Of a DNA stretch of 64,000 bases, positions 1-64,000 are shown one piece after another; the first letter of the stretch is position 1; every line of letters starts with the position of its first letter. The DNA is from Acidihalobacter aeolianus (lineage in GTDB: Bacteria > Pseudomonadota > Gammaproteobacteria > DSM-5130 > Acidihalobacteraceae). The stretch covers positions 514,462-578,461 of the forward strand of contig NZ_CP017448.1 of the NCBI RefSeq assembly GCF_001753165.1. The letters are read 5' to 3'. The translations under genes were made by a program, and so were the position numbers. The notes under the pieces were generated by a model. It did not search any database. It worked only from the letters and a program-made list of their open reading frames with translations, and was not told where the DNA came from.

Positions 1-31
1 CGAGTCGGGCGGCGCCTAGTCTAGGAATCGT

Positions 32-652
32 TCAGCGGCTGCCGGTCGCCAGCCTGATCCCCAATCCGATCAGCGCCACGCCGGCCAGCCGCGTGGCGAG
101 GACGCGCGCGAAGGGCGCGGTCCGGAGGCGCCGCGCGACGGCGTTGCCAAGCGTCACCAGACCCGTCTGATAGAGGAAGCTAAGCAGGGTGACGTGCAGC
201 ATCATCGCGGCCAGCGTCGCATGCGAGGCGCCGGGGCTCAGGAACAACGGAAAAAAGGCCACGAAAAACAGCATCACCTTGGGGTTGGTGAGGCTCACGG
301 CCAGCGCCTGGCGGAAATAGCGCCAGGCGGGCTGTCTGGGTTCGTCCCAAGCGGGCGCGCCGTGTACCGGCCGGCGCAGGAGCTGGAAGCCCATCCACAT
401 CAGATAGCCGGCGCCGAACCATTGCATCGCGTGGAACAGGGCCGGATTGGCGTGCATCAGCGCGGCGAGGCCGGCGACGGCGGCGAGCATGTAGACGAGA
501 TCGCCGCACAGCGTGCCGAGCACCGCACCGAGGCCCGCGCCGATGCCGTTGCGCGCGGTGGCGTTGAGGTTCGCGATGGTGCCGGCGCCCGGAATGAGCT
601 GGAATACGAGGATCGCGGCGATGAAGCTTTCGTAGTGCTGAATGCCGAACAC
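32..652 (-). CDS. LysE/RhtB-family amino acid exporter
   Basis: Inner-membrane exporter of the LysE/RhtB family, which moves amino acids or homoserine-lactone-like compounds out of the cell; the substrate cannot be read from sequence. The 206 residues match the family length and hold about six hydrophobic segments. The N-terminus (FGIQHYESF, then an IPGAG block at about residue 20) is typical of the family. GTG at 652 is chosen because GGAG lies about 9 nt upstream and family similarity begins there; an ATG 57 nt further upstream would add an atypical Arg-rich extension. It is divergent from the TspO-like gene, with about 130 bp between them. Confidence 0.86.
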   Translation of the reverse strand: MFGIQHYESFIAAILVFQLIPGAGTIANLNATARNGIGAGLGAVLGTLCGDLVYMLAAVAGLAALMHANPALFHAMQWFGAGYLMWMGFQLLRRPVHGAPAWDEPRQPAWRYFRQALAVSLTNPKVMLFFVAFFPLFLSPGASHATLAAMMLHVTLLSFLYQTGLVTLGNAVARRLRTAPFARVLATRLAGVALIGLGIRLATGSR

Positions 653-783
653 GACCAGTCTCCGGGATTGCACAAACCGGGCAAGGCATTCTCGCGCAGC
701 CTGTGGCATGCGGTCCACACTGCCGGGCCGTGGGCTGCGCATGGACAGAATGATCATCGGCCAAGCCGTATATGGGAGGGTGA

Positions 784-1275
784 ATGCAGAAACGAGTTTA
801 TGGTGAATTGCTAGGCTTGTTCGGCTGGCTGCTAAGTACCTTCGTCGCGGCCGGAGTCGGCGCCGTGGCCTCGTTGGGTGCGTCGGCATTTTACACGCAG
901 TTGATCCGCCCGGTTTGGGCGCCACCGGCCGTGCTGTTCGGACCCGTATGGACAGTGCTTTATACGATGATGGGGGTGTCTGCCTGGCTGATCTGGGGTC
1001 TGCATACGCAGCGAACACGCACCGCGCTGAATCTGTTCTGGGCTCAGCTTGTCGTCAATGCGCTCTGGTCCTGGTTGTTCTTCGTCTGGCACTTGGGGGC
1101 TTGGGCCTTCGTCGAGATGCTGATCCTGCTGGCACTGATCGTTGCCACAACCGTGGCCTTCTGGCGCTTTAGCCGAACCGCGGCGCTGCTTCTGATGCCT
1201 TATCTGGCCTGGGTCTCTTTCGCCACGGCGCTGACGTGGTTCGTGTGGCAGCACAATCCCGCGCTGCTCGGTTGA
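784..1275 (+). CDS. TspO/MBR family tryptophan-rich sensory protein
   Basis: Integral membrane protein of the TspO (peripheral benzodiazepine receptor) family, which binds tetrapyrroles and, in some bacteria, modulates pigment or stress responses. The 163 residues form five hydrophobic helices and are rich in Trp. Family marks include the P-x-W-x-P-P-x-x-x-F-G-P-V-W block around residues 43-56 and the N-x-x-W-S-W-L-F-F segment near 91-100. The ATG has a GGGAGGG ribosome site just upstream. It is followed, 38 bp later, by an epimerase gene on the same strand. A pigment link cannot be inferred, as no tetrapyrrole genes are nearby. Confidence 0.9.
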   Translation: MQKRVYGELLGLFGWLLSTFVAAGVGAVASLGASAFYTQLIRPVWAPPAVLFGPVWTVLYTMMGVSAWLIWGLHTQRTRTALNLFWAQLVVNALWSWLFFVWHLGAWAFVEMLILLALIVATTVAFWRFSRTAALLLMPYLAWVSFATALTWFVWQHNPALLG

Positions 1276-1313
1276 CTGAGGCCCACTGATTTGGGACTCA
1301 CAGAGGCAAGCTG

Positions 1314-2027
1314 ATGCGAAGTGGATCGGATAGACGCGTATTCGTCGCCGGCGCCGCCGGCGCGATCGGCTGGCCACTGTGCCGGCTGCTGGTCGCGGAC
1401 GGCTGGACCGTCTTCGGCACCACTCGATCTACCGAGCGGGCCGTGCGGCTGCGCGGCATCGGCGTCGAGCCGGTTGTGGTCGATGTGTACGACGCGGATG
1501 CGCTGCGCGAGGCGGTGGCGGCGGCGCGGCCCGATGCGGTCGTGCACCAGCTCACCGACCTGCCGCCGGGCCTCGATCCGCAGCGGATGGCCGAGGCGCG
1601 CGTGCGCAACGCGCGTATCCGCGACGTCGGTACGCGGCATCTGATCGCCGCCGCGCAGGCGGCGGGTGCGCGACGGATGGTGGTGCAGAGCATCGCCTTC
1701 GTCTACGCGCCGGGCCCGCAGCCGCACCATGAGGACGACCCGCTGGAGCCGGAGGCGCTGGCGGCCTTCGAACGGCAGGTGCTCGATGCGCCGCTGGAAG
1801 GCTTGATCCTGCGCTACGGGCGTCTTTACGGCCCCGGCACGGGCTTCGACGCGCCGCAGGATGCGCCGGCGCCGGTGCATGTGGAGGCTGCCGCGGATGC
1901 GGCGCGGCGGGCGCTGACGCAGGGCGCGCCGGGCGTCTACAACGTGGCCGAGGACGACGGTGCGGTCGACAGCGGCAAGGCGCGCACTGCGCTGGGCTGG
2001 GACCCCGCCTTCCGTCTGGCGGACTGA
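1314..2027 (+). CDS. NAD(P)-dependent epimerase/dehydratase-like protein (extended SDR fold)
   Basis: Nucleotide-sugar-epimerase-like Rossmann protein of 237 residues. The dinucleotide-binding glycine motif GAAGAIG is near residues 13-19, and an acidic V-V-D-V-Y-D block follows at about 55-60. The serine (VQSIAFVYAPG, about 122-132) is kept, but the Tyr-x-x-x-Lys catalytic pair is not evident; the corresponding stretch reads A-L-A-A-F-E-R-Q. It may therefore be a non-canonical oxidoreductase or an NAD-binding regulator. GAGG lies 9 nt before the ATG. It ends 4 bp from the tail of the convergent Ada-like gene, so the two are probably unrelated functionally. Confidence 0.75.
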   Translation: MRSGSDRRVFVAGAAGAIGWPLCRLLVADGWTVFGTTRSTERAVRLRGIGVEPVVVDVYDADALREAVAAARPDAVVHQLTDLPPGLDPQRMAEARVRNARIRDVGTRHLIAAAQAAGARRMVVQSIAFVYAPGPQPHHEDDPLEPEALAAFERQVLDAPLEGLILRYGRLYGPGTGFDAPQDAPAPVHVEAAADAARRALTQGAPGVYNVAEDDGAVDSGKARTALGWDPAFRLAD

Positions 2028-2031
2028 GCCG

Positions 2032-2925
2032 TTAGCGCGCCGGCCGCGCCGCCGTTTCCCAGGCGAGCAGCGCGCGCTTGCGTTCGAGGCCCCAGCGGTA
2101 GCCGCCCAGGCCGCCGCTTTCGCGAATCACCCGATGACAGGGAATCAGCAGGGCGACGGGATTCGCGCCCACCGCCTGTCCCACCGCGCGGGCGGCCCCG
2201 GGCCGGCCGATGGCCTCGGCGAGGCCGGCGTAGCTCGTCAGGCGACCCGGCGGAATGGCGAGCAGGGCATGCCAGACCCGGGTCTGGAAGTTCGTCCCGG
2301 TGACGTGCAGCGACAGCGGCCGATCCAAGGCCGCCGTCGGGTCGAACAACGCCGCGACCGGTTGCGCCGTGCGTGCCGGATCGGGTGCGATATCCGCGAG
2401 CGACCAGCGCGCGCGCAGGCCGTCGAGCCCGGCATCCGGTGCATGCGGGTCGACAAAGGTCAGATCGCAGATGCCCTTTTCGGTCATGGCGACGAACACC
2501 GGGCCGAAGGGCGTTTCATGCACGCCGTAGCCGATGCGCAGGTCGCGACCGCGCGACTTGAACTGCCCCGGCGTGACCGCCTCCAGGTGCACGAAATGCT
2601 CGTGCAGGCGCGAGCCGCTGCTCAGCCCCACCGCATCCGAGACCTCCAGCAGGGAAACCGGCTTGCTCAGCAGCGCCTTGGCGTGCTCCAGCGTCAGCGC
2701 CTCCAGGAAGCGCTTCGGCGTGATTCCGGCCCAGCGGGTGAACAGGCGCTGGAAATGGAACGGGCTCAAATGTACCTGCCGGGCGATGGCCTCCAGCCCC
2801 GGCTGTTCGTCCGCGTGCGCGCAGATGTATTCGATGGCCGTGGCGATGCGCGCATAGTCCGACCTTCGCCCGGTCGCGCGCGGCGAGGACGGGGGGGCGA
2901 CATCGGTCGGGGCGGCTCGGCGCAT
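2032..2925 (-). CDS. Ada-type methylated-DNA-protein cysteine methyltransferase with AraC-type DNA-binding domain
   Basis: Alkylation-repair protein of 297 residues lacking the N-terminal phosphotriester (metal-cysteine) domain of full Ada. An AraC/XylS helix-turn-helix pair spans about residues 20-115 (LEAIARQVHLSPFHFQRLF, then the TPKRFLEAL region). An O6-methylguanine methyltransferase domain occupies about 125-297, with the active-site PCHRV motif at Cys263 and the following G-G-L-G-G-Y-R-W-G. The protein should transfer methyl groups from O6-methylguanine to Cys263 and may also act as a regulator. ATG 2925 is chosen as the start just before the conserved region; further in-frame upstream sequence is low-complexity. 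The MFS gene lies upstream on the same strand, about 100 bp away. Confidence 0.87.
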   Translation of the reverse strand: MRRAAPTDVAPPSSPRATGRRSDYARIATAIEYICAHADEQPGLEAIARQVHLSPFHFQRLFTRWAGITPKRFLEALTLEHAKALLSKPVSLLEVSDAVGLSSGSRLHEHFVHLEAVTPGQFKSRGRDLRIGYGVHETPFGPVFVAMTEKGICDLTFVDPHAPDAGLDGLRARWSLADIAPDPARTAQPVAALFDPTAALDRPLSLHVTGTNFQTRVWHALLAIPPGRLTSYAGLAEAIGRPGAARAVGQAVGANPVALLIPCHRVIRESGGLGGYRWGLERKRALLAWETAARPAR

Positions 2926-3026
2926 GCGACAGACTCGTGCGGGAATCGACAGTTGCACGATAACGGGCCTGCCGGCGCGCCACAATCCGCTTCTTGCGCT
3001 GACGCAGCGCGCACGCAGATCGTGCC

Positions 3027-4406
3027 TCAGGGGATGCGCCGCCAGGCCCAGAGCGCCACGGCGATCTGCAGTGATCCGCCGAGCGACATGGCGAGGGTCA
3101 GTCCGCGGACGTCGGGGTGGAACACGGCGTAGAGCGTACCCAGAACGGCGACGCCAAGGGTGGCACCAGCCATCCGCGCGACGTTGACGAGGGCGGCCGC
3201 GCTGCCGGAGTGGCGTGGCTCGACCGCGCCGACGGCCGCGCCCATGAGCGGTCCGGTCGCCAGCCCCATGCCGAGACCGGCCAGCACCAGCCCTGCCTGC
3301 GAAGCCGCAAGCGTACCGTCGGCGACGCTGCCGGCGACCACGAGCAGGCCGACCCCGATCATGCCCAAACCGCCGCCGATTACACTGCCCAGCCCCAGCC
3401 TGCGCGTGAGATGTCCCGAAAACGGTGAGCTGAGGGCAAACACGAGCGCCATCGGCATCAGCGCGAAACCGGCGCCGGCAGGCCCCAGCGTACCAGCGGC
3501 CTGCCAAGTCAGCGGGAGCAGAAACACGGCGCCGTACATGCCGAAGGTCATGATGGCCGTGGCCGCCATCGCGCCCTGAAAGACCGGCTGGCGAAATAAC
3601 GGCAACGGCACCATGGCGTCATTGCCATGACGGCTTTCGACCCGCACGAACAGCGTGCCCGCAATCGCCGCGATCGCCAGCGCCATGGCGGACAGGATCG
3701 GCGCGCGCTGCAGCTCGATGCCGGCCAACGCCAGTGCGCCCAGGCTCAGGGCGCCGAACACCTGGCCGCCCACGTCGAAATGGCGACCCTCGCGATGTGC
3801 CGACTCGGGGATCGTACCCAGAGCCAGTGCGGCGGCCAGGAGCGCGAACGGCAGAGCCAGGACAAACACGCTGCGCCAGCCGAAGGCATCGATGAGCAGC
3901 CCGCCGGTTACCGGCCCGATGGCGAAGGCGAGCCCGTTGCAGGCCGCCCAGATGCCGAGCACCCGCGCCCGTCGCTCGGCATCCGGCCACAGCACGCGTA
4001 TGAGTGCGAGCGAAGTCGGCATCAGGCATGCGGCCCCCAGGCCGGCCAGCACGCGACCCGCCAGCAGCGTATCGATGCCGGGTGCCAGCGCGCAGATCCC
4101 CGAGGCAACGGCGAACACGGCTGCGCCGGCGACGAACACCCGGCGACGGTCGAACAGATCGGCTAGCAGGCCGCCGCTGAGCAGCAGGGCGGCGTAGACG
4201 AGGTTGTAGGCGTCGACCACCCACTGCAGGGTGGCGACCGGGACGCGGAAATAGCGCCCGATGGGCTGTACCGCAAGGTTCGTGACGGAGGTGTCGATCT
4301 GGACGATGAGCACGGCGCAGCAAAGCGCGGTCAGTATGGCGATTTCGCGCGCGGGCGCGGTGCGATTCGTCGAGGTATTCATGGCTGAGAGGCTGTCGTT
4401 GGACAT
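3027..4406 (-). CDS. MFS transporter, DHA2 (EmrB/QacA-type) drug:H+ antiporter
   Basis: Major facilitator of 459 residues in the DHA2 group, which usually has 14 membrane helices and exports drugs or metabolites by proton antiport. Helix 1 carries the acidic D-T-S-V-T-N-L-A motif (about residues 38-45), the loop after helix 2 has the motif A-like G-G-L-L-A-D-L-F-D-R-R-R, and motif C (G-P-V-T-G-G) is around residue 168. The start could also be the ATG at the ninth codon. It lies upstream of the Ada-like gene on the same strand. No partner membrane-fusion gene is adjacent, so it probably works alone in the inner membrane. Confidence 0.85.
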   Translation of the reverse strand: MSNDSLSAMNTSTNRTAPAREIAILTALCCAVLIVQIDTSVTNLAVQPIGRYFRVPVATLQWVVDAYNLVYAALLLSGGLLADLFDRRRVFVAGAAVFAVASGICALAPGIDTLLAGRVLAGLGAACLMPTSLALIRVLWPDAERRARVLGIWAACNGLAFAIGPVTGGLLIDAFGWRSVFVLALPFALLAAALALGTIPESAHREGRHFDVGGQVFGALSLGALALAGIELQRAPILSAMALAIAAIAGTLFVRVESRHGNDAMVPLPLFRQPVFQGAMAATAIMTFGMYGAVFLLPLTWQAAGTLGPAGAGFALMPMALVFALSSPFSGHLTRRLGLGSVIGGGLGMIGVGLLVVAGSVADGTLAASQAGLVLAGLGMGLATGPLMGAAVGAVEPRHSGSAAALVNVARMAGATLGVAVLGTLYAVFHPDVRGLTLAMSLGGSLQIAVALWAWRRIP

Positions 4407-4478
4407 GGTAGACCTGCATGCGCTGCGTGAGAGGGACGACTGCGGGGGGGGCGGTCCACCGCAGCCGCGAGCGAAACA

Positions 4479-4853
4479 TTATCGGGGGGCGTGCACGCCG
4501 ACCCGGTTGCCTTCCGAATCGATGAAGATGCCGATGTAGCCGATGTCTTCGCTGACCAGGGTCTTTTGCAAGACCACGCTGCCGCCCGCGGCTTCGACGC
4601 GTCCGAGCACGGCGTCGACGTCCGGTGTGGCGTCGAGGTAGATCAGCGTGCCGTCGCTGCCGGGCTTGAGGGCAGCCATCTGTGTGACCGCGCCGGAGGT
4701 GGCCGGCATCTCGTAGGGGAAGATGCCGAACCGGGCGGCCCCCATTTCCTCGCGGCGAAGCGTGGTCTGCATGACGGCTTCGTAAAAATGCACGGCGCGC
4801 TCGAAATCGGCGGCGGGTATCTCGAACCAGTTGATGACGCGTTTCATCTCCAA
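4479..4853 (-). CDS. VOC-family (glyoxalase/bleomycin-resistance-like) protein
   Basis: Single-domain vicinal-oxygen-chelate protein of 124 residues, built from two beta-alpha-beta-beta-beta units. The N-terminus (INWFEIPAADFERAVHFYEAV) and C-terminus (IGYIGIFIDSEGNRVGVHA) are characteristic. Substrate unknown; VOC members include dioxygenases, isomerases and resistance proteins. An AGGAGG site lies 6-9 nt before the ATG. The gene is divergent from the WYL regulator at 5012, and the shared 158-bp gap holds three copies of a 9-bp element. The regulator therefore probably controls this gene. Confidence 0.85.
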   Translation of the reverse strand: MEMKRVINWFEIPAADFERAVHFYEAVMQTTLRREEMGAARFGIFPYEMPATSGAVTQMAALKPGSDGTLIYLDATPDVDAVLGRVEAAGGSVVLQKTLVSEDIGYIGIFIDSEGNRVGVHAPR

Positions 4854-4968
4854 ATCCTCCTGAGTGTCTTGCGGGTTACCGGCTCGGTTGCCGGCAAAAC
4901 CAGCCTAAGCCCCCGAAGCTGCCAGCGTTTTGTCAGGAGATGGGGTGATTTTCTGCGTGTGCGCGACA

Positions 4969-4992
4969 CTCCTGACACACTCTTGTCAGGAG
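4969..4992. promoter_or_regulatory. Palindromic operator between VOC gene and WYL regulator
   Basis: A perfect inverted repeat has arms CTCCTGACA (4969-4977) and TGTCAGGAG (4984-4992) separated by 6 bp. A third copy, TGTCAGGAG, lies at 4931-4939. The spacing and position, 20 bp before the regulator's ATG, fit an autoregulatory operator for the adjacent helix-turn-helix/WYL protein that also covers the VOC promoter. The assignment to this regulator is inferred from position. Confidence 0.7.
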
Positions 4993-5011
4993 GGTGGGCT
5001 AAGCTTGGGAC

Positions 5012-5731
5012 ATGAGACGTGCCGACCGACTGTTCAAGATCGTCCTGCTGCTCGGCCGCGGGCGGGTGGTGACCGCGCGCCGCATGGCGGAGGAACTGGA
5101 GGTTTCGGAGCGCACGATCTACCGCGACGTCGCCGACCTGATCTCGGCAGGCGCGCCCATCGACGGCGAGGCCGGCGTGGGCTACCGCATGCGCGCCGGC
5201 TATCAGGTGCCGCCGCTGATGTTCGACGGCGATGAACTGGAGGCGCTGGCCCTGGGGGCGGCCATGGTGCGCGCCTGGGCCGACCCCGAACTCGCGAAGG
5301 CGGCGGATCGCGTGCAGGCGAAGATCGACGCGGTGCTGCCGAATCATCTACGCGGGCGCTGGGACCGCGAAACCCTGCTCGCGCCGGACTTTTTCATCGC
5401 GCCGGAGACGGTGACCGGGATGGCGGAATTGCGCCGCGCGATCGACCGGCGACTGATGGTGCATCTCGCCTATCGGCGCGACGGCGGCGAATCGACGGAA
5501 CGGGTCGTGTGGCCCCTGGGGCTGGCGTTCTGGGGGCTGAAGTGGACGCTGGGTGCCTGGTGCGAGCTGCGCGGGGATTTCCGCACCTTCCGTCTCGACC
5601 GCATTCAGGGGCTGCACGTGCTGCCCTCGCAGTTTCCCGATCTGTACGGCCGCCGCTTCGAGGATTACGTTGCCCACGCGCGCGAACGGAGTTCGCCGGG
5701 GGGTGAGGCATGCAGACGAAGTGGAGGCTAA
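5012..5731 (+). CDS. HTH/WYL-domain transcriptional regulator (YafY-like)
   Basis: Transcription factor of 239 residues. An N-terminal winged helix-turn-helix (about residues 1-60, ending ERTIYRDVADLISAG) is of the type shared by YafY and DeoR-like proteins. A WYL domain follows at about 140-210, with VVWPLGLAFWGLKWTLGAWCELR in place of the classic W-Y-L signature. WYL domains sense small ligands or nucleic acids. It is transcribed away from the VOC gene, and an inverted repeat lies directly upstream of its ATG. The C-terminal tail after residue 225 is not conserved-looking. Confidence 0.87.
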   Translation: MRRADRLFKIVLLLGRGRVVTARRMAEELEVSERTIYRDVADLISAGAPIDGEAGVGYRMRAGYQVPPLMFDGDELEALALGAAMVRAWADPELAKAADRVQAKIDAVLPNHLRGRWDRETLLAPDFFIAPETVTGMAELRRAIDRRLMVHLAYRRDGGESTERVVWPLGLAFWGLKWTLGAWCELRGDFRTFRLDRIQGLHVLPSQFPDLYGRRFEDYVAHARERSSPGGEACRRSGG

Positions 5732-5977
5732 TCTGCTAGCGAATATTCGACGCTGATCGGTACGCTCCGTGTATAGGGCTGTCCCATGATGAAACGGTGT
5801 GCGTGTGCGCTAAAAATGCAGTTATTGGATTATCACATGCCGCGCTCAAGCAGAGACCGAGGTTAACGACAAGAGTTTCTCAGTCGTGCAAACCAGGCTG
5901 CTGTTGCAACGATGATGCCTGTTTATTTGTAATCCCTATTTACTGGCGTGCAGAAGCAAGGGGTAAATTAATCTGCT

Positions 5978-7801
5978 CTATACATTGTTATTGAGTGTTT
6001 CAGCCAGTTCATCTATCCGCTGTTGGGTTTGCTGAACCAGCGCATTGATTTCAGTGGCGGAATTTGCGGAATGTCCGGCTAATGTGCGTACCTCGTCGGC
6101 GACTACGGCGAAACCACGACCGCTTTCGCCAGCGCGTGCGGCTTCGATAGCGGCATTGAGTGCGAGCAGATTGGTTTGCGCCGAGATGCCCTGGATGGTC
6201 GAAACTATGCGGCCTATCTGATTGCTGGAGCCTTTGACTGCCTCCATTGCCGCGGTAGTTGCCAATCGCCCGGCGCGGACAGCGGAAATGTCTTCAAGAT
6301 AGGCAATATATGAAATCCGATCACCCACCTGAATTTTGTTGATCATTAAGGCTGCGTGGACCTGATGTCCTTCCTTGTGTTGAAACTCTATTTCGCGGCG
6401 GTGACCAATGATTTTGTTTTCTCCGGTCTTTCGATTGGCGTCGATGTATTGATCGTGAGATAGACGCACATCCTCAGGCACGAGAAGTTTTACGTTCTGG
6501 CCCAGAACTTCATTTCGTTGGTAGCCCCACATACGTTCGGCGGCTGCGTTGAAGTAGGTCACGCAATTATGTTCATCGATGCTGACAACGGCATTGAGAC
6601 TTTCCTCAAGTGTCTGATTGAGTTGCTCTCTCGCTGTACGCTCAGCCGTGATGTCCTTGATGAACGCCGTATACGTGATTGAATTTCCGATTTTGACTTT
6701 CGATAGAGAAAGCGCAGCCCATACACGGCTGCCGTCATAACGTTCAATCTCAACCTCGCGGCTGGTGCCTACGATTTTGTCTTGCCCAGTGCGCCGATTC
6801 ATATTGACATAATCGTCGTGGTGAGCGCGAAATTCGCTGGGCACCAGATACATGACATTTTTTCCAATGATTTCATCCCTACCGTAACCCCACAGCCGTT
6901 CCGCAGCGGCGTTGAAGTAGGTCACGCAGTTTTGCTCATCGATGCTGACTACCGCGTCCAGTGCTTGTTCCAAAGTTTGCTGCATGCGTTCTCTGGCATT
7001 TCGCTCGGCGGTGATGTCTTTAACAAAGGCGGTATAGGTGATTGAATCACCGAGATTGATTTTCGATAGTGACAGCGCTGCCCATATCTTGCTGCCGTCG
7101 CGGCGTTCGATTTCGACCTCACGACTGGTGCCGACGATCGTGTCATGTCCTGTGCGTCGGTTTGCGTTGACGTACTCGTCGTGTCTCGACTGGATTTCTG
7201 TTGGAACCAGTATTTTGACGTTCTTGCCTAGCACGTCGTTGCGGTCATATCCCCACAAACGCTCGGCCGCAGCGTTGAAATAGGTCACGCAATTGCGCTC
7301 GTCGATGCTAACGACTGCATCCAGTGCTTGTTCCAGTGTCTGCTGAATCCTTTCTCTGGCATTGCGTTCGGTTGTGATGTCTTTCAAAAAGGCGGTATAG
7401 GTGATCGATTTGCCAAGGCGCACTTTGGATAGTGAAAGCGCCACCCAAACACGATTCCCATCGGCGCGTTCGATTTCGACTTCTCGGCTGGTGCCTACAA
7501 TTTTATCTTGTCCGGTGCGCCTGTTAGCGTCTATGTATTCGTCATGATGTATGCGGAATTCAGCAGGCACCAGGATTTTCACATTCTTACCGATCACGTC
7601 GTCCCATTTGTAACCCCATAGTCGCTCTGCGGACTGGTTGTAATAGGTCACACAGTTGCGTTCATCAATGCTGATTACTGCATCTTTGGCTTGATCTAAA
7701 ATCTGACGGTCGGCTGATGCGTTTTTGATATATCCAAAATAACCGAACAATGTCGTGTCCTTCTGTTTTTTATAGTGATGATGCGATGAGTAAGAACCCA
7801 T
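5978..7801 (-). CDS. Soluble chemoreceptor-like protein with four tandem PAS domains and a short MCP signalling tip
   Basis: Cytosolic signalling protein of 607 residues with no membrane helix. Four PAS domains repeat with a period of exactly 121 residues (starting about 40, 161, 282 and 403), each with near-identical SIDE-x-NCVTY-x-N, ERLWGY, GKNVK-x-LVP and SREVEIER blocks. The C-terminus (about 520-607) is a shortened methyl-accepting domain. It keeps the hairpin tip ([21 protein letters not shown], then [12 protein letters not shown]) but almost no methylation helices. It probably senses redox state or a ligand and docks on CheA/CheW arrays. Codon use and AT content differ from the neighbours. 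The ATG at 7801 is chosen; the frame stays open to a TTG at 8011. An IS66-type element sits immediately upstream. Confidence 0.83.
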
Positions 7802-8031
7802 TCGTATGTATCTTTGTAAGACTTCCAATGGGTAAAGCCGTGCGAAGACTTGAGGTGACTTTAATCCTTTAATGAGCAATGCAAGTTGTATGCCAAAAAA
7901 ATGCGTCACTTTGCTATGTGACCATCTGATGATGGTTTGTTGAGAGATGTGGCCGCGCACCGGCTTGGTGATTGATGATCTGTTTTGGTGCGGGCATGCC
8001 CGTCGTGGCAAATATTAATGAGATATTACTA

Positions 8032-8039
8032 AAAGCGTG
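8032..8039. repeat. Target-site duplication, left copy (AAAGCGTG)
   Basis: The octamer AAAGCGTG abuts the left end of the IS66-type element and recurs exactly at 9744-9751 beyond its right end. An 8-bp duplication is the known signature of IS66-family transposition. Confidence 0.92.
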
Positions 8040-9743
8040 GTAACTACTCAGCTAATTCTCAGAGATCGCCAGAGCAAAAGCCGGTAGCTTGCGATCGAAT
8101 ACTAGGCGCAACGCCTCCGAAGCCGTGACCCCCTGCTTTCGGCAGGTCGATAGATATCCCCGTATGCGGCAAAACATCGCGGCACCCTCCAGGCTGCGGA
8201 AGCAGCCGGAGATCTTCTGCTGCACTTTGGTCATACGGATATCGTTCTCCGCCTGATTGTTCGTGAACGGCACATTGACGTCCACCATGAAACGCAGCAC
8301 ATCGTCTTCATAGGCCATCAGACGCTCCAGCAGATTGCGGGCCTTGCTCCGCTTGATCCGCCCCCGAGGCTTGTTGTCGGGTGGTTTTTCCGGCTCAGGG
8401 CATTCCAGTTGCCCCGCCTCGAGCACATCTCGGTAGCGCTGCCGGTAAGCATTGGCCTCGGTCAGCGGCAGGATGCCGCCAGCGTTCTCGACGGCCTGAT
8501 GAATCTCTCTGAGCAGCTTGCCCATCGCTTCCGCCCATTGTTGTCCGTCCTGCTCGAATGCTCGTTCCAGTTCGCGCAGGTGGTGGGCATTGCACAGGGC
8601 ATGGGTGCAGTCCCGATAACGGTAATAGGGTTTCCAATGGTCATGACACAGCACACCGCGGAACCGTGGCAGGATCCCGATCGCGTCCATCGCCTCCTGG
8701 CCTCGCTTACTGTGGACCTGATAATGCGTCCAATCAGCATTGGACAGACCATGCAGCCAATGGCGTTTGCCATCAATGTTGACCCCGGTCTCGTCGGCAT
8801 GAGCGGACACGGCTTTGGCCAATGCCGTTTTGCTGATCGCCTCAAAGGCCGCCAGGCGGGTAAATGCCTCGCGATTGAAGTTCACCAGTGAACCATCGCT
8901 CAAAGGGATGCCCAACTGATCGGCAAAGTAATCCTGGATCCGCTTGTAGGGCAAGAGCTGATATTGGGACAGATAGACGGCATGGGCCTTGAGGCCGGAA
9001 CCATACTGCACCTTCTTATCCACCCCTTCCGGGAATGAAGCCACAAAACGTTGGCCTGATTCATTCTCCAGGATCTGCGCCCGATACTCGGTCACGATCC
9101 GGCTGATGTCGATATCAAAAACCTGGCGAGTCTCGAAACCCGCCTCGGTATAGCAGCCTTTCGGCAAGCGACGACGATCGATCTTGAGGACCTCGATCTC
9201 ATCGGGATGCTCGACCGGGCGCAAGGTCTTGCCCACGTGCCCCGGCTGGCCACCGGAAGGTCGGCTTGAGCGCACACGCTGGCTGCGTGGCCGATTGGGA
9301 TCCGATGCCGGCGGCTGACTGCTGTTGCGGCTATTGAGCCCGAGACGGTTGAGTAACACGACGAACAACATGAGCATCATCTCGATACTGGCGCGGAGTG
9401 CCGGAGATAGGTCTTTCTCCTGCTCCAGTTGCGCCCTGACCTGTGCCAGGGTGATCTCGATATCGACGCCGTCGATCCGCACGCAAGACTGCTCCAAAGA
9501 AGTAATGAAGCTATTATCTCACGGGTTTTGAAGTGCCAATTTTCTCGTTTGTAAGGCGATCTGGCGGCGTAAAATAATTGACTGACGGTGGGGCAGTGCC
9601 TCGCGTGATGTCGCAAGGAAGACTACGCCTCTGTCGCTTTCGGAGACCAATAATCGCACTCGTTACAGCGCCGCCATATTTTCAAAAAAACTACCAAAAA
9701 CCCTGTCAAGTACTTTTTGTAATTATTTTCACTGAGTAGTTAC
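8040..9743 (-). mobile_element. Complete IS66-family insertion sequence (single-gene type)
   Basis: A 1,704-bp element is bounded by perfect 12-bp terminal inverted repeats: GTAACTACTCAG at 8040-8051 and its complement at 9732-9743. It is flanked by the 8-bp duplication AAAGCGTG. It carries only the large transposase gene and not the tnpA/tnpB accessory pair. That makeup matches the single-ORF branch of IS66 (ISBst12-like). The intact ends, open transposase frame and exact duplication indicate a recent insertion. It lies upstream of the four-PAS chemoreceptor gene and is oriented toward it. Confidence 0.93.
8052..9497 (-). CDS. IS66-family DDE transposase
   Basis: Transposase of about 481 residues. 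An N-terminal coiled stretch is followed by a basic N-S-S-Q-P-P-A-S-D-P-N region (about 60-100), typical of IS66 TnpC. The DDE catalytic core shows H-A-D-E-T-G-V (first Asp), L-C-H-D-H-W-K-P-Y-Y (second Asp) and N-N-Q-A-E-N-D-I-R (Glu). A C-terminal IS66 tail follows (KISGCFRSLEGAAMFCRIRGYLST). The stop codon touches the inner edge of the terminal repeat. The start given is a TTG without a clear ribosome site, so the true start is uncertain; no ATG gives a better full-length product. Confidence 0.9.
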   Translation of the reverse strand: MEQSCVRIDGVDIEITLAQVRAQLEQEKDLSPALRASIEMMLMLFVVLLNRLGLNSRNSSQPPASDPNRPRSQRVRSSRPSGGQPGHVGKTLRPVEHPDEIEVLKIDRRRLPKGCYTEAGFETRQVFDIDISRIVTEYRAQILENESGQRFVASFPEGVDKKVQYGSGLKAHAVYLSQYQLLPYKRIQDYFADQLGIPLSDGSLVNFNREAFTRLAAFEAISKTALAKAVSAHADETGVNIDGKRHWLHGLSNADWTHYQVHSKRGQEAMDAIGILPRFRGVLCHDHWKPYYRYRDCTHALCNAHHLRELERAFEQDGQQWAEAMGKLLREIHQAVENAGGILPLTEANAYRQRYRDVLEAGQLECPEPEKPPDNKPRGRIKRSKARNLLERLMAYEDDVLRFMVDVNVPFTNNQAENDIRMTKVQQKISGCFRSLEGAAMFCRIRGYLSTCRKQGVTASEALRLVFDRKLPAFALAISEN

Positions 9744-9751
9744 AAAGCGTG
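9744..9751. repeat. Target-site duplication, right copy (AAAGCGTG)
   Basis: Exact copy of the octamer at 8032-8039, directly outside the right terminal repeat of the IS66-type element. Confidence 0.92.
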
Positions 9752-9832
9752 TTGCTTACCGTATTGCTCGGTGTTTAAGCGCCTGAGGACACGTGGGGCG
9801 TTGGGCTATGGGAGAAACATGATTCGGATTCG

Positions 9833-10135
9833 ATGGAGGTAATCTCACATCATTGTTCGTACCCACACGTAATGCACACTACGGATGTCGGTGCGGGCTT
9901 GAACGATTTTCGATGCTTCGTTACGAAATCGATGATATCCGCCGAGTGGAAAATACGCGCGTGGCGTGACTACATGCGGCTGTTTTACCGCTCCGAACCG
10001 GAAGGCGGCAAGACAAATGAATGGGTTTTCCAGTGTGCCGAGAATTTGATCAAAATCGCCAAGAGATTGGCATTCCCTGAGGGGGGATTTGCCGGTTTGC
10101 GAGTTAAGCCGATGGACGTATCAGCAGGGAACTGA
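9833..10135 (+). CDS. Small hypothetical protein or gene remnant
   Basis: A 100-codon open frame whose second half (residues 40-90, WKIRAWRDYMRLFYRSEPEGG and a following amphipathic stretch) has a protein-like composition and codon pattern. The first 35 residues look less convincing and there is no strong ribosome site. It recognises no family known to me. Its last 32 bp overlap the tail of the convergent gene at 10104-10772. It could be the surviving 3' part of a gene disrupted in the AT-richer patch beside the IS66-type element. Confidence 0.33.
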   Translation: MEVISHHCSYPHVMHTTDVGAGLNDFRCFVTKSMISAEWKIRAWRDYMRLFYRSEPEGGKTNEWVFQCAENLIKIAKRLAFPEGGFAGLRVKPMDVSAGN

Positions 10136-10772
10136 GCGAAATTTCCTTGCGCGCGGTCGACGACTCGGTTTTGTCCTGGGGGGCGCTTGCTTTGGCTGGG
10201 GACGGCTGGGCTGTGTCGCGCGAATCAGCCGATGGCCGCAGCAGTAGCGAGCCCAGCGAAATTTCCTTGAGCGGCGTCGGCGTTTCGGTCGCGTCGTTCG
10301 TCTCGCGGATTTCAACCGAGGGTAGCGCTTCTTCCGATACGTTCGTCTGGGATTCGTGCCCGCCGTAGCTCAACAGGGCGCTAAGCATCAGTTCCTCGGC
10401 CACGTCCTGCTGTGCGAGTTGCCAGGCAGGAGACGCGGGCGCGGATGTGGGCTCAATATGCGGAGAGGCGGGCGTACTGGGCGTCTTGATCGCCGTGCCG
10501 TGCCCCGTGGGGCCGACGATTCGCTCAAGGGAGTGTATGACGCCCGTGAAGATGCGTTCGTATCCGGCCGCATCGTCCGGGACGACGGCGGTATTGACCG
10601 CCTGGTCCCGCACGACGATCAGGTATTCGATCTGCGCGGACAGTTCGGCGGGCAGACAAGGGCGTAGGCTGTTCAGCTTGGCATGGAGGTCGGAACCCTT
10701 TGCGCCGAGGGTCTGACTCAAGATGCGCTCGAGATCGACACTGTGACGGATGATGACTTCAAACGGGGACAT
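10104..10772 (-). CDS. Hypothetical protein with HEPN/DUF4145-like N-terminus and duplicated C-terminal motif
   Basis: A 222-residue protein of unknown role. Residues 1-90 are helical, and the pattern LERILSQTLGAKG ... LPAELSAQIEYLIVVRDQAVN recalls DUF4145/HEPN-like helical domains, although the usual R-N-x-x-x-H is not kept. Residues 95-165 are a Pro/Ser/Thr-rich linker. The motif KEISLGSLLLRPSA occurs at 169-182 and again as KEISLSSLLIRPSA at 209-222, the extreme C-terminus. It is a 40-residue unit also visible as a DNA repeat. Such a short duplicated motif at the end of a disordered tail suggests a docking peptide. Function is not assigned. Confidence 0.68.
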   Translation of the reverse strand: MSPFEVIIRHSVDLERILSQTLGAKGSDLHAKLNSLRPCLPAELSAQIEYLIVVRDQAVNTAVVPDDAAGYERIFTGVIHSLERIVGPTGHGTAIKTPSTPASPHIEPTSAPASPAWQLAQQDVAEELMLSALLSYGGHESQTNVSEEALPSVEIRETNDATETPTPLKEISLGSLLLRPSADSRDTAQPSPAKASAPQDKTESSTARKEISLSSLLIRPSA

Positions 10773-11054
10773 GGGGGCTCTTTGCCGACCTTATTCGTAT
10801 GGTGACGGATGATCCTGTTTTATCGGACGGCAAGCCACCTGAGGCGGTTTGTGAAAATCGCCAATAGGGGTATCAGAAAACCAACGCGAGGCGGGGGTCG
10901 AACAACAAAGCCTCCCGTTTTCTAAACCAGGGTCAATCCTCACAAGTTTCTTACTGGCTTTCAAGCCCCAATGAGTGTTTCAGTGATGATTATTGTGTTT
11001 AGTACCCAGCGCCTCTGACAGAGTGCTTTTAATCGAACAGAAACGAAGGTCAAA

Positions 11055-12410
11055 ATGACTGCAGATAACGATCTCGCGCGCGAACCCGAAGATATCGAGC
11101 CGACGCATGTCAGCCGCCAGCGACTGGCGCGGGCAATGGCCTATCTGGATGAGTCGACCAGAAATCTTTTCGAATTCCTGAATGCGCCCAGGCATGCCGT
11201 CAGCGTCAGCTTCCCGGTTCAGATGGAGGATGGCAGCGTGCGCGTCTTCAACGGGTATCGGGTGATTCACAACCGATCGCTCGGCCCCGGCAAGGGCGGC
11301 ATTCGCTATCATCCCGATGTGACTCTCGACGAGGTTCGCTTCCTGGCTGCGCTGATGACCTGGAAATGCGCCCTGATCGATATTCCGTTTGGGGGTGCGA
11401 AGGGAGGCGTGGCCTGCGACACCAAGCAGTTGACCGAAAACGAGATACGCCATATCACCCGACGCTTCATCACGGAACTGGGTGACGCGATCGGGCCTTA
11501 CACGGACATCCCGGCGCCGGATCTTTACACCAACGCGCAGACGATGGCGTGGATTTACGACACCTACGATACACTCCATCCGGGGCGGAACAACCTGCCG
11601 GTGGTGACTGGAAAACCTCTGGATATCGGAGGCTCGGAAGGGCGCCAGGAGGCGACGGGGCGCGGGTTGTTTTTTGCCGCCCAGCGCTTGATCTCGACCA
11701 ATCTGTTGCCTGAACTCACGCGCCTGGAAGGCGTGCGAATCAATATCCAGGGATTCGGCAACGTGGGTTCGGTGGCCGCCCGCGCGTTCAGGGAGGCTGG
11801 CGCACTGATTACCGGCATCAGCGACACCCAGGGCGGGGTCTACTGCAGCGACGGTATCGATCCGGATGTCGCCTGCGCCTACAAGAACGAACACGGGACC
11901 GTGGTCGGTCTGCCCGGAACGCAGAGTCTGACGAATTCCGCATTTCTGGAACACGCGTGCGATATTCTGATCCTGGCCGCGCTGAGCAACGAAATCCGTA
12001 TCGATAATGCCGGTCGGATCAAGGCCAGGTTCATCATCGAAGCGGCCAACGGCCCGATCACGCCGGCGGCGGACAGGATATTGAACGGCAGGGGCATCCG
12101 CGTTTTGCCGGATATCCTGGCCAATGCCGGCGGCGTGCTGGTCAGTTATTTCGAGTGGGTGCAGAACAACGAAAACGAGCGCTGGGAACTGGCGCAGGTC
12201 AATGCCAAGCTCAAGGCGAAAATGCAAAACGCTGTCGACGCGGTCGTCAATCGCTGGCAAAACCTTTCCACCCAGGAACTGGAGCCAGCAAGCCAGGGCG
12301 ATGCCGGGCAATGGGCAGAGTCGACTCCCATCGACTTGCGCACAGCGGCGCTGGTGATTGCGATCGAACGCTTGGCCAGGGTGACCATGGAACGCGGCGT
12401 CTGGCCCTGA
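11055..12410 (+). CDS. Glu/Leu/Phe/Val-family dehydrogenase (glutamate dehydrogenase type)
   Basis: Cytosolic NAD(P)-dependent amino acid dehydrogenase of 451 residues, most similar in layout to glutamate dehydrogenase (2-oxoglutarate + NH3 to glutamate and back). The substrate domain has NRSLGPGKGGIRYH with the glycine-rich loop, then TWKCALIDIPFGGAKGG with the catalytic lysines, and D-I-P-A-P-D-L-Y-T. The Rossmann domain has I-Q-G-F-G-N-V-G-S-V near residue 236. ATG at 11055 follows GAACAGAAACGAAGG, a usable ribosome site. It is monocistronic, convergent with the hypothetical gene at 12452. Cofactor preference cannot be set from inspection. Confidence 0.92.
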   Translation: MTADNDLAREPEDIEPTHVSRQRLARAMAYLDESTRNLFEFLNAPRHAVSVSFPVQMEDGSVRVFNGYRVIHNRSLGPGKGGIRYHPDVTLDEVRFLAALMTWKCALIDIPFGGAKGGVACDTKQLTENEIRHITRRFITELGDAIGPYTDIPAPDLYTNAQTMAWIYDTYDTLHPGRNNLPVVTGKPLDIGGSEGRQEATGRGLFFAAQRLISTNLLPELTRLEGVRINIQGFGNVGSVAARAFREAGALITGISDTQGGVYCSDGIDPDVACAYKNEHGTVVGLPGTQSLTNSAFLEHACDILILAALSNEIRIDNAGRIKARFIIEAANGPITPAADRILNGRGIRVLPDILANAGGVLVSYFEWVQNNENERWELAQVNAKLKAKMQNAVDAVVNRWQNLSTQELEPASQGDAGQWAESTPIDLRTAALVIAIERLARVTMERGVWP

Positions 12411-12448
12411 TCGGCGGATATTCCGTGCCGACGAGCAGGAAGAATATT

Positions 12449-12474
12449 CGCTCAATTTCCCCTGTAATTGAGCG
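12449..12474. other. Inverted repeat between convergent genes
   Basis: The arms CGCTCAATT (12449-12457) and AATTGAGCG (12466-12474) form a perfect 9-bp stem with an 8-nt loop at the junction of two convergent genes. It covers the last codons of the minus-strand gene. No long T-run follows on either strand, so intrinsic termination is only a possibility. Confidence 0.4.
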
Positions 12475-13384
12475 TATTGCCCTGCCAGTGGGGTAGTTGC
12501 CATCCGTCATGGCCCACCACCGGGTTCATCAGCTTGCGCCGGGTGATCACCCAGTTGTCCTGCTCCCATTCAACACGCAAACTCCACCCCCAACTGACGG
12601 GCGCGTAGGCGGGTACCCATAATGCCGTGCCCGGCAGACACGTCACCGCGCGCTGCATGAAATAACTGGTGTACTGCTCCAACACCGTGACGGTCCGCAC
12701 TTCAACGCCCTTGGCAGGCCCTATCGGCCAATGTCGCAGCAGCGGCTGGCGAATGTGATAGTCGAAGCAGTAATCCTTTTTGAGGCCAAGGCCCTGGTAG
12801 TGGATCATCTGGCGAATGACGGATGTGTCCTCCGGGTCTTCCAGATAGAGCACCGGGTCGCCCGCATCCTCGGTATCCAGCAACGGGTATGGCTTGCCTT
12901 CGGCATCGGCGACGAAACGGTGGGAACTGACCAGGCGGATTTCACCCAACTGCGCGGCGTAGGCCCGGGTATGGTAGTTCAGGGTGAATTTCGGTGTGAT
13001 CGTCAGCAGCTTGCCGTCTAACGCCTGTTCGATGGTCAGATTTTCCAAGCTGCAGTCGAGCAACTGGCATTCGTTCTCGGTCAGCGACAACTCTCCCTGA
13101 CGGTCCCAGATATAGGCCGGCAAATCTGCCTGTGGCGGAAAAGGCTGCCCGCCATCGAGGCTCATGCTGAAACCTGCAATCAGCGCGTCCGGCCCGAGCT
13201 TCGATGTTTCCGTCCATGATCGCCACTGCTCCGGGGCATAGGCGATACCGCGATACAAGCTCTCCTCTTGCGCGTCGGATTCCTGCGCCGACCCGGCACT
13301 CTGCGCAGTGCCTGAGTCGTTGGGCACCAGTCGTAACGATGCGGCTGGTGCATAAGGCAGGCGCATTTTCGGCGGACCGGCCAT
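12452..13384 (-). CDS. Hypothetical protein, downstream partner of the SUFU-like gene
   Basis: A 310-residue soluble protein that I do not recognise. The first 45 residues are Pro/Ser/Gln-rich; the rest is a beta-rich globular sequence with many aromatic residues (for example GLGLKKDYCFDYHIRQPLL near the middle and SWGWSLRVEWEQDNWVITRR near the C-terminus). No signal peptide or membrane helix is seen. ATG 13384 is preferred over an upstream in-frame ATG, because AGGGTG precedes it and the upstream start would run into the preceding gene. It follows the SUFU-like gene by 25 bp on the same strand, so the pair is probably co-transcribed and may act together. Confidence 0.68.
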   Translation of the reverse strand: MAGPPKMRLPYAPAASLRLVPNDSGTAQSAGSAQESDAQEESLYRGIAYAPEQWRSWTETSKLGPDALIAGFSMSLDGGQPFPPQADLPAYIWDRQGELSLTENECQLLDCSLENLTIEQALDGKLLTITPKFTLNYHTRAYAAQLGEIRLVSSHRFVADAEGKPYPLLDTEDAGDPVLYLEDPEDTSVIRQMIHYQGLGLKKDYCFDYHIRQPLLRHWPIGPAKGVEVRTVTVLEQYTSYFMQRAVTCLPGTALWVPAYAPVSWGWSLRVEWEQDNWVITRRKLMNPVVGHDGWQLPHWQGNTLNYRGN

Positions 13385-13409
13385 CAGCGACACCCTGTTG
13401 CGAGGGGCA

Positions 13410-14096
13410 TCAGACTTCAACCACCGACGGGCGATCGGGCCTCGACTGGCTGCCGACGCCCGCATCGTTCAGCATGGCCAGCAGTTCGTTTCGACCGTCC
13501 TCGCCGCGACCTCTAAGCCAGCGCAGTTCCTCGGTCGTCAGCAGGGTCGCCGCCACCAGGCTCACCTTTCCCATATCCGTAACGAGCCCTTCGGCCAGCG
13601 ATTCGGGAACATGGAGCAGCGCTCCCACCAGCCCGCGACCGTCCTTGATGTGTTCGATATTGAAACGGTACGACAGCACCTCCCCGTCGAGCAGCTTCCG
13701 ACACAGGCGCGGATAGGCGGCCAGGGTGTGGCTCACCTCGGCGGTCATCGGAAACATCCAGGTATCCGAAATCGCCATCGGATCGTCGGGCGAGAAGGGA
13801 GCATCCGGTGATTCGACAAACACCTCCAGGCCAAGCCCCGTATCGGGTCGGTTGCGTTCGACCCAGGGGTCGGACAGGCCATCCGAAACGATGCACGAGC
13901 AATCGCCGTGCTCAAGCACCACCCAGGACGCATCCGATGGCCACGCGGGCCCGTCGCTGAGCGGCCCCATCAAAGACGTCAACGCAAACAGCTCGCTGCC
14001 GAAAACCCGCTGAACCGCCTCATGCCGGCTGAGGACCGCCATCTCTAGTCGGTCGACGTAGCGTAGATACGAAGGCGCGGTGTGTTGACTGCTCAT
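13410..14096 (-). CDS. Possible suppressor-of-fused (SUFU)-domain-like protein
   Basis: A 228-residue soluble protein. The arrangement SWVVLEHGDCSCIVSDGLSDPW, then GLGLEVFVE, then a C-terminal SLVAATLLTTEELRWLRGRG block, resembles bacterial SUFU-domain proteins, some of which serve as immunity proteins in polymorphic toxin systems. This similarity is by eye and is not proven. ATG 14096 is used; a longer frame to 14186 lacks support. It is the first gene of a probable two-gene unit with the unknown protein at 12452-13384. No toxin gene is visible beside it, so an immunity role is speculative. Confidence 0.55.
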   Translation of the reverse strand: MSSQHTAPSYLRYVDRLEMAVLSRHEAVQRVFGSELFALTSLMGPLSDGPAWPSDASWVVLEHGDCSCIVSDGLSDPWVERNRPDTGLGLEVFVESPDAPFSPDDPMAISDTWMFPMTAEVSHTLAAYPRLCRKLLDGEVLSYRFNIEHIKDGRGLVGALLHVPESLAEGLVTDMGKVSLVAATLLTTEELRWLRGRGEDGRNELLAMLNDAGVGSQSRPDRPSVVEV

Positions 14097-14471
14097 GGTG
14101 CCTGCCCGAAGTGATTGGATGAAAGTCGTCGAGAAGGCATGAGCCGATGACCATGCCTCGTGCTTACAACAAGGAAGCAAAATCATGACCAGAAGGCTGG
14201 TGGGGCGTGTGGTAGAAGAAACGGTTTATTTGTCATTCACTTGGAATGAAGGCGCGGGTTTCGGTATGCGTTTGGGAGGGTTGAGAAGACGACAAATGGG
14301 GCAAGTCAGACAAAGGATCGGCAGATGGGATGAGAGAGTGGGTTTGATACATTAGTTTAAAGTTTGGCTTAGTTGTTGTGCTCCCCCCGGCCCTTGTGTG
14401 CGACGCGCCTTTACAGAAAACTCTTGTGGGTAACGGTTTTATCGTCCATTTTAATATCGTGGCACTCAAGA
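14097..14471. other. 375-base region without a convincing gene
   Basis: This stretch lies upstream of the SUFU-like gene and downstream of hipA. A 58-codon plus-strand frame from ATG 14185 has an AAGGAAG-like ribosome site, but its product is low-complexity Arg/Gly. No terminator, repeat or RNA gene is evident. Confidence 0.5.
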
Positions 14472-15788
14472 CTACTGAGCAGTCAAAACGCGTAGACGCG
14501 CCTTGACCGTGTCTTTTATGACGGAGTGGATTTCCTCGGGGAAATCTTCCGATAATTCGTTTTCGACTTTTTCCAACGCCGTTTTGGCGCTAACAATGAT
14601 CTCTTCGATAACATCTTGAACAATCTTTTTCGACAAACCCGCCATATCGCCGGATTGCAAAAAATGGCGGTACTGGATTTCTTTGATTTTGTAGTGATTG
14701 CGGGTACCTAAAGCCATGGCAAGACGCATCTGCTTGATCTCGATCTGCCGGGATATCAGGCTTGGTTGGGCAGTGAGCACATCGTAAATAGGGGTCAAAC
14801 GAAAGCTGCCACCCCGACCAAGGAAGATGCTGAAATTTTTGGCGTGGCCGTCCGTGGCACCGATCAGCCAGAATAGGATTTGCGCCTTGAAGACTGTGAT
14901 TTGGTCCTTCGTTGGATAATCGCTTCCCTCTAGTAGTTTGATTACGTCTGCCAGCCCTGGGCCGCCCTCACTCTGATATTTGCGAGTCGGCGGGACCGAC
15001 AATGCCTGGCAGAAATCTTCCTGCGGCAGGCGGAGCAAACGACCGTCACTTGTCCACCGGCGGTCGAATCGTTCAATCACGAGCGCTTTTGTCTCTCCAA
15101 AGTTCCGCATTTCCGCTCTGTTGACCTGGAGGTCAAATGCCTCAATCAGTTTCAGGCAGTAAAACTCATTCTCAACGCTGTTCGACAGATCAACTCCGTT
15201 TGGCAGTCTCCCGATCTGTTTCTTGAGAATATGTGTGGTCGGAGTGGTGCCGTGAGGCTTAAGCCATTGACCCTTGTGCATCAGCAGAGCTGTCTTCTCC
15301 TGAGCGCCGGAGACCGAGATGCGGAACGTATCGTCGCGGTCGAGCCCAAGAGGGGCTTGAGCCAGGCCTTTGAGTAGATTTTCGATTGCGCTATCGTCTA
15401 CCTGTTCCCCAGAAATGGCAGAGACACCATCGACACCACCATCGTTGTCGTTGTCGACGATGAATTGTAGGGCGCCGACGCAGTCACGACCGATTGCTGC
15501 CAGCATGCTGTAAGCATCTGTGCCAGCAGCGCCAACCTTCTCAGCGATGCGTCGGCGCAACGCATCCGCATCCGGTAGCAAATTGTCGAACACGGCGATT
15601 ACCGGCTTCCCCCGATAGGCATCCTCGCGTAGAGGCAAAGACAGCGATACCGGAAGCGCTTTTTCCCAGTCGAGCCAGCTTTGGTCGTAGTTAAATCTAA
15701 TCGCGCCGTCAGGTGTTTTGCTGAGATGGCCGACAAGGTGGTTGTTCAGAAGTACGCGTAGCGGCGCATGAGTAGACCGACGCGCCAT
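14472..15788 (-). CDS. hipA: HipA-family serine/threonine kinase toxin
   Basis: Toxin kinase of a type II toxin-antitoxin pair. In E. coli, HipA phosphorylates glutamyl-tRNA synthetase and induces persistence. The 438 residues fit the family. Features are the N-terminal HipA subdomain (about 1-110), the P-loop-like ISVSGAQEKTALL near 158-170 containing the autophosphorylated Ser position, THILKKQ with the ATP-binding Lys, the G-A-T-D-G-H-A-K-N-F catalytic loop near 315 and an I-Y-D-V-L metal-binding Asp. The start overlaps the hipB stop as ATGA, giving translational coupling. GC content is lower than in flanking genes, consistent with transfer. Confidence 0.9.
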   Translation of the reverse strand: MARRSTHAPLRVLLNNHLVGHLSKTPDGAIRFNYDQSWLDWEKALPVSLSLPLREDAYRGKPVIAVFDNLLPDADALRRRIAEKVGAAGTDAYSMLAAIGRDCVGALQFIVDNDNDGGVDGVSAISGEQVDDSAIENLLKGLAQAPLGLDRDDTFRISVSGAQEKTALLMHKGQWLKPHGTTPTTHILKKQIGRLPNGVDLSNSVENEFYCLKLIEAFDLQVNRAEMRNFGETKALVIERFDRRWTSDGRLLRLPQEDFCQALSVPPTRKYQSEGGPGLADVIKLLEGSDYPTKDQITVFKAQILFWLIGATDGHAKNFSIFLGRGGSFRLTPIYDVLTAQPSLISRQIEIKQMRLAMALGTRNHYKIKEIQYRHFLQSGDMAGLSKKIVQDVIEEIIVSAKTALEKVENELSEDFPEEIHSVIKDTVKARLRVLTAQ

Positions 15789-16039
15789 CAGAAAATATCC
15801 TCGATATCGGCGGCGTCACTCTTAGTGCGTGCGCCAATCCTGAATTCCAAGTCGAGTGCAGCGAGCACGGCAAGGATTGTCTCCAGTTTGGTTGCCGGGT
15901 TACCAGTTTCGATCAGTGAGATCGTCTCCTGGCGCAGGCCAGCAAGTTGGCCGAGCCGAGTCTGCGCTAGGCCGCGCTTTTTACGCGTACGTCGGATTAA
16001 GTTGCCAATCTGTCTTGGTGTGCGGGCAAGGTCATTCAT
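15788..16039 (-). CDS. hipB: HipB-like antitoxin, XRE-family DNA-binding protein
   Basis: Antitoxin and autorepressor of 83 residues, with a Cro/C1-type helix-turn-helix at about 10-65 (IRRTRKKRGLAQTRLGQLAG, then TISLIETG). Its C-terminal acidic tail (KSDAADIEDIF) fits the flexible HipB tail that contacts the toxin. It precedes hipA with a 1-base stop/start overlap. Two inverted repeats lie 74-172 bp upstream and are the likely operators for autoregulation of the pair. Confidence 0.88.
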   Translation of the reverse strand: MNDLARTPRQIGNLIRRTRKKRGLAQTRLGQLAGLRQETISLIETGNPATKLETILAVLAALDLEFRIGARTKSDAADIEDIF

Positions 16040-16112
16040 GGTCGTGTATGAGTAGTCAGCAGTTGAGTGGCTCTAGCGCCATGGCGAGTTCAAGCTTTTC
16101 ACACTGCGCCAT

Positions 16113-16157
16113 TATGCGCTAAATCCGATAATTTGGCAATATCGGATTTAGCGCATA
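16113..16157. promoter_or_regulatory. hipBA operator palindrome 1
   Basis: An 18-bp arm, TATGCGCTAAATCCGATA (16113-16130), is followed after 9 bp by its exact complement at 16140-16157. Its size and location upstream of hipB fit a HipB-type operator. HipB repressors are known to bind several such palindromes before their operons. Confidence 0.75.
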
Positions 16158-16166
16158 CGCGAACTT

Positions 16167-16211
16167 TATGCGCCAAGCAAGATAATTCGTATATATGGTA
16201 ATTGGCGCATA
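16167..16211. promoter_or_regulatory. hipBA operator palindrome 2
   Basis: The arms TATGCGCCAA (16167-16176) and TTGGCGCATA (16202-16211) are a perfect 10-bp inverted repeat separated by 25 bp. They share the TATGCGC core with the neighbouring 18-bp palindrome, so the core occurs four times in about 100 bp. Probably further HipB half-sites. Confidence 0.62.
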
Positions 16212-16228
16212 GCGAGACAGAGCAAACA

Positions 16229-16369
16229 GCCTCGTTCGCCCCCCATCTGCTCGCTACGGGTACGGACATACGAACTAGTCAGCGATTGCTGGGACACCGC
16301 AGTCTGCAAACCACGATGATCTACACGCATGTGCTGGAAACGACGCGTCTGGTCCAGTCCTCTGGATAA
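16229..16369 (+). pseudogene. C-terminal remnant of a tyrosine recombinase (integron-integrase-like)
   Basis: Reading from about 16229 to the TAA at 16367-16369 gives a segment ending in [15 protein letters not shown], then [19 protein letters not shown]. This is the box II region of tyrosine recombinases, with the catalytic His/Arg context (G-H-x-S) and the nucleophile Tyr in M-I-Y-T-H-V. The M-I-Y-T-H-V-L ending is especially like integron integrases. The rest of the protein is missing upstream, where the hipBA operators lie. It is a decayed fragment, and it marks past recombination at this junction. Confidence 0.82.
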
Positions 16370-16721
16370 TTCTGGACTAAGTCGCCTGGTGGCTCGGTGG
16401 CGGTAGTGTATTCACCAAGCTACCACTACCAAGCTCATTTCAGAACTGCGTTGGACTGGCATGCAGAACAAAGCGGTCTTTCATGTGTCGGGTTCAGCAA
16501 ATACCTGAGCGGCTGCTTCTGGGCGTTGTCCGACCGTCTTGCGACTCTTCCGGTTGGTGGCACAAATGTAATCGGGTAGCGAGTGACTTATAGCGCGCAC
16601 TAGCTGTAGTCATACAGTTAAATCATGATGCCCGTTGATTCCGGCTGCTTTGACACGTAATCAAAGTCACATTCCCTGGAGCTAACTCCCGGGGCGATGC
16701 AATACCGAAATCCCAATCCCG
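16370..16721. other. Non-coding junction between recombinase remnant and cbbO
   Basis: About 350 bp with no supported gene, RNA or repeat. A 60-codon frame at 16397-16579 has no ribosome site and an unconvincing composition. The stretch is probably degenerate insertion debris. Confidence 0.45.
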
Positions 16722-18986
16722 CTACTTCGTCAGCGCCATAAATAATTCAGGGAGTTTTTCCGGCAGACGCTGAATGTTGTCGATGACGGTGTAGCGGTGG
16801 GCGAAGATGTCGGTGACGTATTCGTCGGCGCGGGGGTCGAGGCTGATGCAGTAGGTGAAGATGCCCTCGCGGTCCAGTTCCTTGACCGCCTGACGGGCGT
16901 CTTCGATGAGCAGGCGGTTGTCCTGTACGTCGACGTCGGCGGGTTCGCCGTCGGTGAGTATCAGGAGCAGCTTCTTGTCGGCCTGGCGCGCGCCGAGGTA
17001 GTGGGCGGCGTGGCGCATCGCGGCGCCCATGCGTGTGGAGTAGCCGGCGCGCAGTGCGGCGAGGCGGGCCTTGACGGTGTCGTCCCAGTGCTCGCCGAAG
17101 CCCTTGATGTGCTGGTAGCGCACGTCGTGGCGGGTGTTGGAATGGAAGCCGGCGATGGCCAGCGGATCGCCTAGGCGTTCGATGGCCCAGGCGAGCAGCG
17201 AGACGGCTTCCTGCGAGAGTTCGAGGATGGTCTGCTCGCCGCCGGCGACCTTTTCATTGAGCGATTCCGAGAGGTCGAGCAGCAGGGTGACGGCGATGTC
17301 GCGGCCCGCGGTGCGGTGGCTCATGTTGATGCGCGGATCGGGTACGGCGCCGGCGCGGAAGTCGATCAGCGAGCGGATGGCGATGTCTAGATCCAGTTCG
17401 CTGCCCTCTTCCTGGTAGCGGATGCGTACCTTGTCCTGCGGTTTGAGCAGGTCCAGCACCCGCTTCAGGCGCCGGGCGAGCAGGGCGTGCTTTTGCAGCA
17501 GGCGCTCGATGACGCCGGCGTCGCCGGACGGGTGCAGCGCCTCGTACACGCAGGCCCAGTCCGGGCGGTAGGTGCGGCTGACGTAGTCCCATTCGGGATA
17601 GTGCCGCGGCGGCAGACCGCGGATTTCCTCGACTTCGGCCTGCTTGCGTTCTTCGCTGAAGGTTTCCTCCTCGTCGCCCTCTTCGATGAAGCGCCACAGA
17701 TGGCGGTTGTCGTCGCGGTATTCGATCACGGTGTCGTCGAAATGCACCTTGGCGAATTGGTCGCTCTGGCGCCGGGTCTTGGTGACGTAGGCGAGAGCCA
17801 GCGAGGCGATTTCGGCGGTCGAGGATTCGCCCTCGGCGAGCGCCGCGTGGAAGCGTGCGGCGAAGTCGTTGAGGTCGGCGTCGAGATAGCCGTGATCGGG
17901 GTCGAGCAGCGCGCGCGACAGCATCGCGAGGCGATGGCGCAGGCAGGAAGTGGTTTCCGGGTCGCAGGCGCCCTCGACGGGCCGCGGGTGCAGCGCGAGG
18001 AACAGGCGCCGCAGGCCGGGATACTCGCGGATCAGCAGCGTCTCGATGCGGCAGTCCTCGAAGAACTCCACCGCCATGCGCTGGAACGGGCTCCAGTTGT
18101 CGGCGATCTGCGGCGACGACCAGCGCCGATGACCGACCATATGGGCGAGCATGGCGCGGTAGCGGTCGATCCCCCGGATGCCGCCGGTGTCGTGCTGCAC
18201 GTCGGGCAGGCGGATGCCGAGGTGGTCGTAGTAGGGCACCGGCTTGCGCAGTTCGTCGAAGGCGGTGGAATAGGGGATCAGCAGATCGCTGTCGTGCCAC
18301 AGGCCGCGCAGGTAAAGGTCCAGGCGCCGTTCGACGTCGGCCAGCAGGGTGCCGTCGCGTTCGCGCTGCAGCACGGCGCGCGCATCGGCGGACTGCAGCG
18401 CGAAATAGTCCTGCTGTCGGTCCGGGTGCGTGGCGTAGTTGCGGATGCCGTAATCGACCCAGCGCGCGAGTCCGGCCGGGCTGAGTTGGGCGAGCAGGGC
18501 GGGCGCCTGGGCGAGTAGGTCCGGCAGGCCGGGACTGGAATAGGTGGTGTGGTGGCCGTGGATGGAGCCGGTGGTGCGCTCCATGAGGTCCAGCACGATG
18601 TCGAGGTGGTGTTGCAGCGCCTCGATGGACTGCAACCGTCGCGCGACTGCCGCCAGCGTCTGCAGAAAGGGGGCGATGGCCTGGCCGTTGGGCGATTTCT
18701 GCATCCGCCCGACCAGTGCCATCACTGCCGGCAGCGCCGCCTCGCCGACGTGCTGCGCGGTTTCGGGCCAGGCTTCGAGAAAGGCCAGCAGAGGTTCGAC
18801 GCCGCGGCCCAGCTTGCCGATGCTGCGCCCGGCCTCCAGATAGGCGTCGACGCCGGCTGGCGTGAGCGTCGTGAGAGCCTGCTGCAGACAGCCCTCGAAT
18901 ACCTCGTCGACCTGGGGAAAGCGCGTGTCGAGGCGCGCGCGGTAGGCCTCCGTCGGCGACTGCTGTTGTGCGCTGTCGCGGTCCAC
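16722..18986 (-). CDS. cbbO: CbbO, RubisCO activase subunit with von Willebrand A domain
   Basis: Adaptor component of the CbbQ-CbbO RubisCO activase, which removes inhibitory sugar phosphates from RubisCO. The 754 residues fit the family. The long N-terminal part is helical and CbbO/NorD-like. The C-terminal VWA domain (about 560-754) has the MIDAS sequence D-L-S-E-S at about residue 570, followed by a T-D-G-E-P loop, so metal-dependent docking on RubisCO is probably retained. It starts 9 bp after cbbQ on the same strand, in the order cbbM-cbbQ-cbbO usual for form II enzymes. Confidence 0.92.
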   Translation of the reverse strand: MDRDSAQQQSPTEAYRARLDTRFPQVDEVFEGCLQQALTTLTPAGVDAYLEAGRSIGKLGRGVEPLLAFLEAWPETAQHVGEAALPAVMALVGRMQKSPNGQAIAPFLQTLAAVARRLQSIEALQHHLDIVLDLMERTTGSIHGHHTTYSSPGLPDLLAQAPALLAQLSPAGLARWVDYGIRNYATHPDRQQDYFALQSADARAVLQRERDGTLLADVERRLDLYLRGLWHDSDLLIPYSTAFDELRKPVPYYDHLGIRLPDVQHDTGGIRGIDRYRAMLAHMVGHRRWSSPQIADNWSPFQRMAVEFFEDCRIETLLIREYPGLRRLFLALHPRPVEGACDPETTSCLRHRLAMLSRALLDPDHGYLDADLNDFAARFHAALAEGESSTAEIASLALAYVTKTRRQSDQFAKVHFDDTVIEYRDDNRHLWRFIEEGDEEETFSEERKQAEVEEIRGLPPRHYPEWDYVSRTYRPDWACVYEALHPSGDAGVIERLLQKHALLARRLKRVLDLLKPQDKVRIRYQEEGSELDLDIAIRSLIDFRAGAVPDPRINMSHRTAGRDIAVTLLLDLSESLNEKVAGGEQTILELSQEAVSLLAWAIERLGDPLAIAGFHSNTRHDVRYQHIKGFGEHWDDTVKARLAALRAGYSTRMGAAMRHAAHYLGARQADKKLLLILTDGEPADVDVQDNRLLIEDARQAVKELDREGIFTYCISLDPRADEYVTDIFAHRYTVIDNIQRLPEKLPELFMALTK

Positions 18987-18995
18987 GGCCGGGCC

Positions 18996-19802
18996 TTAGC
19001 CGAAGATCGCGTCGATGGCGTTGTCCAGGGTGTCGCGGATGTCGGCGTCGTCGGTGATCGGCCGCACCAGCGCCATGCGGCAGGCGTCGGCGGCATCGAC
19101 GCCGTCGTTGATCAGCTTGGCGGCGTAGACCAGCAGGCGCGTGGAAATGCCCTCGTCGAGGCCGTGCCCCTTGAGGTTGCGCGCGGCCAGGCCGACCTTC
19201 ACCAGCCTGCCGGCCAGTTCCGCGGCGATGCCGGCCTCTCGGGCCAGGATGGCGGTTTCCAGATCGGCATCGGGGTAGTCGAAATCGAATGCGGCGAAGC
19301 GCTGCTTGGTGGACTGCTTGAGGTCCTTCATCAGCGACTGGTAGCCGGGGTTGTAGGAGATCACCAGCTGGAAGTCGGGGTGCGCCACGATCAGTTCGCC
19401 CTTCTTGTCGAGCGGCAGGGTGCGGCGGTGGTCGGTGAGCGGGTGGATCACCACGGTGGTGTCCTGCCGGGCCTCGACGACTTCGTCGAGGTAGCAGATC
19501 GCGCCGATGCGAGCGGCGGTGGTGAGCGGGCCGTCGATCCAGCGGGTGCCGTCCGCTTCCAGAAGATAGCGGCCGACCAGGTCGGACGCGGTCATGTCCT
19601 CGTTGCAGGCGACGGTAATCAGCGGCCGGTCGAGCTTCCACGCCATGTATTCGATGAAGCGCGACTTGCCGCAGCCGGTGGGACCCTTGACCATGACCGG
19701 CAATCGGTTGCGGTAGGCCGCTTCGTAAAGCTGCACTTCACGGCCCTGGGGCTGGTAATAGGGCTCCTGCCGGACCAGATACTGTTGCACGTCGATCGTC
19801 AT
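18996..19802 (-). CDS. cbbQ: CbbQ, MoxR-type AAA+ ATPase of the RubisCO activase
   Basis: AAA+ motor of 268 residues that, with CbbO, reactivates inhibited RubisCO. Walker A is GPTGCGKS at residues 40-47 and Walker B is I-C-Y-L-D-E near 107. Sensor 1 is I-S-Y-N-P-G, and the arginine-bearing Q-R-F-A-A-F-D-F block follows. GGAGGG precedes the ATG at 19802 by about 7 nt, which fixes the start; longer in-frame sequence runs back into cbbM. It lies 95 bp after cbbM and 9 bp before cbbO. Confidence 0.94.
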   Translation of the reverse strand: MTIDVQQYLVRQEPYYQPQGREVQLYEAAYRNRLPVMVKGPTGCGKSRFIEYMAWKLDRPLITVACNEDMTASDLVGRYLLEADGTRWIDGPLTTAARIGAICYLDEVVEARQDTTVVIHPLTDHRRTLPLDKKGELIVAHPDFQLVISYNPGYQSLMKDLKQSTKQRFAAFDFDYPDADLETAILAREAGIAAELAGRLVKVGLAARNLKGHGLDEGISTRLLVYAAKLINDGVDAADACRMALVRPITDDADIRDTLDNAIDAIFG

Positions 19803-19897
19803 GACCGCCCTCCATCGAAAAGCCGGTCGCCCCGGCCTGCGGGGCTTCCGGGGAAACGCCCCGGCGGACCGGGGGCGTGTCGCGTTTGGCGCGCGGC

Positions 19898-21283
19898 TTA
19901 CTTGTGCACGCCGAGCTTGTCGCGCCAGCCGGGGTACAGCTGGTCGGCGTCGCCTGGGAAGGACTCGAAGGCGCGGGCGAACTCGTTGTGTTCCTTGGCC
20001 CACTCGATCGGGTCGGCGCCGGCCTTCCAGCACTCGTAGGCCTGGCGCAGCGACTTGGCGCCAGCCGCCGGGGAGTCGATGTGGCCGTAGGAGCCGCCGC
20101 CGGCGGTGTTGATCACGTTGCCGTGACCCAGGTTCTCGAAGAAGCCGGGCAGGCGCAGCGCGTTCATGCCGCCGGAGATGATCGGTGTGGTGGGCTTCAT
20201 GCCATACCATTTCTGGTAGTAGACCGGACCCTGGCACTCGTCGCGCTCGATCATGTAGGCGATGATCTTGTCGTCGGCGTCGCCTTCCATCTTGCCGTAG
20301 CCCATGGTGCCGACGTGGATGCCGGAGGCGCCCTGCAGGCGGGACATCTTGGCCAGCACGAAGGCGGAATAGCCGCGGTTCGAGCTGGGCGAGGTCACCG
20401 CACCGTGACCGGCACGGTGGTAGTGCAGGTACTGGTTGGGATACTGGCGACGGGCGGTGGTCACCATGCCGGGACCGCCGACGTAGCCGTCGACCAGGAA
20501 GGCCAGCTTGTCGGCGTCGGGACCGAAGACCTCCAGCGCGAAATCGGCGCGGGCCATCATTTCGTAGTGATCGTCGGCCGTGATGTTCATGGAGAACAGC
20601 TTGGCCTCGCCGGTTTCGTCCTGCGCGCGCTTCATCGCGTCATAGACCAGGGGGATGGTCTTCTTGACCGGGGCGAACACCTGGTTGCCCTGCGGCTCGT
20701 CGTTCTTGATGAAGTCGCCGCCGAGCCAGAACTGGTACGCCGCCTGGGCGAAGGGCTCGGGACGCAGGCCCAGTTTGGGCTTGATGATGGTGCCGGCGAT
20801 GTAGCCGCCATCCTTCATCGGACGGCCGAGGATGCGCCACAGGTTGGTGATGTCGGTGGACGGGCCGTCGAACATCTGAATGGCGCGTTCGGGCACGTAA
20901 AAGTCGATCATCTTGCCGTATTCGACGTCGCCCATGCCCTGGTTGTTGCCGATCGCCAGGGTCAGGAAGGAGACGATCATGAAGCGGCCGTCGGTGACGT
21001 TGCGGTCGAACAGGTCGATCGGATAGGCGATGCGCATATCCTCGGCGGCTTCGTCGATGTGGTAGACCAGCGCGTCGACGCCCTTGGTGAACTCGTCGGT
21101 GGTGGACACCTCGACGTTGGTGCCGGTGGACGATTCGGCCGCGAAGTGGGCGGCGGTTGCCAGGTAGCCGTAGCCCGCCTTGGGCTTCATCTTGTAGGCC
21201 ACCAGGATGTGCTTTCCGCCAGCGATTAGGTCCTCTTCCTTGAGGTCCAGATTGGCGTAGCGGTTGGATTGGTCGTTAGCCAT
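19898..21283 (-). CDS. cbbM: Form II ribulose-1,5-bisphosphate carboxylase large subunit
   Basis: RubisCO of form II, which works as large-subunit dimers without a small subunit and fixes CO2 onto ribulose bisphosphate. The 461 residues fit. The carbamylated lysine lies in GGDFIKNDE (Lys193, with Asp195 and Glu196 as metal ligands), and the catalytic Lys168 in TIIKPKLG. Further signatures are [10 protein letters not shown], the loop 6 motif [10 protein letters not shown] and the phosphate-binding S-G-G-M-N and A-G-G-G-S. No rbcS is present. Low-specificity form II enzymes suit low-O2 or high-CO2 conditions. It is the first gene of the cbbMQO operon, divergent from cbbR. Confidence 0.97.
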
Positions 21284-21362
21284 GTCGTTCCTCCAAATTT
21301 ATCGTAGCGGCGTCAACGCTTTAGGGCGACGCAACGGGAAGACACTATAATTAACGCGGGCT

Positions 21363-21383
21363 ATAAGATATATTCAGACTTAT
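21363..21383. promoter_or_regulatory. LysR-type dyad in the cbbM/cbbR intergenic region
   Basis: ATAAG at 21363-21367 and CTTAT at 21379-21383 form an interrupted dyad with 11 bp between the arms, a spacing typical of LysR-type regulator boxes. It lies 25 bp before the cbbR ATG and about 80 bp upstream of cbbM. It is the most plausible CbbR recognition site in the 124-bp gap; the surrounding DNA is AT-rich. Confidence 0.5.
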
Positions 21384-21407
21384 TTGGATAACCCCAAAAT
21401 ATCACTG

Positions 21408-22346
21408 ATGATCAAAATTACTCTGCGCCAACTCGAAATCCTCCAGGCCGTGGCCCGTTGCGGCAGTTTTTCCCGCGCGAGCGAGGCGGTTCACCTGACC
21501 CAGCCGGCCGTGTCGATGCAGATCAAGCAGATGGAAGGTTTTCTCGGCACGGCCCTGTTCGAGTACACCGGCAAGAAGATCCAGCTCACCGAGGCCGGCT
21601 ACGAAACCCTGCGCAGCGCCGAGGCGGTGATGCGCGAACTGGCCAATCTGGAACAGTCGCTGGCCGACCTGAAGGGCTTGAAGGGCGGCACGCTCACGGT
21701 CTCCGCAGCCAGCACGGCGAGCGTGTTCGCCGCGCGGCTGATGGCGATGTTCCGCGATCTGCATCCCGACGTGCAGCTGAGCTTGAACGTGGTCAACCGC
21801 GAAACCATCCTGCGGCACCTGAGCGAGAACACCAGCGATCTCGCGCTGATGGGCACCCCTCCGGAAGGGTTGGCGCTGAGCGCACGGGCGTTCATGGAAA
21901 ACCCGTTGGTCATCGTGGCCGCGCCCAATCATCCGCTGGCGCAGGTGTCGGATATTCCGGTGAACCGCCTGATCAAGGAGCCACTGGTAGTACGCGAACA
22001 GGGCTCGGGCACGCGCGGGGCACTGGAAAATTTCTTTATCGAACAGCGGCTGCCATTCCGGCCGGCGATGGAAATGAACAAGAACGAGGCCATCAAGCAG
22101 GCTGTGGAAGCGGGTCTGGGCGTGGGGCTGGTGTCCCTGCACACCGTGCAGGCCGAGCTGGCGAGCGGCCTGCTGTGCGTGCTGGACATCGACGGGTTCC
22201 CGCTCAAGCGGCAGTGGTATCTCGTGCAGCGGGAAGGCAAGCGGCTGAGCGCCGCGGCGCAGGCGTTTTCGGAACTGGTGCTGGAGCAGGCGGAGCGGGC
22301 GTGGATCGCGCCCTTGCGCAAGGGGGGCATGGCGCAGACGGCCTGA
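21408..22346 (+). CDS. cbbR: CbbR-like LysR-family regulator of RubisCO genes
   Basis: LysR-type activator of 312 residues. The N-terminal winged helix-turn-helix covers about 1-60 (QLEILQAVARCGSFSRASEAV, then QPAVSMQIKQ), and a two-lobed ligand-binding domain spans about 90-300. CbbR proteins sense Calvin-cycle metabolites and activate cbb operons. The ATG at 21408 is preferred to a TTG 24 bp upstream because the family start is M-x-I-T-L-R-Q-L. It is divergent from cbbM, the standard arrangement, which supports the name. Confidence 0.92.
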   Translation: MIKITLRQLEILQAVARCGSFSRASEAVHLTQPAVSMQIKQMEGFLGTALFEYTGKKIQLTEAGYETLRSAEAVMRELANLEQSLADLKGLKGGTLTVSAASTASVFAARLMAMFRDLHPDVQLSLNVVNRETILRHLSENTSDLALMGTPPEGLALSARAFMENPLVIVAAPNHPLAQVSDIPVNRLIKEPLVVREQGSGTRGALENFFIEQRLPFRPAMEMNKNEAIKQAVEAGLGVGLVSLHTVQAELASGLLCVLDIDGFPLKRQWYLVQREGKRLSAAAQAFSELVLEQAERAWIAPLRKGGMAQTA

Positions 22347-22386
22347 GCACGGACGGGCTCCGTCTACGGTTTGGCTGGGAGGGGGC

Positions 22387-22663
22387 ATGTGGCGGGAAAA
22401 ACTGTTCGGACTCTTGCTGGGCGCGGCCGCAGGCTTGCTGGTCGACGCCAGCCTCATCCTCCTTGCCTATGTCCTGCTCGCGTTCATGGTACCGGTGGTG
22501 CTGGTGCCCCCCGCTGGTCGGCGCGGGTATCGGGCTGCGTCTGGCCCGCACCGGCCGGCTGCCGCGCTGGCCCTGGCCGGTGGCGGTACTGTCCGGCCTC
22601 GCCGCCTGCTATCTCGCGGTGATGTTGCCCTACGGCCTGACCGTCTCTCTTCATGGAACTTGA
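22387..22663 (+). pseudogene. Small two-helix membrane protein interrupted by a frameshift in a C-tract
   Basis: From ATG 22387, preceded by GGGAGGGGG, a hydrophobic protein reads through one membrane helix (LLLGAAAGLLVDASLILLAYVLLA) to a run of six C at 22507-22512. The frame then turns into Arg/Pro-rich sequence. Dropping one C restores LVGAGIGLRLARTG and a second helix (VAVLSGLAACYLAVMLPYGL), ending at TGA 22661-22663 for about 91 residues. This may be an inactivating indel, a phase-variable tract or a sequencing error. It lies 40 bp after cbbR on the same strand. Function unknown. Confidence 0.6.
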
Positions 22664-23026
22664 AGACAACCCATATCACCACTTGTTCCCTAATTTACTG
22701 ACTTGTCAGTAAGCAGGAACATCGTGTGTATTTTAGGGTGCCGATCCCTTCAGATACTGTGACTCTCGGTGCACCTCCGTGATCCGAGCGGGGAACCCGG
22801 CAACGCCAGCGTGTTCATCCTGCGGTTGACCTTTGCCCTCGGCTGAACCAGCGGAACGGCTTCCGTTCGCCTGCCACGAGGCTTCAAGAAACGCCCGCGA
22901 AGGCCGATCAATATTATGATGACGCTCATCGGGCTGGCGCCTGGGTGCCCCCTCTCGGGGTGGCTGCGCGTCAGACCCGACGTACCATGGAGATCATTAC
23001 AACTAATAAACAGGAAGGAATCGACT
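22664..23026. promoter_or_regulatory. Intergenic region with an orphan TetR-like palindrome at 22695-22712
   Basis: The dyad TTACTGACTTGTCAGTAA (22695-22712) has 8-bp arms around a 2-bp centre, the form of many TetR-family operators. No TetR gene is near. The remainder, up to the MCP gene at 23027, shows no riboswitch, RNA gene or terminator that I can identify. AGGAAGG at about 23013 is the ribosome site of the MCP gene. Confidence 0.5.
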
Positions 23027-24712
23027 ATGAACCTGGGCCTTCGCACCATCACCGCTCGCATCGTGGCCAGCATCACCGTGGCCGCCGTCTTCGCCGTCGC
23101 GGCCGTGCTCACGCCGGTCTGGTTCGGCAGCGTCATCCGCTCCGATACACAGCTCAGCCAGCAGGAGAACTCCCTGCTCAATGCCCTGCAGCGCATGAGC
23201 GGCGCAACCCTGCGGGCCGGCATCGCCATCCGCGACAATGTGCTCAACATGAACCTCACCACCATCGGCGGCGTCTCGCCGGACGTGACGCAGAAACTGA
23301 TGACCAACAGCCTCAACGGCCAATACGTGAACGCGGCCACGAAATACCTCGCCGAGGCGGACGCGAATTATCAGCAGGCCATCAAACTCGCCGCCAACGA
23401 TCCCCAGCTCGCGAGCAAGATTCAGCATGTCGGCCAGATCTGGAAGCGCAGCGAATCGGACTATGCGTCCGTGGTGCATCATCTCAAAACGCTACAGTTT
23501 GCCGGTGCCATGAATGTACTCGTGACGCGCGCCTACCCGCTGTCCGAACAGATCGGCAGCGAATTGCTCACGCTCACGCAGTTGGCACAGCAGCAAGCCG
23601 AAGCGGCCAATCGACGGGTGCATGACGATCTACGACTTTCGAGCATCTTTAGCCTGAGTCTGCTCGCGCTCGCCCTGATCATCGGCACCGTGCTGGTCGG
23701 CATGGCGGTCATGAGCATGCGCACGCGGATGCGCCTCACGGTCGAGACCATGCAGGACATTGCCCAGGGCGAGGGTGATTTGACGCGCAGAATGACCTCG
23801 CGAGGACGGGATGAACTGGACCATTTAGCAGATGCGTTCAACAAGTTCGTCGAGCGGATCCAGCAGGTGGTAGGACAGGTGGCGGGTTCGACGGCGCAGC
23901 TGGCGGCGGCCTCGGAGCAGCTGTCGGCGACGAGCGAGGAGACCAGCAACCACGTACGTAACCAGCAGAGCGAGACCGACCAGGTGGCGGCGGCCATCAA
24001 CGAGATGTCGGCGACGGTGCAGGAGGTGGCCAAGAACGCCAACGACGCCGCGCGCGCGGCGCAGGAGGCGGACGGGGCCACGCGCCAGGGGCGGCAGGTG
24101 GTCGAAAGCACCATCAGTTCGATCAGCCAGCTGGCCGACGAGGTCGAACAGGCGGCGCAGGTGATCCATGCGCTGGAGAACGACAGCGCGCAGATCGGCC
24201 GGGTACTGGAGGTGATCAACGGGATCTCCGAGCAGACCAACCTGCTGGCGCTCAACGCCGCGATCGAGGCGGCGCGGGCGGGCGAGCAGGGGCGCGGATT
24301 TGCGGTGGTGGCGGACGAGGTGCGGACGCTGGCGCGGCGGACGCAGGATTCCACGGAGGAGATCCGGGGGATGATCGAGCGGCTGCAGGGCGGTTCGAAG
24401 AGCGCGGTGGCGGCGATGACCTCGGGTCGCGAACGGGCGCAGGCGAGCGTGACGCAGGCGCAGGAAGCGGGGACGTCGCTGAACACGATTGCGCAGGCGG
24501 TGACGCAGATCAACGACATGAACGCGCTGATTGCGAGCGCGGCGGAGGAGCAATCCTCGGTGGCGGAGGAGATCAACCGCAACGTCAGCAACATCAGTCA
24601 CGCCACGGAACAGACGGCAGCGGGTGCCCAGCAGACGGCGACGGCGAGTGAAGATCTGGCCAGACTCTCAGCAGAGCTACAAGTGCTGGTCAATCAGTTC
24701 AAGGTGCAATGA
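23027..24712 (+). CDS. Membrane methyl-accepting chemotaxis protein
   Basis: Chemoreceptor of 561 residues. The first membrane helix (about 8-30) is followed by a periplasmic helical sensor (about 31-205) of the four-helix type, and a second helix ([20 protein letters not shown]) near 208-230. A HAMP domain follows at 230-285, then a full cytoplasmic signalling domain. The highly conserved hairpin tip is [20 protein letters not shown], followed by [13 protein letters not shown]. The ATG is fixed by AGGAAGG about 8 nt upstream. It transmits ligand binding to CheA/CheW. No che genes lie within the window, so this is an orphan receptor gene. Confidence 0.92.
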
Positions 24713-24713
24713 T

Positions 24714-24735
24714 TAGGACGCCGCGTTTCGTCCTA
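24714..24735 (+). terminator. Stem-loop after the MCP gene, weak terminator
   Basis: TAGGACG (24714-24720) pairs with CGTCCTA (24729-24735) around an 8-nt loop, directly after the stop codon at 24712. Only TCTT follows, so termination may be inefficient or not intrinsic. Confidence 0.4.
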
Positions 24736-24911
24736 TCTTGAGCTATACATACCGCCCGCCATCGTGGCCATAATGACGGTCGCGATGAAAGGAAAATACG
24801 GATTCAGCACCCTTGAAACACGGCTTTCCGCTCTATATGTAGAGGGGCATGTAGGGGGCAACGGATTCTTGCCAATGCGTCGCTCAGGTACTTCGACTTA
24901 GACAGCATGCC

Positions 24912-25433
24912 ATGTCAGACAATATCCATCAGCGCCATAGCCCACCTGCCGGCGACACCCAGCGTTTCTGGGGTGTGATGACCTTCTACGAACGCTTCGA
25001 GCAAGTCGTGGCGCTGATTTTGACCACCGTCATTGCGGTCATCATCGTGATTGCGCTGTGGAATCTGATACGCCAGGTATTCTCCATGCTGGTAACGGGA
25101 ACCCTGAATCCGCTGGATCACAGTACGTTCGAGACCGTGTTCGGCATGATCATGACGCTCCTGATTGCGCTGGAGTTCAAGCATTCCATATTGCGGGTAC
25201 TGGAAAGACAGGAACATATCATTCAAGTCCGAACGGTGATCTTGATTGCGCTACTGGCGCTGGCGCGCAAATTCATCGTTCTGGATATGGGGAGCATCAA
25301 TGCCGCGGCACTGGGCGCGCTCGGTTTTGCGTCACTAGCGCTCGGCGTCGTGTATTGGCTGCTCCGCGAGCGTCATGACCGCGCACAGGCGCAAGCAAAA
25401 AAGCGTACCCAAGGATCTGGAGACATCGGATAA
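24912..25433 (+). CDS. PsiE-like phosphate-starvation-inducible membrane protein
   Basis: Inner-membrane protein of 173 residues with four hydrophobic helices (about 28-58, 72-92, 103-121 and 128-146). The TALEFKHSIL-type block (here LLIALEFKHSILRVLERQEHIIQVRTVILIALLALARKFIV in outline) is the PsiE family hallmark. PsiE is induced by phosphate starvation in E. coli; its biochemical role is unknown. The start has no strong ribosome site but family similarity begins near residue 20. It stands alone between an MCP gene and a c-di-GMP gene. Confidence 0.82.
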   Translation: MSDNIHQRHSPPAGDTQRFWGVMTFYERFEQVVALILTTVIAVIIVIALWNLIRQVFSMLVTGTLNPLDHSTFETVFGMIMTLLIALEFKHSILRVLERQEHIIQVRTVILIALLALARKFIVLDMGSINAAALGALGFASLALGVVYWLLRERHDRAQAQAKKRTQGSGDIG

Positions 25434-25540
25434 CCCACCTTTCTCGCGCGCACATCACCGGGATCGACCTTTTTATCCTGAGACAATCTACCCGATCCTG
25501 AGCGGAGACCGTATCCGTTCTATATAATCTGGCCGCGGCT

Positions 25541-28500
25541 ATGCCGGAGGGTCAATCATCCAGTTGCCGCCGACGCGGGCCTCGGTTGCGAATGCTAATG
25601 TGGACTCAAGGTAAGCAAGGTAAGCAAGGTAAGCAAGGTAAGCAAGGTAAGCAAGGTAAGGGTTGGCTACGCAGGGCGGGCTTTCTCTTTTTGCTCTTTT
25701 TGCTGGCTCTTTTTTACGGTGTGCAGTCATGGCGCGATACCCGTTGGCATGTCGAACAAGCCCTGCGGGCGAGCGTACGGCGTGGTGCAGAGGCCGAGGC
25801 CTCTTCCTTGACGCACTGGTCGGCTGCCCTGCGGGCTATGGGCAATTTTCTGGCACTGGGAAACGATCTCCGCCCCGCGCAAGTGGATACGCGCATCATC
25901 CTGTTCCAGTCAGCCTATCCCGACAGTGTATTGCCGATCTTCGTCCTCCAGGCCCAAGATGGGCGCTTGCTGGGCGCGTCACCGATTGTCGGCCGCGCGC
26001 AAAGCCCCTACTTGCGTATCGCGCACCGTCTATGCCCGCTCAATCGTAACGCGTCGGTCACGCTGGCGGCGCCCGTCCACTTACCGCATGAACTCGTATC
26101 CGCCGGTCAGGACCAGGCGTTGCCTGCCTGTGCACGCATACGCGATGCCGGCGGCGATCCGATCCTGGATGTGTATGCCTTGCTACCATGGCCTCCGACT
26201 GCGCTGGCGACCCATCGTGATCTTATTGCCGGCCATCAGCCGATCTACCGGCTGAACTGGCGCGGACCGGGTGCGAGGCAAGTCTCGCATAGCGAGCAGG
26301 CCGAGGGCGAAGGCGCCCGCCGTGAAGCAGGCCAACCCGAGTTTCCATTACGCCGGCATGCGTCGACCGGCATTCGTATCTGGACACAGCAGGGTCGCTT
26401 GTACGCACAAACCTCTGTCGCGGGATTTCCCTTGAGCGTGACCGCCAGCCTGCCACGCGCGGTGATCTGGCGCGAATGGCTGCTGCAGGGCGGCGCTGGC
26501 GAAGGGGTGGTCTTGCTGTCCCTGCTTACGCTTGTGCTGGGTATGAGCGCCAGGCGCTCTACCCGTATCGCGAAGTCCGAATCGCAATTGCGCACCTATT
26601 ACGGCGCACTCAAGGATATCAATCAGGCTCTGGTTGCCTTGCCCGAACCAGAAAAGCTGTATGCCAAGGTCTGTGCGCAATTGGCGGAAAGTGCTGACTT
26701 GCCGTTGGTATGGATCGGCCTGATCCAGGATTCGCGGGTACATGTGCAAAGGGCCGCGGGCCCTGCCCGGGGCTACGTCGATGGTCTCGAGATTGATCTC
26801 GCTCCGGACAGCCCATCCAGTCGAGGGCCGGCTGGCGAGGCGCTACGCAAGGGAGAGACCGTGGCCGTGGCGGATCTGTGGGACGATGCCGGTTTTGCGT
26901 TGTGGCTTGAGCGCGCCACACGATACGGGCTGCGAAGTGCCGTGATGACGCCTTTTACAACCAAGGCGGGGCAGCGCGGTATTCTGGCCGCTTACGCGCA
27001 AAGACGACATTACTTTACCCCAGCCCTGGTCGAGTTGATGGAGGAGCTGGCCCGCGATGTCGCATTGGGGCTCAACCAGTACGAGCATGTGCGGGAGATC
27101 ACGCGCCTGAGCCAGCAGGATTCACTGACCGGGCTGCCGAACCGAAGCTACTTCATGCGTATGCTCGAACAGGCCCTGGCGCGTGCCGGTCGTGCCGAAC
27201 GGTTAACCGCCGTAGGGATACTCGACCTCGATTATTTCAAACAAATCAATGACAACCTCGGGCATCAGGTCGGCGACCAGGTACTCCAGATACTCGCAAG
27301 GCAACTCAAGGAAGCCGTGCGCCAGGGAGACACCGTTGCCCGGCTGGGCGGGGACGAATTCGGCATACTTTTGGAGGGCGTTTCTGGCACGGTGGAACTT
27401 GAAGGTATTGCACATCGACTGCTCGAATCGGTACGCCAGCCGATACGTATCGAGGGTATCGGGCATGAACTGAACACGGATGCGAGCCTCGGATTCACGC
27501 TCTATCCGCTCGACGACAGCAGTCCCACGGAGTTGCTTCGTCATGCCGATGCGGCGCTTTATGCCTCCAAGGGAGCTGGAAGACGTCGCTGGCAGCTATT
27601 CAGTCACCTCATGGCAGACGATGCCCGGCTCGAATATCAAGTCTATCGCGAGCTGCCGAACGCGCTCGCCAGCCAGGCGTTGTTTCTCCACTATCAACCG
27701 CAAATCGACTTGGCGACGGGCGCGGTGATCGGGGTCGAGGCATTGGTTCGCTGGCGGCATAACGGTGACGGTTTCTGGATGCCCAACAGCTTTATCCCCA
27801 TCATTGAACGGGATGCCGCCCTTTCGCGTCAGCTGGGTCGATTTCTACTGCACAGCGCGGCCACGGCCATCGCGCGTTGGCGGTCCGATCATTACGCCTT
27901 CGGTCGTGTGAGCATCAATATCTGTGCCCGGCATTTACAGCACTCGGCCTTCCTGGACGATCTGGATGAAACCCTGGATCGTTACCCGGGAACGGCCGCC
28001 TATCTGACCCTGGAGTTGACAGAAACCCAGGCATTGGCCGATCTGGACAAAAGCGCGCGCGTGCTGGGTGAGGTCAGAAAACGCGGCATACACGTCTCGC
28101 TGGACGATTTCGGCAGCGGATACGCCTCGCTGCAGCACGTGCGCGAATTGCCGCTGGATGTGATCAAGCTGGACCTGCAGTTCGTGCAAAATCTGGAGCA
28201 CGATACCGAAGCGTTCGCGGTCGGCTATGCCGCGCTGACACTGGCCGAAATCCATGGCGCGAAAGTGGTCGCGGAAGGCGTTGAGGAGGCGCGTGTCGTC
28301 AGCCTGTGGCGCCGACTCGGCGGTGAGGTGATCCAGGGATACTTCTTTGCCAAACCGATGGGCGAACGTGACTGGCTTGACTGGCTCGCTCGCTACCGCC
28401 CAGCCGCGCGCTACGCTGAAATTCCACGCTGGCGTCCCACATTGGATGCGCTGGTTTTATTGCGGACTTTGCCCTATCACAATCAATTGATGATGCGGTT

Positions 28501-28807
28501 CCGCAAACAGGCATGCGCGGATCATAAACTATCGAAGAATGACCTTGCCGAACTGGCGGCGAGTTTGAGCGCGCCATGTCCCCTCGGCACATGGCTGAAA
28601 AGCGAGCAGGCCGCTTCACTTGACACGGCTAGACTCCAGCAATCGCATCGATTGCTCCATCGGCAGTTGCTGGATTGGCTGGCGACGCTCTCGACGGGTT
28701 CCCCGAACAGTACATCAGTGGAGATTGACGCTGTTTGGACCGCTTTCGTAGACGCACTGGATGAGGTCATTGAACAGATGGATGCTCGCTTGCGACAGGA
28801 GGCGTAA
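25541..28807 (+). CDS. Membrane GAF-GGDEF-EAL cyclic-di-GMP protein with CZB-like C-terminus
   Basis: Bifunctional c-di-GMP protein of 1,088 residues. Order: a (Gly-Lys-Gln)n tract (about 24-40), membrane helix 43-62, periplasmic sensor 65-305, second helix about 318-337, GAF domain about 360-510, GGDEF domain about 520-685 with an intact G-G-D-E-F at 603-607 and the metal-binding D-L-D-Y-F, EAL domain about 700-945 with E-A-L at 733-735, L-E-L-T-E-T, D-D-F-G-S-G-Y and A-E-G-V-E all kept. Both catalytic activities therefore look possible. The last 110 residues carry His/Cys spacing (TLPYHNQLM, APCPLGTWL, QQSHRLLH) like a CZB zinc-binding domain. The start is uncertain; ATG 25592 is an alternative that still includes the repeat tract. 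Confidence 0.9.
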   Translation: MPEGQSSSCRRRGPRLRMLMWTQGKQGKQGKQGKQGKQGKGWLRRAGFLFLLFLLALFYGVQSWRDTRWHVEQALRASVRRGAEAEASSLTHWSAALRAMGNFLALGNDLRPAQVDTRIILFQSAYPDSVLPIFVLQAQDGRLLGASPIVGRAQSPYLRIAHRLCPLNRNASVTLAAPVHLPHELVSAGQDQALPACARIRDAGGDPILDVYALLPWPPTALATHRDLIAGHQPIYRLNWRGPGARQVSHSEQAEGEGARREAGQPEFPLRRHASTGIRIWTQQGRLYAQTSVAGFPLSVTASLPRAVIWREWLLQGGAGEGVVLLSLLTLVLGMSARRSTRIAKSESQLRTYYGALKDINQALVALPEPEKLYAKVCAQLAESADLPLVWIGLIQDSRVHVQRAAGPARGYVDGLEIDLAPDSPSSRGPAGEALRKGETVAVADLWDDAGFALWLERATRYGLRSAVMTPFTTKAGQRGILAAYAQRRHYFTPALVELMEELARDVALGLNQYEHVREITRLSQQDSLTGLPNRSYFMRMLEQALARAGRAERLTAVGILDLDYFKQINDNLGHQVGDQVLQILARQLKEAVRQGDTVARLGGDEFGILLEGVSGTVELEGIAHRLLESVRQPIRIEGIGHELNTDASLGFTLYPLDDSSPTELLRHADAALYASKGAGRRRWQLFSHLMADDARLEYQVYRELPNALASQALFLHYQPQIDLATGAVIGVEALVRWRHNGDGFWMPNSFIPIIERDAALSRQLGRFLLHSAATAIARWRSDHYAFGRVSINICARHLQHSAFLDDLDETLDRYPGTAAYLTLELTETQALADLDKSARVLGEVRKRGIHVSLDDFGSGYASLQHVRELPLDVIKLDLQFVQNLEHDTEAFAVGYAALTLAEIHGAKVVAEGVEEARVVSLWRRLGGEVIQGYFFAKPMGERDWLDWLARYRPAARYAEIPRWRPTLDALVLLRTLPYHNQLMMRFRKQACADHKLSKNDLAELAASLSAPCPLGTWLKSEQAASLDTARLQQSHRLLHRQLLDWLATLSTGSPNSTSVEIDAVWTAFVDALDEVIEQMDARLRQEA
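25610..25660 (+). repeat. 9-bp tandem repeat GGTAAGCAA inside the coding start
   Basis: Five perfect copies of GGTAAGCAA run from 25610 to 25654, followed by a partial copy (GGTAAG) to 25660. They encode Gly-Lys-Gln repeats just ahead of the first membrane helix of the GGDEF-EAL protein. The unit is a multiple of three, so slippage would change the length of a basic N-terminal tail but keep the frame. Confidence 0.93.
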
Positions 28808-28843
28808 CAATCAGAGGCGGCCGGCCATGATACAGCGTTGAGC

Positions 28844-29047
28844 TTATAGATCACTCGTTGTCAGTTCCTCGAATATCCAGTCAGCGCGCTGTGCGGCTGT
28901 CCGCACTTTCTCGTAAGCCAAGCGGGCTTCATCGCTCCACTTCCCATGCTCGCGGGCAATTTCTCGGTAAGCGGACTCTCTTTCCCGCAAGATTGACTCC
29001 GCCCGCCTAAGTTGTTCCAGTAATCTTCCCCGAGGTGACGCCGCCAT
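28844..29047 (-). CDS. Small helical hypothetical protein
   Basis: A 67-residue, charged, wholly helical protein (RLLEQLRRAESILRERESAY and a similar second half) with likely coiled-coil character and no membrane segment. A CAGGGA purine-rich stretch lies directly before the ATG. It ends 36 bp from the tail of the convergent GGDEF-EAL gene. I do not recognise a family; the regular heptad-like pattern and normal codon use support it as a real gene. Confidence 0.55.
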   Translation of the reverse strand: MAASPRGRLLEQLRRAESILRERESAYREIAREHGKWSDEARLAYEKVRTAAQRADWIFEELTTSDL

Positions 29048-29109
29048 TCCCTGTCATCAAATCATGTCTGAGTGCGCCACATTAATCAGTTTATAACGCT
29101 GAGCGTTGC

Positions 29110-29134
29110 AAAAAAAAACCCGCCAACAGGCGGG
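29110..29134 (-). terminator. Strong intrinsic terminator on the minus strand without an obvious gene upstream
   Basis: On the minus strand, CCCGCC-TGTT-GGCGGG (29134-29119) is followed by at least nine T (29118-29110). It is a textbook rho-independent terminator. The nearest upstream minus-strand gene is the Aer-like receptor ending at 30214, over 1 kb away and beyond a plus-strand gene. The transcript it ends is therefore unknown and could be a small RNA from 29140-29400. Confidence 0.8.
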
Positions 29135-29135
29135 C

Positions 29136-29673
29136 AAAAACCAATGCAGTGACCGGGGTTGGAGGGAGGGCCACCGCAGCGGGATCTTCCCATGCTTCGG
29201 AGTGGCACACAATCATGTGCTCACTATCTTCTCGGGCGCTGGGAAACAGGGTTGCCGCGTACCTGGTCAGTGGACAACAATCTTGCCCCACATGCCGAAG
29301 GAGGCGTGCAACGGGAACATGCAAAAACTAACAGGGATTCGCATATCAACATTGATCCTCTTGCTTCAATAAGGCGAATTCTAGACTCCCGTCAACACTA
29401 TTTTCCGGATACCCGAAAAATCGAGGTGACCTACCACCCCGCATGGGCCTACGCGCCCTGGGTCATGCTGTTCGCGGGGCTCGCCGGACTTATCTATCTC
29501 GGGTATCGCGCCAGGCGTCGGAACGGCTAATCGCCTGTCGATGGCGCGGCGCGAAACGCGGCGCTGGAAATTCCCGCAGGCCGATGATGGAATGCTGCAG
29601 GCGTGGCGCGCGTGCATGCCGCAAGGGCATGACGACGCGAGTGTCGCGTTTGTTCGCAACCCAAGGAGACGGT
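29136..29673. other. Gap with possible small RNA (minus) and a degenerate small membrane peptide (plus)
   Basis: No complete gene is supported here. On the plus strand an open frame ending at TAA 29528-29530 encodes a C-terminal membrane helix followed by basic residues (APWVMLFAGLAGLIYLGYRARRRNG) but has no credible start. A short signal-like frame at 29320-29372 in another phase may be its displaced beginning. On the minus strand the region leads into the terminator at 29110-29134. The ribosome site AAGGAG at 29663-29668 belongs to the GNAT gene. Confidence 0.4.
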
Positions 29674-30180
29674 ATGCCGGTACTGGTGCGGCCAATCGGA
29701 ATGCAGGACGTGGCGGGTTTTCACGAATGCGTCGACTCCGTGGCGCGCGAGCGGCGGTTTCTGGCATCGACCGAAGCGCCTCCCCTCGAACGCAGTACCG
29801 ACTTCGTTGCGCATAATCTCGCCAACCACAACGCGCACTACGTGGCCGTAGCGGACGGCCGGGTGGTGGGCTGGTGCGATGCCGTGCCGATCACGCGCCC
29901 GCCGGCGTGCGCCCACCGCGCGACGCTAGGGATGGGCGTGAGCACCCGCTACCGCGGTCAGGGGATCGGCGAACGTTTGATCCGGGCCACGGTCGAGCAT
30001 GCCTGGGGCGCCGGGCTGCTGCGCATCGATCTCGACGTGCGCACGGACAACGAACCTGCCATCCGACTCTACGAGAAAATCGGTTTTCGCCGGGAAGGCG
30101 TGCGTCGCTGTGGTCTGTTCGTGGGCGGCCAGCCCGTCGATCTGATGTATATGGGGCTGTTGCATCCCTCGCTGGGGTGA
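29674..30180 (+). CDS. GNAT-family N-acetyltransferase
   Basis: Acetyl-CoA-dependent N-acetyltransferase of 168 residues. The acetyl-CoA-binding motif A is L-G-M-G-V-S-T-R-Y-R-G-Q-G-I-G (about 87-101), with the R/Q-x-x-G-x-G/A pattern as R-G-Q-G-I-G. Motif B follows as N-E-P-A-I-R-L-Y-E-K-I-G-F. It resembles the RimJ/RimL-like or aminoglycoside-acetyltransferase branch; the acceptor is unknown. ATG 29674 is chosen by its AAGGAG ribosome site; the frame is open further upstream without support. It is convergent with the Aer-like gene. Confidence 0.88.
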   Translation: MPVLVRPIGMQDVAGFHECVDSVARERRFLASTEAPPLERSTDFVAHNLANHNAHYVAVADGRVVGWCDAVPITRPPACAHRATLGMGVSTRYRGQGIGERLIRATVEHAWGAGLLRIDLDVRTDNEPAIRLYEKIGFRREGVRRCGLFVGGQPVDLMYMGLLHPSLG

Positions 30181-30213
30181 AAAGCTTTGCCGTTTCTACC
30201 AGGTCGCCGGCAA

Positions 30214-31848
30214 TCAGCAGGCGACACTCCTGAAGCGATGCACCAGCGAATCCAGCTCATTGGCAAGGCCGATGAGCTGGTCGGACAGGCGGCGCGATGT
30301 ATTCGCGGATTCGTTGATACTTTCGGCACCGTCCCGGATGTGCACGATATTCGAGTTAATTTCCTCTGCGACCGAGCTTTGCTGTTCCGTGGCGGTTGCG
30401 ATCTGCATGCTCATGCTGTTGATCAGCTCCACGGCTTCGGAAATGGCGGTCAAGGCTGCGGTGACGTCGCCCACGCGTTGCACGCCTTCATCCGACCGTG
30501 CCCGGCTGGCCCGCATGTTTTCCGCGCTGCTACTGAGCATGTTCTTGAATTGCTCAAGCTGCTTGCGAATGTCCGTGGTGGCCTGTTTGGTTTTGTTCGC
30601 CAGCTCGCTCACTTCGCTGGCCACGACGGCAAAGCCGCGTCCGTGCTCCCCGGCGCGAGCGGCCTCAATGGAGGCGTTGAGGGCGAGGAGGTTGGTCTGC
30701 TCCGAAATCTGGGTGATCAGATCGGTTACCTTGTAGATGCTTTCACTGCTGGCCAGCAGTTGTTCCATCGTAGTGGCCGCCAACGCGATTTGTTCGGCGA
30801 TTTGTTCAATCACGCCCGTGAAATCATTGGCAACGCGCGCACCCTTGTCCGTTTCGTCACTGGATTTGTTCGCAGCCTCGGCAGCCGCGTTGGTATTGCG
30901 CGCCACCTCGATGACCGTCGCCGCCATTTCGTTCATGGCGGCTGCGACCTGGTCGGTCTTGTCGTATTGTTGGTCGATTTGAATGATGACCTGTCCCAGT
31001 TCCCGCGCGGAAGCGTCTGCGGCCATGCGCAATTTTCCCGCCTCTTCGCCCAACCGGCCGAGGACGGTGCGCTGACTGGCCTGCAGGAACCGTATCGCCA
31101 GTTCGATGCGGCCGGGCTCGCCCTTCTTGCCGCTGTACACCGCCTGCATGATCGTATTGTCGACGACCTCCTTGCGCACGAGCGCATCGACTTCGCGCAT
31201 CGGACGCGAGAAAAGCCAGGCGATTGTGACGCCCGCCAGGCCGAGCAGAATATCGGCGATACCCAATTCGCTGCGAGCAAGTGGCAGTAGCGTCAGCAAG
31301 GTCATCAACGCGGCGGTCATTCCGCCTGTGAGCAGCATCCGGTTCATCACGCCATCCCACCAGCGCGACTTGCTCAGCTTGGCGGCGATTCTGCCGGACT
31401 TGGCGGAATCTAGGCCCCGGCCATCCTGCGTGGCGGCGGGGCCGAGCGATTGATAGAGTTTTTCGGCGCGGCTTCGGTCGGCTTGTCGTGGCCTGACCCG
31501 AACGGATTCGTAACCGATGCAGGCGCCATTTTCGTAGACCGGGGTGACATAGGCGTCGACCCAATAAAACCCACCGTCCTTGCTACGGTTTTTGACTATC
31601 CCCATCCAGGGCTTGCCTTGCTTGAGCGAGGTCCATAAATCGGCAAAGGCAGCCTGGGGCATATCGGGGTGACGTACGATGTTGTGGCTTTTCCCTATCA
31701 ATTCGTCGATCGCGTAGCCGGCTATCTTTGCAAAGGATTCGTTGCTGTAGCGAATTACACCAGCAAGGTCAGTGGACGAAATAAGTTGTTCGTCGGACTT
31801 GAAGGTGTGTTCTGTCTGGTTGATAGGGAAGTTCTTCTTCACGGACAT
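30214..31848 (-). CDS. Aer-like PAS-containing chemoreceptor (energy/redox taxis)
   Basis: A 544-residue receptor resembling Aer. The N-terminal PAS domain (about 18-120) has the Aer-type [18 protein letters not shown] and [10 protein letters not shown] sequences of the FAD-binding pocket. Two closely spaced membrane helices follow (about 172-225), then a HAMP-like region and a complete MCP signalling domain with [20 protein letters not shown]. It should signal redox or oxygen changes to CheA. The GAATCGATGTC context around the ATG lacks a strong ribosome site, though AGGAG lies about 8 nt upstream on the coding strand. It faces away from alkB. Confidence 0.91.
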
Positions 31849-32150
31849 CGACTCCTTAGGAACTTGCGGTGTAATTCATTCTGGGTCACGTACTATATCG
31901 GATATAACCACAAAAATATTAGAAAAACTATTCGTGGTAGAAGGGGATAGGGGGGGTATGATGTGCGCTGCGCACGACGCGGATGTGTGTCATCGGCTTC
32001 ACTGCCAGGCAGTGTGCGTGACATGGTGATGAGGATTGGGCCATGGCTGCCGGCATCATAAAGACTTGCCATCGGAGTCATTGAAATTATCGAGCTGCAG
32101 ATATTTGTATGCGGTTGTGAATACGCTTGGGAATGGATGTAGAGGATCAG
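31849..32150. promoter_or_regulatory. Divergent promoter region between the Aer-like gene and alkB
   Basis: 302 bp with AT-rich DNA near 31890-31930, suitable for promoters. CACTGCC (32000-32006) and GGCAGTG (32008-32014) form a perfect inverted repeat with a 1-nt centre. GAGG at about 32142-32145 is the alkB ribosome site. No gene is seen. Confidence 0.4.
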
Positions 32151-32768
32151 ATGATATCTGTCTGGAATGAGCTTCGCGTGGCTCGAACGGAACGGCCGCA
32201 TCCAGAACTTGAATATCACCCTGCGTTCTACGGCGAGGAACAGGGGCGGCAGCTACTGCAGTCTCTGTGCACCCAGGTGACATGGCAGACCGACCATTTC
32301 ATGGCCTTTGGCCGACGCATCGAAATTCCCCGCCTGCAGGCCTGGTATGCGGATCCCGGCATTCGCTACAGCTACAGCAACAACCTGCTGCAGACTCTCG
32401 CGTGGCTGCCCGAGTTGACGGCGCTGCGCGAGCAGATCGAGCTGGCTTGCGGTCATCGCTTCAATTCGGTGCTGCTCACCTATTATCGTGACGGCCGCGA
32501 TTCGGTGAGCTGGCACACGGACGACGAACAGGAGCTAGGCTCGGAACCGTGGATAGCCTCCTTGAGCCTGGGGGCTTCGCGGGTCATGCAGTACCGCAAC
32601 AAGCATCAGTCCGAAACCGGAGCGCTGTCCTTGCATCATGGCGACTTGCTGTTGATGCGGCCCGGTTTCCAGCAGCACTGGCTGCATCAGGTCGCGGCGC
32701 AGCCCGAAGTCGACGAGCCGCGCATCAATCTCACCTACCGTCTGGTGGCCATGGATGATTCTGGCTAA
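32151..32768 (+). CDS. alkB: AlkB-family 2-oxoglutarate/Fe(II)-dependent dioxygenase
   Basis: DNA/RNA alkylation-repair-type dioxygenase of 205 residues, likely reversing 1-methyladenine and 3-methylcytosine. The iron ligands are the H-x-D of S-W-H-T-D-D-E and the distal His in W-L-H-Q-V. The 2-oxoglutarate-binding Arg pair is in E-P-R-I-N-L-T-Y-R. The Y-S-Y-S-N-N-L-L-Q block also fits the ALKBH2/3-like branch. ATG 32151 is chosen because GAGG lies 6 nt before it; TTG and ATG codons 18-24 bp upstream are alternatives. The divergent Aer-like gene is unrelated. Confidence 0.9.
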   Translation: MISVWNELRVARTERPHPELEYHPAFYGEEQGRQLLQSLCTQVTWQTDHFMAFGRRIEIPRLQAWYADPGIRYSYSNNLLQTLAWLPELTALREQIELACGHRFNSVLLTYYRDGRDSVSWHTDDEQELGSEPWIASLSLGASRVMQYRNKHQSETGALSLHHGDLLLMRPGFQQHWLHQVAAQPEVDEPRINLTYRLVAMDDSG

Positions 32769-32941
32769 GCCGGCGCCGAAACATGCGGGCGGTTGTGGTT
32801 CAATGGGCGGAATGCGATTTGCGAACCAAAGCCCCGGTATGGCCTCTCCTCGCCAGACATGAATGATGCAGGTTTCGTATCATGCAGCGTGATCAATCAG
32901 ACCCACCCCAGACAACCCCAGTCAATCCAGAAGGTGCCGGC

Positions 32942-33190
32942 ATGCGTGATCTGAAGATACTGATCTACCAGGGCAATGCGGACACGCCCGAAACGACGGT
33001 GCGGGTTCCGGGCAATGTCCTCAAGTTCGCGGTACGCCTGCTGCCCAAGCGTGCCGTGGCCAGGCTGCACGAAAATGGCATCGATCTGGACGAACTGGTG
33101 CGCCTGGCAGCCGAGGAAGAGGCGGTCGGCACGCTGATCGAGATCGAAGACCATAACGACGGCGAACGCATCGTCATCCGCCTGGACTGA
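32942..33190 (+). CDS. Small hypothetical protein (SHOCT-like/YvlB-associated type)
   Basis: An 82-residue soluble protein: LKILIYQGNADTPETTVRVP, then LPKRAVARLHENGIDLDELV, ending in an acidic beta strand. The pattern resembles the small domain found in or near YvlB-type proteins, which may mediate oligomerisation; no biochemical role is known. ATG 32942 has a good AAGG ribosome site 7-8 nt upstream, and the conserved part begins there. An upstream ATG at 32882 would add 20 polar residues. It stands between alkB and the phosphoesterase gene. Confidence 0.65.
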   Translation: MRDLKILIYQGNADTPETTVRVPGNVLKFAVRLLPKRAVARLHENGIDLDELVRLAAEEEAVGTLIEIEDHNDGERIVIRLD

Positions 33191-33198
33191 CGCCGGGG

Positions 33199-33217
33199 CC
33201 GATCGATTCTCGATCGG
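33199..33217 (+). other. Hairpin after the small gene
   Basis: CCGATCGA (33199-33206) and TCGATCGG (33210-33217) pair perfectly around a 3-nt loop, 9 bp after the stop at 33190. No T-run follows, so it may stabilise the mRNA end or act as a protein site rather than terminate by itself. Confidence 0.45.
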
Positions 33218-33369
33218 AAGCAGCCTCCTGCATGCCCGGCTCAGGGGCGACGCCTTATCATTGATATGTAATTGCACCAGGGACCGCGTCCGGTTGCGGG
33301 CCGATATTCATGTGATAACGGAACGGTGCGCATTTCGTTGAAGGGAAGTCAGCAAAGGAGGGCGGTGCC

Positions 33370-34401
33370 GTGGCGACGATTTCTACTTTTTTACAGGGCG
33401 TTCTGGGGGTTCTCGGGCTGGCTTCGCCAGCCAGTCATGTGCCGCAGCACATCGTGGTCGTCATCGAGGAAAACCATGGCTATAGCCAGGTTGTGGGCAA
33501 TTCGGATATGCCTTATCTGAACAAGATCCTTATCGATGGCGGTTTGCTGTTGACGAATTCCCATGGCGTCGAACATCCCAGCCAGCCGAACTATCTCGAT
33601 TTGTTTTCCGGGGATCATCAGGGGGTAACGACCGATGCCCCTGTTCCCGGTGCCAGTGAGAACGCGGCGCAACAGACCCCGCTGACGGCAGGCAATCTCG
33701 CGGCTGCCCTGATCCATAAAGGCTATAGCTTTTCCGCCTACTCCCAGTCGCTCCCGGCTCCCGGTTCGCTGGCCTATTTCTCCGATGGCAAAACGGCGTA
33801 TGACAGCATGCCGTCCGCAAATCCGGGGGCCTTCATTTATGCGCGCAAGCATAATCCCTGGACCAACTGGCAGGCGCCTTCGGGTTATGCGCGCCAGGGT
33901 AATGAGAGTAATACGCTGCCGGCCAGCATCAATCAGCCCATGTCGGCCTTCCCGGCTGCGGATTTTGCCGCCCTGCCCACGGTTTCGTACGTCATTCCCA
34001 ACCAGTGCAACGATATGCACGGTGGCGTTTCCGGCAGCAAGACCACAGAGAACTGTCCGTACGCATCCAGTTCAGGCGATGCCAATGATCGGCAACTTGC
34101 GAAAAATGCCGATCACTTCCTGCGTACGAGACTGGGGGCCTATGCCGCCTGGGCAAAGGCGCACGACAGCCTGCTGATCGTGACCTGGGACGAGGATTTT
34201 CATTCGGATGCCGATAATCACATCGCCACGGTGATTTATGGCGCCGGAATCAAGCCAGGCTCGAAATCGTCTCAGCACGTCAACCACTACAACATCCTGG
34301 CAACCATCGCGACCGACTATCACCTCGATCTTGCCGGCCTGGGGCACGCGGCCGAGGCCAAGCCCGTCATATTTGCCGGGCCCGAGGTGAAGACGCCGTA
34401 A
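33370..34401 (+). CDS. Phosphoesterase-family protein (acid phosphatase/phospholipase C-like)
   Basis: A 343-residue enzyme of the phosphoesterase family that includes acid phosphatase AcpA and bacterial phospholipase C. The family start motif H-I-V-V-V-I-E-E-N-H lies at about 27-36 (metal-binding Glu-Asn). H-P-S-Q-P-N-Y with the catalytic Ser/Thr region follows near 67-73, then P-N-Q-C-N-D-M-H-G and the metal-binding T-W-D-E-D near 273-277. The N-terminal 22 residues are hydrophobic and Ala-Ser-ended, weakly like an export signal, as expected for a periplasmic or secreted enzyme. GTG 33370 is chosen by AAAGGAGGGC about 9 nt upstream. Confidence 0.85.
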   Translation: MATISTFLQGVLGVLGLASPASHVPQHIVVVIEENHGYSQVVGNSDMPYLNKILIDGGLLLTNSHGVEHPSQPNYLDLFSGDHQGVTTDAPVPGASENAAQQTPLTAGNLAAALIHKGYSFSAYSQSLPAPGSLAYFSDGKTAYDSMPSANPGAFIYARKHNPWTNWQAPSGYARQGNESNTLPASINQPMSAFPAADFAALPTVSYVIPNQCNDMHGGVSGSKTTENCPYASSSGDANDRQLAKNADHFLRTRLGAYAAWAKAHDSLLIVTWDEDFHSDADNHIATVIYGAGIKPGSKSSQHVNHYNILATIATDYHLDLAGLGHAAEAKPVIFAGPEVKTP

Positions 34402-34456
34402 GCCTATGCCCGACCACGCCGGACAACCGGCGTTGACGGGGTCTTGAACGGAATCG

Positions 34457-34621
34457 TCAGTCGTCCTCGCCGTGATAGCGCGGCGGCCGTCGGTCGTGGC
34501 CGTACCCGTACCCGTAGCCGTAATAGCCGTCATCCGGGTAGTAGAAGCAGCCGCTCAGTGCGCTGCCGAGCAGGGCGATGGCGAGGGCGGCCAGGACGTA
34601 TTCGACGAGTTTGCGGTGCAT
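34457..34621 (-). CDS. Small Tyr/Gly-rich lipoprotein
   Basis: A 54-residue gene read from ATG 34621 with an ideal GGAGG ribosome site 6 nt upstream. The N-terminus (M-H-R-K, then VEYVLAALAIALLGSALSG) is a lipoprotein signal ending in the lipobox L-S-G-C, with Cys24 as the lipidated residue. The mature 31 residues (CFYYPDDGYYGYGYGYGHDR, then RPPRYHGEDD) are Tyr/Gly-rich and polar. It is probably anchored in the outer or inner membrane. It is convergent with the phosphoesterase gene. Function unknown; the ribosome site plus lipobox make it a likely real gene. Confidence 0.75.
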   Translation of the reverse strand: MHRKLVEYVLAALAIALLGSALSGCFYYPDDGYYGYGYGYGHDRRPPRYHGEDD

Positions 34622-34745
34622 GCGTACCTCCATGTGCGGGCGCGCGGGGAGTGCCGCGCCTGCTGCATGACACGACGACGATCGGCGATGGGTTCCCCGG
34701 GTTCTCGGCTATCATAACGAGGTTTGGGCACACCCCGGGACGGAC

Positions 34746-35738
34746 ATGTACAGCGACGAGGACATTGCGTCGGCGGTCAGGGCAGGCGTCCTGACCGAGC
34801 ATCAGGCCGAGGCGTTCAGGCAGCACGTGGCCGATCAGCGTCGGACGCCGGCCGTCGACGAGGAACGCTTCCGTCTGGTGACCGGCTTCAACGACATTTT
34901 CGTCGTGGTGGCCAGTCTCCTGCTGCTGGCCTCGGTGACCTGGATCGGCTATGCGCAGCATCACTGGCTCGCCGGGGTGCTGTTGGCGGCCGCGTCCTGG
35001 GGCCTGGCGGAGTTCTTCGTCCGTCGCCGGCGCATGGCGCTCCCGGCCATCGTCCTGCTGCTGGGTTTCGTGGGCGGGGTGGGATTTGCCGCCTATGCCT
35101 GGCTGGGCAGCACGCTGGCCGCCTTCGGCTACGCCAGCGCCATGGCGTGCGTGGCGGCCTGGCTGCATTGGCTGCGTTTCCACGTCCCGATCACGGTGGC
35201 CGCCGGTGCCGGTGCGCTGCTGGGCGTGGCCGGCGTGGTGCTGTTCAAGAGCGTGCCGTGGACGCATGAACATCCCGGCCTCGTCGAATTCTCGGCCGGT
35301 CTGATCGCCTTCGCGCTGGCCATGCTCTGGGACGCCAGCGATCCGGCCCGGGTCACGCGACGTGCCGACGTGGCCTTCTGGCTACATCTGCTGGCCGCGC
35401 CGCTGCTGGTGCGTCCCGTGTTCGCGGCCCTGGGCGAGTACGGCAGCCAGAGCTCTCCGATATTGGGGCTGGCGGCGATCGCCCTGTATGCGGCCATCGC
35501 CGCCGTATCGCTGGCCATCGACCGCCGCGCGTTGATGGCCTCGGCGCTGGTCTACGTGCTGATCAATTTCAGCGCCCTGCTGAAGATGTACGGGGTGGTC
35601 AGTCTGGGGTTCGCGATCACCTCGCTGGTGATCGGCTCGCTGCTGCTCCTGCTTTCGGCGTTCTGGCATCCCTGTCGCAGCTGGATGCTGAGTGTCTTCC
35701 CCGAAGCGGCCCTGCACCGCCTTCCTCCGTTGAGGTGA
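34746..35738 (+). CDS. Multi-pass membrane protein (DUF2157-like)
   Basis: A 330-residue inner-membrane protein with about nine to ten hydrophobic helices after a soluble N-terminus (1-45: MYSDEDIASAVRAGVLTEHQ and following). This layout resembles the DUF2157-type proteins, whose N-terminal soluble helices precede a long membrane block. The C-terminus is short and basic. No catalytic motif is visible. It is followed 4 bp later by the serine hydrolase gene, so the two are probably one transcript. Function is not known for this group. Confidence 0.75.
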   Translation: MYSDEDIASAVRAGVLTEHQAEAFRQHVADQRRTPAVDEERFRLVTGFNDIFVVVASLLLLASVTWIGYAQHHWLAGVLLAAASWGLAEFFVRRRRMALPAIVLLLGFVGGVGFAAYAWLGSTLAAFGYASAMACVAAWLHWLRFHVPITVAAGAGALLGVAGVVLFKSVPWTHEHPGLVEFSAGLIAFALAMLWDASDPARVTRRADVAFWLHLLAAPLLVRPVFAALGEYGSQSSPILGLAAIALYAAIAAVSLAIDRRALMASALVYVLINFSALLKMYGVVSLGFAITSLVIGSLLLLLSAFWHPCRSWMLSVFPEAALHRLPPLR

Positions 35739-35742
35739 ACGC

Positions 35743-36282
35743 GTGAGCGTCAACCACGCCAGCGTGCTCCTGCTGCCCGGCATCGGCGATTCCGGTCCGG
35801 GGCACTGGCACAGCCTGTGGGAGGCGGAGCAGCCCGGCTTCGTGCGCGTGCGCCAGGACGACTGGGAAGCGCCGCGCTGCGCGGACTGGTGCGCGACGCT
35901 CGAGGCGGCGGTCGCCGCGCACGGCGAGGATGTCGTGCTGGCGGCGCACAGCCTTGGCTGTCTGCTGGTGGCGCACTGGGCCGCGACCACCACGCGCCGG
36001 GTGAGGGGTGCGCTGATCGTCGCCCAGCCCGACCCTGGCGGACCGATTTTCCCAGCCGAGGCCACCGGATTCGCGCCGGTGCCGTTGCGGCCATTGCCGT
36101 TTCCGAGCATCGTCGTCGCGAGCACGAACGACCCCTACGCCGGTTTCGCCTTTGCCGAAGACTGTGCGCGTGCCTGGGGCAGCCGCCTGGTTTCGGCCGG
36201 CGACTGCGGGCACATCAACTACGCGAGCGGGCTCGGCGCATGGCCGCCAGGGCTCGCGTTGCTGCGCGAACTGCTCGGTTGA
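35743..36282 (+). CDS. RBBP9/YdeN-family alpha/beta hydrolase
   Basis: Small serine hydrolase of 179 residues. The family opening L-L-L-P-G-I-G-D-S-G-P-G-H-W is at about 9-22, the nucleophile elbow is A-H-S-L-G-C (Ser near residue 70), the acidic residue is in A-S-T-N-D-P-Y, and the catalytic His is in D-C-G-H-I-N near 157. All three triad residues are therefore visible. GTG at 35743 lies 4 bp after the membrane-protein stop, implying coupling. Substrate unknown; members cleave small esters. Cytosolic. Confidence 0.87.
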   Translation: MSVNHASVLLLPGIGDSGPGHWHSLWEAEQPGFVRVRQDDWEAPRCADWCATLEAAVAAHGEDVVLAAHSLGCLLVAHWAATTTRRVRGALIVAQPDPGGPIFPAEATGFAPVPLRPLPFPSIVVASTNDPYAGFAFAEDCARAWGSRLVSAGDCGHINYASGLGAWPPGLALLRELLG

Positions 36283-36335
36283 GCGTGGGCGATCTCGGAA
36301 TGGCATAATCCCCCTCCTGATCGGGGGGTAGAACG

Positions 36336-36467
36336 ATGCAGGAAGAGACGCGTGCGAAATTCAAGCAGTGGGGCAAGCGCTTCGGCTGGGCGGCGCTGGG
36401 CTTCTATGTGGTGAAAGGGCTGTTCTGGCTGGCGGTCGGGCTCGGCGCCTGGTCGCTGGTCAAGTAG
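36336..36467 (+). CDS. Very small single-helix membrane protein
   Basis: A 43-residue frame from ATG 36336: a basic amphipathic start (QEETRAKFKQWGKRFG) followed by one hydrophobic helix (LGFYVVKGLFWLAVGLGAWSLV). GGGGGG occurs about 8 nt before the ATG. The positive-inside layout, helix length and clean stop suggest a real small inner-membrane protein; the last 8 bp overlap the end of the convergent cupin gene. A C5/G6 hairpin lies just upstream. No family is recognised. Confidence 0.55.
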   Translation: MQEETRAKFKQWGKRFGWAALGFYVVKGLFWLAVGLGAWSLVK

Positions 36468-36855
36468 CGTCCGGCGGCCAGGGCCCTGCGACCGGCAAGG
36501 CCTCTCCGTCCCCCGGCCAGGGCGGCAGCGTGACCGCCAGCACCGCAAGCGGAGCGTCCGGCGCGGCGCGAAACTGGAACCGGGTGCCCAGCGGCAGGCT
36601 GACGCACAGCCCCGGGCGCAGCGCCACGATCTCCTCGCGATCCTCCTGCCGGCGCCACAGTTCGCCGCGGCCTTCGAGCACGTACCAGATTTCTTCCGCG
36701 CTGCGGTGGAAAACCGCCGAGCTCGTGCCTCCGGCCGGCAGTTCGAAGCGCGCCATGCTGCCGCCGTCGAGGCCCAGCAGTACGCGTACCCGCGAGCCGT
36801 CCGGCGCCGTTTCCGTGCGTCCGCGCTCCGCGTGCAGGGTCTCGAAGGCGCGCAC
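36460..36855 (-). CDS. Cupin-domain protein
   Basis: A 131-residue beta-barrel cupin. Cupin motif 1 appears as A-V-F-H-R-S-A-E-E-I-W-Y-V-L-E-G-R-G-E (about 48-66), retaining one His and the Glu pair. Motif 2 is P-G-L-C-V-S-L-P-L-G-T-R-F-Q-F, where the usual His is replaced by Gln. Metal binding may be altered, and it could be a sensor or isomerase-like protein. GTG 36855 lies 9 bp after the stop of upp on the same strand, so it is probably co-transcribed with upp. Confidence 0.8.
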   Translation of the reverse strand: MRAFETLHAERGRTETAPDGSRVRVLLGLDGGSMARFELPAGGTSSAVFHRSAEEIWYVLEGRGELWRRQEDREEIVALRPGLCVSLPLGTRFQFRAAPDAPLAVLAVTLPPWPGDGEALPVAGPWPPDAT

Positions 36856-36864
36856 CGGGCGGCC

Positions 36865-37512
36865 CTACTTGGTGCCGAACAGCCGGTCGCCGGCGTCGCC
36901 CAGGCCGGGGCGGATGTAGGCGTGGTCGTCGAGCTGACGGTCCAATGCGGCGGCATAGACGGGCACGTCGGGGTGCGTCTCGCGCAGCACGGCCACGCCT
37001 TCGGGCGAGGTCACCAGCGCCATGAAGCGGATGTGGCTGTCGGGCACGCCGTGGCGGTTGAGCACGTCGATGGCGTGGGCCGCCGAATGGCCGGTCGCCA
37101 GCATCGGGTCGACCAGGATGAACAGCCGGCCTTCGGGTTCGGGCAGCTTGACCAGATACTCCACCGGGCGCTTGGTTTCGGGGTCTCGGTAAAGACCAAT
37201 GTGACCCTCGCGGGCCGAGGGCATCAGCTCGTGCAGGCCGCTGGTCATGCCCAGCCCCGCGCGCAGGATAGCAACGATAGCCACTTTCTTCCCCTGGATC
37301 ACGGGTGCAGACATGGTCTCAAGAGGTGTCTCGATGGCTTGATATTCCAATGGCAGCGTGCGGGTGATTTCGTAGCCCATCAGCAGTGAAATCTCCTTGA
37401 GCAACTGGCGGAACTGGATGGTCGGCGTGTCCGCCCGTCGGGCGATCGTCAGCTTGTGCTGGATCAGGGGGTGATCGAGCAGGTGCAGATTGGGGAATTC
37501 GTGGGCGCTCAC
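36865..37512 (-). CDS. upp: Uracil phosphoribosyltransferase
   Basis: Pyrimidine salvage enzyme: uracil + PRPP to UMP + PPi. The 215 residues fit UPRT. The N-terminal [21 protein letters not shown] is typical, G-L-G-M follows in the A-I-L-R-A-G-L-G-M loop, and the PRPP motif is [14 protein letters not shown] near residue 130. The C-terminal [11 protein letters not shown] is the family uracil-binding end. GTG 37512 with GAGGAAA upstream marks the start; the in-frame extension to 37671 is not UPRT-like. It is cytosolic. Confidence 0.95.
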
Positions 37513-37703
37513 GGCGTCTTTCCTCGGTCGGCGCGGGCGCCCCGTACGGGCACCCTCTCGATCCCGCATGGTAATCGCTGCCGCCGTGAGAGGGGAATGA
37601 CGCACCGCGGAAATCATAATTATTCGTTCTTGCCGGGCGCGATAGGGTGGGCTATAAGGCGATTCCTTCATGGCTCCGCTTCACGAACTCCGGAGTTTCG
37701 CCC

Positions 37704-38117
37704 ATGCACGATACGGTCATCTCGATCATCCACCGCTACTACCAGGCCTTCAACGCGGGCGACCGCGAGGTCTTTCTCGGCCTGCTGGCCGAGGACGTGG
37801 TGCACGACATCAATCAGGGCGCGCGCGAGGTCGGCCGCGAAGCCTTCACCCGCTTCATGGCGCACATGGACCGCTGCTACCGCGAGGAGATCGCGGATCT
37901 CGAGGTGATGGTCAACGAGCGCGGCACGCGGGCGGCGGCCGAATTCACCGTGATCGGTACCTACATCGCCACCGACGAGGGCCTGCCCGAGGCCAGCGGC
38001 CAGACCTACCGCCTGCCGGCCGGCGCCTTCTTCGAGATCGCCGACGCCCGCATCACGCGGGTGAGCAACTACTACAACCTGAACGACTGGCTGGCCCAGG
38101 TCGGCGCGCGCGGATGA
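37704..38117 (+). CDS. Ketosteroid-isomerase-related protein (NTF2-like fold)
   Basis: A 137-residue NTF2/SnoaL-like cone protein: I-I-H-R-Y-Y-Q-A-F-N-A-G-D at the N-terminus, D-V-V-H-D-I-N-Q-G central, and the ligand-pocket F-F-E-I-A-D-A-R-I-T-R-V-S-N-Y-Y-N at the C-terminus. The substrate is not known. ATG 37704 has CGGAG 9 nt upstream. Its TGA overlaps the ATG of the next gene (ATGA), so they are translationally coupled. In related genomes this kind of protein is found beside an acetyltransferase and a nitrilase-type hydrolase, which bears on the chimeric neighbour. Confidence 0.83.
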   Translation: MHDTVISIIHRYYQAFNAGDREVFLGLLAEDVVHDINQGAREVGREAFTRFMAHMDRCYREEIADLEVMVNERGTRAAAEFTVIGTYIATDEGLPEASGQTYRLPAGAFFEIADARITRVSNYYNLNDWLAQVGARG

Positions 38118-38851
38118 ACGGCGGGTTGCGGGTGGAGGTCTGTACCGGCGACGCGCTGGCCGCGCGGGTGCCCGAACTCGCCCGCCTGCGCATCGAGGTG
38201 TTCCGCGACTTCCCCTATCTCTACGAGGGCGACCTCGACTACGAGGCGCGCTACCTCGAAACCTATATCCGCGCGCCCGGCAGCGTCGTCGTGCTCGCGC
38301 TCGACGGTGACCGCGCGGTGGGCGCTTCCACCGCGGTGCCGCTGGTGCACGAGACCGAGGAGGTGCGCCGGCCCTTCGCGGATGCGGGATTCGATGTCGA
38401 ACTGGGCTGCATCGGCGTGAACGTGTGCTACGACGTCGAGTTCCCGCTGCTCTCGCGCCGGCATGTCGAGGCTGGCGCCGAACTGCTGCTCGCGCCGAGT
38501 TGTACCGACACCCTGGCCGGCTACCATCGCGTGCGCATCGGCTGCCAGGCGCGCGCGATGGAGAACCAGTGCTACGTGGTGCAGGCGCCGACGGTGGGCG
38601 AGGCGCCGTGGTCGGAGGCGGTGGACGTGAACGTCGGCGCGGCCGGCGTGTACGCGCCACCGGACCGCGGCCTGCCCGACGACGGCGTGGTGGCCGTGGG
38701 GCGCCTGAATGCGCCCGGCTGGATGTTCGCCGAGGTCGACCCGGCGCGCATCGCGGACGTGCGCCGCGAGGGGCAGGTGTTCAACCACCGCGACTGGGAC
38801 GGGCAGGTCCGCCCGGAGATCGGCGCGGCCGAGCGCGTGACGCTGCGCTGA
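38114..38851 (+). pseudogene. Chimeric ORF: N-terminal GNAT acetyltransferase fused to C-terminal nitrilase half
   Basis: One open frame of 245 residues. Residues 1 to about 94 (RVPELARLRIEVFRDFPYLY, then VVVLALDGDRAVGASTAVPL) are the first half of a GNAT protein and stop before its acetyl-CoA motif. From about 97 it is the second half of a carbon-nitrogen hydrolase: G-V-N-V-C-Y-D-V-E-F-P-L-L with nucleophile Cys105, then A-P-S-C-T-D-T-L-A-G-Y-H-R. The catalytic Glu and Lys of the nitrilase lie upstream in intact proteins and are missing here. The simplest reading is an in-frame deletion fusing two adjacent genes and inactivating both, though the frame is intact. Confidence 0.75.
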
Positions 38852-38858
38852 GCCGGGG

Positions 38859-39626
38859 TCAGGCCTGCCAGCGTTCGGCGGGCACCTCGGGCAGCGCGCC
38901 GAGCGCCGGGCGCGCGAAGTAGTAGCCCTGGAACAGCCGGATGCCGGCGTCGCGCAGCCAGGCGAATTCCTCCGCCGTTTCCACGCCCTCCGCGAGGATG
39001 CCGATGCCGAGATCGCGGCACACCTGCACGATGCCGCGGGTGATCGCCTGCTTGGCCGGGCGCGCGTCGATGCCGGCGATGAGCTGGCGGTCGAGCTTGA
39101 TGTAGTCCGGCTGGTATTCGGCGAGCAGGTTGAGCCCCGCGTAGCCCGCGCCGAAGTCGTCGATGGCGGTGCGAAAGCCCAGCTTGCGGTAGCACTGGAC
39201 GATGTCGACCAGATGCTGCGTGTCCTCGATCCGCTCGGCCTCGGTCACCTCGAACACGATGCGCTCGGCCGGGAAGCCGTAGGTCTCCGCCGCCTGCAGG
39301 GTGGTGCGGATGCACAGTTCCGGGCGGTAGACCGCGTTGGGGTAGAAGTTGATGTTGAGATCGCAGTCCAGCCCGAGCGCTACCGCCGTCTGCACCGCCT
39401 TGACCCGGCAGGCTTGGTCGAAGCGGTAGCGGTTGGCGTCGGTGACGCGCCCGAGTATCTCGCCGGCGGACTCGCCGGCGAGGCCCCGCACCAAGGCCTC
39501 GTGGGCGACGATCCGGCCGGCGTCGAGATCGAGGATCGGCTGGAAGGCGAAGGTGAAGTCGAAGTCCAGGCCCTCGGCCTCGGCGCACTGGGCGCAGGTC
39601 AGGGGGATGTAGTGCCGTTCGTCCAT
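38859..39626 (-). CDS. Stand-alone EAL-domain cyclic-di-GMP phosphodiesterase
   Basis: A 255-residue EAL protein with a short Cys-containing N-terminus (CAQCAEAEG). Catalytic marks are complete: E-A-L-V-R-G (about 43), N-I-N-F-Y-P-N, F-E-V-T-E-A-E, I-D-D-F-G-A-G-Y, K-L-D-R, L-A-E-G-V-E and Q-G-Y-Y-F-A-R-P. It should hydrolyse c-di-GMP to pGpG in the cytosol, lowering the signal. No sensor or GGDEF domain is attached, so control may come through partners. It is convergent with the chimeric gene. Confidence 0.9.
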   Translation of the reverse strand: MDERHYIPLTCAQCAEAEGLDFDFTFAFQPILDLDAGRIVAHEALVRGLAGESAGEILGRVTDANRYRFDQACRVKAVQTAVALGLDCDLNINFYPNAVYRPELCIRTTLQAAETYGFPAERIVFEVTEAERIEDTQHLVDIVQCYRKLGFRTAIDDFGAGYAGLNLLAEYQPDYIKLDRQLIAGIDARPAKQAITRGIVQVCRDLGIGILAEGVETAEEFAWLRDAGIRLFQGYYFARPALGALPEVPAERWQA

Positions 39627-39696
39627 GCCGCAGGCTCCGCGTGTGATGGTGTCAGTCTAGCGGACCGTCGCGGCCGCGCACACCCGTGCGGCCGGT

Positions 39697-40449
39697 TCAG
39701 GTGAGGTTGAGTCCGCCGTCGGCGAGCAGGATCTCGCCGGTCAGATAGTGCGATGCGACCAGCAGGGCCACGGCGTCGGCCACGTCTTCCGGCGTCGCGG
39801 CGCGCCGCATGGGCGCCTGTTCGCGCCAGAGGCGCTGCGCATCCGCCCAGTCCGCGGTCACCGGGGTGTCCACCAGCCCCGGGGCGACGGCATTGACCCG
39901 GATGTCGGGCGCCAGTGCGCATGCCAGCAGCCGGGTGGTGTGGTTCAGCGCCGCCTTGGCGGCCGCGTAGGGAATCGAGGCGCCCTTGGGGCGCACGCCG
40001 GCATGCGAGCTGATGTTGACGACGCAGGCCGGGCGTCCGGGGAGGGCGGCCGCGCGCAGCGCCGTCTCGGCGGCCGCCACCGGACGGAAGGGCGCGACCA
40101 CGTTGATGTCGTGCAGCCTTTGCCAGTCGCCCGGCGTGGCGGCCAGGAGGTCGTCGTGCGGGATGACCTGACTGAGGCCGGCATTGTTGACGAGCACGTC
40201 GAGGCGGCCCCAGCGGCCGACCGCCTCGTGCACGAGCCGGAAGCGTTCGTCGTCCTCGGCGAGGTCCGCCTGGACGTAGGCGGCCAGACCGAGTTCGTCC
40301 GCGAGTGCCCGACCCGCCTCGACGGACGTGCGCGAGTGCAGCACGACGGCATAACCGTCCGCCGACAGGCGCCGGGCGATGGCGCGGCCAATGCCCGAGG
40401 TGGAGCCGGTCACCAGGGCGACGGGCGGCTGAGGGTCGTGGGCGGGCAT
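39697..40449 (-). CDS. Short-chain dehydrogenase/reductase (pteridine-reductase-like)
   Basis: Classical SDR oxidoreductase of 250 residues. The cofactor motif is T-G-S-T-S-G-I-G (14-21), with R40-type basic residues suggesting NADPH. N-N-A-G is near 88, catalytic Ser in N-I-S-S-H-A-G and Y-A-A-A-K near 163-167, with P-G-L-V-D-T after. The C-terminal D-V-A-D-A-V-A-L-L-V-A-S-H-Y-L-T-G-E-I-L-L-A-D-G-G is standard. The substrate is unknown; the sequence around the active site resembles bacterial pteridine reductases. It lies upstream of the EAL gene on the same strand. Confidence 0.87.
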   Translation of the reverse strand: MPAHDPQPPVALVTGSTSGIGRAIARRLSADGYAVVLHSRTSVEAGRALADELGLAAYVQADLAEDDERFRLVHEAVGRWGRLDVLVNNAGLSQVIPHDDLLAATPGDWQRLHDINVVAPFRPVAAAETALRAAALPGRPACVVNISSHAGVRPKGASIPYAAAKAALNHTTRLLACALAPDIRVNAVAPGLVDTPVTADWADAQRLWREQAPMRRAATPEDVADAVALLVASHYLTGEILLADGGLNLT

Positions 40450-40495
40450 GTCGGGGCCTGTTTGCCGGGGCGGATTCGTACGTGTGCCGTTGCGT

Positions 40496-41287
40496 TCAGA
40501 CGGCGGCGGCCGGGGTCGGAGACAGCGTGTCGCCCACCGCGATCTCCCCGCCGGCGAGGACCTCGGCGTAGATGCCCAGGTAGTTGTGCTCGAAGTGGCG
40601 CATCAGTTCGCGCGGCACGTCGACGTCGCGCTGTGCGGTGGCCGGGTTGACCGCCGTGGCAGCGCAGCGGGTGATGGGCGAGACCACGTGCAGCTGCGTG
40701 TCGCCGAGGCGGAGATGGCCCTCGATCCAGTCGAGTTCCTCCCAGGCCGGCAGACCGGAGAAGTAGACGTTGGCGCGAAAGCGCAGCGGGTCGAGCGTGC
40801 TGCCGACGCGCTCGGACAGGGCGTCGATGCTGGCTAGATTGATCAGCGAGACGTATTGCCCGGTCTGCGCGTTGGGCCGGCGACGGGCGTCGCCGAAGGC
40901 GTGGCCGGGGGCTTCGACCAGCCGCGGGGGCAGGCCGGGCGCACCGTCGAGAAAGCCGGCGAAGAAGTCTTCGACCGCGGCCCGCCCAGCGGCCGTCTCG
41001 AAATCGGCGCTGAGCAGCGGTTCACCGCGCCGCGTTATCTCGAAGCGTCCGCTGGCGGCGTCGAAGCGGGTGTCCAGCTCGGCCAGCCGTTCGTCGCGCA
41101 TCAGCATGAAGAAGTTCGTCTTGGACAGGTGCACGGGCTGTGCCGGGTCGAAGAGTGCGTCGCTGCGCGCGAGGGCGAAGCGGCGGTCCTGCGGCAGACA
41201 GCGCCCGGTCTCGAGGGCGACGGCGTCGAGCGGTTCCGGGCTCAGGCCCTTGATCGGGTAGCGGTACAGGCGTTCGACGCGCGGCAT
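40496..41287 (-). CDS. MOSC-domain protein with MOSC N-terminal beta barrel
   Basis: A 263-residue molybdenum-cofactor sulfurase C-terminal (MOSC) protein. The N-terminal barrel (about 1-110: RVERLYRYPIKGLSPEPLDA) precedes the MOSC domain with S-P-I-T-R-C-A-A-T-A-V-N-P, where Cys is the presumed sulfur/Moco-handling residue. This group includes YcbX and mARC-like proteins that reduce N-hydroxylated compounds with Moco. Its ATG overlaps the stop of the upstream asparaginase gene (ATGA). A molybdoenzyme operon lies 11 kb away, but no direct link is shown. Confidence 0.87.
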   Translation of the reverse strand: MPRVERLYRYPIKGLSPEPLDAVALETGRCLPQDRRFALARSDALFDPAQPVHLSKTNFFMLMRDERLAELDTRFDAASGRFEITRRGEPLLSADFETAAGRAAVEDFFAGFLDGAPGLPPRLVEAPGHAFGDARRRPNAQTGQYVSLINLASIDALSERVGSTLDPLRFRANVYFSGLPAWEELDWIEGHLRLGDTQLHVVSPITRCAATAVNPATAQRDVDVPRELMRHFEHNYLGIYAEVLAGGEIAVGDTLSPTPAAAV

Positions 41288-41799
41288 CAGGCGTTTTCCT
41301 GCTCGGCGCTTTCGCCGCCGGTCGCTTCGAAACGGCCCTCCGCGCGGTTCTTGCGCACCCGTCCGGCCGCGAACACGCGCCCGCTCATGGCGATGTAGAC
41401 GCCGGGTTCCAGGCACTGCACGGCGGCGACCGCGAGGCCGAGGTTGAAGGCGGCGTCGCTGTCGCGAAAGCGCGCCGGCTGCATCGCTCCGGTGAAGACG
41501 ATGGTCTTGCCGGGGATGTCGCGCAGCACCTCGGCGGTGAGCGTCATGGTGTCGGTGCCGTGGGTGATAAGGATGTGGCGGTGCGGGCTCGCCTCGACGC
41601 GGGCGCGGATCAGCGCGCGGTCCTCGTCGGTCAGTTCCAGGCTGTCCTTGCGCACCAGACTCTCGACGGCGTAGGCGAAGTCCACGCGTCCCTCTTCGAG
41701 GATGTCGGGCGCCGCGGGATCGCCGATGCGGTAGTCCGAGAGGGCATCGTAATAGACCTTGTCCACGGTGCCGCCGGTGGTGAATATCTGCAGATGCAT
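41287..41799 (-). CDS. Short asparaginase-domain protein
   Basis: A 170-residue protein holding only the N-terminal asparaginase domain: T-T-G-G-T-V-D-K (first catalytic Thr loop) near residues 7-14 and T-H-G-T-D-T-M (second Thr-Asp motif) near 80-86. Full asparaginases exceed 300 residues, but a conserved family of such short proteins exists in proteobacteria. The reaction may be asparagine or another amide hydrolysis. ATG 41799 has GGAAA about 9 nt upstream; a further ATG at 41835 is possible. It is translationally coupled to the MOSC gene. Confidence 0.85.
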   Translation of the reverse strand: MHLQIFTTGGTVDKVYYDALSDYRIGDPAAPDILEEGRVDFAYAVESLVRKDSLELTDEDRALIRARVEASPHRHILITHGTDTMTLTAEVLRDIPGKTIVFTGAMQPARFRDSDAAFNLGLAVAAVQCLEPGVYIAMSGRVFAAGRVRKNRAEGRFEATGGESAEQENA

Positions 41800-42060
41800 G
41801 CGCTGGGTTTCCGTTCGCGAGCCGACATCCGACATTACCGAATGCTCATCCGCTTGGGAACGTGCGCGGTCACATTTCCCAACAAAAATGCCGCCCGGGG
41901 CTATTCCACGAGGGCTGCCGCAAGGGTACTCTTAGCGTCCCGCTTCCCCGGCCGGGCCGAACTTTGCGTGCGGAGGCGGGCTTATCCCACAATAGTCCCC
42001 ACGAAGGCCGGCGCATCGCGCACGCGGCCTTCGCCCACATGACGAATCGGGTGTTCTTCC

Positions 42061-42714
42061 ATGCAAGACCTCTATGCTTCCTGGCACACGCTGCAGTTCG
42101 GCGGGCCGCTGATCTATCCCTTGTTGGTGCTGGCCGTGCTGATGGTGGCCATCCTGCTGGACAAGACCTACGTGTACTGGCGTTTCACGCGGCCCTCGTC
42201 CGCGCTGATGCGGCTGATCGACAACCTCGGCGAAAGCTGGACCGACCTCGAACGCCAGGTGTCGGTGAGCAATCCGCATCATCACTTCGTGCGCTTCGTG
42301 CGCGTGATCCTGCAGAACCGCGAACGTCCGGCATGGTGGGCGGAGTCGCGCGCCAGCGACGAGGTACAGTCGATCGAACAGTCCCTGTCGCGCGGGTTGT
42401 GGGTACTGGAGACCATCGTCACCGCGGCACCGCTGCTGGGTCTGCTGGGCACGATTTACGGCATGATCCACGCCTTCAACCTGTTCGGCGCGCACGGTCT
42501 GGTCGACCCCAAGGGCGTGACTTCGGGCGTCGCCGAGGCGCTGATCGCCACCGCCGTCGGCCTGGTGATCGCCGTGGTCGCGCTGTTCGGCTACAACTAC
42601 TTCTCGCGCCTGCAGTCGCGCACGCTGGACGAGATGGAGCGCATCGGCACGCGCCTGCTGGATCGTGCCCGCCTCGACGCCGAAACCCGCGGAGCCGCCA
42701 ATGAAGTTGCGTAG
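42061..42714 (+). CDS. exbB: ExbB/TolQ-family proton-channel protein
   Basis: Inner-membrane stator subunit of 217 residues that, with ExbD, converts proton flow into TonB motion. The three membrane helices are near residues 13-33, 118-142 and 160-186. The family block A-A-P-L-L-G-L-L-G-T-I-Y-G-M-I lies in helix 2 and T-A-V-G-L-V-I-A in helix 3. It is the first gene of exbB-exbD-tonB: exbD begins 14 bp before its end. The 225-bp upstream region should hold the promoter; no Fur box was recognised by eye. Confidence 0.93.
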   Translation: MQDLYASWHTLQFGGPLIYPLLVLAVLMVAILLDKTYVYWRFTRPSSALMRLIDNLGESWTDLERQVSVSNPHHHFVRFVRVILQNRERPAWWAESRASDEVQSIEQSLSRGLWVLETIVTAAPLLGLLGTIYGMIHAFNLFGAHGLVDPKGVTSGVAEALIATAVGLVIAVVALFGYNYFSRLQSRTLDEMERIGTRLLDRARLDAETRGAANEVA

Positions 42715-43105
42715 ATCGCGCGCCGCCCGGCGGGGGCGCATCGAGATCATCCCGATGATCGACGTGATGTTCTTCCTGCTGGCGACCTTCATGCTCGCCT
42801 CGCTGTCGATGCAGAACCTGCACTCGCTGCCGGTCAACCTGCCCAAGGGCACGGCGCAGAAAACCGCGCCGGTGGCGCCGATCACGCTCACGGTGACCCA
42901 TGACGACAAGATCTACCTCGATCAGACGGAGGTCGCCCTGGATAACCTGACGGCCAAGCTACGTGCGATGCTGCAGCAGCACCACGCCACCTCGGTGATC
43001 GTGGCCGCGGACGAGAACGCGCGCGAGGGCGTGGTCGTGCGCGCCATGCTGGAAGCGCGTCACGCCGGGGTCGAGCACTTCCTCATCGCGGTCCAGAAAA
43101 AATGA
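42701..43105 (+). CDS. exbD: ExbD/TolR-family biopolymer transport protein
   Basis: Partner of ExbB, 134 residues. A short basic cytoplasmic start leads to a single membrane helix with the essential Asp in P-M-I-D-V-M-F-F-L-L (Asp near residue 21), followed by a periplasmic domain. ATG 42701 is set by CGGAG about 7 nt upstream and the ExbD-type M-K-L-R-R start; it overlaps exbB by 14 bp. Its stop overlaps the tonB start (ATGA), so the three proteins are made together. Confidence 0.93.
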   Translation: MKLRRSRAARRGRIEIIPMIDVMFFLLATFMLASLSMQNLHSLPVNLPKGTAQKTAPVAPITLTVTHDDKIYLDQTEVALDNLTAKLRAMLQQHHATSVIVAADENAREGVVVRAMLEARHAGVEHFLIAVQKK

Positions 43106-43938
43106 GCGCCGACACCGCCTGGGGCTATACGCCGCCGGACGATCCGCAACGTCGCCTGTTCTGGATCGTGCCGCTGGCGGTGCTGCTGGTGCTGCTGTTC
43201 ATTCTCGGCATCGGCCACTGGCTGGTGGCCGCCGCGCCGAGCAAGCCGCCACCGCCTCCGGTGGATGCGCGCATCTACGAGCTGCCCGCCTCGAAGGCCT
43301 CGATGTTCACGCCGCCGCACCGCCCGACGGCGCCGCCCACGCATGCCGCCCCGCACGCGACACCGAGCCCGCCGACCCATACGGCGAAGGCGCCCTCGCG
43401 ATCCGCCGCGCCGCACGCGGCACAACCGCCGAGCGAGTCCGCCGGCCAGCCGGAGCCGCGCGTCTCGCTGCCCGCCAAGCCCGCGCAGGGCAAGGCCGGG
43501 AAAACGCAGCCGCAGCCCGCCACGCCGGCGAACAAGCCGTTCAACATGGCCAAGCTGAACGCGTCGATCAACGCCGCGGTGGCCTCGACCATCACCCGTT
43601 CGGAGCTGCCGCAGATCCACGATCCGCATACCCTGGTGGCGCGGTTCTATCTCGCCTCGGTGCTGCGCAAGCTGCAGTACGTGGGCGACATGAACTATCC
43701 GGGCGATATGGTGGGCAACGCGCGCGTGCTGGTGGTGATCGGCAGCCACGGCGAACTGGTCGGCTACAAGCTGCTCGATTCCTCGGGGAATCCCGCGCTG
43801 GACAAGGTGGCAGGGAGCATCGTGCACATGTCGGCGCCGTTCGCGCCGTTCCCGAACAAGATGAGTCGCGAGACCCATCGCATCAAGCTCGTCATCACCA
43901 TGCGCTTCGAGGGCTATCGCAACCTCAACCCAGAGTAG
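43102..43938 (+). CDS. tonB: TonB-family energy transducer
   Basis: Periplasm-spanning protein of 278 residues that transmits ExbBD energy to outer-membrane receptors. One signal-anchor helix (about 19-42) is followed by a long Pro/Ala/Lys-rich spacer (47-150) and a C-terminal globular domain (about 180-275; G-N-A-R-V-L-V-V-I-G-S-H-G-E-L-V-G-Y-K-L-L-D-S-S-G-N) matching the TonB fold. The usual Y-P motif is varied. No TonB-dependent receptor is encoded in the window, so its cargo is unknown. It is coupled to exbD. Confidence 0.88.
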   Translation: MSADTAWGYTPPDDPQRRLFWIVPLAVLLVLLFILGIGHWLVAAAPSKPPPPPVDARIYELPASKASMFTPPHRPTAPPTHAAPHATPSPPTHTAKAPSRSAAPHAAQPPSESAGQPEPRVSLPAKPAQGKAGKTQPQPATPANKPFNMAKLNASINAAVASTITRSELPQIHDPHTLVARFYLASVLRKLQYVGDMNYPGDMVGNARVLVVIGSHGELVGYKLLDSSGNPALDKVAGSIVHMSAPFAPFPNKMSRETHRIKLVITMRFEGYRNLNPE

Positions 43939-44213
43939 TAGGATGCTAATCATATGGGTGCAACTTATCGTCGTTAGTATGGTCATATGGATTCCGAGAG
44001 CGGCGCCCGAGTCATTCCCATGCATCAGAGCACAGCGCGTGCCCTGAGCCTTTGCCATGCAAAGGCCCAAACCGGATGCCGTACCGGGCCGTACCGGCAG
44101 CCAAATCATTGCGACCGAAACGCAGTAACCACACGCCGGGTGGCTTTGACTCGGTACCCGGCAAGCGGTACAGTCAGACCGGTCGGTATGTTTCCTGGAG
44201 CGAGAGTGCAGTC

Positions 44214-45731
44214 GTGCCTGACATCTATCGAGTGACGCTAAAATCCCTGGGGCTGCTAACCCTGGGCGTGGGCCTGTCGGCTTGCAGCTTCGAGCCGCCG
44301 ATACATTTGCCGGCCAGCCCTGACAAGGCGGGTTACACAGCCGCTCCCGCACCCGATGAAACCGCAGCCAGCCCGGGCAAGGGCGGCGGCGCGCAGATGC
44401 TCGATTACGGCAAGAACCTGCATCAGGCCTGGTGGAAGCTGTATCACTCGCCTCGCCTGGACGCACTGGTCGCGCTGGCGATGAAGCACAATCCGACCCT
44501 GGAATATGCGCGTGCGCAGCTGCACCAGGCCGAGGCGGTGGCCTCGATCAATGCCAGCGTGTTCTATCCGCAGGTGAGCGCCAATCTCGGCGCCCAGCGC
44601 GCGAAGACCTCGGTGCAGACCGGCGGCGGCAAATCCTCGTCCTATACCTACAGCCTGTTCACCGGCGGAGTGGGCGTCAGCTATTACCCGGACATCTTCG
44701 GCGTCAATCGACTGGTCTACAAGAGTAGCGAGGCGCAGGTCGAATACCAGCGCTACCAGCTCGAGGCGGCCGGTCTGACGCTGAGCGGTAACGTCGTTTC
44801 CGCCGCCATCGGCGAGGCCGCGGTGCGCGCGCAGATCGATGCGACCCAACAGATCATCCAACAGGAGCGCAAGCTGCTCGAACTCACGCGCACGCAGTAC
44901 CATGCAGGCTCGGTCAGCGAACTCAACGTGATCAACCAGCAGGCACAGCTAGCCAGCAGCGAGACCTTGCTGCCGCCATTGCGCCAGCAGCTCGCCGTGT
45001 ATCGCCACGAGATGGCGATCCTGGTCGGTAGCTACCCGAGCGAATGGCACGACAAGCCGTTTACGCTGGAGGAGCTGCACCTGCCCAAGCACATCCCGGT
45101 CAGCCTGCCTTCGGCGCTGGTCAAGCAGCGCCCGGACGTGCAAGCCGCCGAACGCCAGATCCGCTATGCGGCGGCGCTGGTCGGCGAGTCGCGCGCCGAA
45201 TTCTTCCCAACGTTGCAGCTTACCGGCAGCTTCGGCTACGCCAGCAACGCCACGCGCACCCTGTTCAGCCCGGCGAGTACGGTCTGGAGCCTGGCGGCAT
45301 CGCTGCTCCAGCCCATCTTCGAGGGTGGCCGGCTGGATGCGCAGGAGCGTGAGGCGAAGGCAGTGTTCGACGCCGAGTTCGCCAATTACCGCAGCACCGT
45401 GCTCGGCGCCTTCCAGCAGGTGGCCAACGCCTTGCGTGCGGTGCAGAACGATGCCGATGCGCTGGCCGCGGAGACCACGTCGCTGGACGCCTCGCGGCAG
45501 GCGCTGGACCTGGCCGAATACGAGTACCGCACCGGGGCGACGGACTATCTGTCGCTGCTGACCGCGGAAGTGCAATACAACGATGCCAAGATCGCCTACC
45601 TCAAGGCGCAGGCGCAGCGCTATCAGGACACCGCCGCGCTGCTGCTTGCCCTCGGTGGCGGCTGGTGGAATCAGCCGGTCAAGGGAGTGCCGGCTGCGCT
45701 GTCTCCGGTAGCCGGCGGGCAGGCCTCTTGA
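44214..45731 (+). CDS. Outer-membrane efflux lipoprotein (NodT/OprM family)
   Basis: Outer-membrane channel of a tripartite pump, 505 residues. The N-terminus LKSLGLLTLGVG ends in the lipobox L-S-A-C (Cys24). Two outer-membrane-efflux repeats follow (about 80-270 and 295-490). The paired family motifs are N-P-T-L-E-Y-A-R-A-Q-L near 105 and R-P-D-V-Q-A-A-E-R near 310. GTG 44214 is chosen so that the lipoprotein signal starts the protein; a longer frame upstream lacks a signal and a ribosome site. It is followed by adaptor and RND pump genes on the same strand. Confidence 0.88.
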   Translation: MPDIYRVTLKSLGLLTLGVGLSACSFEPPIHLPASPDKAGYTAAPAPDETAASPGKGGGAQMLDYGKNLHQAWWKLYHSPRLDALVALAMKHNPTLEYARAQLHQAEAVASINASVFYPQVSANLGAQRAKTSVQTGGGKSSSYTYSLFTGGVGVSYYPDIFGVNRLVYKSSEAQVEYQRYQLEAAGLTLSGNVVSAAIGEAAVRAQIDATQQIIQQERKLLELTRTQYHAGSVSELNVINQQAQLASSETLLPPLRQQLAVYRHEMAILVGSYPSEWHDKPFTLEELHLPKHIPVSLPSALVKQRPDVQAAERQIRYAAALVGESRAEFFPTLQLTGSFGYASNATRTLFSPASTVWSLAASLLQPIFEGGRLDAQEREAKAVFDAEFANYRSTVLGAFQQVANALRAVQNDADALAAETTSLDASRQALDLAEYEYRTGATDYLSLLTAEVQYNDAKIAYLKAQAQRYQDTAALLLALGGGWWNQPVKGVPAALSPVAGGQAS

Positions 45732-45798
45732 ACCCCCAAACCAACCATTTCCAATATCCCGTGAACGTCAATACCTCTGAGAGCGAGGGGGATCTGTT

Positions 45799-46890
45799 AT
45801 GAAGAAGCGCCTGGCCATCGTCATTGTCGTGCTTGTCGTGCTGTTCGGCGGCATTTTCGGCTGGAAGGCCTTCGTGGCCCACAAAATGGCCCAGTTCATG
45901 GCACATATGAAGATGCCGCCGGCCGCGGTCAGCACGGCCACCGCGAAGGCGGAAACCTGGCACGCCAAGACCTTTGCGGTGGGTACGCTCAGCGCCGTGC
46001 AGGGCACCAACCTGATGGCGCAGATCGCCGGCGACGTTACCCACATCGACTTCCACTCCGGAGAATACGTGCACGCCGGGCAGAGGCTGCTGACCATCGA
46101 CGACAGCACCCAGCGCGCGCAGCTCGACCATGACATCGCGCAGTTGAAGCTGGCTCAGGTCAACCTGACCCGTACCCGCAAGCTGCTTGCGCATCATGCC
46201 GCCAGCCAGGCGCAGCTCGATACCGATGCGGCCACGCTCAAGAGTGCCGAAGCCGCCGTGGCCAGCGACCGCGCAACGCTCGCCAAGCTGAACATCCACG
46301 CGCCATTCAGCGGCCATCTTGGCGTGCGCCAGGTCAGTATCGGGCAGTACGTCTCGGTGAACACGCCGCTGGTCGATCTGCAGTCGTGGGATCCACTGTA
46401 CGTCAACTTCACCGTGCCGCAGAGCGAGATCTCGCAGGTCGAGGTGGGCACAGCGGTCGAGGTCACGGTCAACGCCTTCCCCGGCAAGGTGTTCAAGGGG
46501 GTTGTGCATGCGCTGGGTTCTTCGGTAGATCCGTCGACCCGCCAGCTCAACGTGCAGGCGGTGATCCACAACACACATGACGAACTGCGCCCCGGCATGT
46601 TCGCGCGCGTCAACGTGATCGGCAAGCACCCGGTGCCGGTGGTGGTCGTGCCGACCACGGCGCTCGCCTACAACACGTACGGCGATTACGTCTACGTGGT
46701 CGAAGACAAGCAGCAGGGCGGCAAGACCGAGAAGGTCGCGGTGCAGCGCAAGGTCGATACCGGCATGCAGCAGGGCGAACTGGTGCAGATCGTTTCCGGG
46801 CTCAAGGCGGGAGACGTCGTGGTGACTGCGGGACAAGTCAAGCTGCACAATGGCGCGACCGTTTCCATCAACAATTCGGTAAAACCCTGA
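45799..46890 (+). CDS. RND efflux periplasmic adaptor (membrane fusion protein)
   Basis: Adaptor of 363 residues joining the RND pump and the outer-membrane channel. An uncleaved N-terminal helix (about 3-24) anchors it. The lipoyl/hairpin region is around 70-165 (G-D-V-T-H-I-D-F-H-S-G-E-Y-V-H-A-G-Q-R-L, then the F-S-G-H-L-G-V-R-Q-V-S-I-G-Q-Y-V return strand). The beta-barrel and membrane-proximal domains follow. GGGGG precedes the ATG by about 7 nt. It lies 67 bp after the channel gene and 13 bp before the pump. Confidence 0.92.
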   Translation: MKKRLAIVIVVLVVLFGGIFGWKAFVAHKMAQFMAHMKMPPAAVSTATAKAETWHAKTFAVGTLSAVQGTNLMAQIAGDVTHIDFHSGEYVHAGQRLLTIDDSTQRAQLDHDIAQLKLAQVNLTRTRKLLAHHAASQAQLDTDAATLKSAEAAVASDRATLAKLNIHAPFSGHLGVRQVSIGQYVSVNTPLVDLQSWDPLYVNFTVPQSEISQVEVGTAVEVTVNAFPGKVFKGVVHALGSSVDPSTRQLNVQAVIHNTHDELRPGMFARVNVIGKHPVPVVVVPTTALAYNTYGDYVYVVEDKQQGGKTEKVAVQRKVDTGMQQGELVQIVSGLKAGDVVVTAGQVKLHNGATVSINNSVKP

Positions 46891-46903
46891 GGCTGGTGCC
46901 GTC

Positions 46904-49900
46904 ATGAAATTCACCGACATCTTCGTCCGCAGGCCGGTTCTTGCGACGGCACTCAGCCTGGTCATCCTGCTGTTGGGCCTGCAGGCCTATACGCAGATGA
47001 CCGTGCGCGAGTACCCCAAGCTGACCAATTCCATGGTGACGATCACCACCACCTACCCGGGCGCCAGCCCGAGTACGGTGCAGGGTTTCATCACCACCCG
47101 CCTGGAACGCGTGATCGCGAGCGCGCCCGGCATCGACTACATGACCTCGATCAGCTCGGAAAGCGCCTCCGTCATCACCGCGTACATGAAGCTGAACTAC
47201 AGCCCCAATGCGGCGGTGGCCAACATCCAGTCCAAGGTGCAGCAGGTGGTCAATCAGCTGCCGGCCGGTTCGCAGCTGCCGATCGTCAACGTCACCGTCG
47301 GCGACCCGACGGCGCTGATGTACATCGCCTTCTACGGCGATAAATACAGCCAGCAGCAGATCACCGACTACCTCCTGCGCGTGGTGCAGCCGCAGCTGGC
47401 CTCCGTGGCCGGTGTGAGTCAGGCTCAGATCCTGCCGGCGGGGCATGGTAACGGCAACACCTTCGCCATGCGTGTGTGGCTCAATCCGCGCGAGATGGCG
47501 GCGCTTGGCGTGACGGCCGCGGACGTGACCAAGGCGCTGACCGCCAACGACTACATCTCGGCGGTGGGGCGTACCCACGGCAAGAATGTGGCGACCATGA
47601 TCACCGCGACCACGAGCCTGCACAACGTCGGCGAGTTCCGCGATCTCGTGGTCAAGCAGACCGGCAACACGCTGGTGCGCCTCAAGGACGTGGCCAAGGT
47701 CCAGCTCGGTGCCGAGAACTACGATTCCGACGCCTATTTCGACGGCAAGACCGGTGCCTTCGTCGGTATCCAGCCCTCACCCTCGGCGAATTCGCTGGAC
47801 GTCGCGCGGGGCGTCAAGCAGAAGCTCAAGGAAATCGTCGCGCAGCTGCCGCCGGGCATGCACGCGGCTATTCCCTACGACGCCACTACCTACATCTCCA
47901 AGTCCATCGACGAGGTGCTGACGACCGTGGCCATTACCCTGGGCGTGGTGGTGCTGGTCATCTTCCTGTCGCTGGGGTCGGTGCGCGCCGTGACGATCCC
48001 GGTGGTGGCCATTCCGCTGGCGATCATCGGCGGCGGCTTCATCATGTGGCTGATGGGTTTCTCCGTGAACCTGCTCACACTGCTCGCCATCGTGCTTGCC
48101 ATCGGTCTGGTGGTCGACGACGCAATTATCGTGGTCGAGAACGTGCACCGGCATATCGAGGAGGGCAAGGCGCCGTTCGAGGCCGCGCTGATGACCGGCC
48201 GAGAGTTGGGTGGTCCGATCGTGGTCATGTCCACCACCCTGATCGCGGTGTTCGCGCCGATCGGCTTCATGGGCGGCTTCACCGGCAGTCTGTTCTCCGA
48301 GTTTGCCTTCACTCTGGTCGCGACCGTGCTGATCTCGATGATCATCGCGCTGACGCTGTCACCGATGCTCAGCGGCAAGGTGCTTCGGCATAGCAAGGAG
48401 CACGGGTTGGTGCATTTCATCGACGCGCGCTTCAACAGCTTCCGCCGTGTTTATGACCGCATGCTGCACGGGAGCATGAACTACGTGCCGGTGACCCTGG
48501 TGTTCGCCGCAGCGATCCTGAGCAGTATCTACTTCCTGTTCACGACCACGCCCAAGGAACTCGCCCCGAAAGAGGATCAGGGCGTGATCTTCGCTATGGG
48601 CACGGCACAGCCGACGGCCACAGCGAGCTACCTCAAGCGCTACGGCATGATGATCCTGCACGACTTCGCCTCGCTGCCGCAGTTCTCCAAGAGCTTCATG
48701 GTGACCGGCTTCGTGCCGGGCGGCGGCGGCACCAACGGCCTGTTCGCCGGCATGCTGCTCAAGCCCTGGAGCCAACGCAGCGAAACGGCGATGCAGATCG
48801 AGCCCAAGGTTCAGCAGATGCTCGGCGGCATCCCCGGGCTGCAGATCGCGGCCTTCCAGAAGCCGGCCCTGCCCGGTTCCGCCGGCGGTCTTCCCGTGCA
48901 GTTCGTGATCCAGTCGAGTTCCGGATACCACAAGATCAACACGGTGGCCAACGAGTTGATCGGGCGTGCCTACAGCAGCGGGCTGTTCATGTACGTGACC
49001 AAGGATCTCAAGATCGACAATCCCGAGATCGTGCTCAAGATCCATCGCAACATCGCCGCCAGCCTGGGACTGACCATGCAGGCGATCACCGAGGATCTGC
49101 AGCCCTTGCTCGGCGGCAACCTGGTGAACCGCTTCGACATGCAGGGGCGCAGCTACGAGGTGATCCCGCAGGTGCCTGACAAGTTCCGCGCGAATCCCAA
49201 CCTGCTCAAGCAGTATTACCTCAAGACCGCTTCGGGCAAGCTCGTGCCAGCGTCGACGGTGGTCTCGATCGAGCGCAGCGTGCAGCCCGAGTATCTGCCG
49301 CAGTTCCAGCAGCAGAACTCGGCCACGATCCAGGCCATCCCGCGTCCGGGCGTGACCCAGGGCGAGGCGCTGAGCTTCCTGCGCACCACGGCCAAGCAGA
49401 TATTCCCGGCCGGGTTCAGCGTGAACTACGCGAGTGAATCGCGTCAGTTCATGCAGGAGAAAGGCGGCCTGATGGTGACCTTCGCCTTGGCCGTGCTGCT
49501 GATCTTCCTGCTGCTCGCGGCGCAGTTCGAGAGCTTCCGCGATCCGCTGATCGTGCTGGTCACGGTGCCGATGTCGATCAGCGGCGCGCTCATCTTCATG
49601 AGCCTGGGGCTGGCCACGATCAACATCTACACCGAGGTGGGCCTCATCACCCTGATCGGCCTGATCGCCAAGCAGGGCATCCTGATCGTGCAGTTCGCCA
49701 ACGAGATCCAGCGCCACGAGGGGCTGAGCAAGCGCGAGGCGGTGGAAAAGGCCTCCAGCATCCGTCTCCGTCCGATCCTGATGACGACGGCGGCCATGGT
49801 GTTCGGCGTGGTTCCACTGTTACTAGCCACCGGCCCCGGCGCGGTTAGCCGCTTCGACATGGGTTTGGTGATCGCCGCCGGCCTGTCGATCGGCTCGCTG

Positions 49901-50026
49901 TTCTCGCTGTTCGTGGTCCCGGCCATGTACGTGCTGCTGGCCAAGGATCTGCACCACGAGTACCTCGCCAATATGGAGGCGAAGCAAGGCGGAGGCGGCG
50001 AACCTGAACCCTCGGCTTCGGCCTGA
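46904..50026 (+). CDS. RND-family efflux pump inner-membrane transporter
   Basis: Proton-driven pump of 1,040 residues of the hydrophobe/amphiphile efflux class. The N-terminus (M-K-F-T-D-I-F-V-R-R-P-V-L-A-T) and twelve-helix layout with two large periplasmic loops are typical. The proton-relay aspartates lie in G-L-V-V-D-D-A-I-I-V-V-E-N-V at Asp405-Asp406. The C-terminal half repeats the fold (T-M-A-A-type M-T-T-A-A-M-V-F-G-V-V-P near 960). Substrates may be drugs, solvents or metals-independent organics; not resolvable here. Operon order is channel, adaptor, pump, ending in a strong terminator; no regulator is adjacent. Confidence 0.94.
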   Translation: MKFTDIFVRRPVLATALSLVILLLGLQAYTQMTVREYPKLTNSMVTITTTYPGASPSTVQGFITTRLERVIASAPGIDYMTSISSESASVITAYMKLNYSPNAAVANIQSKVQQVVNQLPAGSQLPIVNVTVGDPTALMYIAFYGDKYSQQQITDYLLRVVQPQLASVAGVSQAQILPAGHGNGNTFAMRVWLNPREMAALGVTAADVTKALTANDYISAVGRTHGKNVATMITATTSLHNVGEFRDLVVKQTGNTLVRLKDVAKVQLGAENYDSDAYFDGKTGAFVGIQPSPSANSLDVARGVKQKLKEIVAQLPPGMHAAIPYDATTYISKSIDEVLTTVAITLGVVVLVIFLSLGSVRAVTIPVVAIPLAIIGGGFIMWLMGFSVNLLTLLAIVLAIGLVVDDAIIVVENVHRHIEEGKAPFEAALMTGRELGGPIVVMSTTLIAVFAPIGFMGGFTGSLFSEFAFTLVATVLISMIIALTLSPMLSGKVLRHSKEHGLVHFIDARFNSFRRVYDRMLHGSMNYVPVTLVFAAAILSSIYFLFTTTPKELAPKEDQGVIFAMGTAQPTATASYLKRYGMMILHDFASLPQFSKSFMVTGFVPGGGGTNGLFAGMLLKPWSQRSETAMQIEPKVQQMLGGIPGLQIAAFQKPALPGSAGGLPVQFVIQSSSGYHKINTVANELIGRAYSSGLFMYVTKDLKIDNPEIVLKIHRNIAASLGLTMQAITEDLQPLLGGNLVNRFDMQGRSYEVIPQVPDKFRANPNLLKQYYLKTASGKLVPASTVVSIERSVQPEYLPQFQQQNSATIQAIPRPGVTQGEALSFLRTTAKQIFPAGFSVNYASESRQFMQEKGGLMVTFALAVLLIFLLLAAQFESFRDPLIVLVTVPMSISGALIFMSLGLATINIYTEVGLITLIGLIAKQGILIVQFANEIQRHEGLSKREAVEKASSIRLRPILMTTAAMVFGVVPLLLATGPGAVSRFDMGLVIAAGLSIGSLFSLFVVPAMYVLLAKDLHHEYLANMEAKQGGGGEPEPSASA

Positions 50027-50034
50027 AACGACTG

Positions 50035-50064
50035 AAATGGCCGCCTCCGGGCGGCCATTTTTTT
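50035..50064 (+). terminator. Strong rho-independent terminator of the efflux operon
   Basis: AAATGGCCGCC (50035-50045) pairs perfectly with GGCGGCCATTT (50050-50060) around TCCG, followed by T to 50064. It begins 8 bp after the RND stop. The A-rich left side makes it potentially bidirectional, but the convergent gene ends over 100 bp away. Confidence 0.93.
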
Positions 50065-50180
50065 GGGTGTGTGGGGCAGTTGGTGTCAACCGTGGCACGA
50101 CCCGGAATAGTGCCGCATCCCCGTGTACCCGCCCAAGGGCTCGGTTTCATGTGGGCACGCTGTCGCGTATCGCGCAGCGA

Positions 50181-51797
50181 TTACCGTGCTGTCCGTGTGG
50201 ACTGTGCAATATTGAGCGCGATGGCTTCGGCCACTTCAATGCCGTCGATCGCGGCGGAGAGAATGCCGCCGGCATAACCTGCGCCTTCGCCGGCTGGGTA
50301 GAGTCCTGGTGTGTTGATGCTTTGATAATCAGTGCCACGGCGGATGCGGATGGGCGATGAGGTGCGTGTCTCCACACCGGTTAGCACCGCGTCGTGCTGC
50401 GCGAAGCCATGGATCTGCCGGGCGAACGCAGGGATCGCCTCGCGTATCGCCTCGATGGCGTAGTCAGGTAGGGCGCTGGATAGGTCGCACGGCCGCACCC
50501 CCGGCGTGTAAGAGGGGATGACGGTACCAAGCCCGGTCGACGCGACGCCGGCCAGAAAATCGCCGACCATTTGGGCCGGTGCATGGTAGTTGCGCCCGCC
50601 GAGCTCATACGCACGACTCTCCCACTGACGCTGAAATGCGATGCCGGCCAGCGCGTCTCCAGGGTAATCCGCCGGGCTGATGCCCACCACGATGCCGCTG
50701 TTGGCATTGCGCTCGTTGCGGGAATACTGACTCATCCCGTTGGTGACGACGCGTTCCGGTTCCGAGGTCGCCGCGACCACCGTGCCGCCCGGACACATGC
50801 AGAAGCTATACACCGAACGTCCGTTGCTGGCGTGGTAAGCCAATTTGTAATCGGCTGCGCCCAGCGCCGGATGGCCGGCATTTGGGCCGAGCCGACACGC
50901 ATCGATCAACGATTGTGGATGTTCGATGCGGAAGCCGGCGGAAAACGGCTTCGCCTCCAGGTGTACGCCACGTGTGTGCAGCATCTGGAAGGTGTCGCGC
51001 GCGCTGTGGCCTACCGCGAGAACGACATGATCACTGCGCAGGTGGTCACCATTCGCCAAGTGTACGCCGCGCAATTGTCCATTCTCGATGAGCAGATCGT
51101 CGACCTTGTGCCCAAAACGGATCTCGCCGCCCAGCGACTCGATGGTGGCGCGCATCTTCTCGATCATGCTGACCAGCCGGAAGGTGCCGATATGCGGTTT
51201 GCTTACATAAAGGATTTCCGTCGGCGCGCCGGCCTTGACGAATTCCGTCAGCACCTTGCGTCCGTAATGCTTCGGGTCCTTGATCTGGCTGTGCAGTTTG
51301 CCGTCGGAGAACGTACCGGCGCCGCCTTCGCCGAACTGCACGTTGGATTCCGGATCAAGTACACCTTGCCGCCAAAGTCCGAAGGTGTCTCGCGTGCGCT
51401 CGCGCACGGGCTTGCCGCGTTCCAGGATGATCGGACAAAAACCCATCTGCGCCAGGATCAACCCGGCGAACAACCCGCACGGCCCCATACCGATCACGAC
51501 CGGGCGAGTTGGCAGATCGGCGGTGGCGTGGGTGACGAAGCGATAGGTCGTATCCGGCGCCAGCCCGACATGCGGATCGTCCGCAACACGCGCGAGCACG
51601 GCTGCCTCGTCGCGCAGCACAACATCCACGGTGTAGACGAAAAGAATGCGCGCATGCTTACGGGCATCGATACCGCGACGGAAGATCGTGCAGTCCACCA
51701 CCGCATCCGCGGCGATCCCGAGCCGAGTGGCGATGGCCTGCTGGAGGGCTGCTTCGGCGTGGTCTAGGGGGAGTCTGATTTCAGTCAGTCGCAGCAT
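50181..51797 (-). CDS. NAD(P)/FAD-dependent oxidoreductase (FAD-dependent dehydrogenase family)
   Basis: A 538-residue flavoprotein. An N-terminal alpha/beta domain (about 1-90) precedes the FAD-binding G-M-G-P-C-G-L-F-A-G (about 103-112) and E-R-G-K-P-V motif. N-V-Q-F-G-E-G-G-A-G-T-F-S-D-G-K-L follows near 150, which is diagnostic of this conserved but uncharacterised family. A C-terminal A-G-E-G-A-G-Y-A-G-G-I flavin motif lies near 505. The reaction is unknown. It stands upstream of nothing on its strand in a clear operon; about 90 bp separate it from the 12-gene cluster's last gene, so a link is possible but unproven. Confidence 0.87.
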   Translation of the reverse strand: MLRLTEIRLPLDHAEAALQQAIATRLGIAADAVVDCTIFRRGIDARKHARILFVYTVDVVLRDEAAVLARVADDPHVGLAPDTTYRFVTHATADLPTRPVVIGMGPCGLFAGLILAQMGFCPIILERGKPVRERTRDTFGLWRQGVLDPESNVQFGEGGAGTFSDGKLHSQIKDPKHYGRKVLTEFVKAGAPTEILYVSKPHIGTFRLVSMIEKMRATIESLGGEIRFGHKVDDLLIENGQLRGVHLANGDHLRSDHVVLAVGHSARDTFQMLHTRGVHLEAKPFSAGFRIEHPQSLIDACRLGPNAGHPALGAADYKLAYHASNGRSVYSFCMCPGGTVVAATSEPERVVTNGMSQYSRNERNANSGIVVGISPADYPGDALAGIAFQRQWESRAYELGGRNYHAPAQMVGDFLAGVASTGLGTVIPSYTPGVRPCDLSSALPDYAIEAIREAIPAFARQIHGFAQHDAVLTGVETRTSSPIRIRRGTDYQSINTPGLYPAGEGAGYAGGILSAAIDGIEVAEAIALNIAQSTRTAR

Positions 51798-51888
51798 GGC
51801 ATCGGGGCGCCGCGGAGAAGGTGCGCGAAGTTTACCGGCATGTCCCGGCCGGGGATACTGGAAGGCGTGTCACTAGCCTCATGCGCTC

Positions 51889-52566
51889 TCATGGTGAGGG
51901 ATGGAGAATGTCGGAGGGCCGGGCTTGGTGCCGTGGCGTCAGGCGCACATTCCGCTTCTTCCTCCTTAAATTCAATTCAATGCCGTCCCCGCCACGATAG
52001 TTCCGCCAGGCCATAGCCGTATTCAGGTCCTCCAGTACCTCACGGTTGCCTTTGATCCAGGCCCGCCGGTCGGGTGGCAGGGCACGCAACTGCAGGTCGA
52101 GGCGCGCGTCGGGCGCCGTCGGGTTCAGGTGCATCAGTGTTTCGGCGAAATCCCTGGCCAGCAGAACTGGATGACCACCGTGGCCCTTGTGCCGGGGTGC
52201 GGCGACCGCGATGCCGGGTTGCAGCGCTCGGATCAATGCATTCAGCAGCCGGGGCGGCCGGGCGGGCACGTCGATGGGCAGGATGAGCACATCGTCGCGT
52301 AGCGGGGCGAGTCCGGTCTGCAGCGAGACGAAGGGTCCGAGGGCGTGGCGTCGGTTCAGGCGCAGGGAAACGCGGCGATGCAGGCAGGCGAGCACGCGCC
52401 GCGGTCTTGCGCCCAGCACCAGGCGTACCTCGCCGCAGCCGGCGGCGCGCAGCGCGTCGATCTGGCGGTCCAGCCAGATGACGCCGCCGGGCAGGCGGCG
52501 GCAGGCCTTGTGACGGCGGCCGGAGCGGCTCGACCGGCCGCCGGCGAGCAGGATCGCCGTCGGCAT
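51889..52566 (-). CDS. Molybdopterin-nucleotidyltransferase-like protein (MocA/MobA type)
   Basis: A 225-residue nucleotidyltransferase: A-I-L-L-A-G-G-R-S-S-R-S-G at the N-terminus (NTP-binding loop), I-D-V-P-A-R-P-P metal Asp near 98-100 and K-G-H-G-G-H-P-V-L-L near 125-134. This G-H-P-V pattern is that of MocA, the CTP:molybdopterin transferase that makes the cytosine-dinucleotide cofactor for xanthine-dehydrogenase-type enzymes. The C-terminus is an unusual basic tail. It is the last gene of the operon that encodes such a molybdoenzyme, 7 bp after the AtzH-like gene, so a cofactor role is well supported by context. Confidence 0.82.
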   Translation of the reverse strand: MPTAILLAGGRSSRSGRRHKACRRLPGGVIWLDRQIDALRAAGCGEVRLVLGARPRRVLACLHRRVSLRLNRRHALGPFVSLQTGLAPLRDDVLILPIDVPARPPRLLNALIRALQPGIAVAAPRHKGHGGHPVLLARDFAETLMHLNPTAPDARLDLQLRALPPDRRAWIKGNREVLEDLNTAMAWRNYRGGDGIELNLRRKKRNVRLTPRHQARPSDILHPSP

Positions 52567-52573
52567 GCGTGCC

Positions 52574-52954
52574 TTAGCCTGCGCGAGGTAGCAGGCTGAC
52601 GTGGGCGGCGACCACGCGCCAGCCCTCGGGTGTGCGCATCCAGGTCTGGCTCTGGCGCCCCTGCACCTCGCCGCGGCGGAACTCGGTGTTCGCGGTGGCG
52701 AAGTCCTCGCCGTAGGTGGTGATCACGGTGTTGACCAGTTCGCGGGCCAGGTTCTGCGCCGGCCGCGAGGCGCGGAAGGCGGCGATAGCCGCGTAGCCGT
52801 AGAGGTTCTCGCCGACGCCGTAGCGCAGCGTGTGCGGGCTGTCCCAGAACAGTTCGTCGAGCACGGCGACGTCGTTGCCGACCAGGGCGGCTTCGTAGCG
52901 CGCGAAGGCGGCCTCGACCTCGGCCACCACGGCAGGCAGATTGATGGGCTGCAT
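52574..52954 (-). CDS. AtzH/HpxZ-like protein (DUF3225)
   Basis: A 126-residue NTF2-fold protein: [19 protein letters not shown] near 39-57, and a C-terminal [18 protein letters not shown]. Relatives are AtzH of Pseudomonas sp. ADP, reported as a 1,3-dicarboxyurea deamidase, and HpxZ of oxalurate catabolism. A role in handling a carboxylated urea-type intermediate is inferred. It begins 4 bp after the AtzE-like gene, within the operon. Confidence 0.88.
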
Positions 52955-52957
52955 GGC

Positions 52958-54355
52958 TTACTCCTTGTGCGCAGCGGGCAGAGGCGCCTCGAAACCGTGA
53001 CGTTCCAGCCAGGCGGCGACACGCAGTGCGTCGGCCTCGCGCCAGGGCGCGGCCACGACCTGCACGCCGATGGGCAGCGTGCCCGGCGTGTGCACCGGCA
53101 CCACCACCACCGGCAGGCCGACGAACGAGAGCGGCTGGGTGTACAGGCCGAGATGCGGGCGCACCATCATTTCCTGGCCGTCGAGAGTCATGTGGCGCTG
53201 GCCGATGGGCGGTGCGTGCATCGGCGTGGCCGGCGCGAGGAGGACGTCGTAACGCTCGAACACGCGGTCCACTTCGCGGCGATACCAGCTGCGGAAACGC
53301 TGCGCCTGCAGCGTCCAGGTGGCTGGCAGCAGGGCGCCGGCGAGCATGCGGTCGCGCACGTCGGGATCGTAGTCCGCGGCGCGCGTGCGCAGGCGCTCCA
53401 GGTGCAGGTTGCTGCTCTCGGCATTGGTGATCAGGTAGGCCGCGGCGCGTGCGCGCGGGGTTTCCGGCAGTTCGACCAGGTGGCGGGCGCCCAGGGTGCG
53501 GGCCACGCGATCCACCGCTTCGATGGCCTGTTCGCTGCCCTGCTGGCGGAAGTAGCCGCCGAGCACCGCGACGCGCAGATCGTCGATCTCGCCCTCCAGG
53601 CGCCCGGCGATCGGCTCCGCGGCGTCCGCATGGCACACCGGGTCGCGCGTGTCCGGGCCCTGCATCGCGTCGAACGCGAGCGCGAGGTCGGTGACGCTGC
53701 GCGCCAGCGGCCCGACGTGATCCAGGCTCGGGCAGAAGGGGTAGCAGCCGGCTCGCGACATGCGTCCGAAGGTGGGCTTCAGGCCGAAGATGCCGCACAG
53801 CGACGACGGCACGCGGATCGAGCCGTTGGTGTCCGAGCCCAGGGCGAGCGGCACCAGGGCGCCGCCGACCGCCGCGCCGCTGCCGCCGCTGGAGCCGCCG
53901 GTCATGTGCGCGGGGTCGTGCGGATTGTGCGACGGGCCGACATGTGCGTTCTCGCCGGTGAAGTCGTAGGCGTACTCGCCCATGTTCAGTGCGCCGAGCA
54001 GGATTGCCCCGGCACGGTGCAGACGTTCGATGACGGTGGCGTCGCGGGTGGCCGGCGGATCGTCGCGGTTGATCTTGGAGCCGGCCAGGGTCACTTCGCC
54101 GGCGATGTCGAACAGGTTCTTGACCGCGTAGGGCACGCCCGCCAGCGGGCCCAGGGTCTCGCCGCGCGCGCGCGCCGCGTCCACCGCCTCGGCCTCGGCC
54201 ACCGCGCGCTTCGAGGTGACCAGGGTGAAGGCGTTGAGCTGGGTGTCGAGGCGCGAGATCCGGCGCAGCGTCTGTTCCAGCACCTCACGCGCGCTGGTCC
54301 GGCCCTCGCGAATCGCGGCGGCGATGGCGGCTGCGGATTCCGGTACGCCGCTCAC
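52958..54355 (-). CDS. AtzE/HpxX-like amidase-signature hydrolase
   Basis: Amidase-signature enzyme of 465 residues. The Ser-cisSer-Lys triad is visible: Lys79 (P-Y-A-V-K-N), Ser155 in G-G-S-S-G-G-S, and nucleophile Ser179 in S-D-T-N-G-S-I-R-V-P. Close family members are AtzE (1-carboxybiuret hydrolase) and HpxX (oxalurate amidase candidate). It should cleave an amide of a ureido-acid product of ring opening. It overlaps the AtzG-like gene (ATGA), and AtzE needs AtzG as a partner subunit, so they probably form a complex. Cytosolic. Confidence 0.92.
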   Translation of the reverse strand: MSGVPESAAAIAAAIREGRTSAREVLEQTLRRISRLDTQLNAFTLVTSKRAVAEAEAVDAARARGETLGPLAGVPYAVKNLFDIAGEVTLAGSKINRDDPPATRDATVIERLHRAGAILLGALNMGEYAYDFTGENAHVGPSHNPHDPAHMTGGSSGGSGAAVGGALVPLALGSDTNGSIRVPSSLCGIFGLKPTFGRMSRAGCYPFCPSLDHVGPLARSVTDLALAFDAMQGPDTRDPVCHADAAEPIAGRLEGEIDDLRVAVLGGYFRQQGSEQAIEAVDRVARTLGARHLVELPETPRARAAAYLITNAESSNLHLERLRTRAADYDPDVRDRMLAGALLPATWTLQAQRFRSWYRREVDRVFERYDVLLAPATPMHAPPIGQRHMTLDGQEMMVRPHLGLYTQPLSFVGLPVVVVPVHTPGTLPIGVQVVAAPWREADALRVAAWLERHGFEAPLPAAHKE

Positions 54356-54543
54356 GGCTCGAATACCGGGGCGGGTTCTTCGGTCATCGGCAGGGGCTGG
54401 GCGTAGAGCGCCTCAGCCATGCGCGCGCTGAGCGCGAAGTAGGTCAGCACCATCTCGCGGTAGGCGGGATCGATCGGCAGATCGACGAGCGCGGCGGCCT
54501 GGTCGACGTAGGCCTCGATTTCGGCGGAGGATTTGAGGGTCAT
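54352..54543 (-). CDS. AtzG/HpxY-like small subunit (DUF4089)
   Basis: A 63-residue helical protein: AEIEAYVDQAAALVDLPIDP, YREMVLTYFALSARMAEAL, and a Pro-rich acidic end. This is the small subunit type that resembles GatC and binds AtzE to form AtzEG. ATG 54543 overlaps the stop of the isochorismatase-like gene upstream and its own stop overlaps the AtzE start, so all three are translationally coupled. Confidence 0.9.
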   Translation of the reverse strand: MTLKSSAEIEAYVDQAAALVDLPIDPAYREMVLTYFALSARMAEALYAQPLPMTEEPAPVFEP

Positions 54544-55241
54544 GGCGAACTCCGTATAACGGGCGAGACAGGATGGGAAGCGAACGCGCGGAGCACGTCG
54601 GCGAGTGCTGCGGTCCAGCCGACGATGGCCCCCTGCGCACGCACCATTTCGAGGGTGGCGCGCTTGAATTCGGGGAAATAGCTTTCGGTGGCCTCTTCGA
54701 CCAGCAGGCATTCGTAGCCGCGGTCGTTGGCCTCGCGCAGAGTGCTCTGCACGCAGACCTCGGTGGTGACGCCGCCGACCACCAGATGGGTGATGCCGAG
54801 GCGCTCCAGGTGCGCGCCGAAATCGGTGGCGTAGAACGCGCCCTTGCCGGGCTTGTCGATCACGGTCTCGCCCGGCAGCGGACGGCACTCGGGCACGATC
54901 TCGGTGCCCGTCTCGCCGGCGACGAGCAGGCGCCCCATCGGCCCCGCGTCGCCGATGCGCAGCGGCGGTTCGCCGCGCAGCCGCTTGGCGGGCGGACAAT
55001 CGGCAAGGTCCGGGCGGTGCGCCTCGCGGGTGTGCAGCACGGGCAGGCCGAGCGCGCGGAAGGTCTCCAGCAGGCGGCGGCAGGCCTCGATCGCGGGCCG
55101 CAGGCGCGAGACGTCGTTGCCCAGGCTGGCGCCGAAGCCGCCGGGCTCGACGAAGTCGCGCTGCAGATCGATCAGCAGCAGCGCAGTGCTGTCCGCCCGA
55201 CAGCGGTAGGCAAAGGGACGGGCGTCGATTTCGAAGCTCAT
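54540..55241 (-). CDS. Isochorismatase-fold cysteine hydrolase (biuret-hydrolase/RutB-like)
   Basis: Cysteine amidohydrolase of 233 residues. The triad is Asp25 (L-L-L-I-D-L-Q-R-D-F), Lys133 (K-P-G-K-G-A-F-Y-A-T) and Cys163 (G-V-T-T-E-V-C-V-Q-S-T). Relatives are biuret hydrolase (BiuH), RutB (ureidoacrylate hydrolase) and N-carbamoyl hydrolases. Within this operon it probably releases ammonia from a linear ureido or carbamoyl intermediate. It overlaps both neighbours by 4 bp. The exact substrate cannot be set from sequence. Confidence 0.88.
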   Translation of the reverse strand: MSFEIDARPFAYRCRADSTALLLIDLQRDFVEPGGFGASLGNDVSRLRPAIEACRRLLETFRALGLPVLHTREAHRPDLADCPPAKRLRGEPPLRIGDAGPMGRLLVAGETGTEIVPECRPLPGETVIDKPGKGAFYATDFGAHLERLGITHLVVGGVTTEVCVQSTLREANDRGYECLLVEEATESYFPEFKRATLEMVRAQGAIVGWTAALADVLRAFASHPVSPVIRSSP

Positions 55242-56179
55242 GGCCGCGCAATGTCCTCCGCGGCGGCGGTGCGCAGGGCGAGCAGCTCGGCCATGACGCT
55301 GACCGCGATCTCGGCCGGTCGCTTGCCGAGGCCGGGCAGGCCGATGGGCATGTGCAGGTCGCGCGGCGCGAGGCCCTCGCGTTCGAGCGCGTGGCGGAAA
55401 CGGGCCGCCTTGGAGCGGCTGGCGATGACGCCGAGGTAGGCGAGCGGCCGGGCGGCGAAATGGGCGAGCACTTCGAAGTCCAGGGTGTGGCTGTGCGTCA
55501 TGATCAGCACCACCGCGTCGGCCGGCGGCTCGGGCAGGGCGGCGGGATCGATCGTGAGGCTGACCCGCGCCGCCGGCGGGAAGGCCAGCGGGTCGGCCCA
55601 TTCGGGGCGGGCGTCGAACACGCGCACCGCGTAGTCGAGGTCGGCGGCGATGCGCGCCACCGCGCGTCCCACGTGGCCGGCGCCGAACAGCCACAGGGGC
55701 GTGCGCCGGCGTGCGGGCAGCACGAACCGGCTGCCGTCGGCGAGGTAGCCGGGCGCGTCCGCGCCGGCGAGTGCGGCGCGGGTCTCGCTGCCGAGCGCGC
55801 GCCCCTCGGCGGTGATGCCGCCCGCCAGATGCAGACGACCGTCGGCGACCGCGTAGACGCGCGAGGCGCCCGGCGCGTACAGGGCGGCGAGCAGCGGCGG
55901 CACGGGCACGATGTGCGCCTGCGCGTGCCCGCCGCAGCACTGGTCAGTGCCGTGTCCCAGGGTGAAGTCGATACCGCGGGCGACCTGCGGATCGGCCCGC
56001 AGCGCGGCCTGCAGCGCGTGTTCCATGCGTCCGCCGCCGACCGTGCCGGAGAAGCGTCCGTCCGCGAGCAGGCACATCCCGTCGCCGACCGCCGCGGGCG
56101 CGGAACCGCGCACCTCGGTGATCAGCGCCTCGGCCAGCGGCCGTTCGGGGGCGGCGGCGGGATGCAGCGAGGCGCTCAT
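55238..56179 (-). CDS. xdhC: XdhC-family molybdoenzyme maturation factor
   Basis: A 313-residue XdhC/CoxI protein, the chaperone that binds the molybdenum cofactor, assists its sulfuration and inserts it into xanthine-dehydrogenase-family enzymes. Marks: G-S-A-P-A-A-V-G-D-G-M near 24-34, G-T-V-G-G-G-R-M-E near 45-53, C-C-G-G-H near 81-85, the C-terminal Rossmann motif L-W-L-F-G-A-G-H-V-G-R-A and G-V-I-A-S-R-S-K. Both adjacent genes overlap it by 4 bp, so it is fully embedded in the operon with the molybdoenzyme. Confidence 0.92.
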   Translation of the reverse strand: MSASLHPAAAPERPLAEALITEVRGSAPAAVGDGMCLLADGRFSGTVGGGRMEHALQAALRADPQVARGIDFTLGHGTDQCCGGHAQAHIVPVPPLLAALYAPGASRVYAVADGRLHLAGGITAEGRALGSETRAALAGADAPGYLADGSRFVLPARRRTPLWLFGAGHVGRAVARIAADLDYAVRVFDARPEWADPLAFPPAARVSLTIDPAALPEPPADAVVLIMTHSHTLDFEVLAHFAARPLAYLGVIASRSKAARFRHALEREGLAPRDLHMPIGLPGLGKRPAEIAVSVMAELLALRTAAAEDIARP

Positions 56180-57276
56180 GCGTCGACTCTCGCGATCATC
56201 GCCACCGGCCCGCCGCCGAGCGGTCCGTGATGCTCGGCGCGGGTGGAGACGTATACGGCGGTCTCGCCGGTGACGCCGGCAAGCAGGGCGGACACCACGC
56301 AGCGCGAATAGCGCATGTCGGAGATGTCGGCGTCGGTCCACATGGTGTGGCGGCGGCCGCGAATCCGGTGGCGCGGGTCGGCGTCGGATTTGGCGAAGAT
56401 GCCGACCAGGCGCGCGGTCTGTTCCGGGGCGAGCTGACCGGGTGCCGTCAGGCCGAGGCGGGCGAGCACGTCGCGGATCGCGTCGAGGTCGATGATGTCG
56501 CGCATCACGCCATGCTCGATGACGAGATCGCCGTCCCACCACGCCGAGTTGGCGAACAGGGTGATTTCGGAGCGGGGCAGCCCAGGCTTGGCCGAGACGC
56601 TGGCGCGGGTGGAGAACAGCGACCAGTCGCGGCACACGGCGTCATCCCCGGCCGCGGCGTCATCGATCTCGCCCAGGGCGATGCCCACCCCGAGCGCGGA
56701 GGCGGCGCGCGAGCCGACCATGTCGCAGCGCAGCGGCCGGCCCTCGGCCTCGGCGGGGACCCGCTGGGTCTCGTCGTAGCCAGGAATGGCGCCCTTGATC
56801 TGTACCAGATGCACGTCGGAAGGGTCGTCGACGGCGAGTTCGCGCATCAGCTCGCGGACCACGCGCGCGGTCTCTTCCATCATCGGCCGATAGCCGATCT
56901 CGCGGGGTTCGAGGGCGCGGGTATGGCCGGTGGCGATGGCGAGGCGCTTGGGCGTCCGCGGTGCCGCCAGGGCCGCCCCGCGCCGCGAGAGGATCAGCAG
57001 GTGCGGACTCACGACGCCCTCGGTGCCGCCTGAGAAGGACAGCACGATGCGCTCCTCGATGGCCTCCGGCGCGCATTCGAGGCGCGGCGCGAGCAGGTCG
57101 CCCAGCGCCCGCGTGGCCAGTTCGCGGGTGAAGTCGTTGACCCCGCCGTTGCCCTCGGTCTTGCCGATCACGGCGAGGATTTCATCCGCGCGCAGTTCGC
57201 CGGCGTCGAGCAGGGCGGCGAGGCCCGAGACGTCGCCGGGGCCGGCGGTGGCCACACGGTGGGCGATGATCCGCAT
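56176..57276 (-). CDS. Ring-opening amidohydrolase (cyanuric acid hydrolase/barbiturase family)
   Basis: Toblerone-fold hydrolase of 366 residues in three repeats. All three Ser-Lys dyads can be seen: Lys39 (G-K-T-E-G-N) with Ser82 (F-S-G-G-T-E-G), Lys161 (I-K-G) with a Ser near 226-228, and Lys296 (F-A-K-S-D) with Ser344 (V-S-T-R-A-E-H-H-G-P). The C-terminal G-P-L-G-G-G-P-V is a family hallmark. Members open cyanuric acid to carboxybiuret or barbituric acid to ureidomalonate. The nearby molybdenum hydroxylase suggests that the ring substrate is made by oxidation in the same operon. Which ring is cleaved is unknown. Confidence 0.9.
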   Translation of the reverse strand: MRIIAHRVATAGPGDVSGLAALLDAGELRADEILAVIGKTEGNGGVNDFTRELATRALGDLLAPRLECAPEAIEERIVLSFSGGTEGVVSPHLLILSRRGAALAAPRTPKRLAIATGHTRALEPREIGYRPMMEETARVVRELMRELAVDDPSDVHLVQIKGAIPGYDETQRVPAEAEGRPLRCDMVGSRAASALGVGIALGEIDDAAAGDDAVCRDWSLFSTRASVSAKPGLPRSEITLFANSAWWDGDLVIEHGVMRDIIDLDAIRDVLARLGLTAPGQLAPEQTARLVGIFAKSDADPRHRIRGRRHTMWTDADISDMRYSRCVVSALLAGVTGETAVYVSTRAEHHGPLGGGPVAMIARVDA

Positions 57277-57290
57277 GCGTGCGTCCCGGT

Positions 57291-57869
57291 CTAGAACGGC
57301 ACCCGCAGGACGCGGCCCGTGTGACGTTCGATGTTGATCTTGTAGACGTCGCCGGCGTCCATGTCGTCGGCGGTCTTGGCCTCGGCGAGGGCCTTGACCA
57401 CTTCCTCGGAATTCATCGTCAGCACCGTCACCGGGTTCTCGAAGGCCATCGGGAAATCGTGCCAGGTCCCGGCGTGGATCATGATGCCGTGGCCGGGCGG
57501 AATGCGGAACGCGACCACGTCCTCCAGCACCGGCCGACTGGCGCCGGTGTCCTGGTTCGGCTTGCCGAGAACCATCGCGAAGGGCTGGTCGCCCAGGCCC
57601 ACGAACAGCTGGGTCATGCGCAGGTGGCGTTCCAGCCAGGTGATTTCCGCGCTGCGATGGGAGATGCGCGCGGTGCGCACCACGGCGCGCTCGTGATAGA
57701 CGAAATCGAGGTTCTGGCCCTCTTCCACGCTGCCCTTGTAGAAGGGGATGGGCAGGCCGGGCTTGAGCACGCTGTCGCCGATCATCAGGCCGTATTCGGC
57801 GGTGTTCTCGGGCGTGGCGTCCACCAGCGGGACGTCGACGTAGCGTTGTGCGGCGGTTTGCGACGACAT
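57291..57869 (-). CDS. Ureidoglycolate-lyase-family (AllA-like) cupin protein
   Basis: A 192-residue cupin of the AllA type: H-R-S-A-E-I-T-W-L-E-R-H near 70-81 and the I-P-P-G-H-G-I-M-I-H-A-G-T-W-H-D-F-P second motif near 122-139. AllA splits ureidoglycolate into glyoxylate and urea at the end of allantoin breakdown. Here there is no allantoinase or allantoate hydrolase, so it may act on another ureido acid such as ureidomalonate, or may be a sensor. It sits 14 bp before the ring-opening hydrolase gene. Confidence 0.85.
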   Translation of the reverse strand: MSSQTAAQRYVDVPLVDATPENTAEYGLMIGDSVLKPGLPIPFYKGSVEEGQNLDFVYHERAVVRTARISHRSAEITWLERHLRMTQLFVGLGDQPFAMVLGKPNQDTGASRPVLEDVVAFRIPPGHGIMIHAGTWHDFPMAFENPVTVLTMNSEEVVKALAEAKTADDMDAGDVYKINIERHTGRVLRVPF

Positions 57870-57898
57870 GACGGGAATCCTCCTTGCGTTTTTCGTTG

Positions 57899-58777
57899 TC
57901 AGACGGACGGTGCGCCGGGCGGCGTGCGCAGCGCGGTCAGCAGCAGGCGTGCGGCCACCTCCAGCCGGTAGGCGGCGGTTGAGCGGATGTCGTCCAGGGG
58001 CCTGATGTCCTGGGCGAGGTGCCGGCGCAGGGTCGCGGTGTCGACCGCCTCCGGGCGCTGGCCGACCAGCCAGTCCTCGACGGCGGGCAGCGCGGCGGGA
58101 GCGGGGCCCACGCTGGCGAGGCCGAAGCGGGCGCTGTGCACGGCGCCGGCGGCATCCAGGCGCAGGCGCGCGGCCAGACTGAGCTTGGCGATGGCCTGCG
58201 CCTGCCGGGTGCCGACCTTGCGGTGGAACTCGATGGCGGGCCCCGGCTTGGGCGCCGGCAGATGGAGCGCGACGATCAGTTCGTCCGCGCGCATCCGGGT
58301 CTGCTTGTAGCCGGTATGGAACTCGCGGTAGGGCAAGCGGCGTCGGCCTTGCGGGCCGGCCAGCTCGATGAGGGCGTCATAGACCAGCAGGGCGGGCGGG
58401 TTGTCCGCGGCCGGGGAGGCGTTGGCGACGTTGCCGCCCAGGGTCGCGCGGTTCTGGATCGGCAGCGCGCCGGTCACCGCCGCGGTGGCGGCGAGCAGCG
58501 GGTAGCTCTCGCGCACCCGTCGATCGCGGGCGATGCGCCGCAGGGGCACGCAGGCGCCGATGCGCAAGCCGCCGTCGCTGGCGTAGAGCCCGGACAGTTC
58601 GCTCACGGCGGTCAGGTCGAGCCAGTTGCGCTCGTCCGCGACGGGATGAAGACGCTGCTCGACCATCAGGTCCGTGCCTCCGGCGATGATCCGCCAGGCC
58701 CCGTCGGCGTTGCCGCCGAGCAGGCGCATCGCCTCGGCGAGGGTACGCGGTCTAGCCCACACGGCTGTGCGTCTCAT
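57899..58777 (-). CDS. Molybdenum hydroxylase FAD-binding medium subunit
   Basis: FAD subunit (CoxM/XdhB type) of 292 residues. The FAD motifs are I-I-A-G-G-T-D-L (about 31-38) and T-L-G-G-N-V-A-N-A-S-P-A-A-D (about 110-123). It receives electrons from the iron-sulfur subunit and passes them to NAD+ or another acceptor. ATG 58777 lies inside the end of the 2Fe-2S gene (26-bp overlap); an upstream in-frame extension is not subunit-like. It forms a three-part enzyme with the genes at 58752 and 60279. Confidence 0.92.
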   Translation of the reverse strand: MRRTAVWARPRTLAEAMRLLGGNADGAWRIIAGGTDLMVEQRLHPVADERNWLDLTAVSELSGLYASDGGLRIGACVPLRRIARDRRVRESYPLLAATAAVTGALPIQNRATLGGNVANASPAADNPPALLVYDALIELAGPQGRRRLPYREFHTGYKQTRMRADELIVALHLPAPKPGPAIEFHRKVGTRQAQAIAKLSLAARLRLDAAGAVHSARFGLASVGPAPAALPAVEDWLVGQRPEAVDTATLRRHLAQDIRPLDDIRSTAAYRLEVAARLLLTALRTPPGAPSV

Positions 58778-59237
58778 GAGTCTGCGCGGCGGCCTCCTCC
58801 GCGGCGGCGGCCACGGCCGCATAGATGCGCGTGTAGCCGGTGCAGCGGCACAGGTTGCCGGCGAGGCCCTCGCGGATCTCGGCGAGGTCGGGGTGAGGGT
58901 GATCGGCGAGCAGCGCCGTCGCCGCCATCAGCATGCCGGGCGTGCAGATGCCGCATTGGGTGCCGCCGTGTGCGGCGAAGGCGCGGCGCAGCGGCGACTC
59001 GGCGGGAACGCCTTCGACGGTCTGCACGCGGCAGCCGTCGAGCTGGCCCATGGGTACCAGACAGCTGTTCACCAGCACGCCGTCGACCAGCACGGCGCAG
59101 GCGCCGCATTCGCCCTCGCCGCAGCCTTCCTTGGCCCCGGTCAGGCCGAGAGTTTCGCGCAGGTAGTCGAGCAGCCGGGTGTCCGGGCGGCAGGCGGCGC
59201 TGTGCTGGGCATCGTTGACGGTCAGGCGCAGGTGCAT
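58752..59237 (-). CDS. Molybdenum hydroxylase 2Fe-2S small subunit
   Basis: Iron-sulfur subunit (CoxS/XdhC-small type) of 161 residues. The plant-type cluster ligands are Cys39, Cys44, Cys47 and Cys59. The C-terminal cluster uses Cys95, Cys98, Cys130 and Cys132 (Q-C-G-I-C-T-P and L-C-R-C-T-G-Y). Both sets are complete, so electron transfer should be intact. It overlaps the FAD-subunit gene and starts 28 bp after the NUP gene. The reaction of the complex is hydroxylation of a carbon in an N-heterocycle using water. Confidence 0.94.
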   Translation of the reverse strand: MHLRLTVNDAQHSAACRPDTRLLDYLRETLGLTGAKEGCGEGECGACAVLVDGVLVNSCLVPMGQLDGCRVQTVEGVPAESPLRRAFAAHGGTQCGICTPGMLMAATALLADHPHPDLAEIREGLAGNLCRCTGYTRIYAAVAAAAEEAAAQTHETHSRVG

Positions 59238-59265
59238 GGGCGGCTCCGTTGACGTGTGCTCGTGA

Positions 59266-60282
59266 TCATTTGCCCATGGCCTCCGACGCGCTCAGCGGGT
59301 AGTGCGTGGCGGGCACGCGATCGGCGCTCATCGCCTGGGCGATCTGCTTCGGGTGCGCCAGGACATAATCGACGAAGGCGTTGCCGACGCGGTAGGCGTT
59401 CTCGAAGGCGATGCGGCCTCCGGGGTAATTGTGTTCGAGCAGCCAGGCGGCAGCGGTTTCGCCGGGTGGCGGCTGGTCGAAGTCGCTGATCGTGCGCAGG
59501 CTGAGGTAATGCGAGAGCAGGCCGCGTCGCGCCATCGCGTCGGCGTCGCCGGTCTCCTCCATCGCGGTGGTTACGTAGCGCGCGGCACCGTGGGTGTAGT
59601 AGTCGACGATCTGTTGCGCGAGCCGCGACAGCTCGACGCCGGACCAGAAGTCGTCGCCGGTGACGGTCGCGCCGACGCCGACTTGGGGCTGGCGGTTGGC
59701 CTGGCCGGGATACAGCTTGCGGTTGTTCATCGCAGGGAGGTCGTCGGCCAGCGGAATCTCGCGGGTGACCTCGAAGGCCAGATTGACCAGCCAGGGGTTG
59801 AGCTTGAAGGCCTCGGTGCCGAGCGGCGGCTGGTCGTCGCCCAGCGGCAGGAAGCGCGGTTCGGGCTGACCGTGCGAAATCGCCGTGAGGTGATGGCCGA
59901 GATCCCAGGAAATCACCCAGTCGGACCAGTAGGCGCCGCCGAGGGTGTCCTGCCCCCAGGGCGGGCCGCCGGCGATGCCGGCACGCAGCACCAGGGCCTG
60001 TGTCATGTCGAGCTGGCTGCTGGCGAGCAGGGCCGAGACGGTGGTGGCGGAATTGACTTGCGCCTCACCGGTTTCGGTCACGCACACCTGGCGGGTGTCG
60101 CACCACACCGGGGCGTAGGCGCCGGCGACCTTGAGTTCGGTTGGGTCCTTCATGTGCTTGAGCCAGGGCGCGAGTTCGGGCGGGAAGGCGGCGAGCACCA
60201 TCACCTTGACCGGCACCGCGGCGAAGGCGCCGGGGGCGATCAGCAACAGGCCGATAAGCATTCGGGTAAGCAGGCGTTTCAT
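59266..60282 (-). CDS. Purine nucleoside permease (NUP)-family protein with signal peptide
   Basis: A 338-residue NUP-family protein (named from a fungal nucleoside permease but built like a nucleoside phosphorylase). A clear export signal (basic M-K-R-L-L-T-R, then a hydrophobic core ending A-F-A near residue 21) places it in the periplasm. Motifs include V-L-A-A-F-P-P-E-L near 29-37, L-R-A-G-I-A-G-G near 98-105 and V-T-T-A-M-E-E-T near 235-242. It may bind or split nucleosides before uptake by the divergent ABC transporter. It overlaps the molybdopterin-subunit stop (ATGA). Confidence 0.83.
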   Translation of the reverse strand: MKRLLTRMLIGLLLIAPGAFAAVPVKVMVLAAFPPELAPWLKHMKDPTELKVAGAYAPVWCDTRQVCVTETGEAQVNSATTVSALLASSQLDMTQALVLRAGIAGGPPWGQDTLGGAYWSDWVISWDLGHHLTAISHGQPEPRFLPLGDDQPPLGTEAFKLNPWLVNLAFEVTREIPLADDLPAMNNRKLYPGQANRQPQVGVGATVTGDDFWSGVELSRLAQQIVDYYTHGAARYVTTAMEETGDADAMARRGLLSHYLSLRTISDFDQPPPGETAAAWLLEHNYPGGRIAFENAYRVGNAFVDYVLAHPKQIAQAMSADRVPATHYPLSASEAMGK

Positions 60283-62522
60283 GCGACATCCTTGTGGTCG
60301 GTCGTGAGCTTTGCGAGCAGGTGTTCGGGCAGGATCGGCACGGCATCGATGTTTACGCCGAGGGCGTGGCGGACGGCATTGGCCACCGCCGGAGCGGGGC
60401 CGTCCATCGGCAGCTCGCCGATGCCCTTGGCGCCGCCGGGGCCGGGGGCGTCGGCGGTTTCCTGGAAGAAGACACGGATCGGTGGCAGGTCGGCGCTGGT
60501 CGGCAGGATGTAGTTGGTGATGCGGTCGTTGGCCATCACCCCGGCATCGTTCCACACCACGTCCTCCAGAAGCGCGAGGCCGATGCCCTGGGCGACGCCG
60601 CCCTCGATCTGACCGGCGGCGATCACCGGATGCACCGCGCGGCCGATCTCCTGCACGGCGACGAAGTCGCGCACACTCACGGCGAGGGTATCGAGATCGA
60701 CCTCGACGTCGGCGACGTAGGTGGCCCAGGCGTAGCTGGCGTAGGCCGCGCCGCGGAAGTGTTGGTCGTCCCATTCGACCCCGGTAGGGGCGCGGTACTG
60801 GGCGATCTCGACGGTATTCCCGCCGGCGGCGTGCAGGCGGGCGCAGGCCGCGGCGAAGGCGGCCTCGTCGTATTGCCCGGGCAGACCGGCCTCGGCGCTC
60901 AGCCGCTCGATCATCGTGCGGGCGGCATCCTGGATCAGTCGTCCGACGACCATGCAGGTGCGCGAGGCCACCGTGGGGCCGGAATTCGGCACCACCTGGG
61001 TATCGGTCGGCGCGACGCGGACGCGGGCGATCGGCAACTGCAGCGCGTCGGCCGCGATCTGGGTGAAGGTGGTGGCCATGCCCTGGCCGATCTCGGTGCT
61101 GGAGCTCAGCAGCTCGACGAGGCCGTCCGCGGTGACGCGCAGGCCGGCCCTGGAGCGCAGGTTGACCTCGCCGTTGCCGGTGAAGCCGGAGCCGTGGCAG
61201 AAGGTGGCGAGACCGATGCCGCGGCGCGTGCGGTGGCCGGCGCGGTTCCAGGCCTCGTGCGCGGCGCGCCGCTGGGCGTAGTCGCTTTCCGCGAGCGCCT
61301 GTGCGAGCACGGCGTCGGCCACCGCGTCGTCGCCCGCGAGCTGGCCGGTGGCCGAGCGGTCGCCCGGCGCGAGCAGGTTGCGCCGGCGCAATTCGGCGGG
61401 GTCGAGCCCCAGCCGTTCGGCCAGACGGTCGAGCGCCGCTTCCAGGGCGAAGATGCTCTGCGGCGCGCCGAAGCCGCGGAAGGCGCCGAAGGGCGGGTGG
61501 TTGGAGGCCACCGCGCGGCCGCGCACGCGAACGTGCTCGCAGCGGTAGGGGCCGGGGGCGTGGATCACGCCGCGCGACAGCACCACCGGGCTGAGCGTGG
61601 TGTAGGCGCCACCGTCGAGTGCGAAGTCGAAATCGATCAGACACAGTCGGCCGTCGGCGTCGGCGCCGACGCGCACGCGGCTGCGCGAGGGGTGGCGCTT
61701 GGGCGTGGCGCGCATGTCCTCGCCGCGGTCGTAGATCATCTTCACCGGGCGCCCGCTCGCCTTGAGCGCGAGCAGAGCGACGTGGCAGGCGATCATCGAG
61801 GGGTATTCCTCCTTGCCGCCGAAACCGCCGCCGGTGGCCGTCTGCACGACGCGGATGCGCTCGGCCGGCAGGCCGGTGGCGTGCACCAGGGCGTCGAGCA
61901 CGTAATAAGGGCACTGCATCGAGCCCTCGATGCGCAGTTCGCCGTCGGGCATCAGGTGCCCGATCATGCCCTGCGGCTCGATGTAGACATGCTCCTGCGC
62001 GCCGGTGCGGAAGGTGCCCTCGATCACCGCGGCGGCCTGGCGCTCGCCCTCGGCGAGGTCGCCCTTGGCCAGGGTGTAATCGGTGAAGACGTTGTCCGGC
62101 ACGATGCGCCGCGACGAGACCAGTGCCTCGTCCACGTCGAACAGCGGTTCCGGTCCCGGCGTTTCGATCACTTCGATATGCGCCAGCGCCTCGGCCAGAC
62201 GTGCGCGGTCGGGGTGGGCGATCAGCGCCACCGGCTCAGCGGCATGGCGGTATTCGCCGGCGGCGAGCACCGGCTGGTCTTCAGCGATGGCCTTGACGCA
62301 GTTGGCGCCGGGAATGTCGGCGGCGGTCACGATCACGAATTCGGACCAGTCGCGGTCGGGATCGAGGCAGATGCCGCCCAGCGTGCCGCCCGGATGGCAG
62401 GTGCGCAGGGTCGCGGCGTGGAGCATGTCCGGATAGACGATGTCGTCCACGTAGCGCGCGCGGCCGGCAAGCTTGTCGTCCGCATCCACGCGTATCGGGC
62501 TGGTGCCGATGGTGTCGCTCAA
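60279..62522 (-). CDS. Molybdenum hydroxylase molybdopterin-binding large subunit (xanthine-dehydrogenase family)
   Basis: Catalytic subunit of 747 residues. The cofactor region has G-G-G-F-G-G-K-E (about 244-251) and the F-R-G-F-G-A-P-Q motif near 354. The essential Glu is Glu703 in G-G-A-K-G-I-G-E-L-P. Xanthine dehydrogenase, nicotinate and other N-heterocycle hydroxylases share this fold, so substrate is not fixed. The start is a TTG at 62522 with AGGAGACCAGGA upstream; no ATG fits the ribosome site. It is the first gene of a 12-gene operon down to 51889, headed by the sigma-54-like promoter and operator at 62565-62597. Confidence 0.93.
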   Translation of the reverse strand: MSDTIGTSPIRVDADDKLAGRARYVDDIVYPDMLHAATLRTCHPGGTLGGICLDPDRDWSEFVIVTAADIPGANCVKAIAEDQPVLAAGEYRHAAEPVALIAHPDRARLAEALAHIEVIETPGPEPLFDVDEALVSSRRIVPDNVFTDYTLAKGDLAEGERQAAAVIEGTFRTGAQEHVYIEPQGMIGHLMPDGELRIEGSMQCPYYVLDALVHATGLPAERIRVVQTATGGGFGGKEEYPSMIACHVALLALKASGRPVKMIYDRGEDMRATPKRHPSRSRVRVGADADGRLCLIDFDFALDGGAYTTLSPVVLSRGVIHAPGPYRCEHVRVRGRAVASNHPPFGAFRGFGAPQSIFALEAALDRLAERLGLDPAELRRRNLLAPGDRSATGQLAGDDAVADAVLAQALAESDYAQRRAAHEAWNRAGHRTRRGIGLATFCHGSGFTGNGEVNLRSRAGLRVTADGLVELLSSSTEIGQGMATTFTQIAADALQLPIARVRVAPTDTQVVPNSGPTVASRTCMVVGRLIQDAARTMIERLSAEAGLPGQYDEAAFAAACARLHAAGGNTVEIAQYRAPTGVEWDDQHFRGAAYASYAWATYVADVEVDLDTLAVSVRDFVAVQEIGRAVHPVIAAGQIEGGVAQGIGLALLEDVVWNDAGVMANDRITNYILPTSADLPPIRVFFQETADAPGPGGAKGIGELPMDGPAPAVANAVRHALGVNIDAVPILPEHLLAKLTTDHKDVA

Positions 62523-62564
62523 AGTTCCTGGTCTCCTGGCAAGTGCGCCGCCGCGCTCAATCTC

Positions 62565-62582
62565 ATGCAACGATGTATGCAA
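62565..62582. promoter_or_regulatory. Operator copy A before the molybdoenzyme operon
   Basis: ATGCAACGATGTATGCAA lies about 45 bp upstream of the TTG start at 62522. It differs from copy C (62857-62874) at three positions, each an A/T exchange, and it touches the -12 end of the sigma-54-like promoter. Binding there could block transcription. Confidence 0.6.
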
Positions 62583-62597
62583 GCAGAATGCGTGCCA
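62581..62597 (-). promoter_or_regulatory. Sigma-54-type -24/-12 promoter candidate
   Basis: On the minus strand TGGCACGCATTCTGCTT places GG and GC exactly 10 nt apart, as in the TGGCAC-N5-TTGC consensus (one mismatch before GC). It is about 60 bp upstream of the operon's first codon. NtrC-activated sigma-54 control would suit nitrogen scavenging from heterocycles. Confidence 0.5.
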
Positions 62598-62856
62598 GTC
62601 ATGGGCTATAGATCGATGCATGCAGAGCGTGGGCCAGACCGGGTTATGGCGTGGCGGGACTGCGGAGCGCGATTTCTTTGTGCCCCAATATAGTGCATGA
62701 CCTGTTCCGCAGCACTCGGATCGAGCGTTGTGCAGGGGCTCGGGCCCGGTGTTGCGCGCCCCTGAAACGGTCCGAATCTTGCTCCAATCAGGCGCCGCCG
62801 CGACCCTCGAAGCATCCCGTGCCGGTGCGGTCCTTGCTGGCATCAATCGTGAATAC

Positions 62857-62874
62857 ATGCATCGTTGTATGCAT
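62857..62874. promoter_or_regulatory. Operator copy C before the ABC transporter gene
   Basis: ATGCATCGTTGTATGCAT ends about 30 bp upstream of ATG 62904. ATGCAT occurs at both ends of the element (direct and inverted, as it is palindromic). It matches copy A, so one regulator probably controls both directions. Confidence 0.6.
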
Positions 62875-62903
62875 AAGTCGATGAGCAAAGTTTGCCTGAT
62901 TGC

Positions 62904-64000
62904 ATGAATTCTGACACCTCCCAGAACGTGACCGCCGTGCAGCCGCCGCGCCTCGAACTCGTGGGGCTGACCAAGCGTTTTCCAGGCGTGCTCGCCAACG
63001 ACCGGGTCGACGTGAGCGTCCGCGCCGGCGAGATTCATGCCCTGCTGGGCGAGAACGGCGCCGGCAAGAGCACGCTGATGAAGATGATCTACGGCCTGCT
63101 CGCGCCCGACGAGGGTTCGATCCTGTGGGAAGGCCGCGAGACCGTGATCGATGGGCCGGTGCATGCGCGTCGCCTCGGCATGGGCATGGTGCAGCAACAT
63201 TTTTCCCTGCTCGAAAGCCTCACCGTGGCCGAGAATCTGGCGCTCACGCTGAACCGGCGCGGACGCTGGGAGCCCGCGCGCGTGGCCGCACGCGTGGCCG
63301 AGGCGGAAGGCCGCTACGGTCTGGCGGTCGAGCCGCGCCGGCCGGTGCACAGCCTGTCGGTCGGGCAGCGCCAGCGGGTCGAGATCCTGCGCTGCCTGCT
63401 GCAGGAGGAACCGCTCAAGCTGCTGATCCTCGACGAGCCGACCGCGGTGCTCACGCCGCAGGAAGTGGGCGGGCTGTTCGAGGTGCTGCGCCGGCTTGCC
63501 GCGCAGGGGCTGAGCATCCTGTTCGTCAGCCACAAGCTCGACGAGGTCAAGGCGCTGTGCGAGCGCGTCACCGTGCTGCGCGGCGGCAGGGTGGTCGCGC
63601 GCCGCGACATGGCGGACGTAACGGTGGACGAGCTGGCCACGCTGATGGTCGGCGACCGCCCGCCGGCCCTGCGCGCGCGTCGCGCGGTGGCCGGCGCCGG
63701 CGAGGTCCGCCTGGCGCTGCAGGGGCTCGATCTAGCGCCAGACCATCCGCACGGCACCGCGCTGAGTCGAGCCTCCCTGGAGCTCAGGCGCGGCGAGATC
63801 CTGGGGCTGGCCGGGGTTTCGGGCAACGGCCAGCAGGAACTGCTCGCCGCGCTGGTGGGCGAGCGTCCGGTGCCGGCCGACTGTGTGCTGATCGACGGCG
63901 AACCGGTGGGCCGGATGGGCGTGGCCGAACGCCGCCGGCGCGGACTGCGCTACGTGCCGGAGGATCGTCTGGGTACCGGCGCCGTGCCCAGCCTCTCTTT
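62904..64000 (+). CDS. ABC transporter ATP-binding protein, nucleoside/BMP-type (partial)
   Basis: An uninterrupted frame of 365 codons continues past the window edge. It is a two-domain ATPase of the ribose/nucleoside (NupO/YufO-like) type. The first domain has Walker A G-E-N-G-A-G-K-S-T (about 48-56), signature L-S-V-G-Q-R-Q-R and Walker B L-L-I-L-D-E-P-T. The second begins about 265, with the degenerate loop G-V-S-G-N-G-Q-Q-E-L-L and Y-V-P-E-D-R-L-G-T-G. Such ATPases pair with BMP-family lipoproteins to import nucleosides or nucleobases. Permease genes should follow outside the window. The start overlaps a possible 8-codon leader (TGA at 62905-62907). Confidence 0.92.
   Translation, partial: MNSDTSQNVTAVQPPRLELVGLTKRFPGVLANDRVDVSVRAGEIHALLGENGAGKSTLMKMIYGLLAPDEGSILWEGRETVIDGPVHARRLGMGMVQQHFSLLESLTVAENLALTLNRRGRWEPARVAARVAEAEGRYGLAVEPRRPVHSLSVGQRQRVEILRCLLQEEPLKLLILDEPTAVLTPQEVGGLFEVLRRLAAQGLSILFVSHKLDEVKALCERVTVLRGGRVVARRDMADVTVDELATLMVGDRPPALRARRAVAGAGEVRLALQGLDLAPDHPHGTALSRASLELRRGEILGLAGVSGNGQQELLAALVGERPVPADCVLIDGEPVGRMGVAERRRRGLRYVPEDRLGTGAVPSLS

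Follow-up and report, generated by a model that had tools for sequence, protein, structure and literature searches.

Which ring compound is broken down by a locus that joins a xanthine dehydrogenase (XDH)-like molybdenum hydroxylase to a ring-opening enzyme of the AtzD/barbiturase family, and what does that ring-opening enzyme act on? Purine catabolism is usually drawn via uricase and allantoin, and we know of no activity for any enzyme of the relevant AtzD subgroup (Group IV) or for the AllA-like cupin encoded beside it. In the available text of the 2013 family survey, Group IV is flagged as unexplained, being known then from two acidophile genera and perhaps having a function that only their physiology calls for (PMC3758960). 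We analysed one such locus in a 64,000-nucleotide stretch of the Acidihalobacter aeolianus genome (NZ_CP017448.1, positions 514,462 to 578,461), hereafter the window.

Organization of the locus

Profile matches confirm the 12 genes that the earlier note named on the minus strand, as well as the divergently oriented ABC ATPase, all on the correct strand and overlapping or nearly so:

51889..52566, minus: MocA/MobA-like nucleotidyltransferase, molybdenum cofactor maturation (PF12804, 94.8 bits; TIGR03310 MocA, 56 bits, below the cut-off of 186)
52574..52954, minus: AtzH/HpxZ-like protein (PF11533, 195 bits; NF033625 HpxZ, 204 bits, cut-off 135)
52958..54355, minus: AtzE/HpxY-like amidohydrolase (PF01425; TIGR02715, 708 bits, cut-off 426)
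54352..54543, minus: AtzG/HpxX-like small subunit (PF13318, 62 bits)
54540..55241, minus: predicted TrtA-type triuret hydrolase, isochorismatase fold (PF00857; TrtA residues)
55238..56179, minus: XdhC-like molybdoenzyme maturation factor (PF13478 and PF02625)
56176..57276, minus: Group IV ring-opening amidohydrolase, AtzD/barbiturase (Toblerone) family (PF09663, AtzD/TrzD, 426 bits)
57291..57869, minus: AllA-like cupin, adjoining the Group IV gene (PF04115, 44.5 bits, weak, cut-off 23)
57899..58822, minus: molybdenum hydroxylase FAD subunit (PF00941, PF03450)
58752..59237, minus: molybdenum hydroxylase 2Fe-2S subunit (PF00111, PF01799)
59266..60282, minus: NUP-family protein, signal-like N-terminus by eye (PF06516, 207 bits; kept in relatives)
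60279..62522, minus: large molybdopterin subunit, XDH-like, TTG start (best PDB match 1jro_B, xanthine dehydrogenase)
62564..62581, no strand: operator-like repeat, copy 1 (repeat search of the divergent intergenic region)
62856..62873, no strand: operator-like repeat, copy 2, 89% identical (same search)
62904..64000, plus: NupA-like ABC ATPase, start at about 62904, cut by the window end

Past the window end, downstream of the ATPase, lie genes for two permeases, a BMP protein, an adenosine deaminase, AtzF (allophanate hydrolase) and an M20 amidohydrolase; an HpxW-like gene follows about 50 kb past the window end. The NUP-family protein is probably an exported protein of the nucleosidase/phosphorylase fold. 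As predicted gene content, this supports the proposed set for importing, oxidizing, opening and deaminating a ring compound, here a nucleobase.

The large subunit aligns with XDH through its GGGFGGKE, SRGVIH and GELP stretches, in which the active-site Glu/Arg/Glu is retained (bovine E802, R880 and E1261). It scores below the NCBIfam XDH equivalog cut-offs (pucD, 438 versus 784; XdhA, 381 versus 780).

A Group IV enzyme of the AtzD family

Membership of the AtzD/barbiturase (Toblerone) family is evident from the PF09663 profile, the fold of the AlphaFold model (pLDDT 89; best PDB match 6bum, TM 0.88), all three Ser-Lys pairs (K39/S82, K161/S228 and K296/S344) and three arginines (R51, R190 and R325). 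At positions 195, 321, 325, 345 and 346 the protein carries R, M, R, T and R. It departs here from the signature given for cyanuric acid hydrolases in the consulted part of PMC3758960 (Arg195, Thr321, Arg325, Gly345, Gly346) and from that of barbiturases (Asn195, His321, Lys325, Val345, Ser/Ala346), and agrees with that of Group IV (Arg195, Met/Thr321, Arg325, Thr345, Arg346). Group IV forms a supported clade (1.000) whose 16 members all bear the signature; Thr345-Arg346 occurs in every one of them versus none of 25 others. In conflict with these residues, the protein passes the NCBIfam cyanuric acid hydrolase equivalog NF052395 (395.2 versus a cut-off of 360). The earlier label of a cyanuric-acid-hydrolase/barbiturase-type enzyme therefore fails on both residue signatures, even though this one cut-off is passed, and a pass on the cyanuric acid hydrolase model may conceal a different substrate in AtzD-family proteins. 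In a 2017 survey, attempts to express Group IV proteins reportedly failed.

Extra basic residues lie near the Group IV pocket: Arg346 in all 16 members, and a Lys after Ala/Ser234 in four rows shown. They favour a reading in which, in the manner of the clostridial xanthine route, the Group IV enzyme directly hydrolyses urate or xanthine, or else a ring bearing a carboxyl group, for example oxonate; urate would yield a ureido-imidazole carboxylate, passed on to AtzGEH, the cupin and M20/hydantoinase-type steps. A related PDB entry titled orotic acid hydrolase (5hy0) indicates that substrates of the family extend beyond cyanurate and barbiturate, and the neighbouring operon holds a gene of the M20 carbamoylase family. 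However, no M20 gene was detected in the stretch from a second member of the genus (G263), and the HpxW-like amidase would be left unexplained; we give direct hydrolysis a low probability.

Pairing with an AllA-like cupin

The AllA-like cupin adjoins the Group IV gene in 16 of 16 loci, the window not counted, and stands beside 0 of 81 other AtzD-family genes. NUP and HpxW-like genes occur within 8 kb at 11 of the 16 Group IV loci versus none of the 81. The comparison loci are mostly from Bradyrhizobium and several are short; a single scan of genome contigs yielded at least 80 loci, again mostly from Bradyrhizobium, and none from Sulfobacillus among those kept. Adjacency to atzE is not specific, because an atzE-like amidase (mostly about 26% identity) also lies near 54 of the 81. 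XDH-like genes fall within 5 kb of one of the 81 (L095), the four non-Group IV loci with such genes nearby having been compared by distance only. Group IV is also found without adjoining molybdoenzyme genes (loci L013 and L022).

The cupin clears the cut-off of the AllA ureidoglycolate lyase family PF04115 (44.5 versus 23) and falls below that of the AllA equivalog (34.1 versus 260). It keeps the LERH and GTWH of the AllA-like alignment rows. HxH, the cupin metal motif, is not seen in the alignment, and His132 is replaced by Tyr in one of 15 aligned proteins. A structure model of the cupin (mean pLDDT 49.8) was left unused. A relative of the cupin (32%) is borne by a Novosphingobium plasmid (L129).

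We also considered, and provisionally set aside, the identity of the cupin with the carboxybiuret decarboxylase TrtB, for which co-occurrence with TrtA and AtzD is reported. The TrtB candidate, taken by inference only to be the small cupin beside a Rhizobium TrtA-like gene, is a Cupin_7 protein and so belongs to a different Pfam family.

A conserved purine-type neighbourhood

A comparison of gene order across genomes, proposed in the earlier note as a check, bears out the association. The molybdoenzyme–cupin–atzD core is kept in order in a genome of the window's own family (G358) and in 12 of 12 Acidithiobacillus loci compared, which argues against chance juxtaposition. The gap between cupin and atzD in G358 holds no recognizable gene among its short open frames, by inspection. 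Most of the Acidithiobacillus loci also carry a purine permease, guanine and adenosine deaminases, NUP and the HpxW-like amidase. In 10 of the 12, the molybdoenzyme genes are directly preceded by permease, guanine deaminase-like, adenosine deaminase and NUP genes; in A. caldus the same purine genes are upstream but split by insertion sequences.

The ring had been described as a purine, pyrimidine or related compound, and the evidence narrows this towards purines rather than pyrimidines. The adenosine deaminase here and in relatives, the relatives' guanine deaminase-like, NUP and cytosine/purine permease genes, and the XDH motifs point to purines. Oxidative pyrimidine breakdown, from uracil through barbiturate to ureidomalonate, would account for an AtzD/barbiturase fold adjoining a molybdenum hydroxylase, but the enzyme lacks the barbiturase residues given above and both the neighbouring purine enzymes and the retained XDH motifs speak against it, leaving it hardly credible.

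The canonical enzymes from urate to allantoin and beyond were not found, in line with the absence of uricase and allantoinase first noticed in the window. Uricase (PF01014), HIU hydrolase (PF00576) and OHCU decarboxylase (PF09349) profiles gave no match in the A. aeolianus genome, with matches in control genomes, in a search that covered these three classical families. HIU hydrolase was likewise absent from 17 of 17 Acidithiobacillus genomes, and no allantoinase (TIGR03178) scored above cut-off in any of the nine genomes searched. An FAD-dependent protein encoded beside mocA (50181-51797) was set aside as a candidate for the missing urate oxidase: among the loci compared it is confined to its own genus (G000 and G263), and its Pfam match is generic.

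Downstream hydrolases

AtzE has as its nearest solved structure 6c62 (AtzE; 503 bits) and shares 53% identity with pADP-1 AtzE and 50% with Klebsiella pneumoniae HpxY. In the tree, the AtzE proteins of the cluster make up a separate clade (0.997), whose partners are four alphaproteobacterial proteins (support 0.998) and not HpxY; two of these four partners are encoded next to atzF or clustered with it. The AtzG-like protein falls below the NCBIfam HpxX cut-off (23.4 versus 70), and the name HpxZ/AtzH does not discriminate, since the AtzH of pADP-1 carries the hpxZ annotation as well. The HpxW-like amidase groups with a Klebsiella/Serratia gene beside hpxX, which we take to be HpxW, rather than with other GGTs (0.925); the Serratia gene is annotated gamma-glutamyltransferase. 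The A. ferrianus protein is 43-55% identical to the Klebsiella hpxW region versus 27-31% to three paralogues, and homologues at least 56% identical to it occur in all seven genomes with the core. AtzF was found in only four of these seven, and urease alpha in only four of nine cluster genomes, so that urea may be wasted in the other five.

The isochorismatase-fold protein retains all 11 TrtA residues compared (D24, F35, N41, E72, K129, K132, T158, E160, C162, Q202 and I205). With the catalytic triad and the TrtA-specific F35, N41, E160 and I205 among them, it is predicted to be a triuret hydrolase. A Rhizobium BiuH-like protein differs at four of the 11 positions, and identity is 66% to the Rhizobium TrtA-like protein versus 46% to its BiuH-like protein. 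The nearest solved chain is 6xix, followed by 6xj4 and 6xje, the latter two named as TrtA in the accessible portion of PMC7948467. Biuret hydrolase and RutB were ruled out by residues and scores. The TrtA gene also occurs in G263, and is absent from the G358 stretch and the 12 Acidithiobacillus stretches examined.

Two further readings involve this protein. The first is a nitrogen-scavenging operon for cyanurate and triuret: the AtzD-like enzyme would open cyanuric acid, TrtA would hydrolyse triuret, AtzGEH and AtzF would finish the products, and the molybdoenzyme would prepare another heterocycle or merely share the locus. The passed cyanuric acid hydrolase cut-off, the presence of TrtA with AtzF, and a BMP/ABC importer like those beside pADP-1 atzDGEHF and Rhizobium atzD with its TrtA-like gene agree with such an operon. 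Yet the specificity signature is unlike that of characterized cyanuric acid hydrolases, the Acidithiobacillus stretches have purine genes instead of TrtA, and in G358 and HP-2 such an activity would be redundant, as each has a second AtzD-family protein bearing the Gly-Gly signature. We regard this reading as quite improbable.

The second is oxidative cleavage of urate, which we think unlikely. Here the cupin would split C4=C5 with oxygen to give a nine-membered cyclic oxalyl-triuret; hydrolysis with the Group IV enzyme would then give carboxybiuret and oxamate, or oxalurate and allophanate, or triuret and oxalate, with AtzGEH/AtzF, HpxW and TrtA finishing the fragments. AtzGEH, the HpxW-like amidase, AtzF and TrtA all match the expected fragments, and the part of PMC7948467 consulted ties triuret to urate oxidation. 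Against this stand the cupin's missing metal motif and the Tyr that takes the place of its His132 in one aligned protein, as well as the patchy occurrence of AtzF and TrtA described above.

A proposed route from purine nucleosides

Gene content, conservation, XDH motifs, the Group IV signature, TrtA residues and the profiles without a match are read directly from sequence; from these we infer every reaction below, above all those after urate. Our preferred reading, in which our confidence is evenly balanced, is an operon for scavenging purine nucleosides in which urate is broken down independently of uricase and allantoin. The importer would take up a nucleoside or base, to be converted to hypoxanthine or xanthine by adenosine deaminase, the relatives' guanine deaminase and the exported NUP protein, and the XDH-type molybdenum hydroxylase would oxidize these to urate. 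The cupin and the Group IV enzyme would then work as a pair. We propose, tentatively and at somewhat less than even confidence, that Acidithiobacillus and the window's family have a hitherto undescribed urate pathway in which these two proteins stand in for uricase, HIU hydrolase, OHCU decarboxylase and allantoinase. Two steps, for which oxygen may not be needed, would lead from urate to an acid of the oxalurate type.

The particular intermediates that we have chosen after urate, a barbiturate-type ring and then a ureido acid, are doubtful. The cupin might release urea from urate, or from a hydrated or oxidized form, to leave dialurate or alloxan; we know of no precedent for an AllA-like enzyme that releases urea from this substrate. 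The Group IV enzyme would open this ring to tartronurate or mesoxalurate, homologues of oxalurate, from which AtzGE and AtzH could remove the nitrogen of the ureido group, in the way HpxXYZ act on oxalurate, before the HpxW-like amidase liberates the last ammonia. In the window's genus, with its added TrtA and AtzF, carboxybiuret derived from triuret could be a further substrate of this AtzGEH. A TrtA gene within the operon and an AtzF gene close by fit carboxybiuret/triuret chemistry at least as well as the preferred route, and these two genes, with the passed cyanuric acid hydrolase model, lend the rival readings some probability. If the urate reading is true, the locus represents a new branch of purine catabolism and a way for iron- and sulfur-oxidizing acidophiles to gain nitrogen from nucleic-acid debris.

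Comparison with known systems

A literature search did not find this cluster described, in keeping with the earlier note, whose reader knew of no described pathway with exactly this set; Group IV of the AtzD family had, however, already been flagged in 2013 (PMC3758960, in the text available). The atzDGEHF locus of pADP-1 (Pseudomonas sp. ADP), which serves cyanuric acid, has in common an ABC importer of the BMP type and genes for an AtzD-family protein, AtzG, AtzE, AtzH and AtzF; it differs in that the 15 features examined there include none for a molybdoenzyme, NUP or AllA-like protein, and its AtzD has the Gly345-Gly346 signature, unlike the window's enzyme. Homologues of all four proteins of the Klebsiella/Serratia HpxWXYZ oxalurate/oxamate module were found in cluster genomes. 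In Klebsiella and Serratia that module comes after the allantoin pathway, whereas the present genome yielded neither uricase nor HIU hydrolase and carries the AtzD-like–cupin pair.

Triuret clusters share TrtA, AtzF and a BMP/Nup importer with our locus. They are described as trtA-biuH-atzF in Herbaspirillum and Rhizobium (PMC7948467, in the part consulted), and with trtB and bmpA-nupABC in ammonia-oxidizing bacteria, where known upstream purine genes are reported to be absent (PMC12625717). No BiuH gene was found beside TrtA here, and the small cupin next to the TrtA-like gene of Rhizobium falls in Cupin_7 (PF12973), in contrast to the AllA-family cupin of the window. Orotic acid hydrolase (5hy0, by entry title) shares the Toblerone fold, at 31-33% identity.

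The Group IV enzymes of Peat et al. (PMC3758960), listed there from Acidithiobacillus and Sulfobacillus, have the same residue signature as the window protein; A. caldus SM-1 is in both that set and ours. The available text of that study gives neither gene context nor substrate for Group IV, whereas here the enzyme sits in a conserved purine-type operon that hands it a concrete substrate class.

Arrangement of the operon and its divergent neighbour

The twelve minus-strand genes called in the earlier note were all matched, from 51889 to 62522 (the window being bases 514462–578461 of contig 1 in a 3.5 Mb genome). A divergent gene faces them:

start about 62904, strand opposite to the twelve-gene operon: NupA-like ATPase

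Next to this ATPase, in the stretch beyond the window (L003), come genes for two permeases, a BMP-family binding protein carrying a twin-arginine signal, adenosine deaminase (540 bits, cut-off 419), AtzF (allophanate hydrolase; 759 bits, cut-off 511) and an allantoate-amidohydrolase-like M20 protein. An ISL3-family transposase (L003 10361–11368) separates the M20 gene from a permease-like gene that matches no Pfam family. The divergent intergenic region contains 18-base operator-like repeats at 62564–62581 and 62856–62873 (89% identical), with a third, weaker copy at 62607–62624; these are possible sites at which one regulator binds for both operons. At the far end, a gene for a FAD-dependent protein (PF21688, 50181–51797) lies 3′ of mocA on the same strand; it also adjoins the cluster of a second genome of the genus (G263), and was not found in the other loci compared.

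A Group IV member of the AtzD/barbiturase family

By sequence, the ring-opening enzyme of the window is placed in Group IV of the Toblerone family. We aligned 41 AtzD-family sequences, 16 cluster-type and 25 others (including cyanuric acid hydrolases and a barbiturase); a single clade with support 1.000 holds all 16 cluster-type sequences. Each of these has Ser344-Thr345-Arg346 plus Met or Thr at 321, and Thr345-Arg346 occurs in none of the 25 others. The Gly following Ala/Ser234 is replaced by Lys in the four Group IV rows inspected, and between Lys162 and Arg195 the window protein has three residues fewer than the Moorella enzyme. Contrary to the residue signature, the window protein scores 395 with the NCBIfam model for cyanuric acid hydrolase, above the cut-off of 360.

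In their treatment of Group IV, Peat et al. 2013 (PMC3758960) define this signature, give members from Acidithiobacillus and Sulfobacillus, naming no tested one, and suggest a role tied to the physiology of those organisms. Our set also takes in G013, a further genome, and a Deltaproteobacteria MAG locus (L022), so the group is not limited to those two genera. The title of PDB entry 5hy0, an AtzD-family member, is orotic acid hydrolase, which suggests that the family has further substrates. A second AtzD-family protein, with a Gly345-Gly346 signature, lies away from the purine cluster in a genome of the window's family (G358) and in Acidithiobacillus sp. HP-2 (L015, L090).

Conservation and neighbourhood

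The earlier note had called for gene order to be compared across genomes, and the operon proves to be conserved in G263, G358 and Acidithiobacillus. G263 has both operons, the minus-strand one and its divergent partner nupA-nupB-nupC-bmp-ada-atzF, with no M20 gene detected in the stretch examined. The order in G358 is xdhL-NUP-FeS-FAD-cupin-atzD-xdhC-atzG-atzE-atzH-mocA, where the cupin is the AllA-like (PF04115) protein. Within the genus of Acidithiobacillus ferrianus, atzD is found at 60–63% identity in 11 of 17 genomes. All 12 Acidithiobacillus loci compared contain the three molybdoenzyme subunits, cupin and atzD, followed in 11 by xdhC, atzE, atzH, mocA and a γ-glutamyltransferase-like gene; the remaining locus, L018, ends after atzD. 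Permease, guanine deaminase-like, adenosine deaminase and NUP genes lie immediately upstream in 10/12; in L020 they are replaced by transposase-like frames (judged by eye). Eight of the 12 stretches also have a LysR regulator and a TonB receptor, inside the cluster or next to it. A. caldus SM-1 has equivalent gene kinds on a megaplasmid, split by insertion sequences, with ExbB, ExbD and TonB ahead of the cluster. Matches to the window's atzD are confined to 5 of 369 genomes sampled from the class (own genome counted). The cupin has matches in 31 of 398 genomes sampled from the phylum, exceeding 60% only in its own genome and G013 (others 28–41%).

Neighbours were counted around 16 Group IV loci (window excluded) and 81 other AtzD-family genes, mostly from Bradyrhizobium. 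All 16 Group IV genes have the cupin within 2.5 kb, versus none of the 81; NUP and HpxW-like (γ-glutamyltransferase-like amidase) genes lie within 8 kb in 11/16 versus 0/81, and xanthine dehydrogenase within 5 kb in 12/16 versus 1/81. Judged from coordinates, the four loci that miss xanthine dehydrogenase are L017 (a split stretch), L011 (where the gene is farther off, beyond a 1.3 kb gap), and L013 and L022, which are pair-only. An atzE-like match within 5 kb is not specific to Group IV (13/16 versus 54/81, the latter mainly amidases at about 26% identity). L013 and L022 have the cupin–atzD pair with no molybdoenzyme genes beside it; these two enzymes therefore seem to be the minimal unit. 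Another AtzD–AllA neighbourhood, allantoin-like in setting, occurs on Polaromonas pE10SP1 (L131), where an AtzD-family gene adjoins a dihydropyrimidinase, a racemase-family protein and an annotated ureidoglycolate lyase too divergent to score as this cupin in our counts.

A predicted purine route

The operon's role is predicted to concern purines. The Acidithiobacillus unit includes adenosine deaminase (479 against a cut-off of 419), a cytosine/purine permease (PF02133) and a guanine deaminase-like protein (317 bits to the subfamily model, under its cut-off of 351). The closest solved structure to the large molybdoenzyme subunit is xanthine dehydrogenase, whose Glu, Arg and Glu active-site stretches are retained; the subunit scores under the NCBIfam equivalog cut-offs and is thus xanthine dehydrogenase-like, not a proven xanthine dehydrogenase.

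Searches of the own genome for HIU hydrolase, OHCU decarboxylase and classical uricase gave no match, with control genomes positive; nor did HIU hydrolase turn up in any of the 17 Acidithiobacillus genomes searched. No allantoinase reaches the cut-off of 358 in nine genomes, related cyclic amidohydrolases attaining at most 274. One dihydropyrimidinase/hydantoinase-type protein (G748 contig 23, 67074–68426; 198 bits to the allantoinase model, under cut-off) is encoded some 9 kb away from the HpxW-like gene, and G750 has a similar protein near its cluster.

We favour a route in which purine nucleosides yield urate that is broken down independently of uricase. The cupin would remove urea from urate, the Group IV enzyme would open the six-membered ring left, AtzGEH would strip the ureido group and HpxW would free the last amide. 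Each step fits the known type of chemistry of its family, activity on urate derivatives being putative. If the steps hold, the Acidithiobacillus gene order, cupin-atzD-(xdhC)-atzG-atzE-atzH-(mocA)-hpxW, is also the reaction order.

The main alternative is that urate is cleaved oxidatively, since this would account for the presence of TrtA and AtzF. AtzF exceeds 50% identity in only four of seven core genomes (the own genome G000, G263, G748 and G749; some genomes may be incomplete), and also occurs in A. ferrianus and HP-2; TrtA, sought in the locus stretches only, is missing from the G358 cluster. All seven (G000, G263, G358, G747–G750) carry the HpxW-like gene at an identity of at least 56%. 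The HpxW-type ending therefore appears the more constant, and TrtA and AtzF look like additions. AtzG, AtzE and AtzH have homologues both in the carboxybiuret module and among HpxXYZ, and the AtzE tree favours neither; the γ-glutamyltransferase-like gene groups with the Klebsiella/Serratia gene beside hpxX. It sits apart from the cluster in G000, G263 and G358, and the best match to its product in G013, the eighth genome searched, which has the cupin–atzD pair only, is 31%. Urease alpha is found in 4/9 cluster genomes, some possibly incomplete. The HpxW-like gene adjoins a TauE/SafE-like permease in G000 (L174 6891–9536; PF01925 match) and G358 (L175 6205–8825), which might export the end product; a PurH-like gene (read by eye) is close by in both.

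Comparison with described systems

The operon is real, conserved and purine-type, with two uncharacterised core enzymes; a uricase-independent pathway is plausible and testable, not proven. As far as the literature could be searched, the operon is undescribed. Open-licence literature yielded no paper on Acidithiobacillus with urate and xanthine dehydrogenase, or on ring-opening amidohydrolase with xanthine dehydrogenase, and the titles and abstract openings of open-licence papers on Acidithiobacillus/cyanuric acid and cyanuric acid hydrolase/purine do not describe the cluster. The relevant section of Esquirol et al. 2018 (PMC6219798) does not describe this gene set, and PMC4051656 concerns an Azorhizobium cyanuric acid hydrolase. 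Among described systems, the triuret cluster of Tassoulas et al. 2020 (PMC7948467) places trtA with biuH and atzF, and its authors suggest that triuret derives from uric acid; to this cluster a 2025 floodplain nitrifier paper (PMC12625717) adds a bmpA-nupABC importer.
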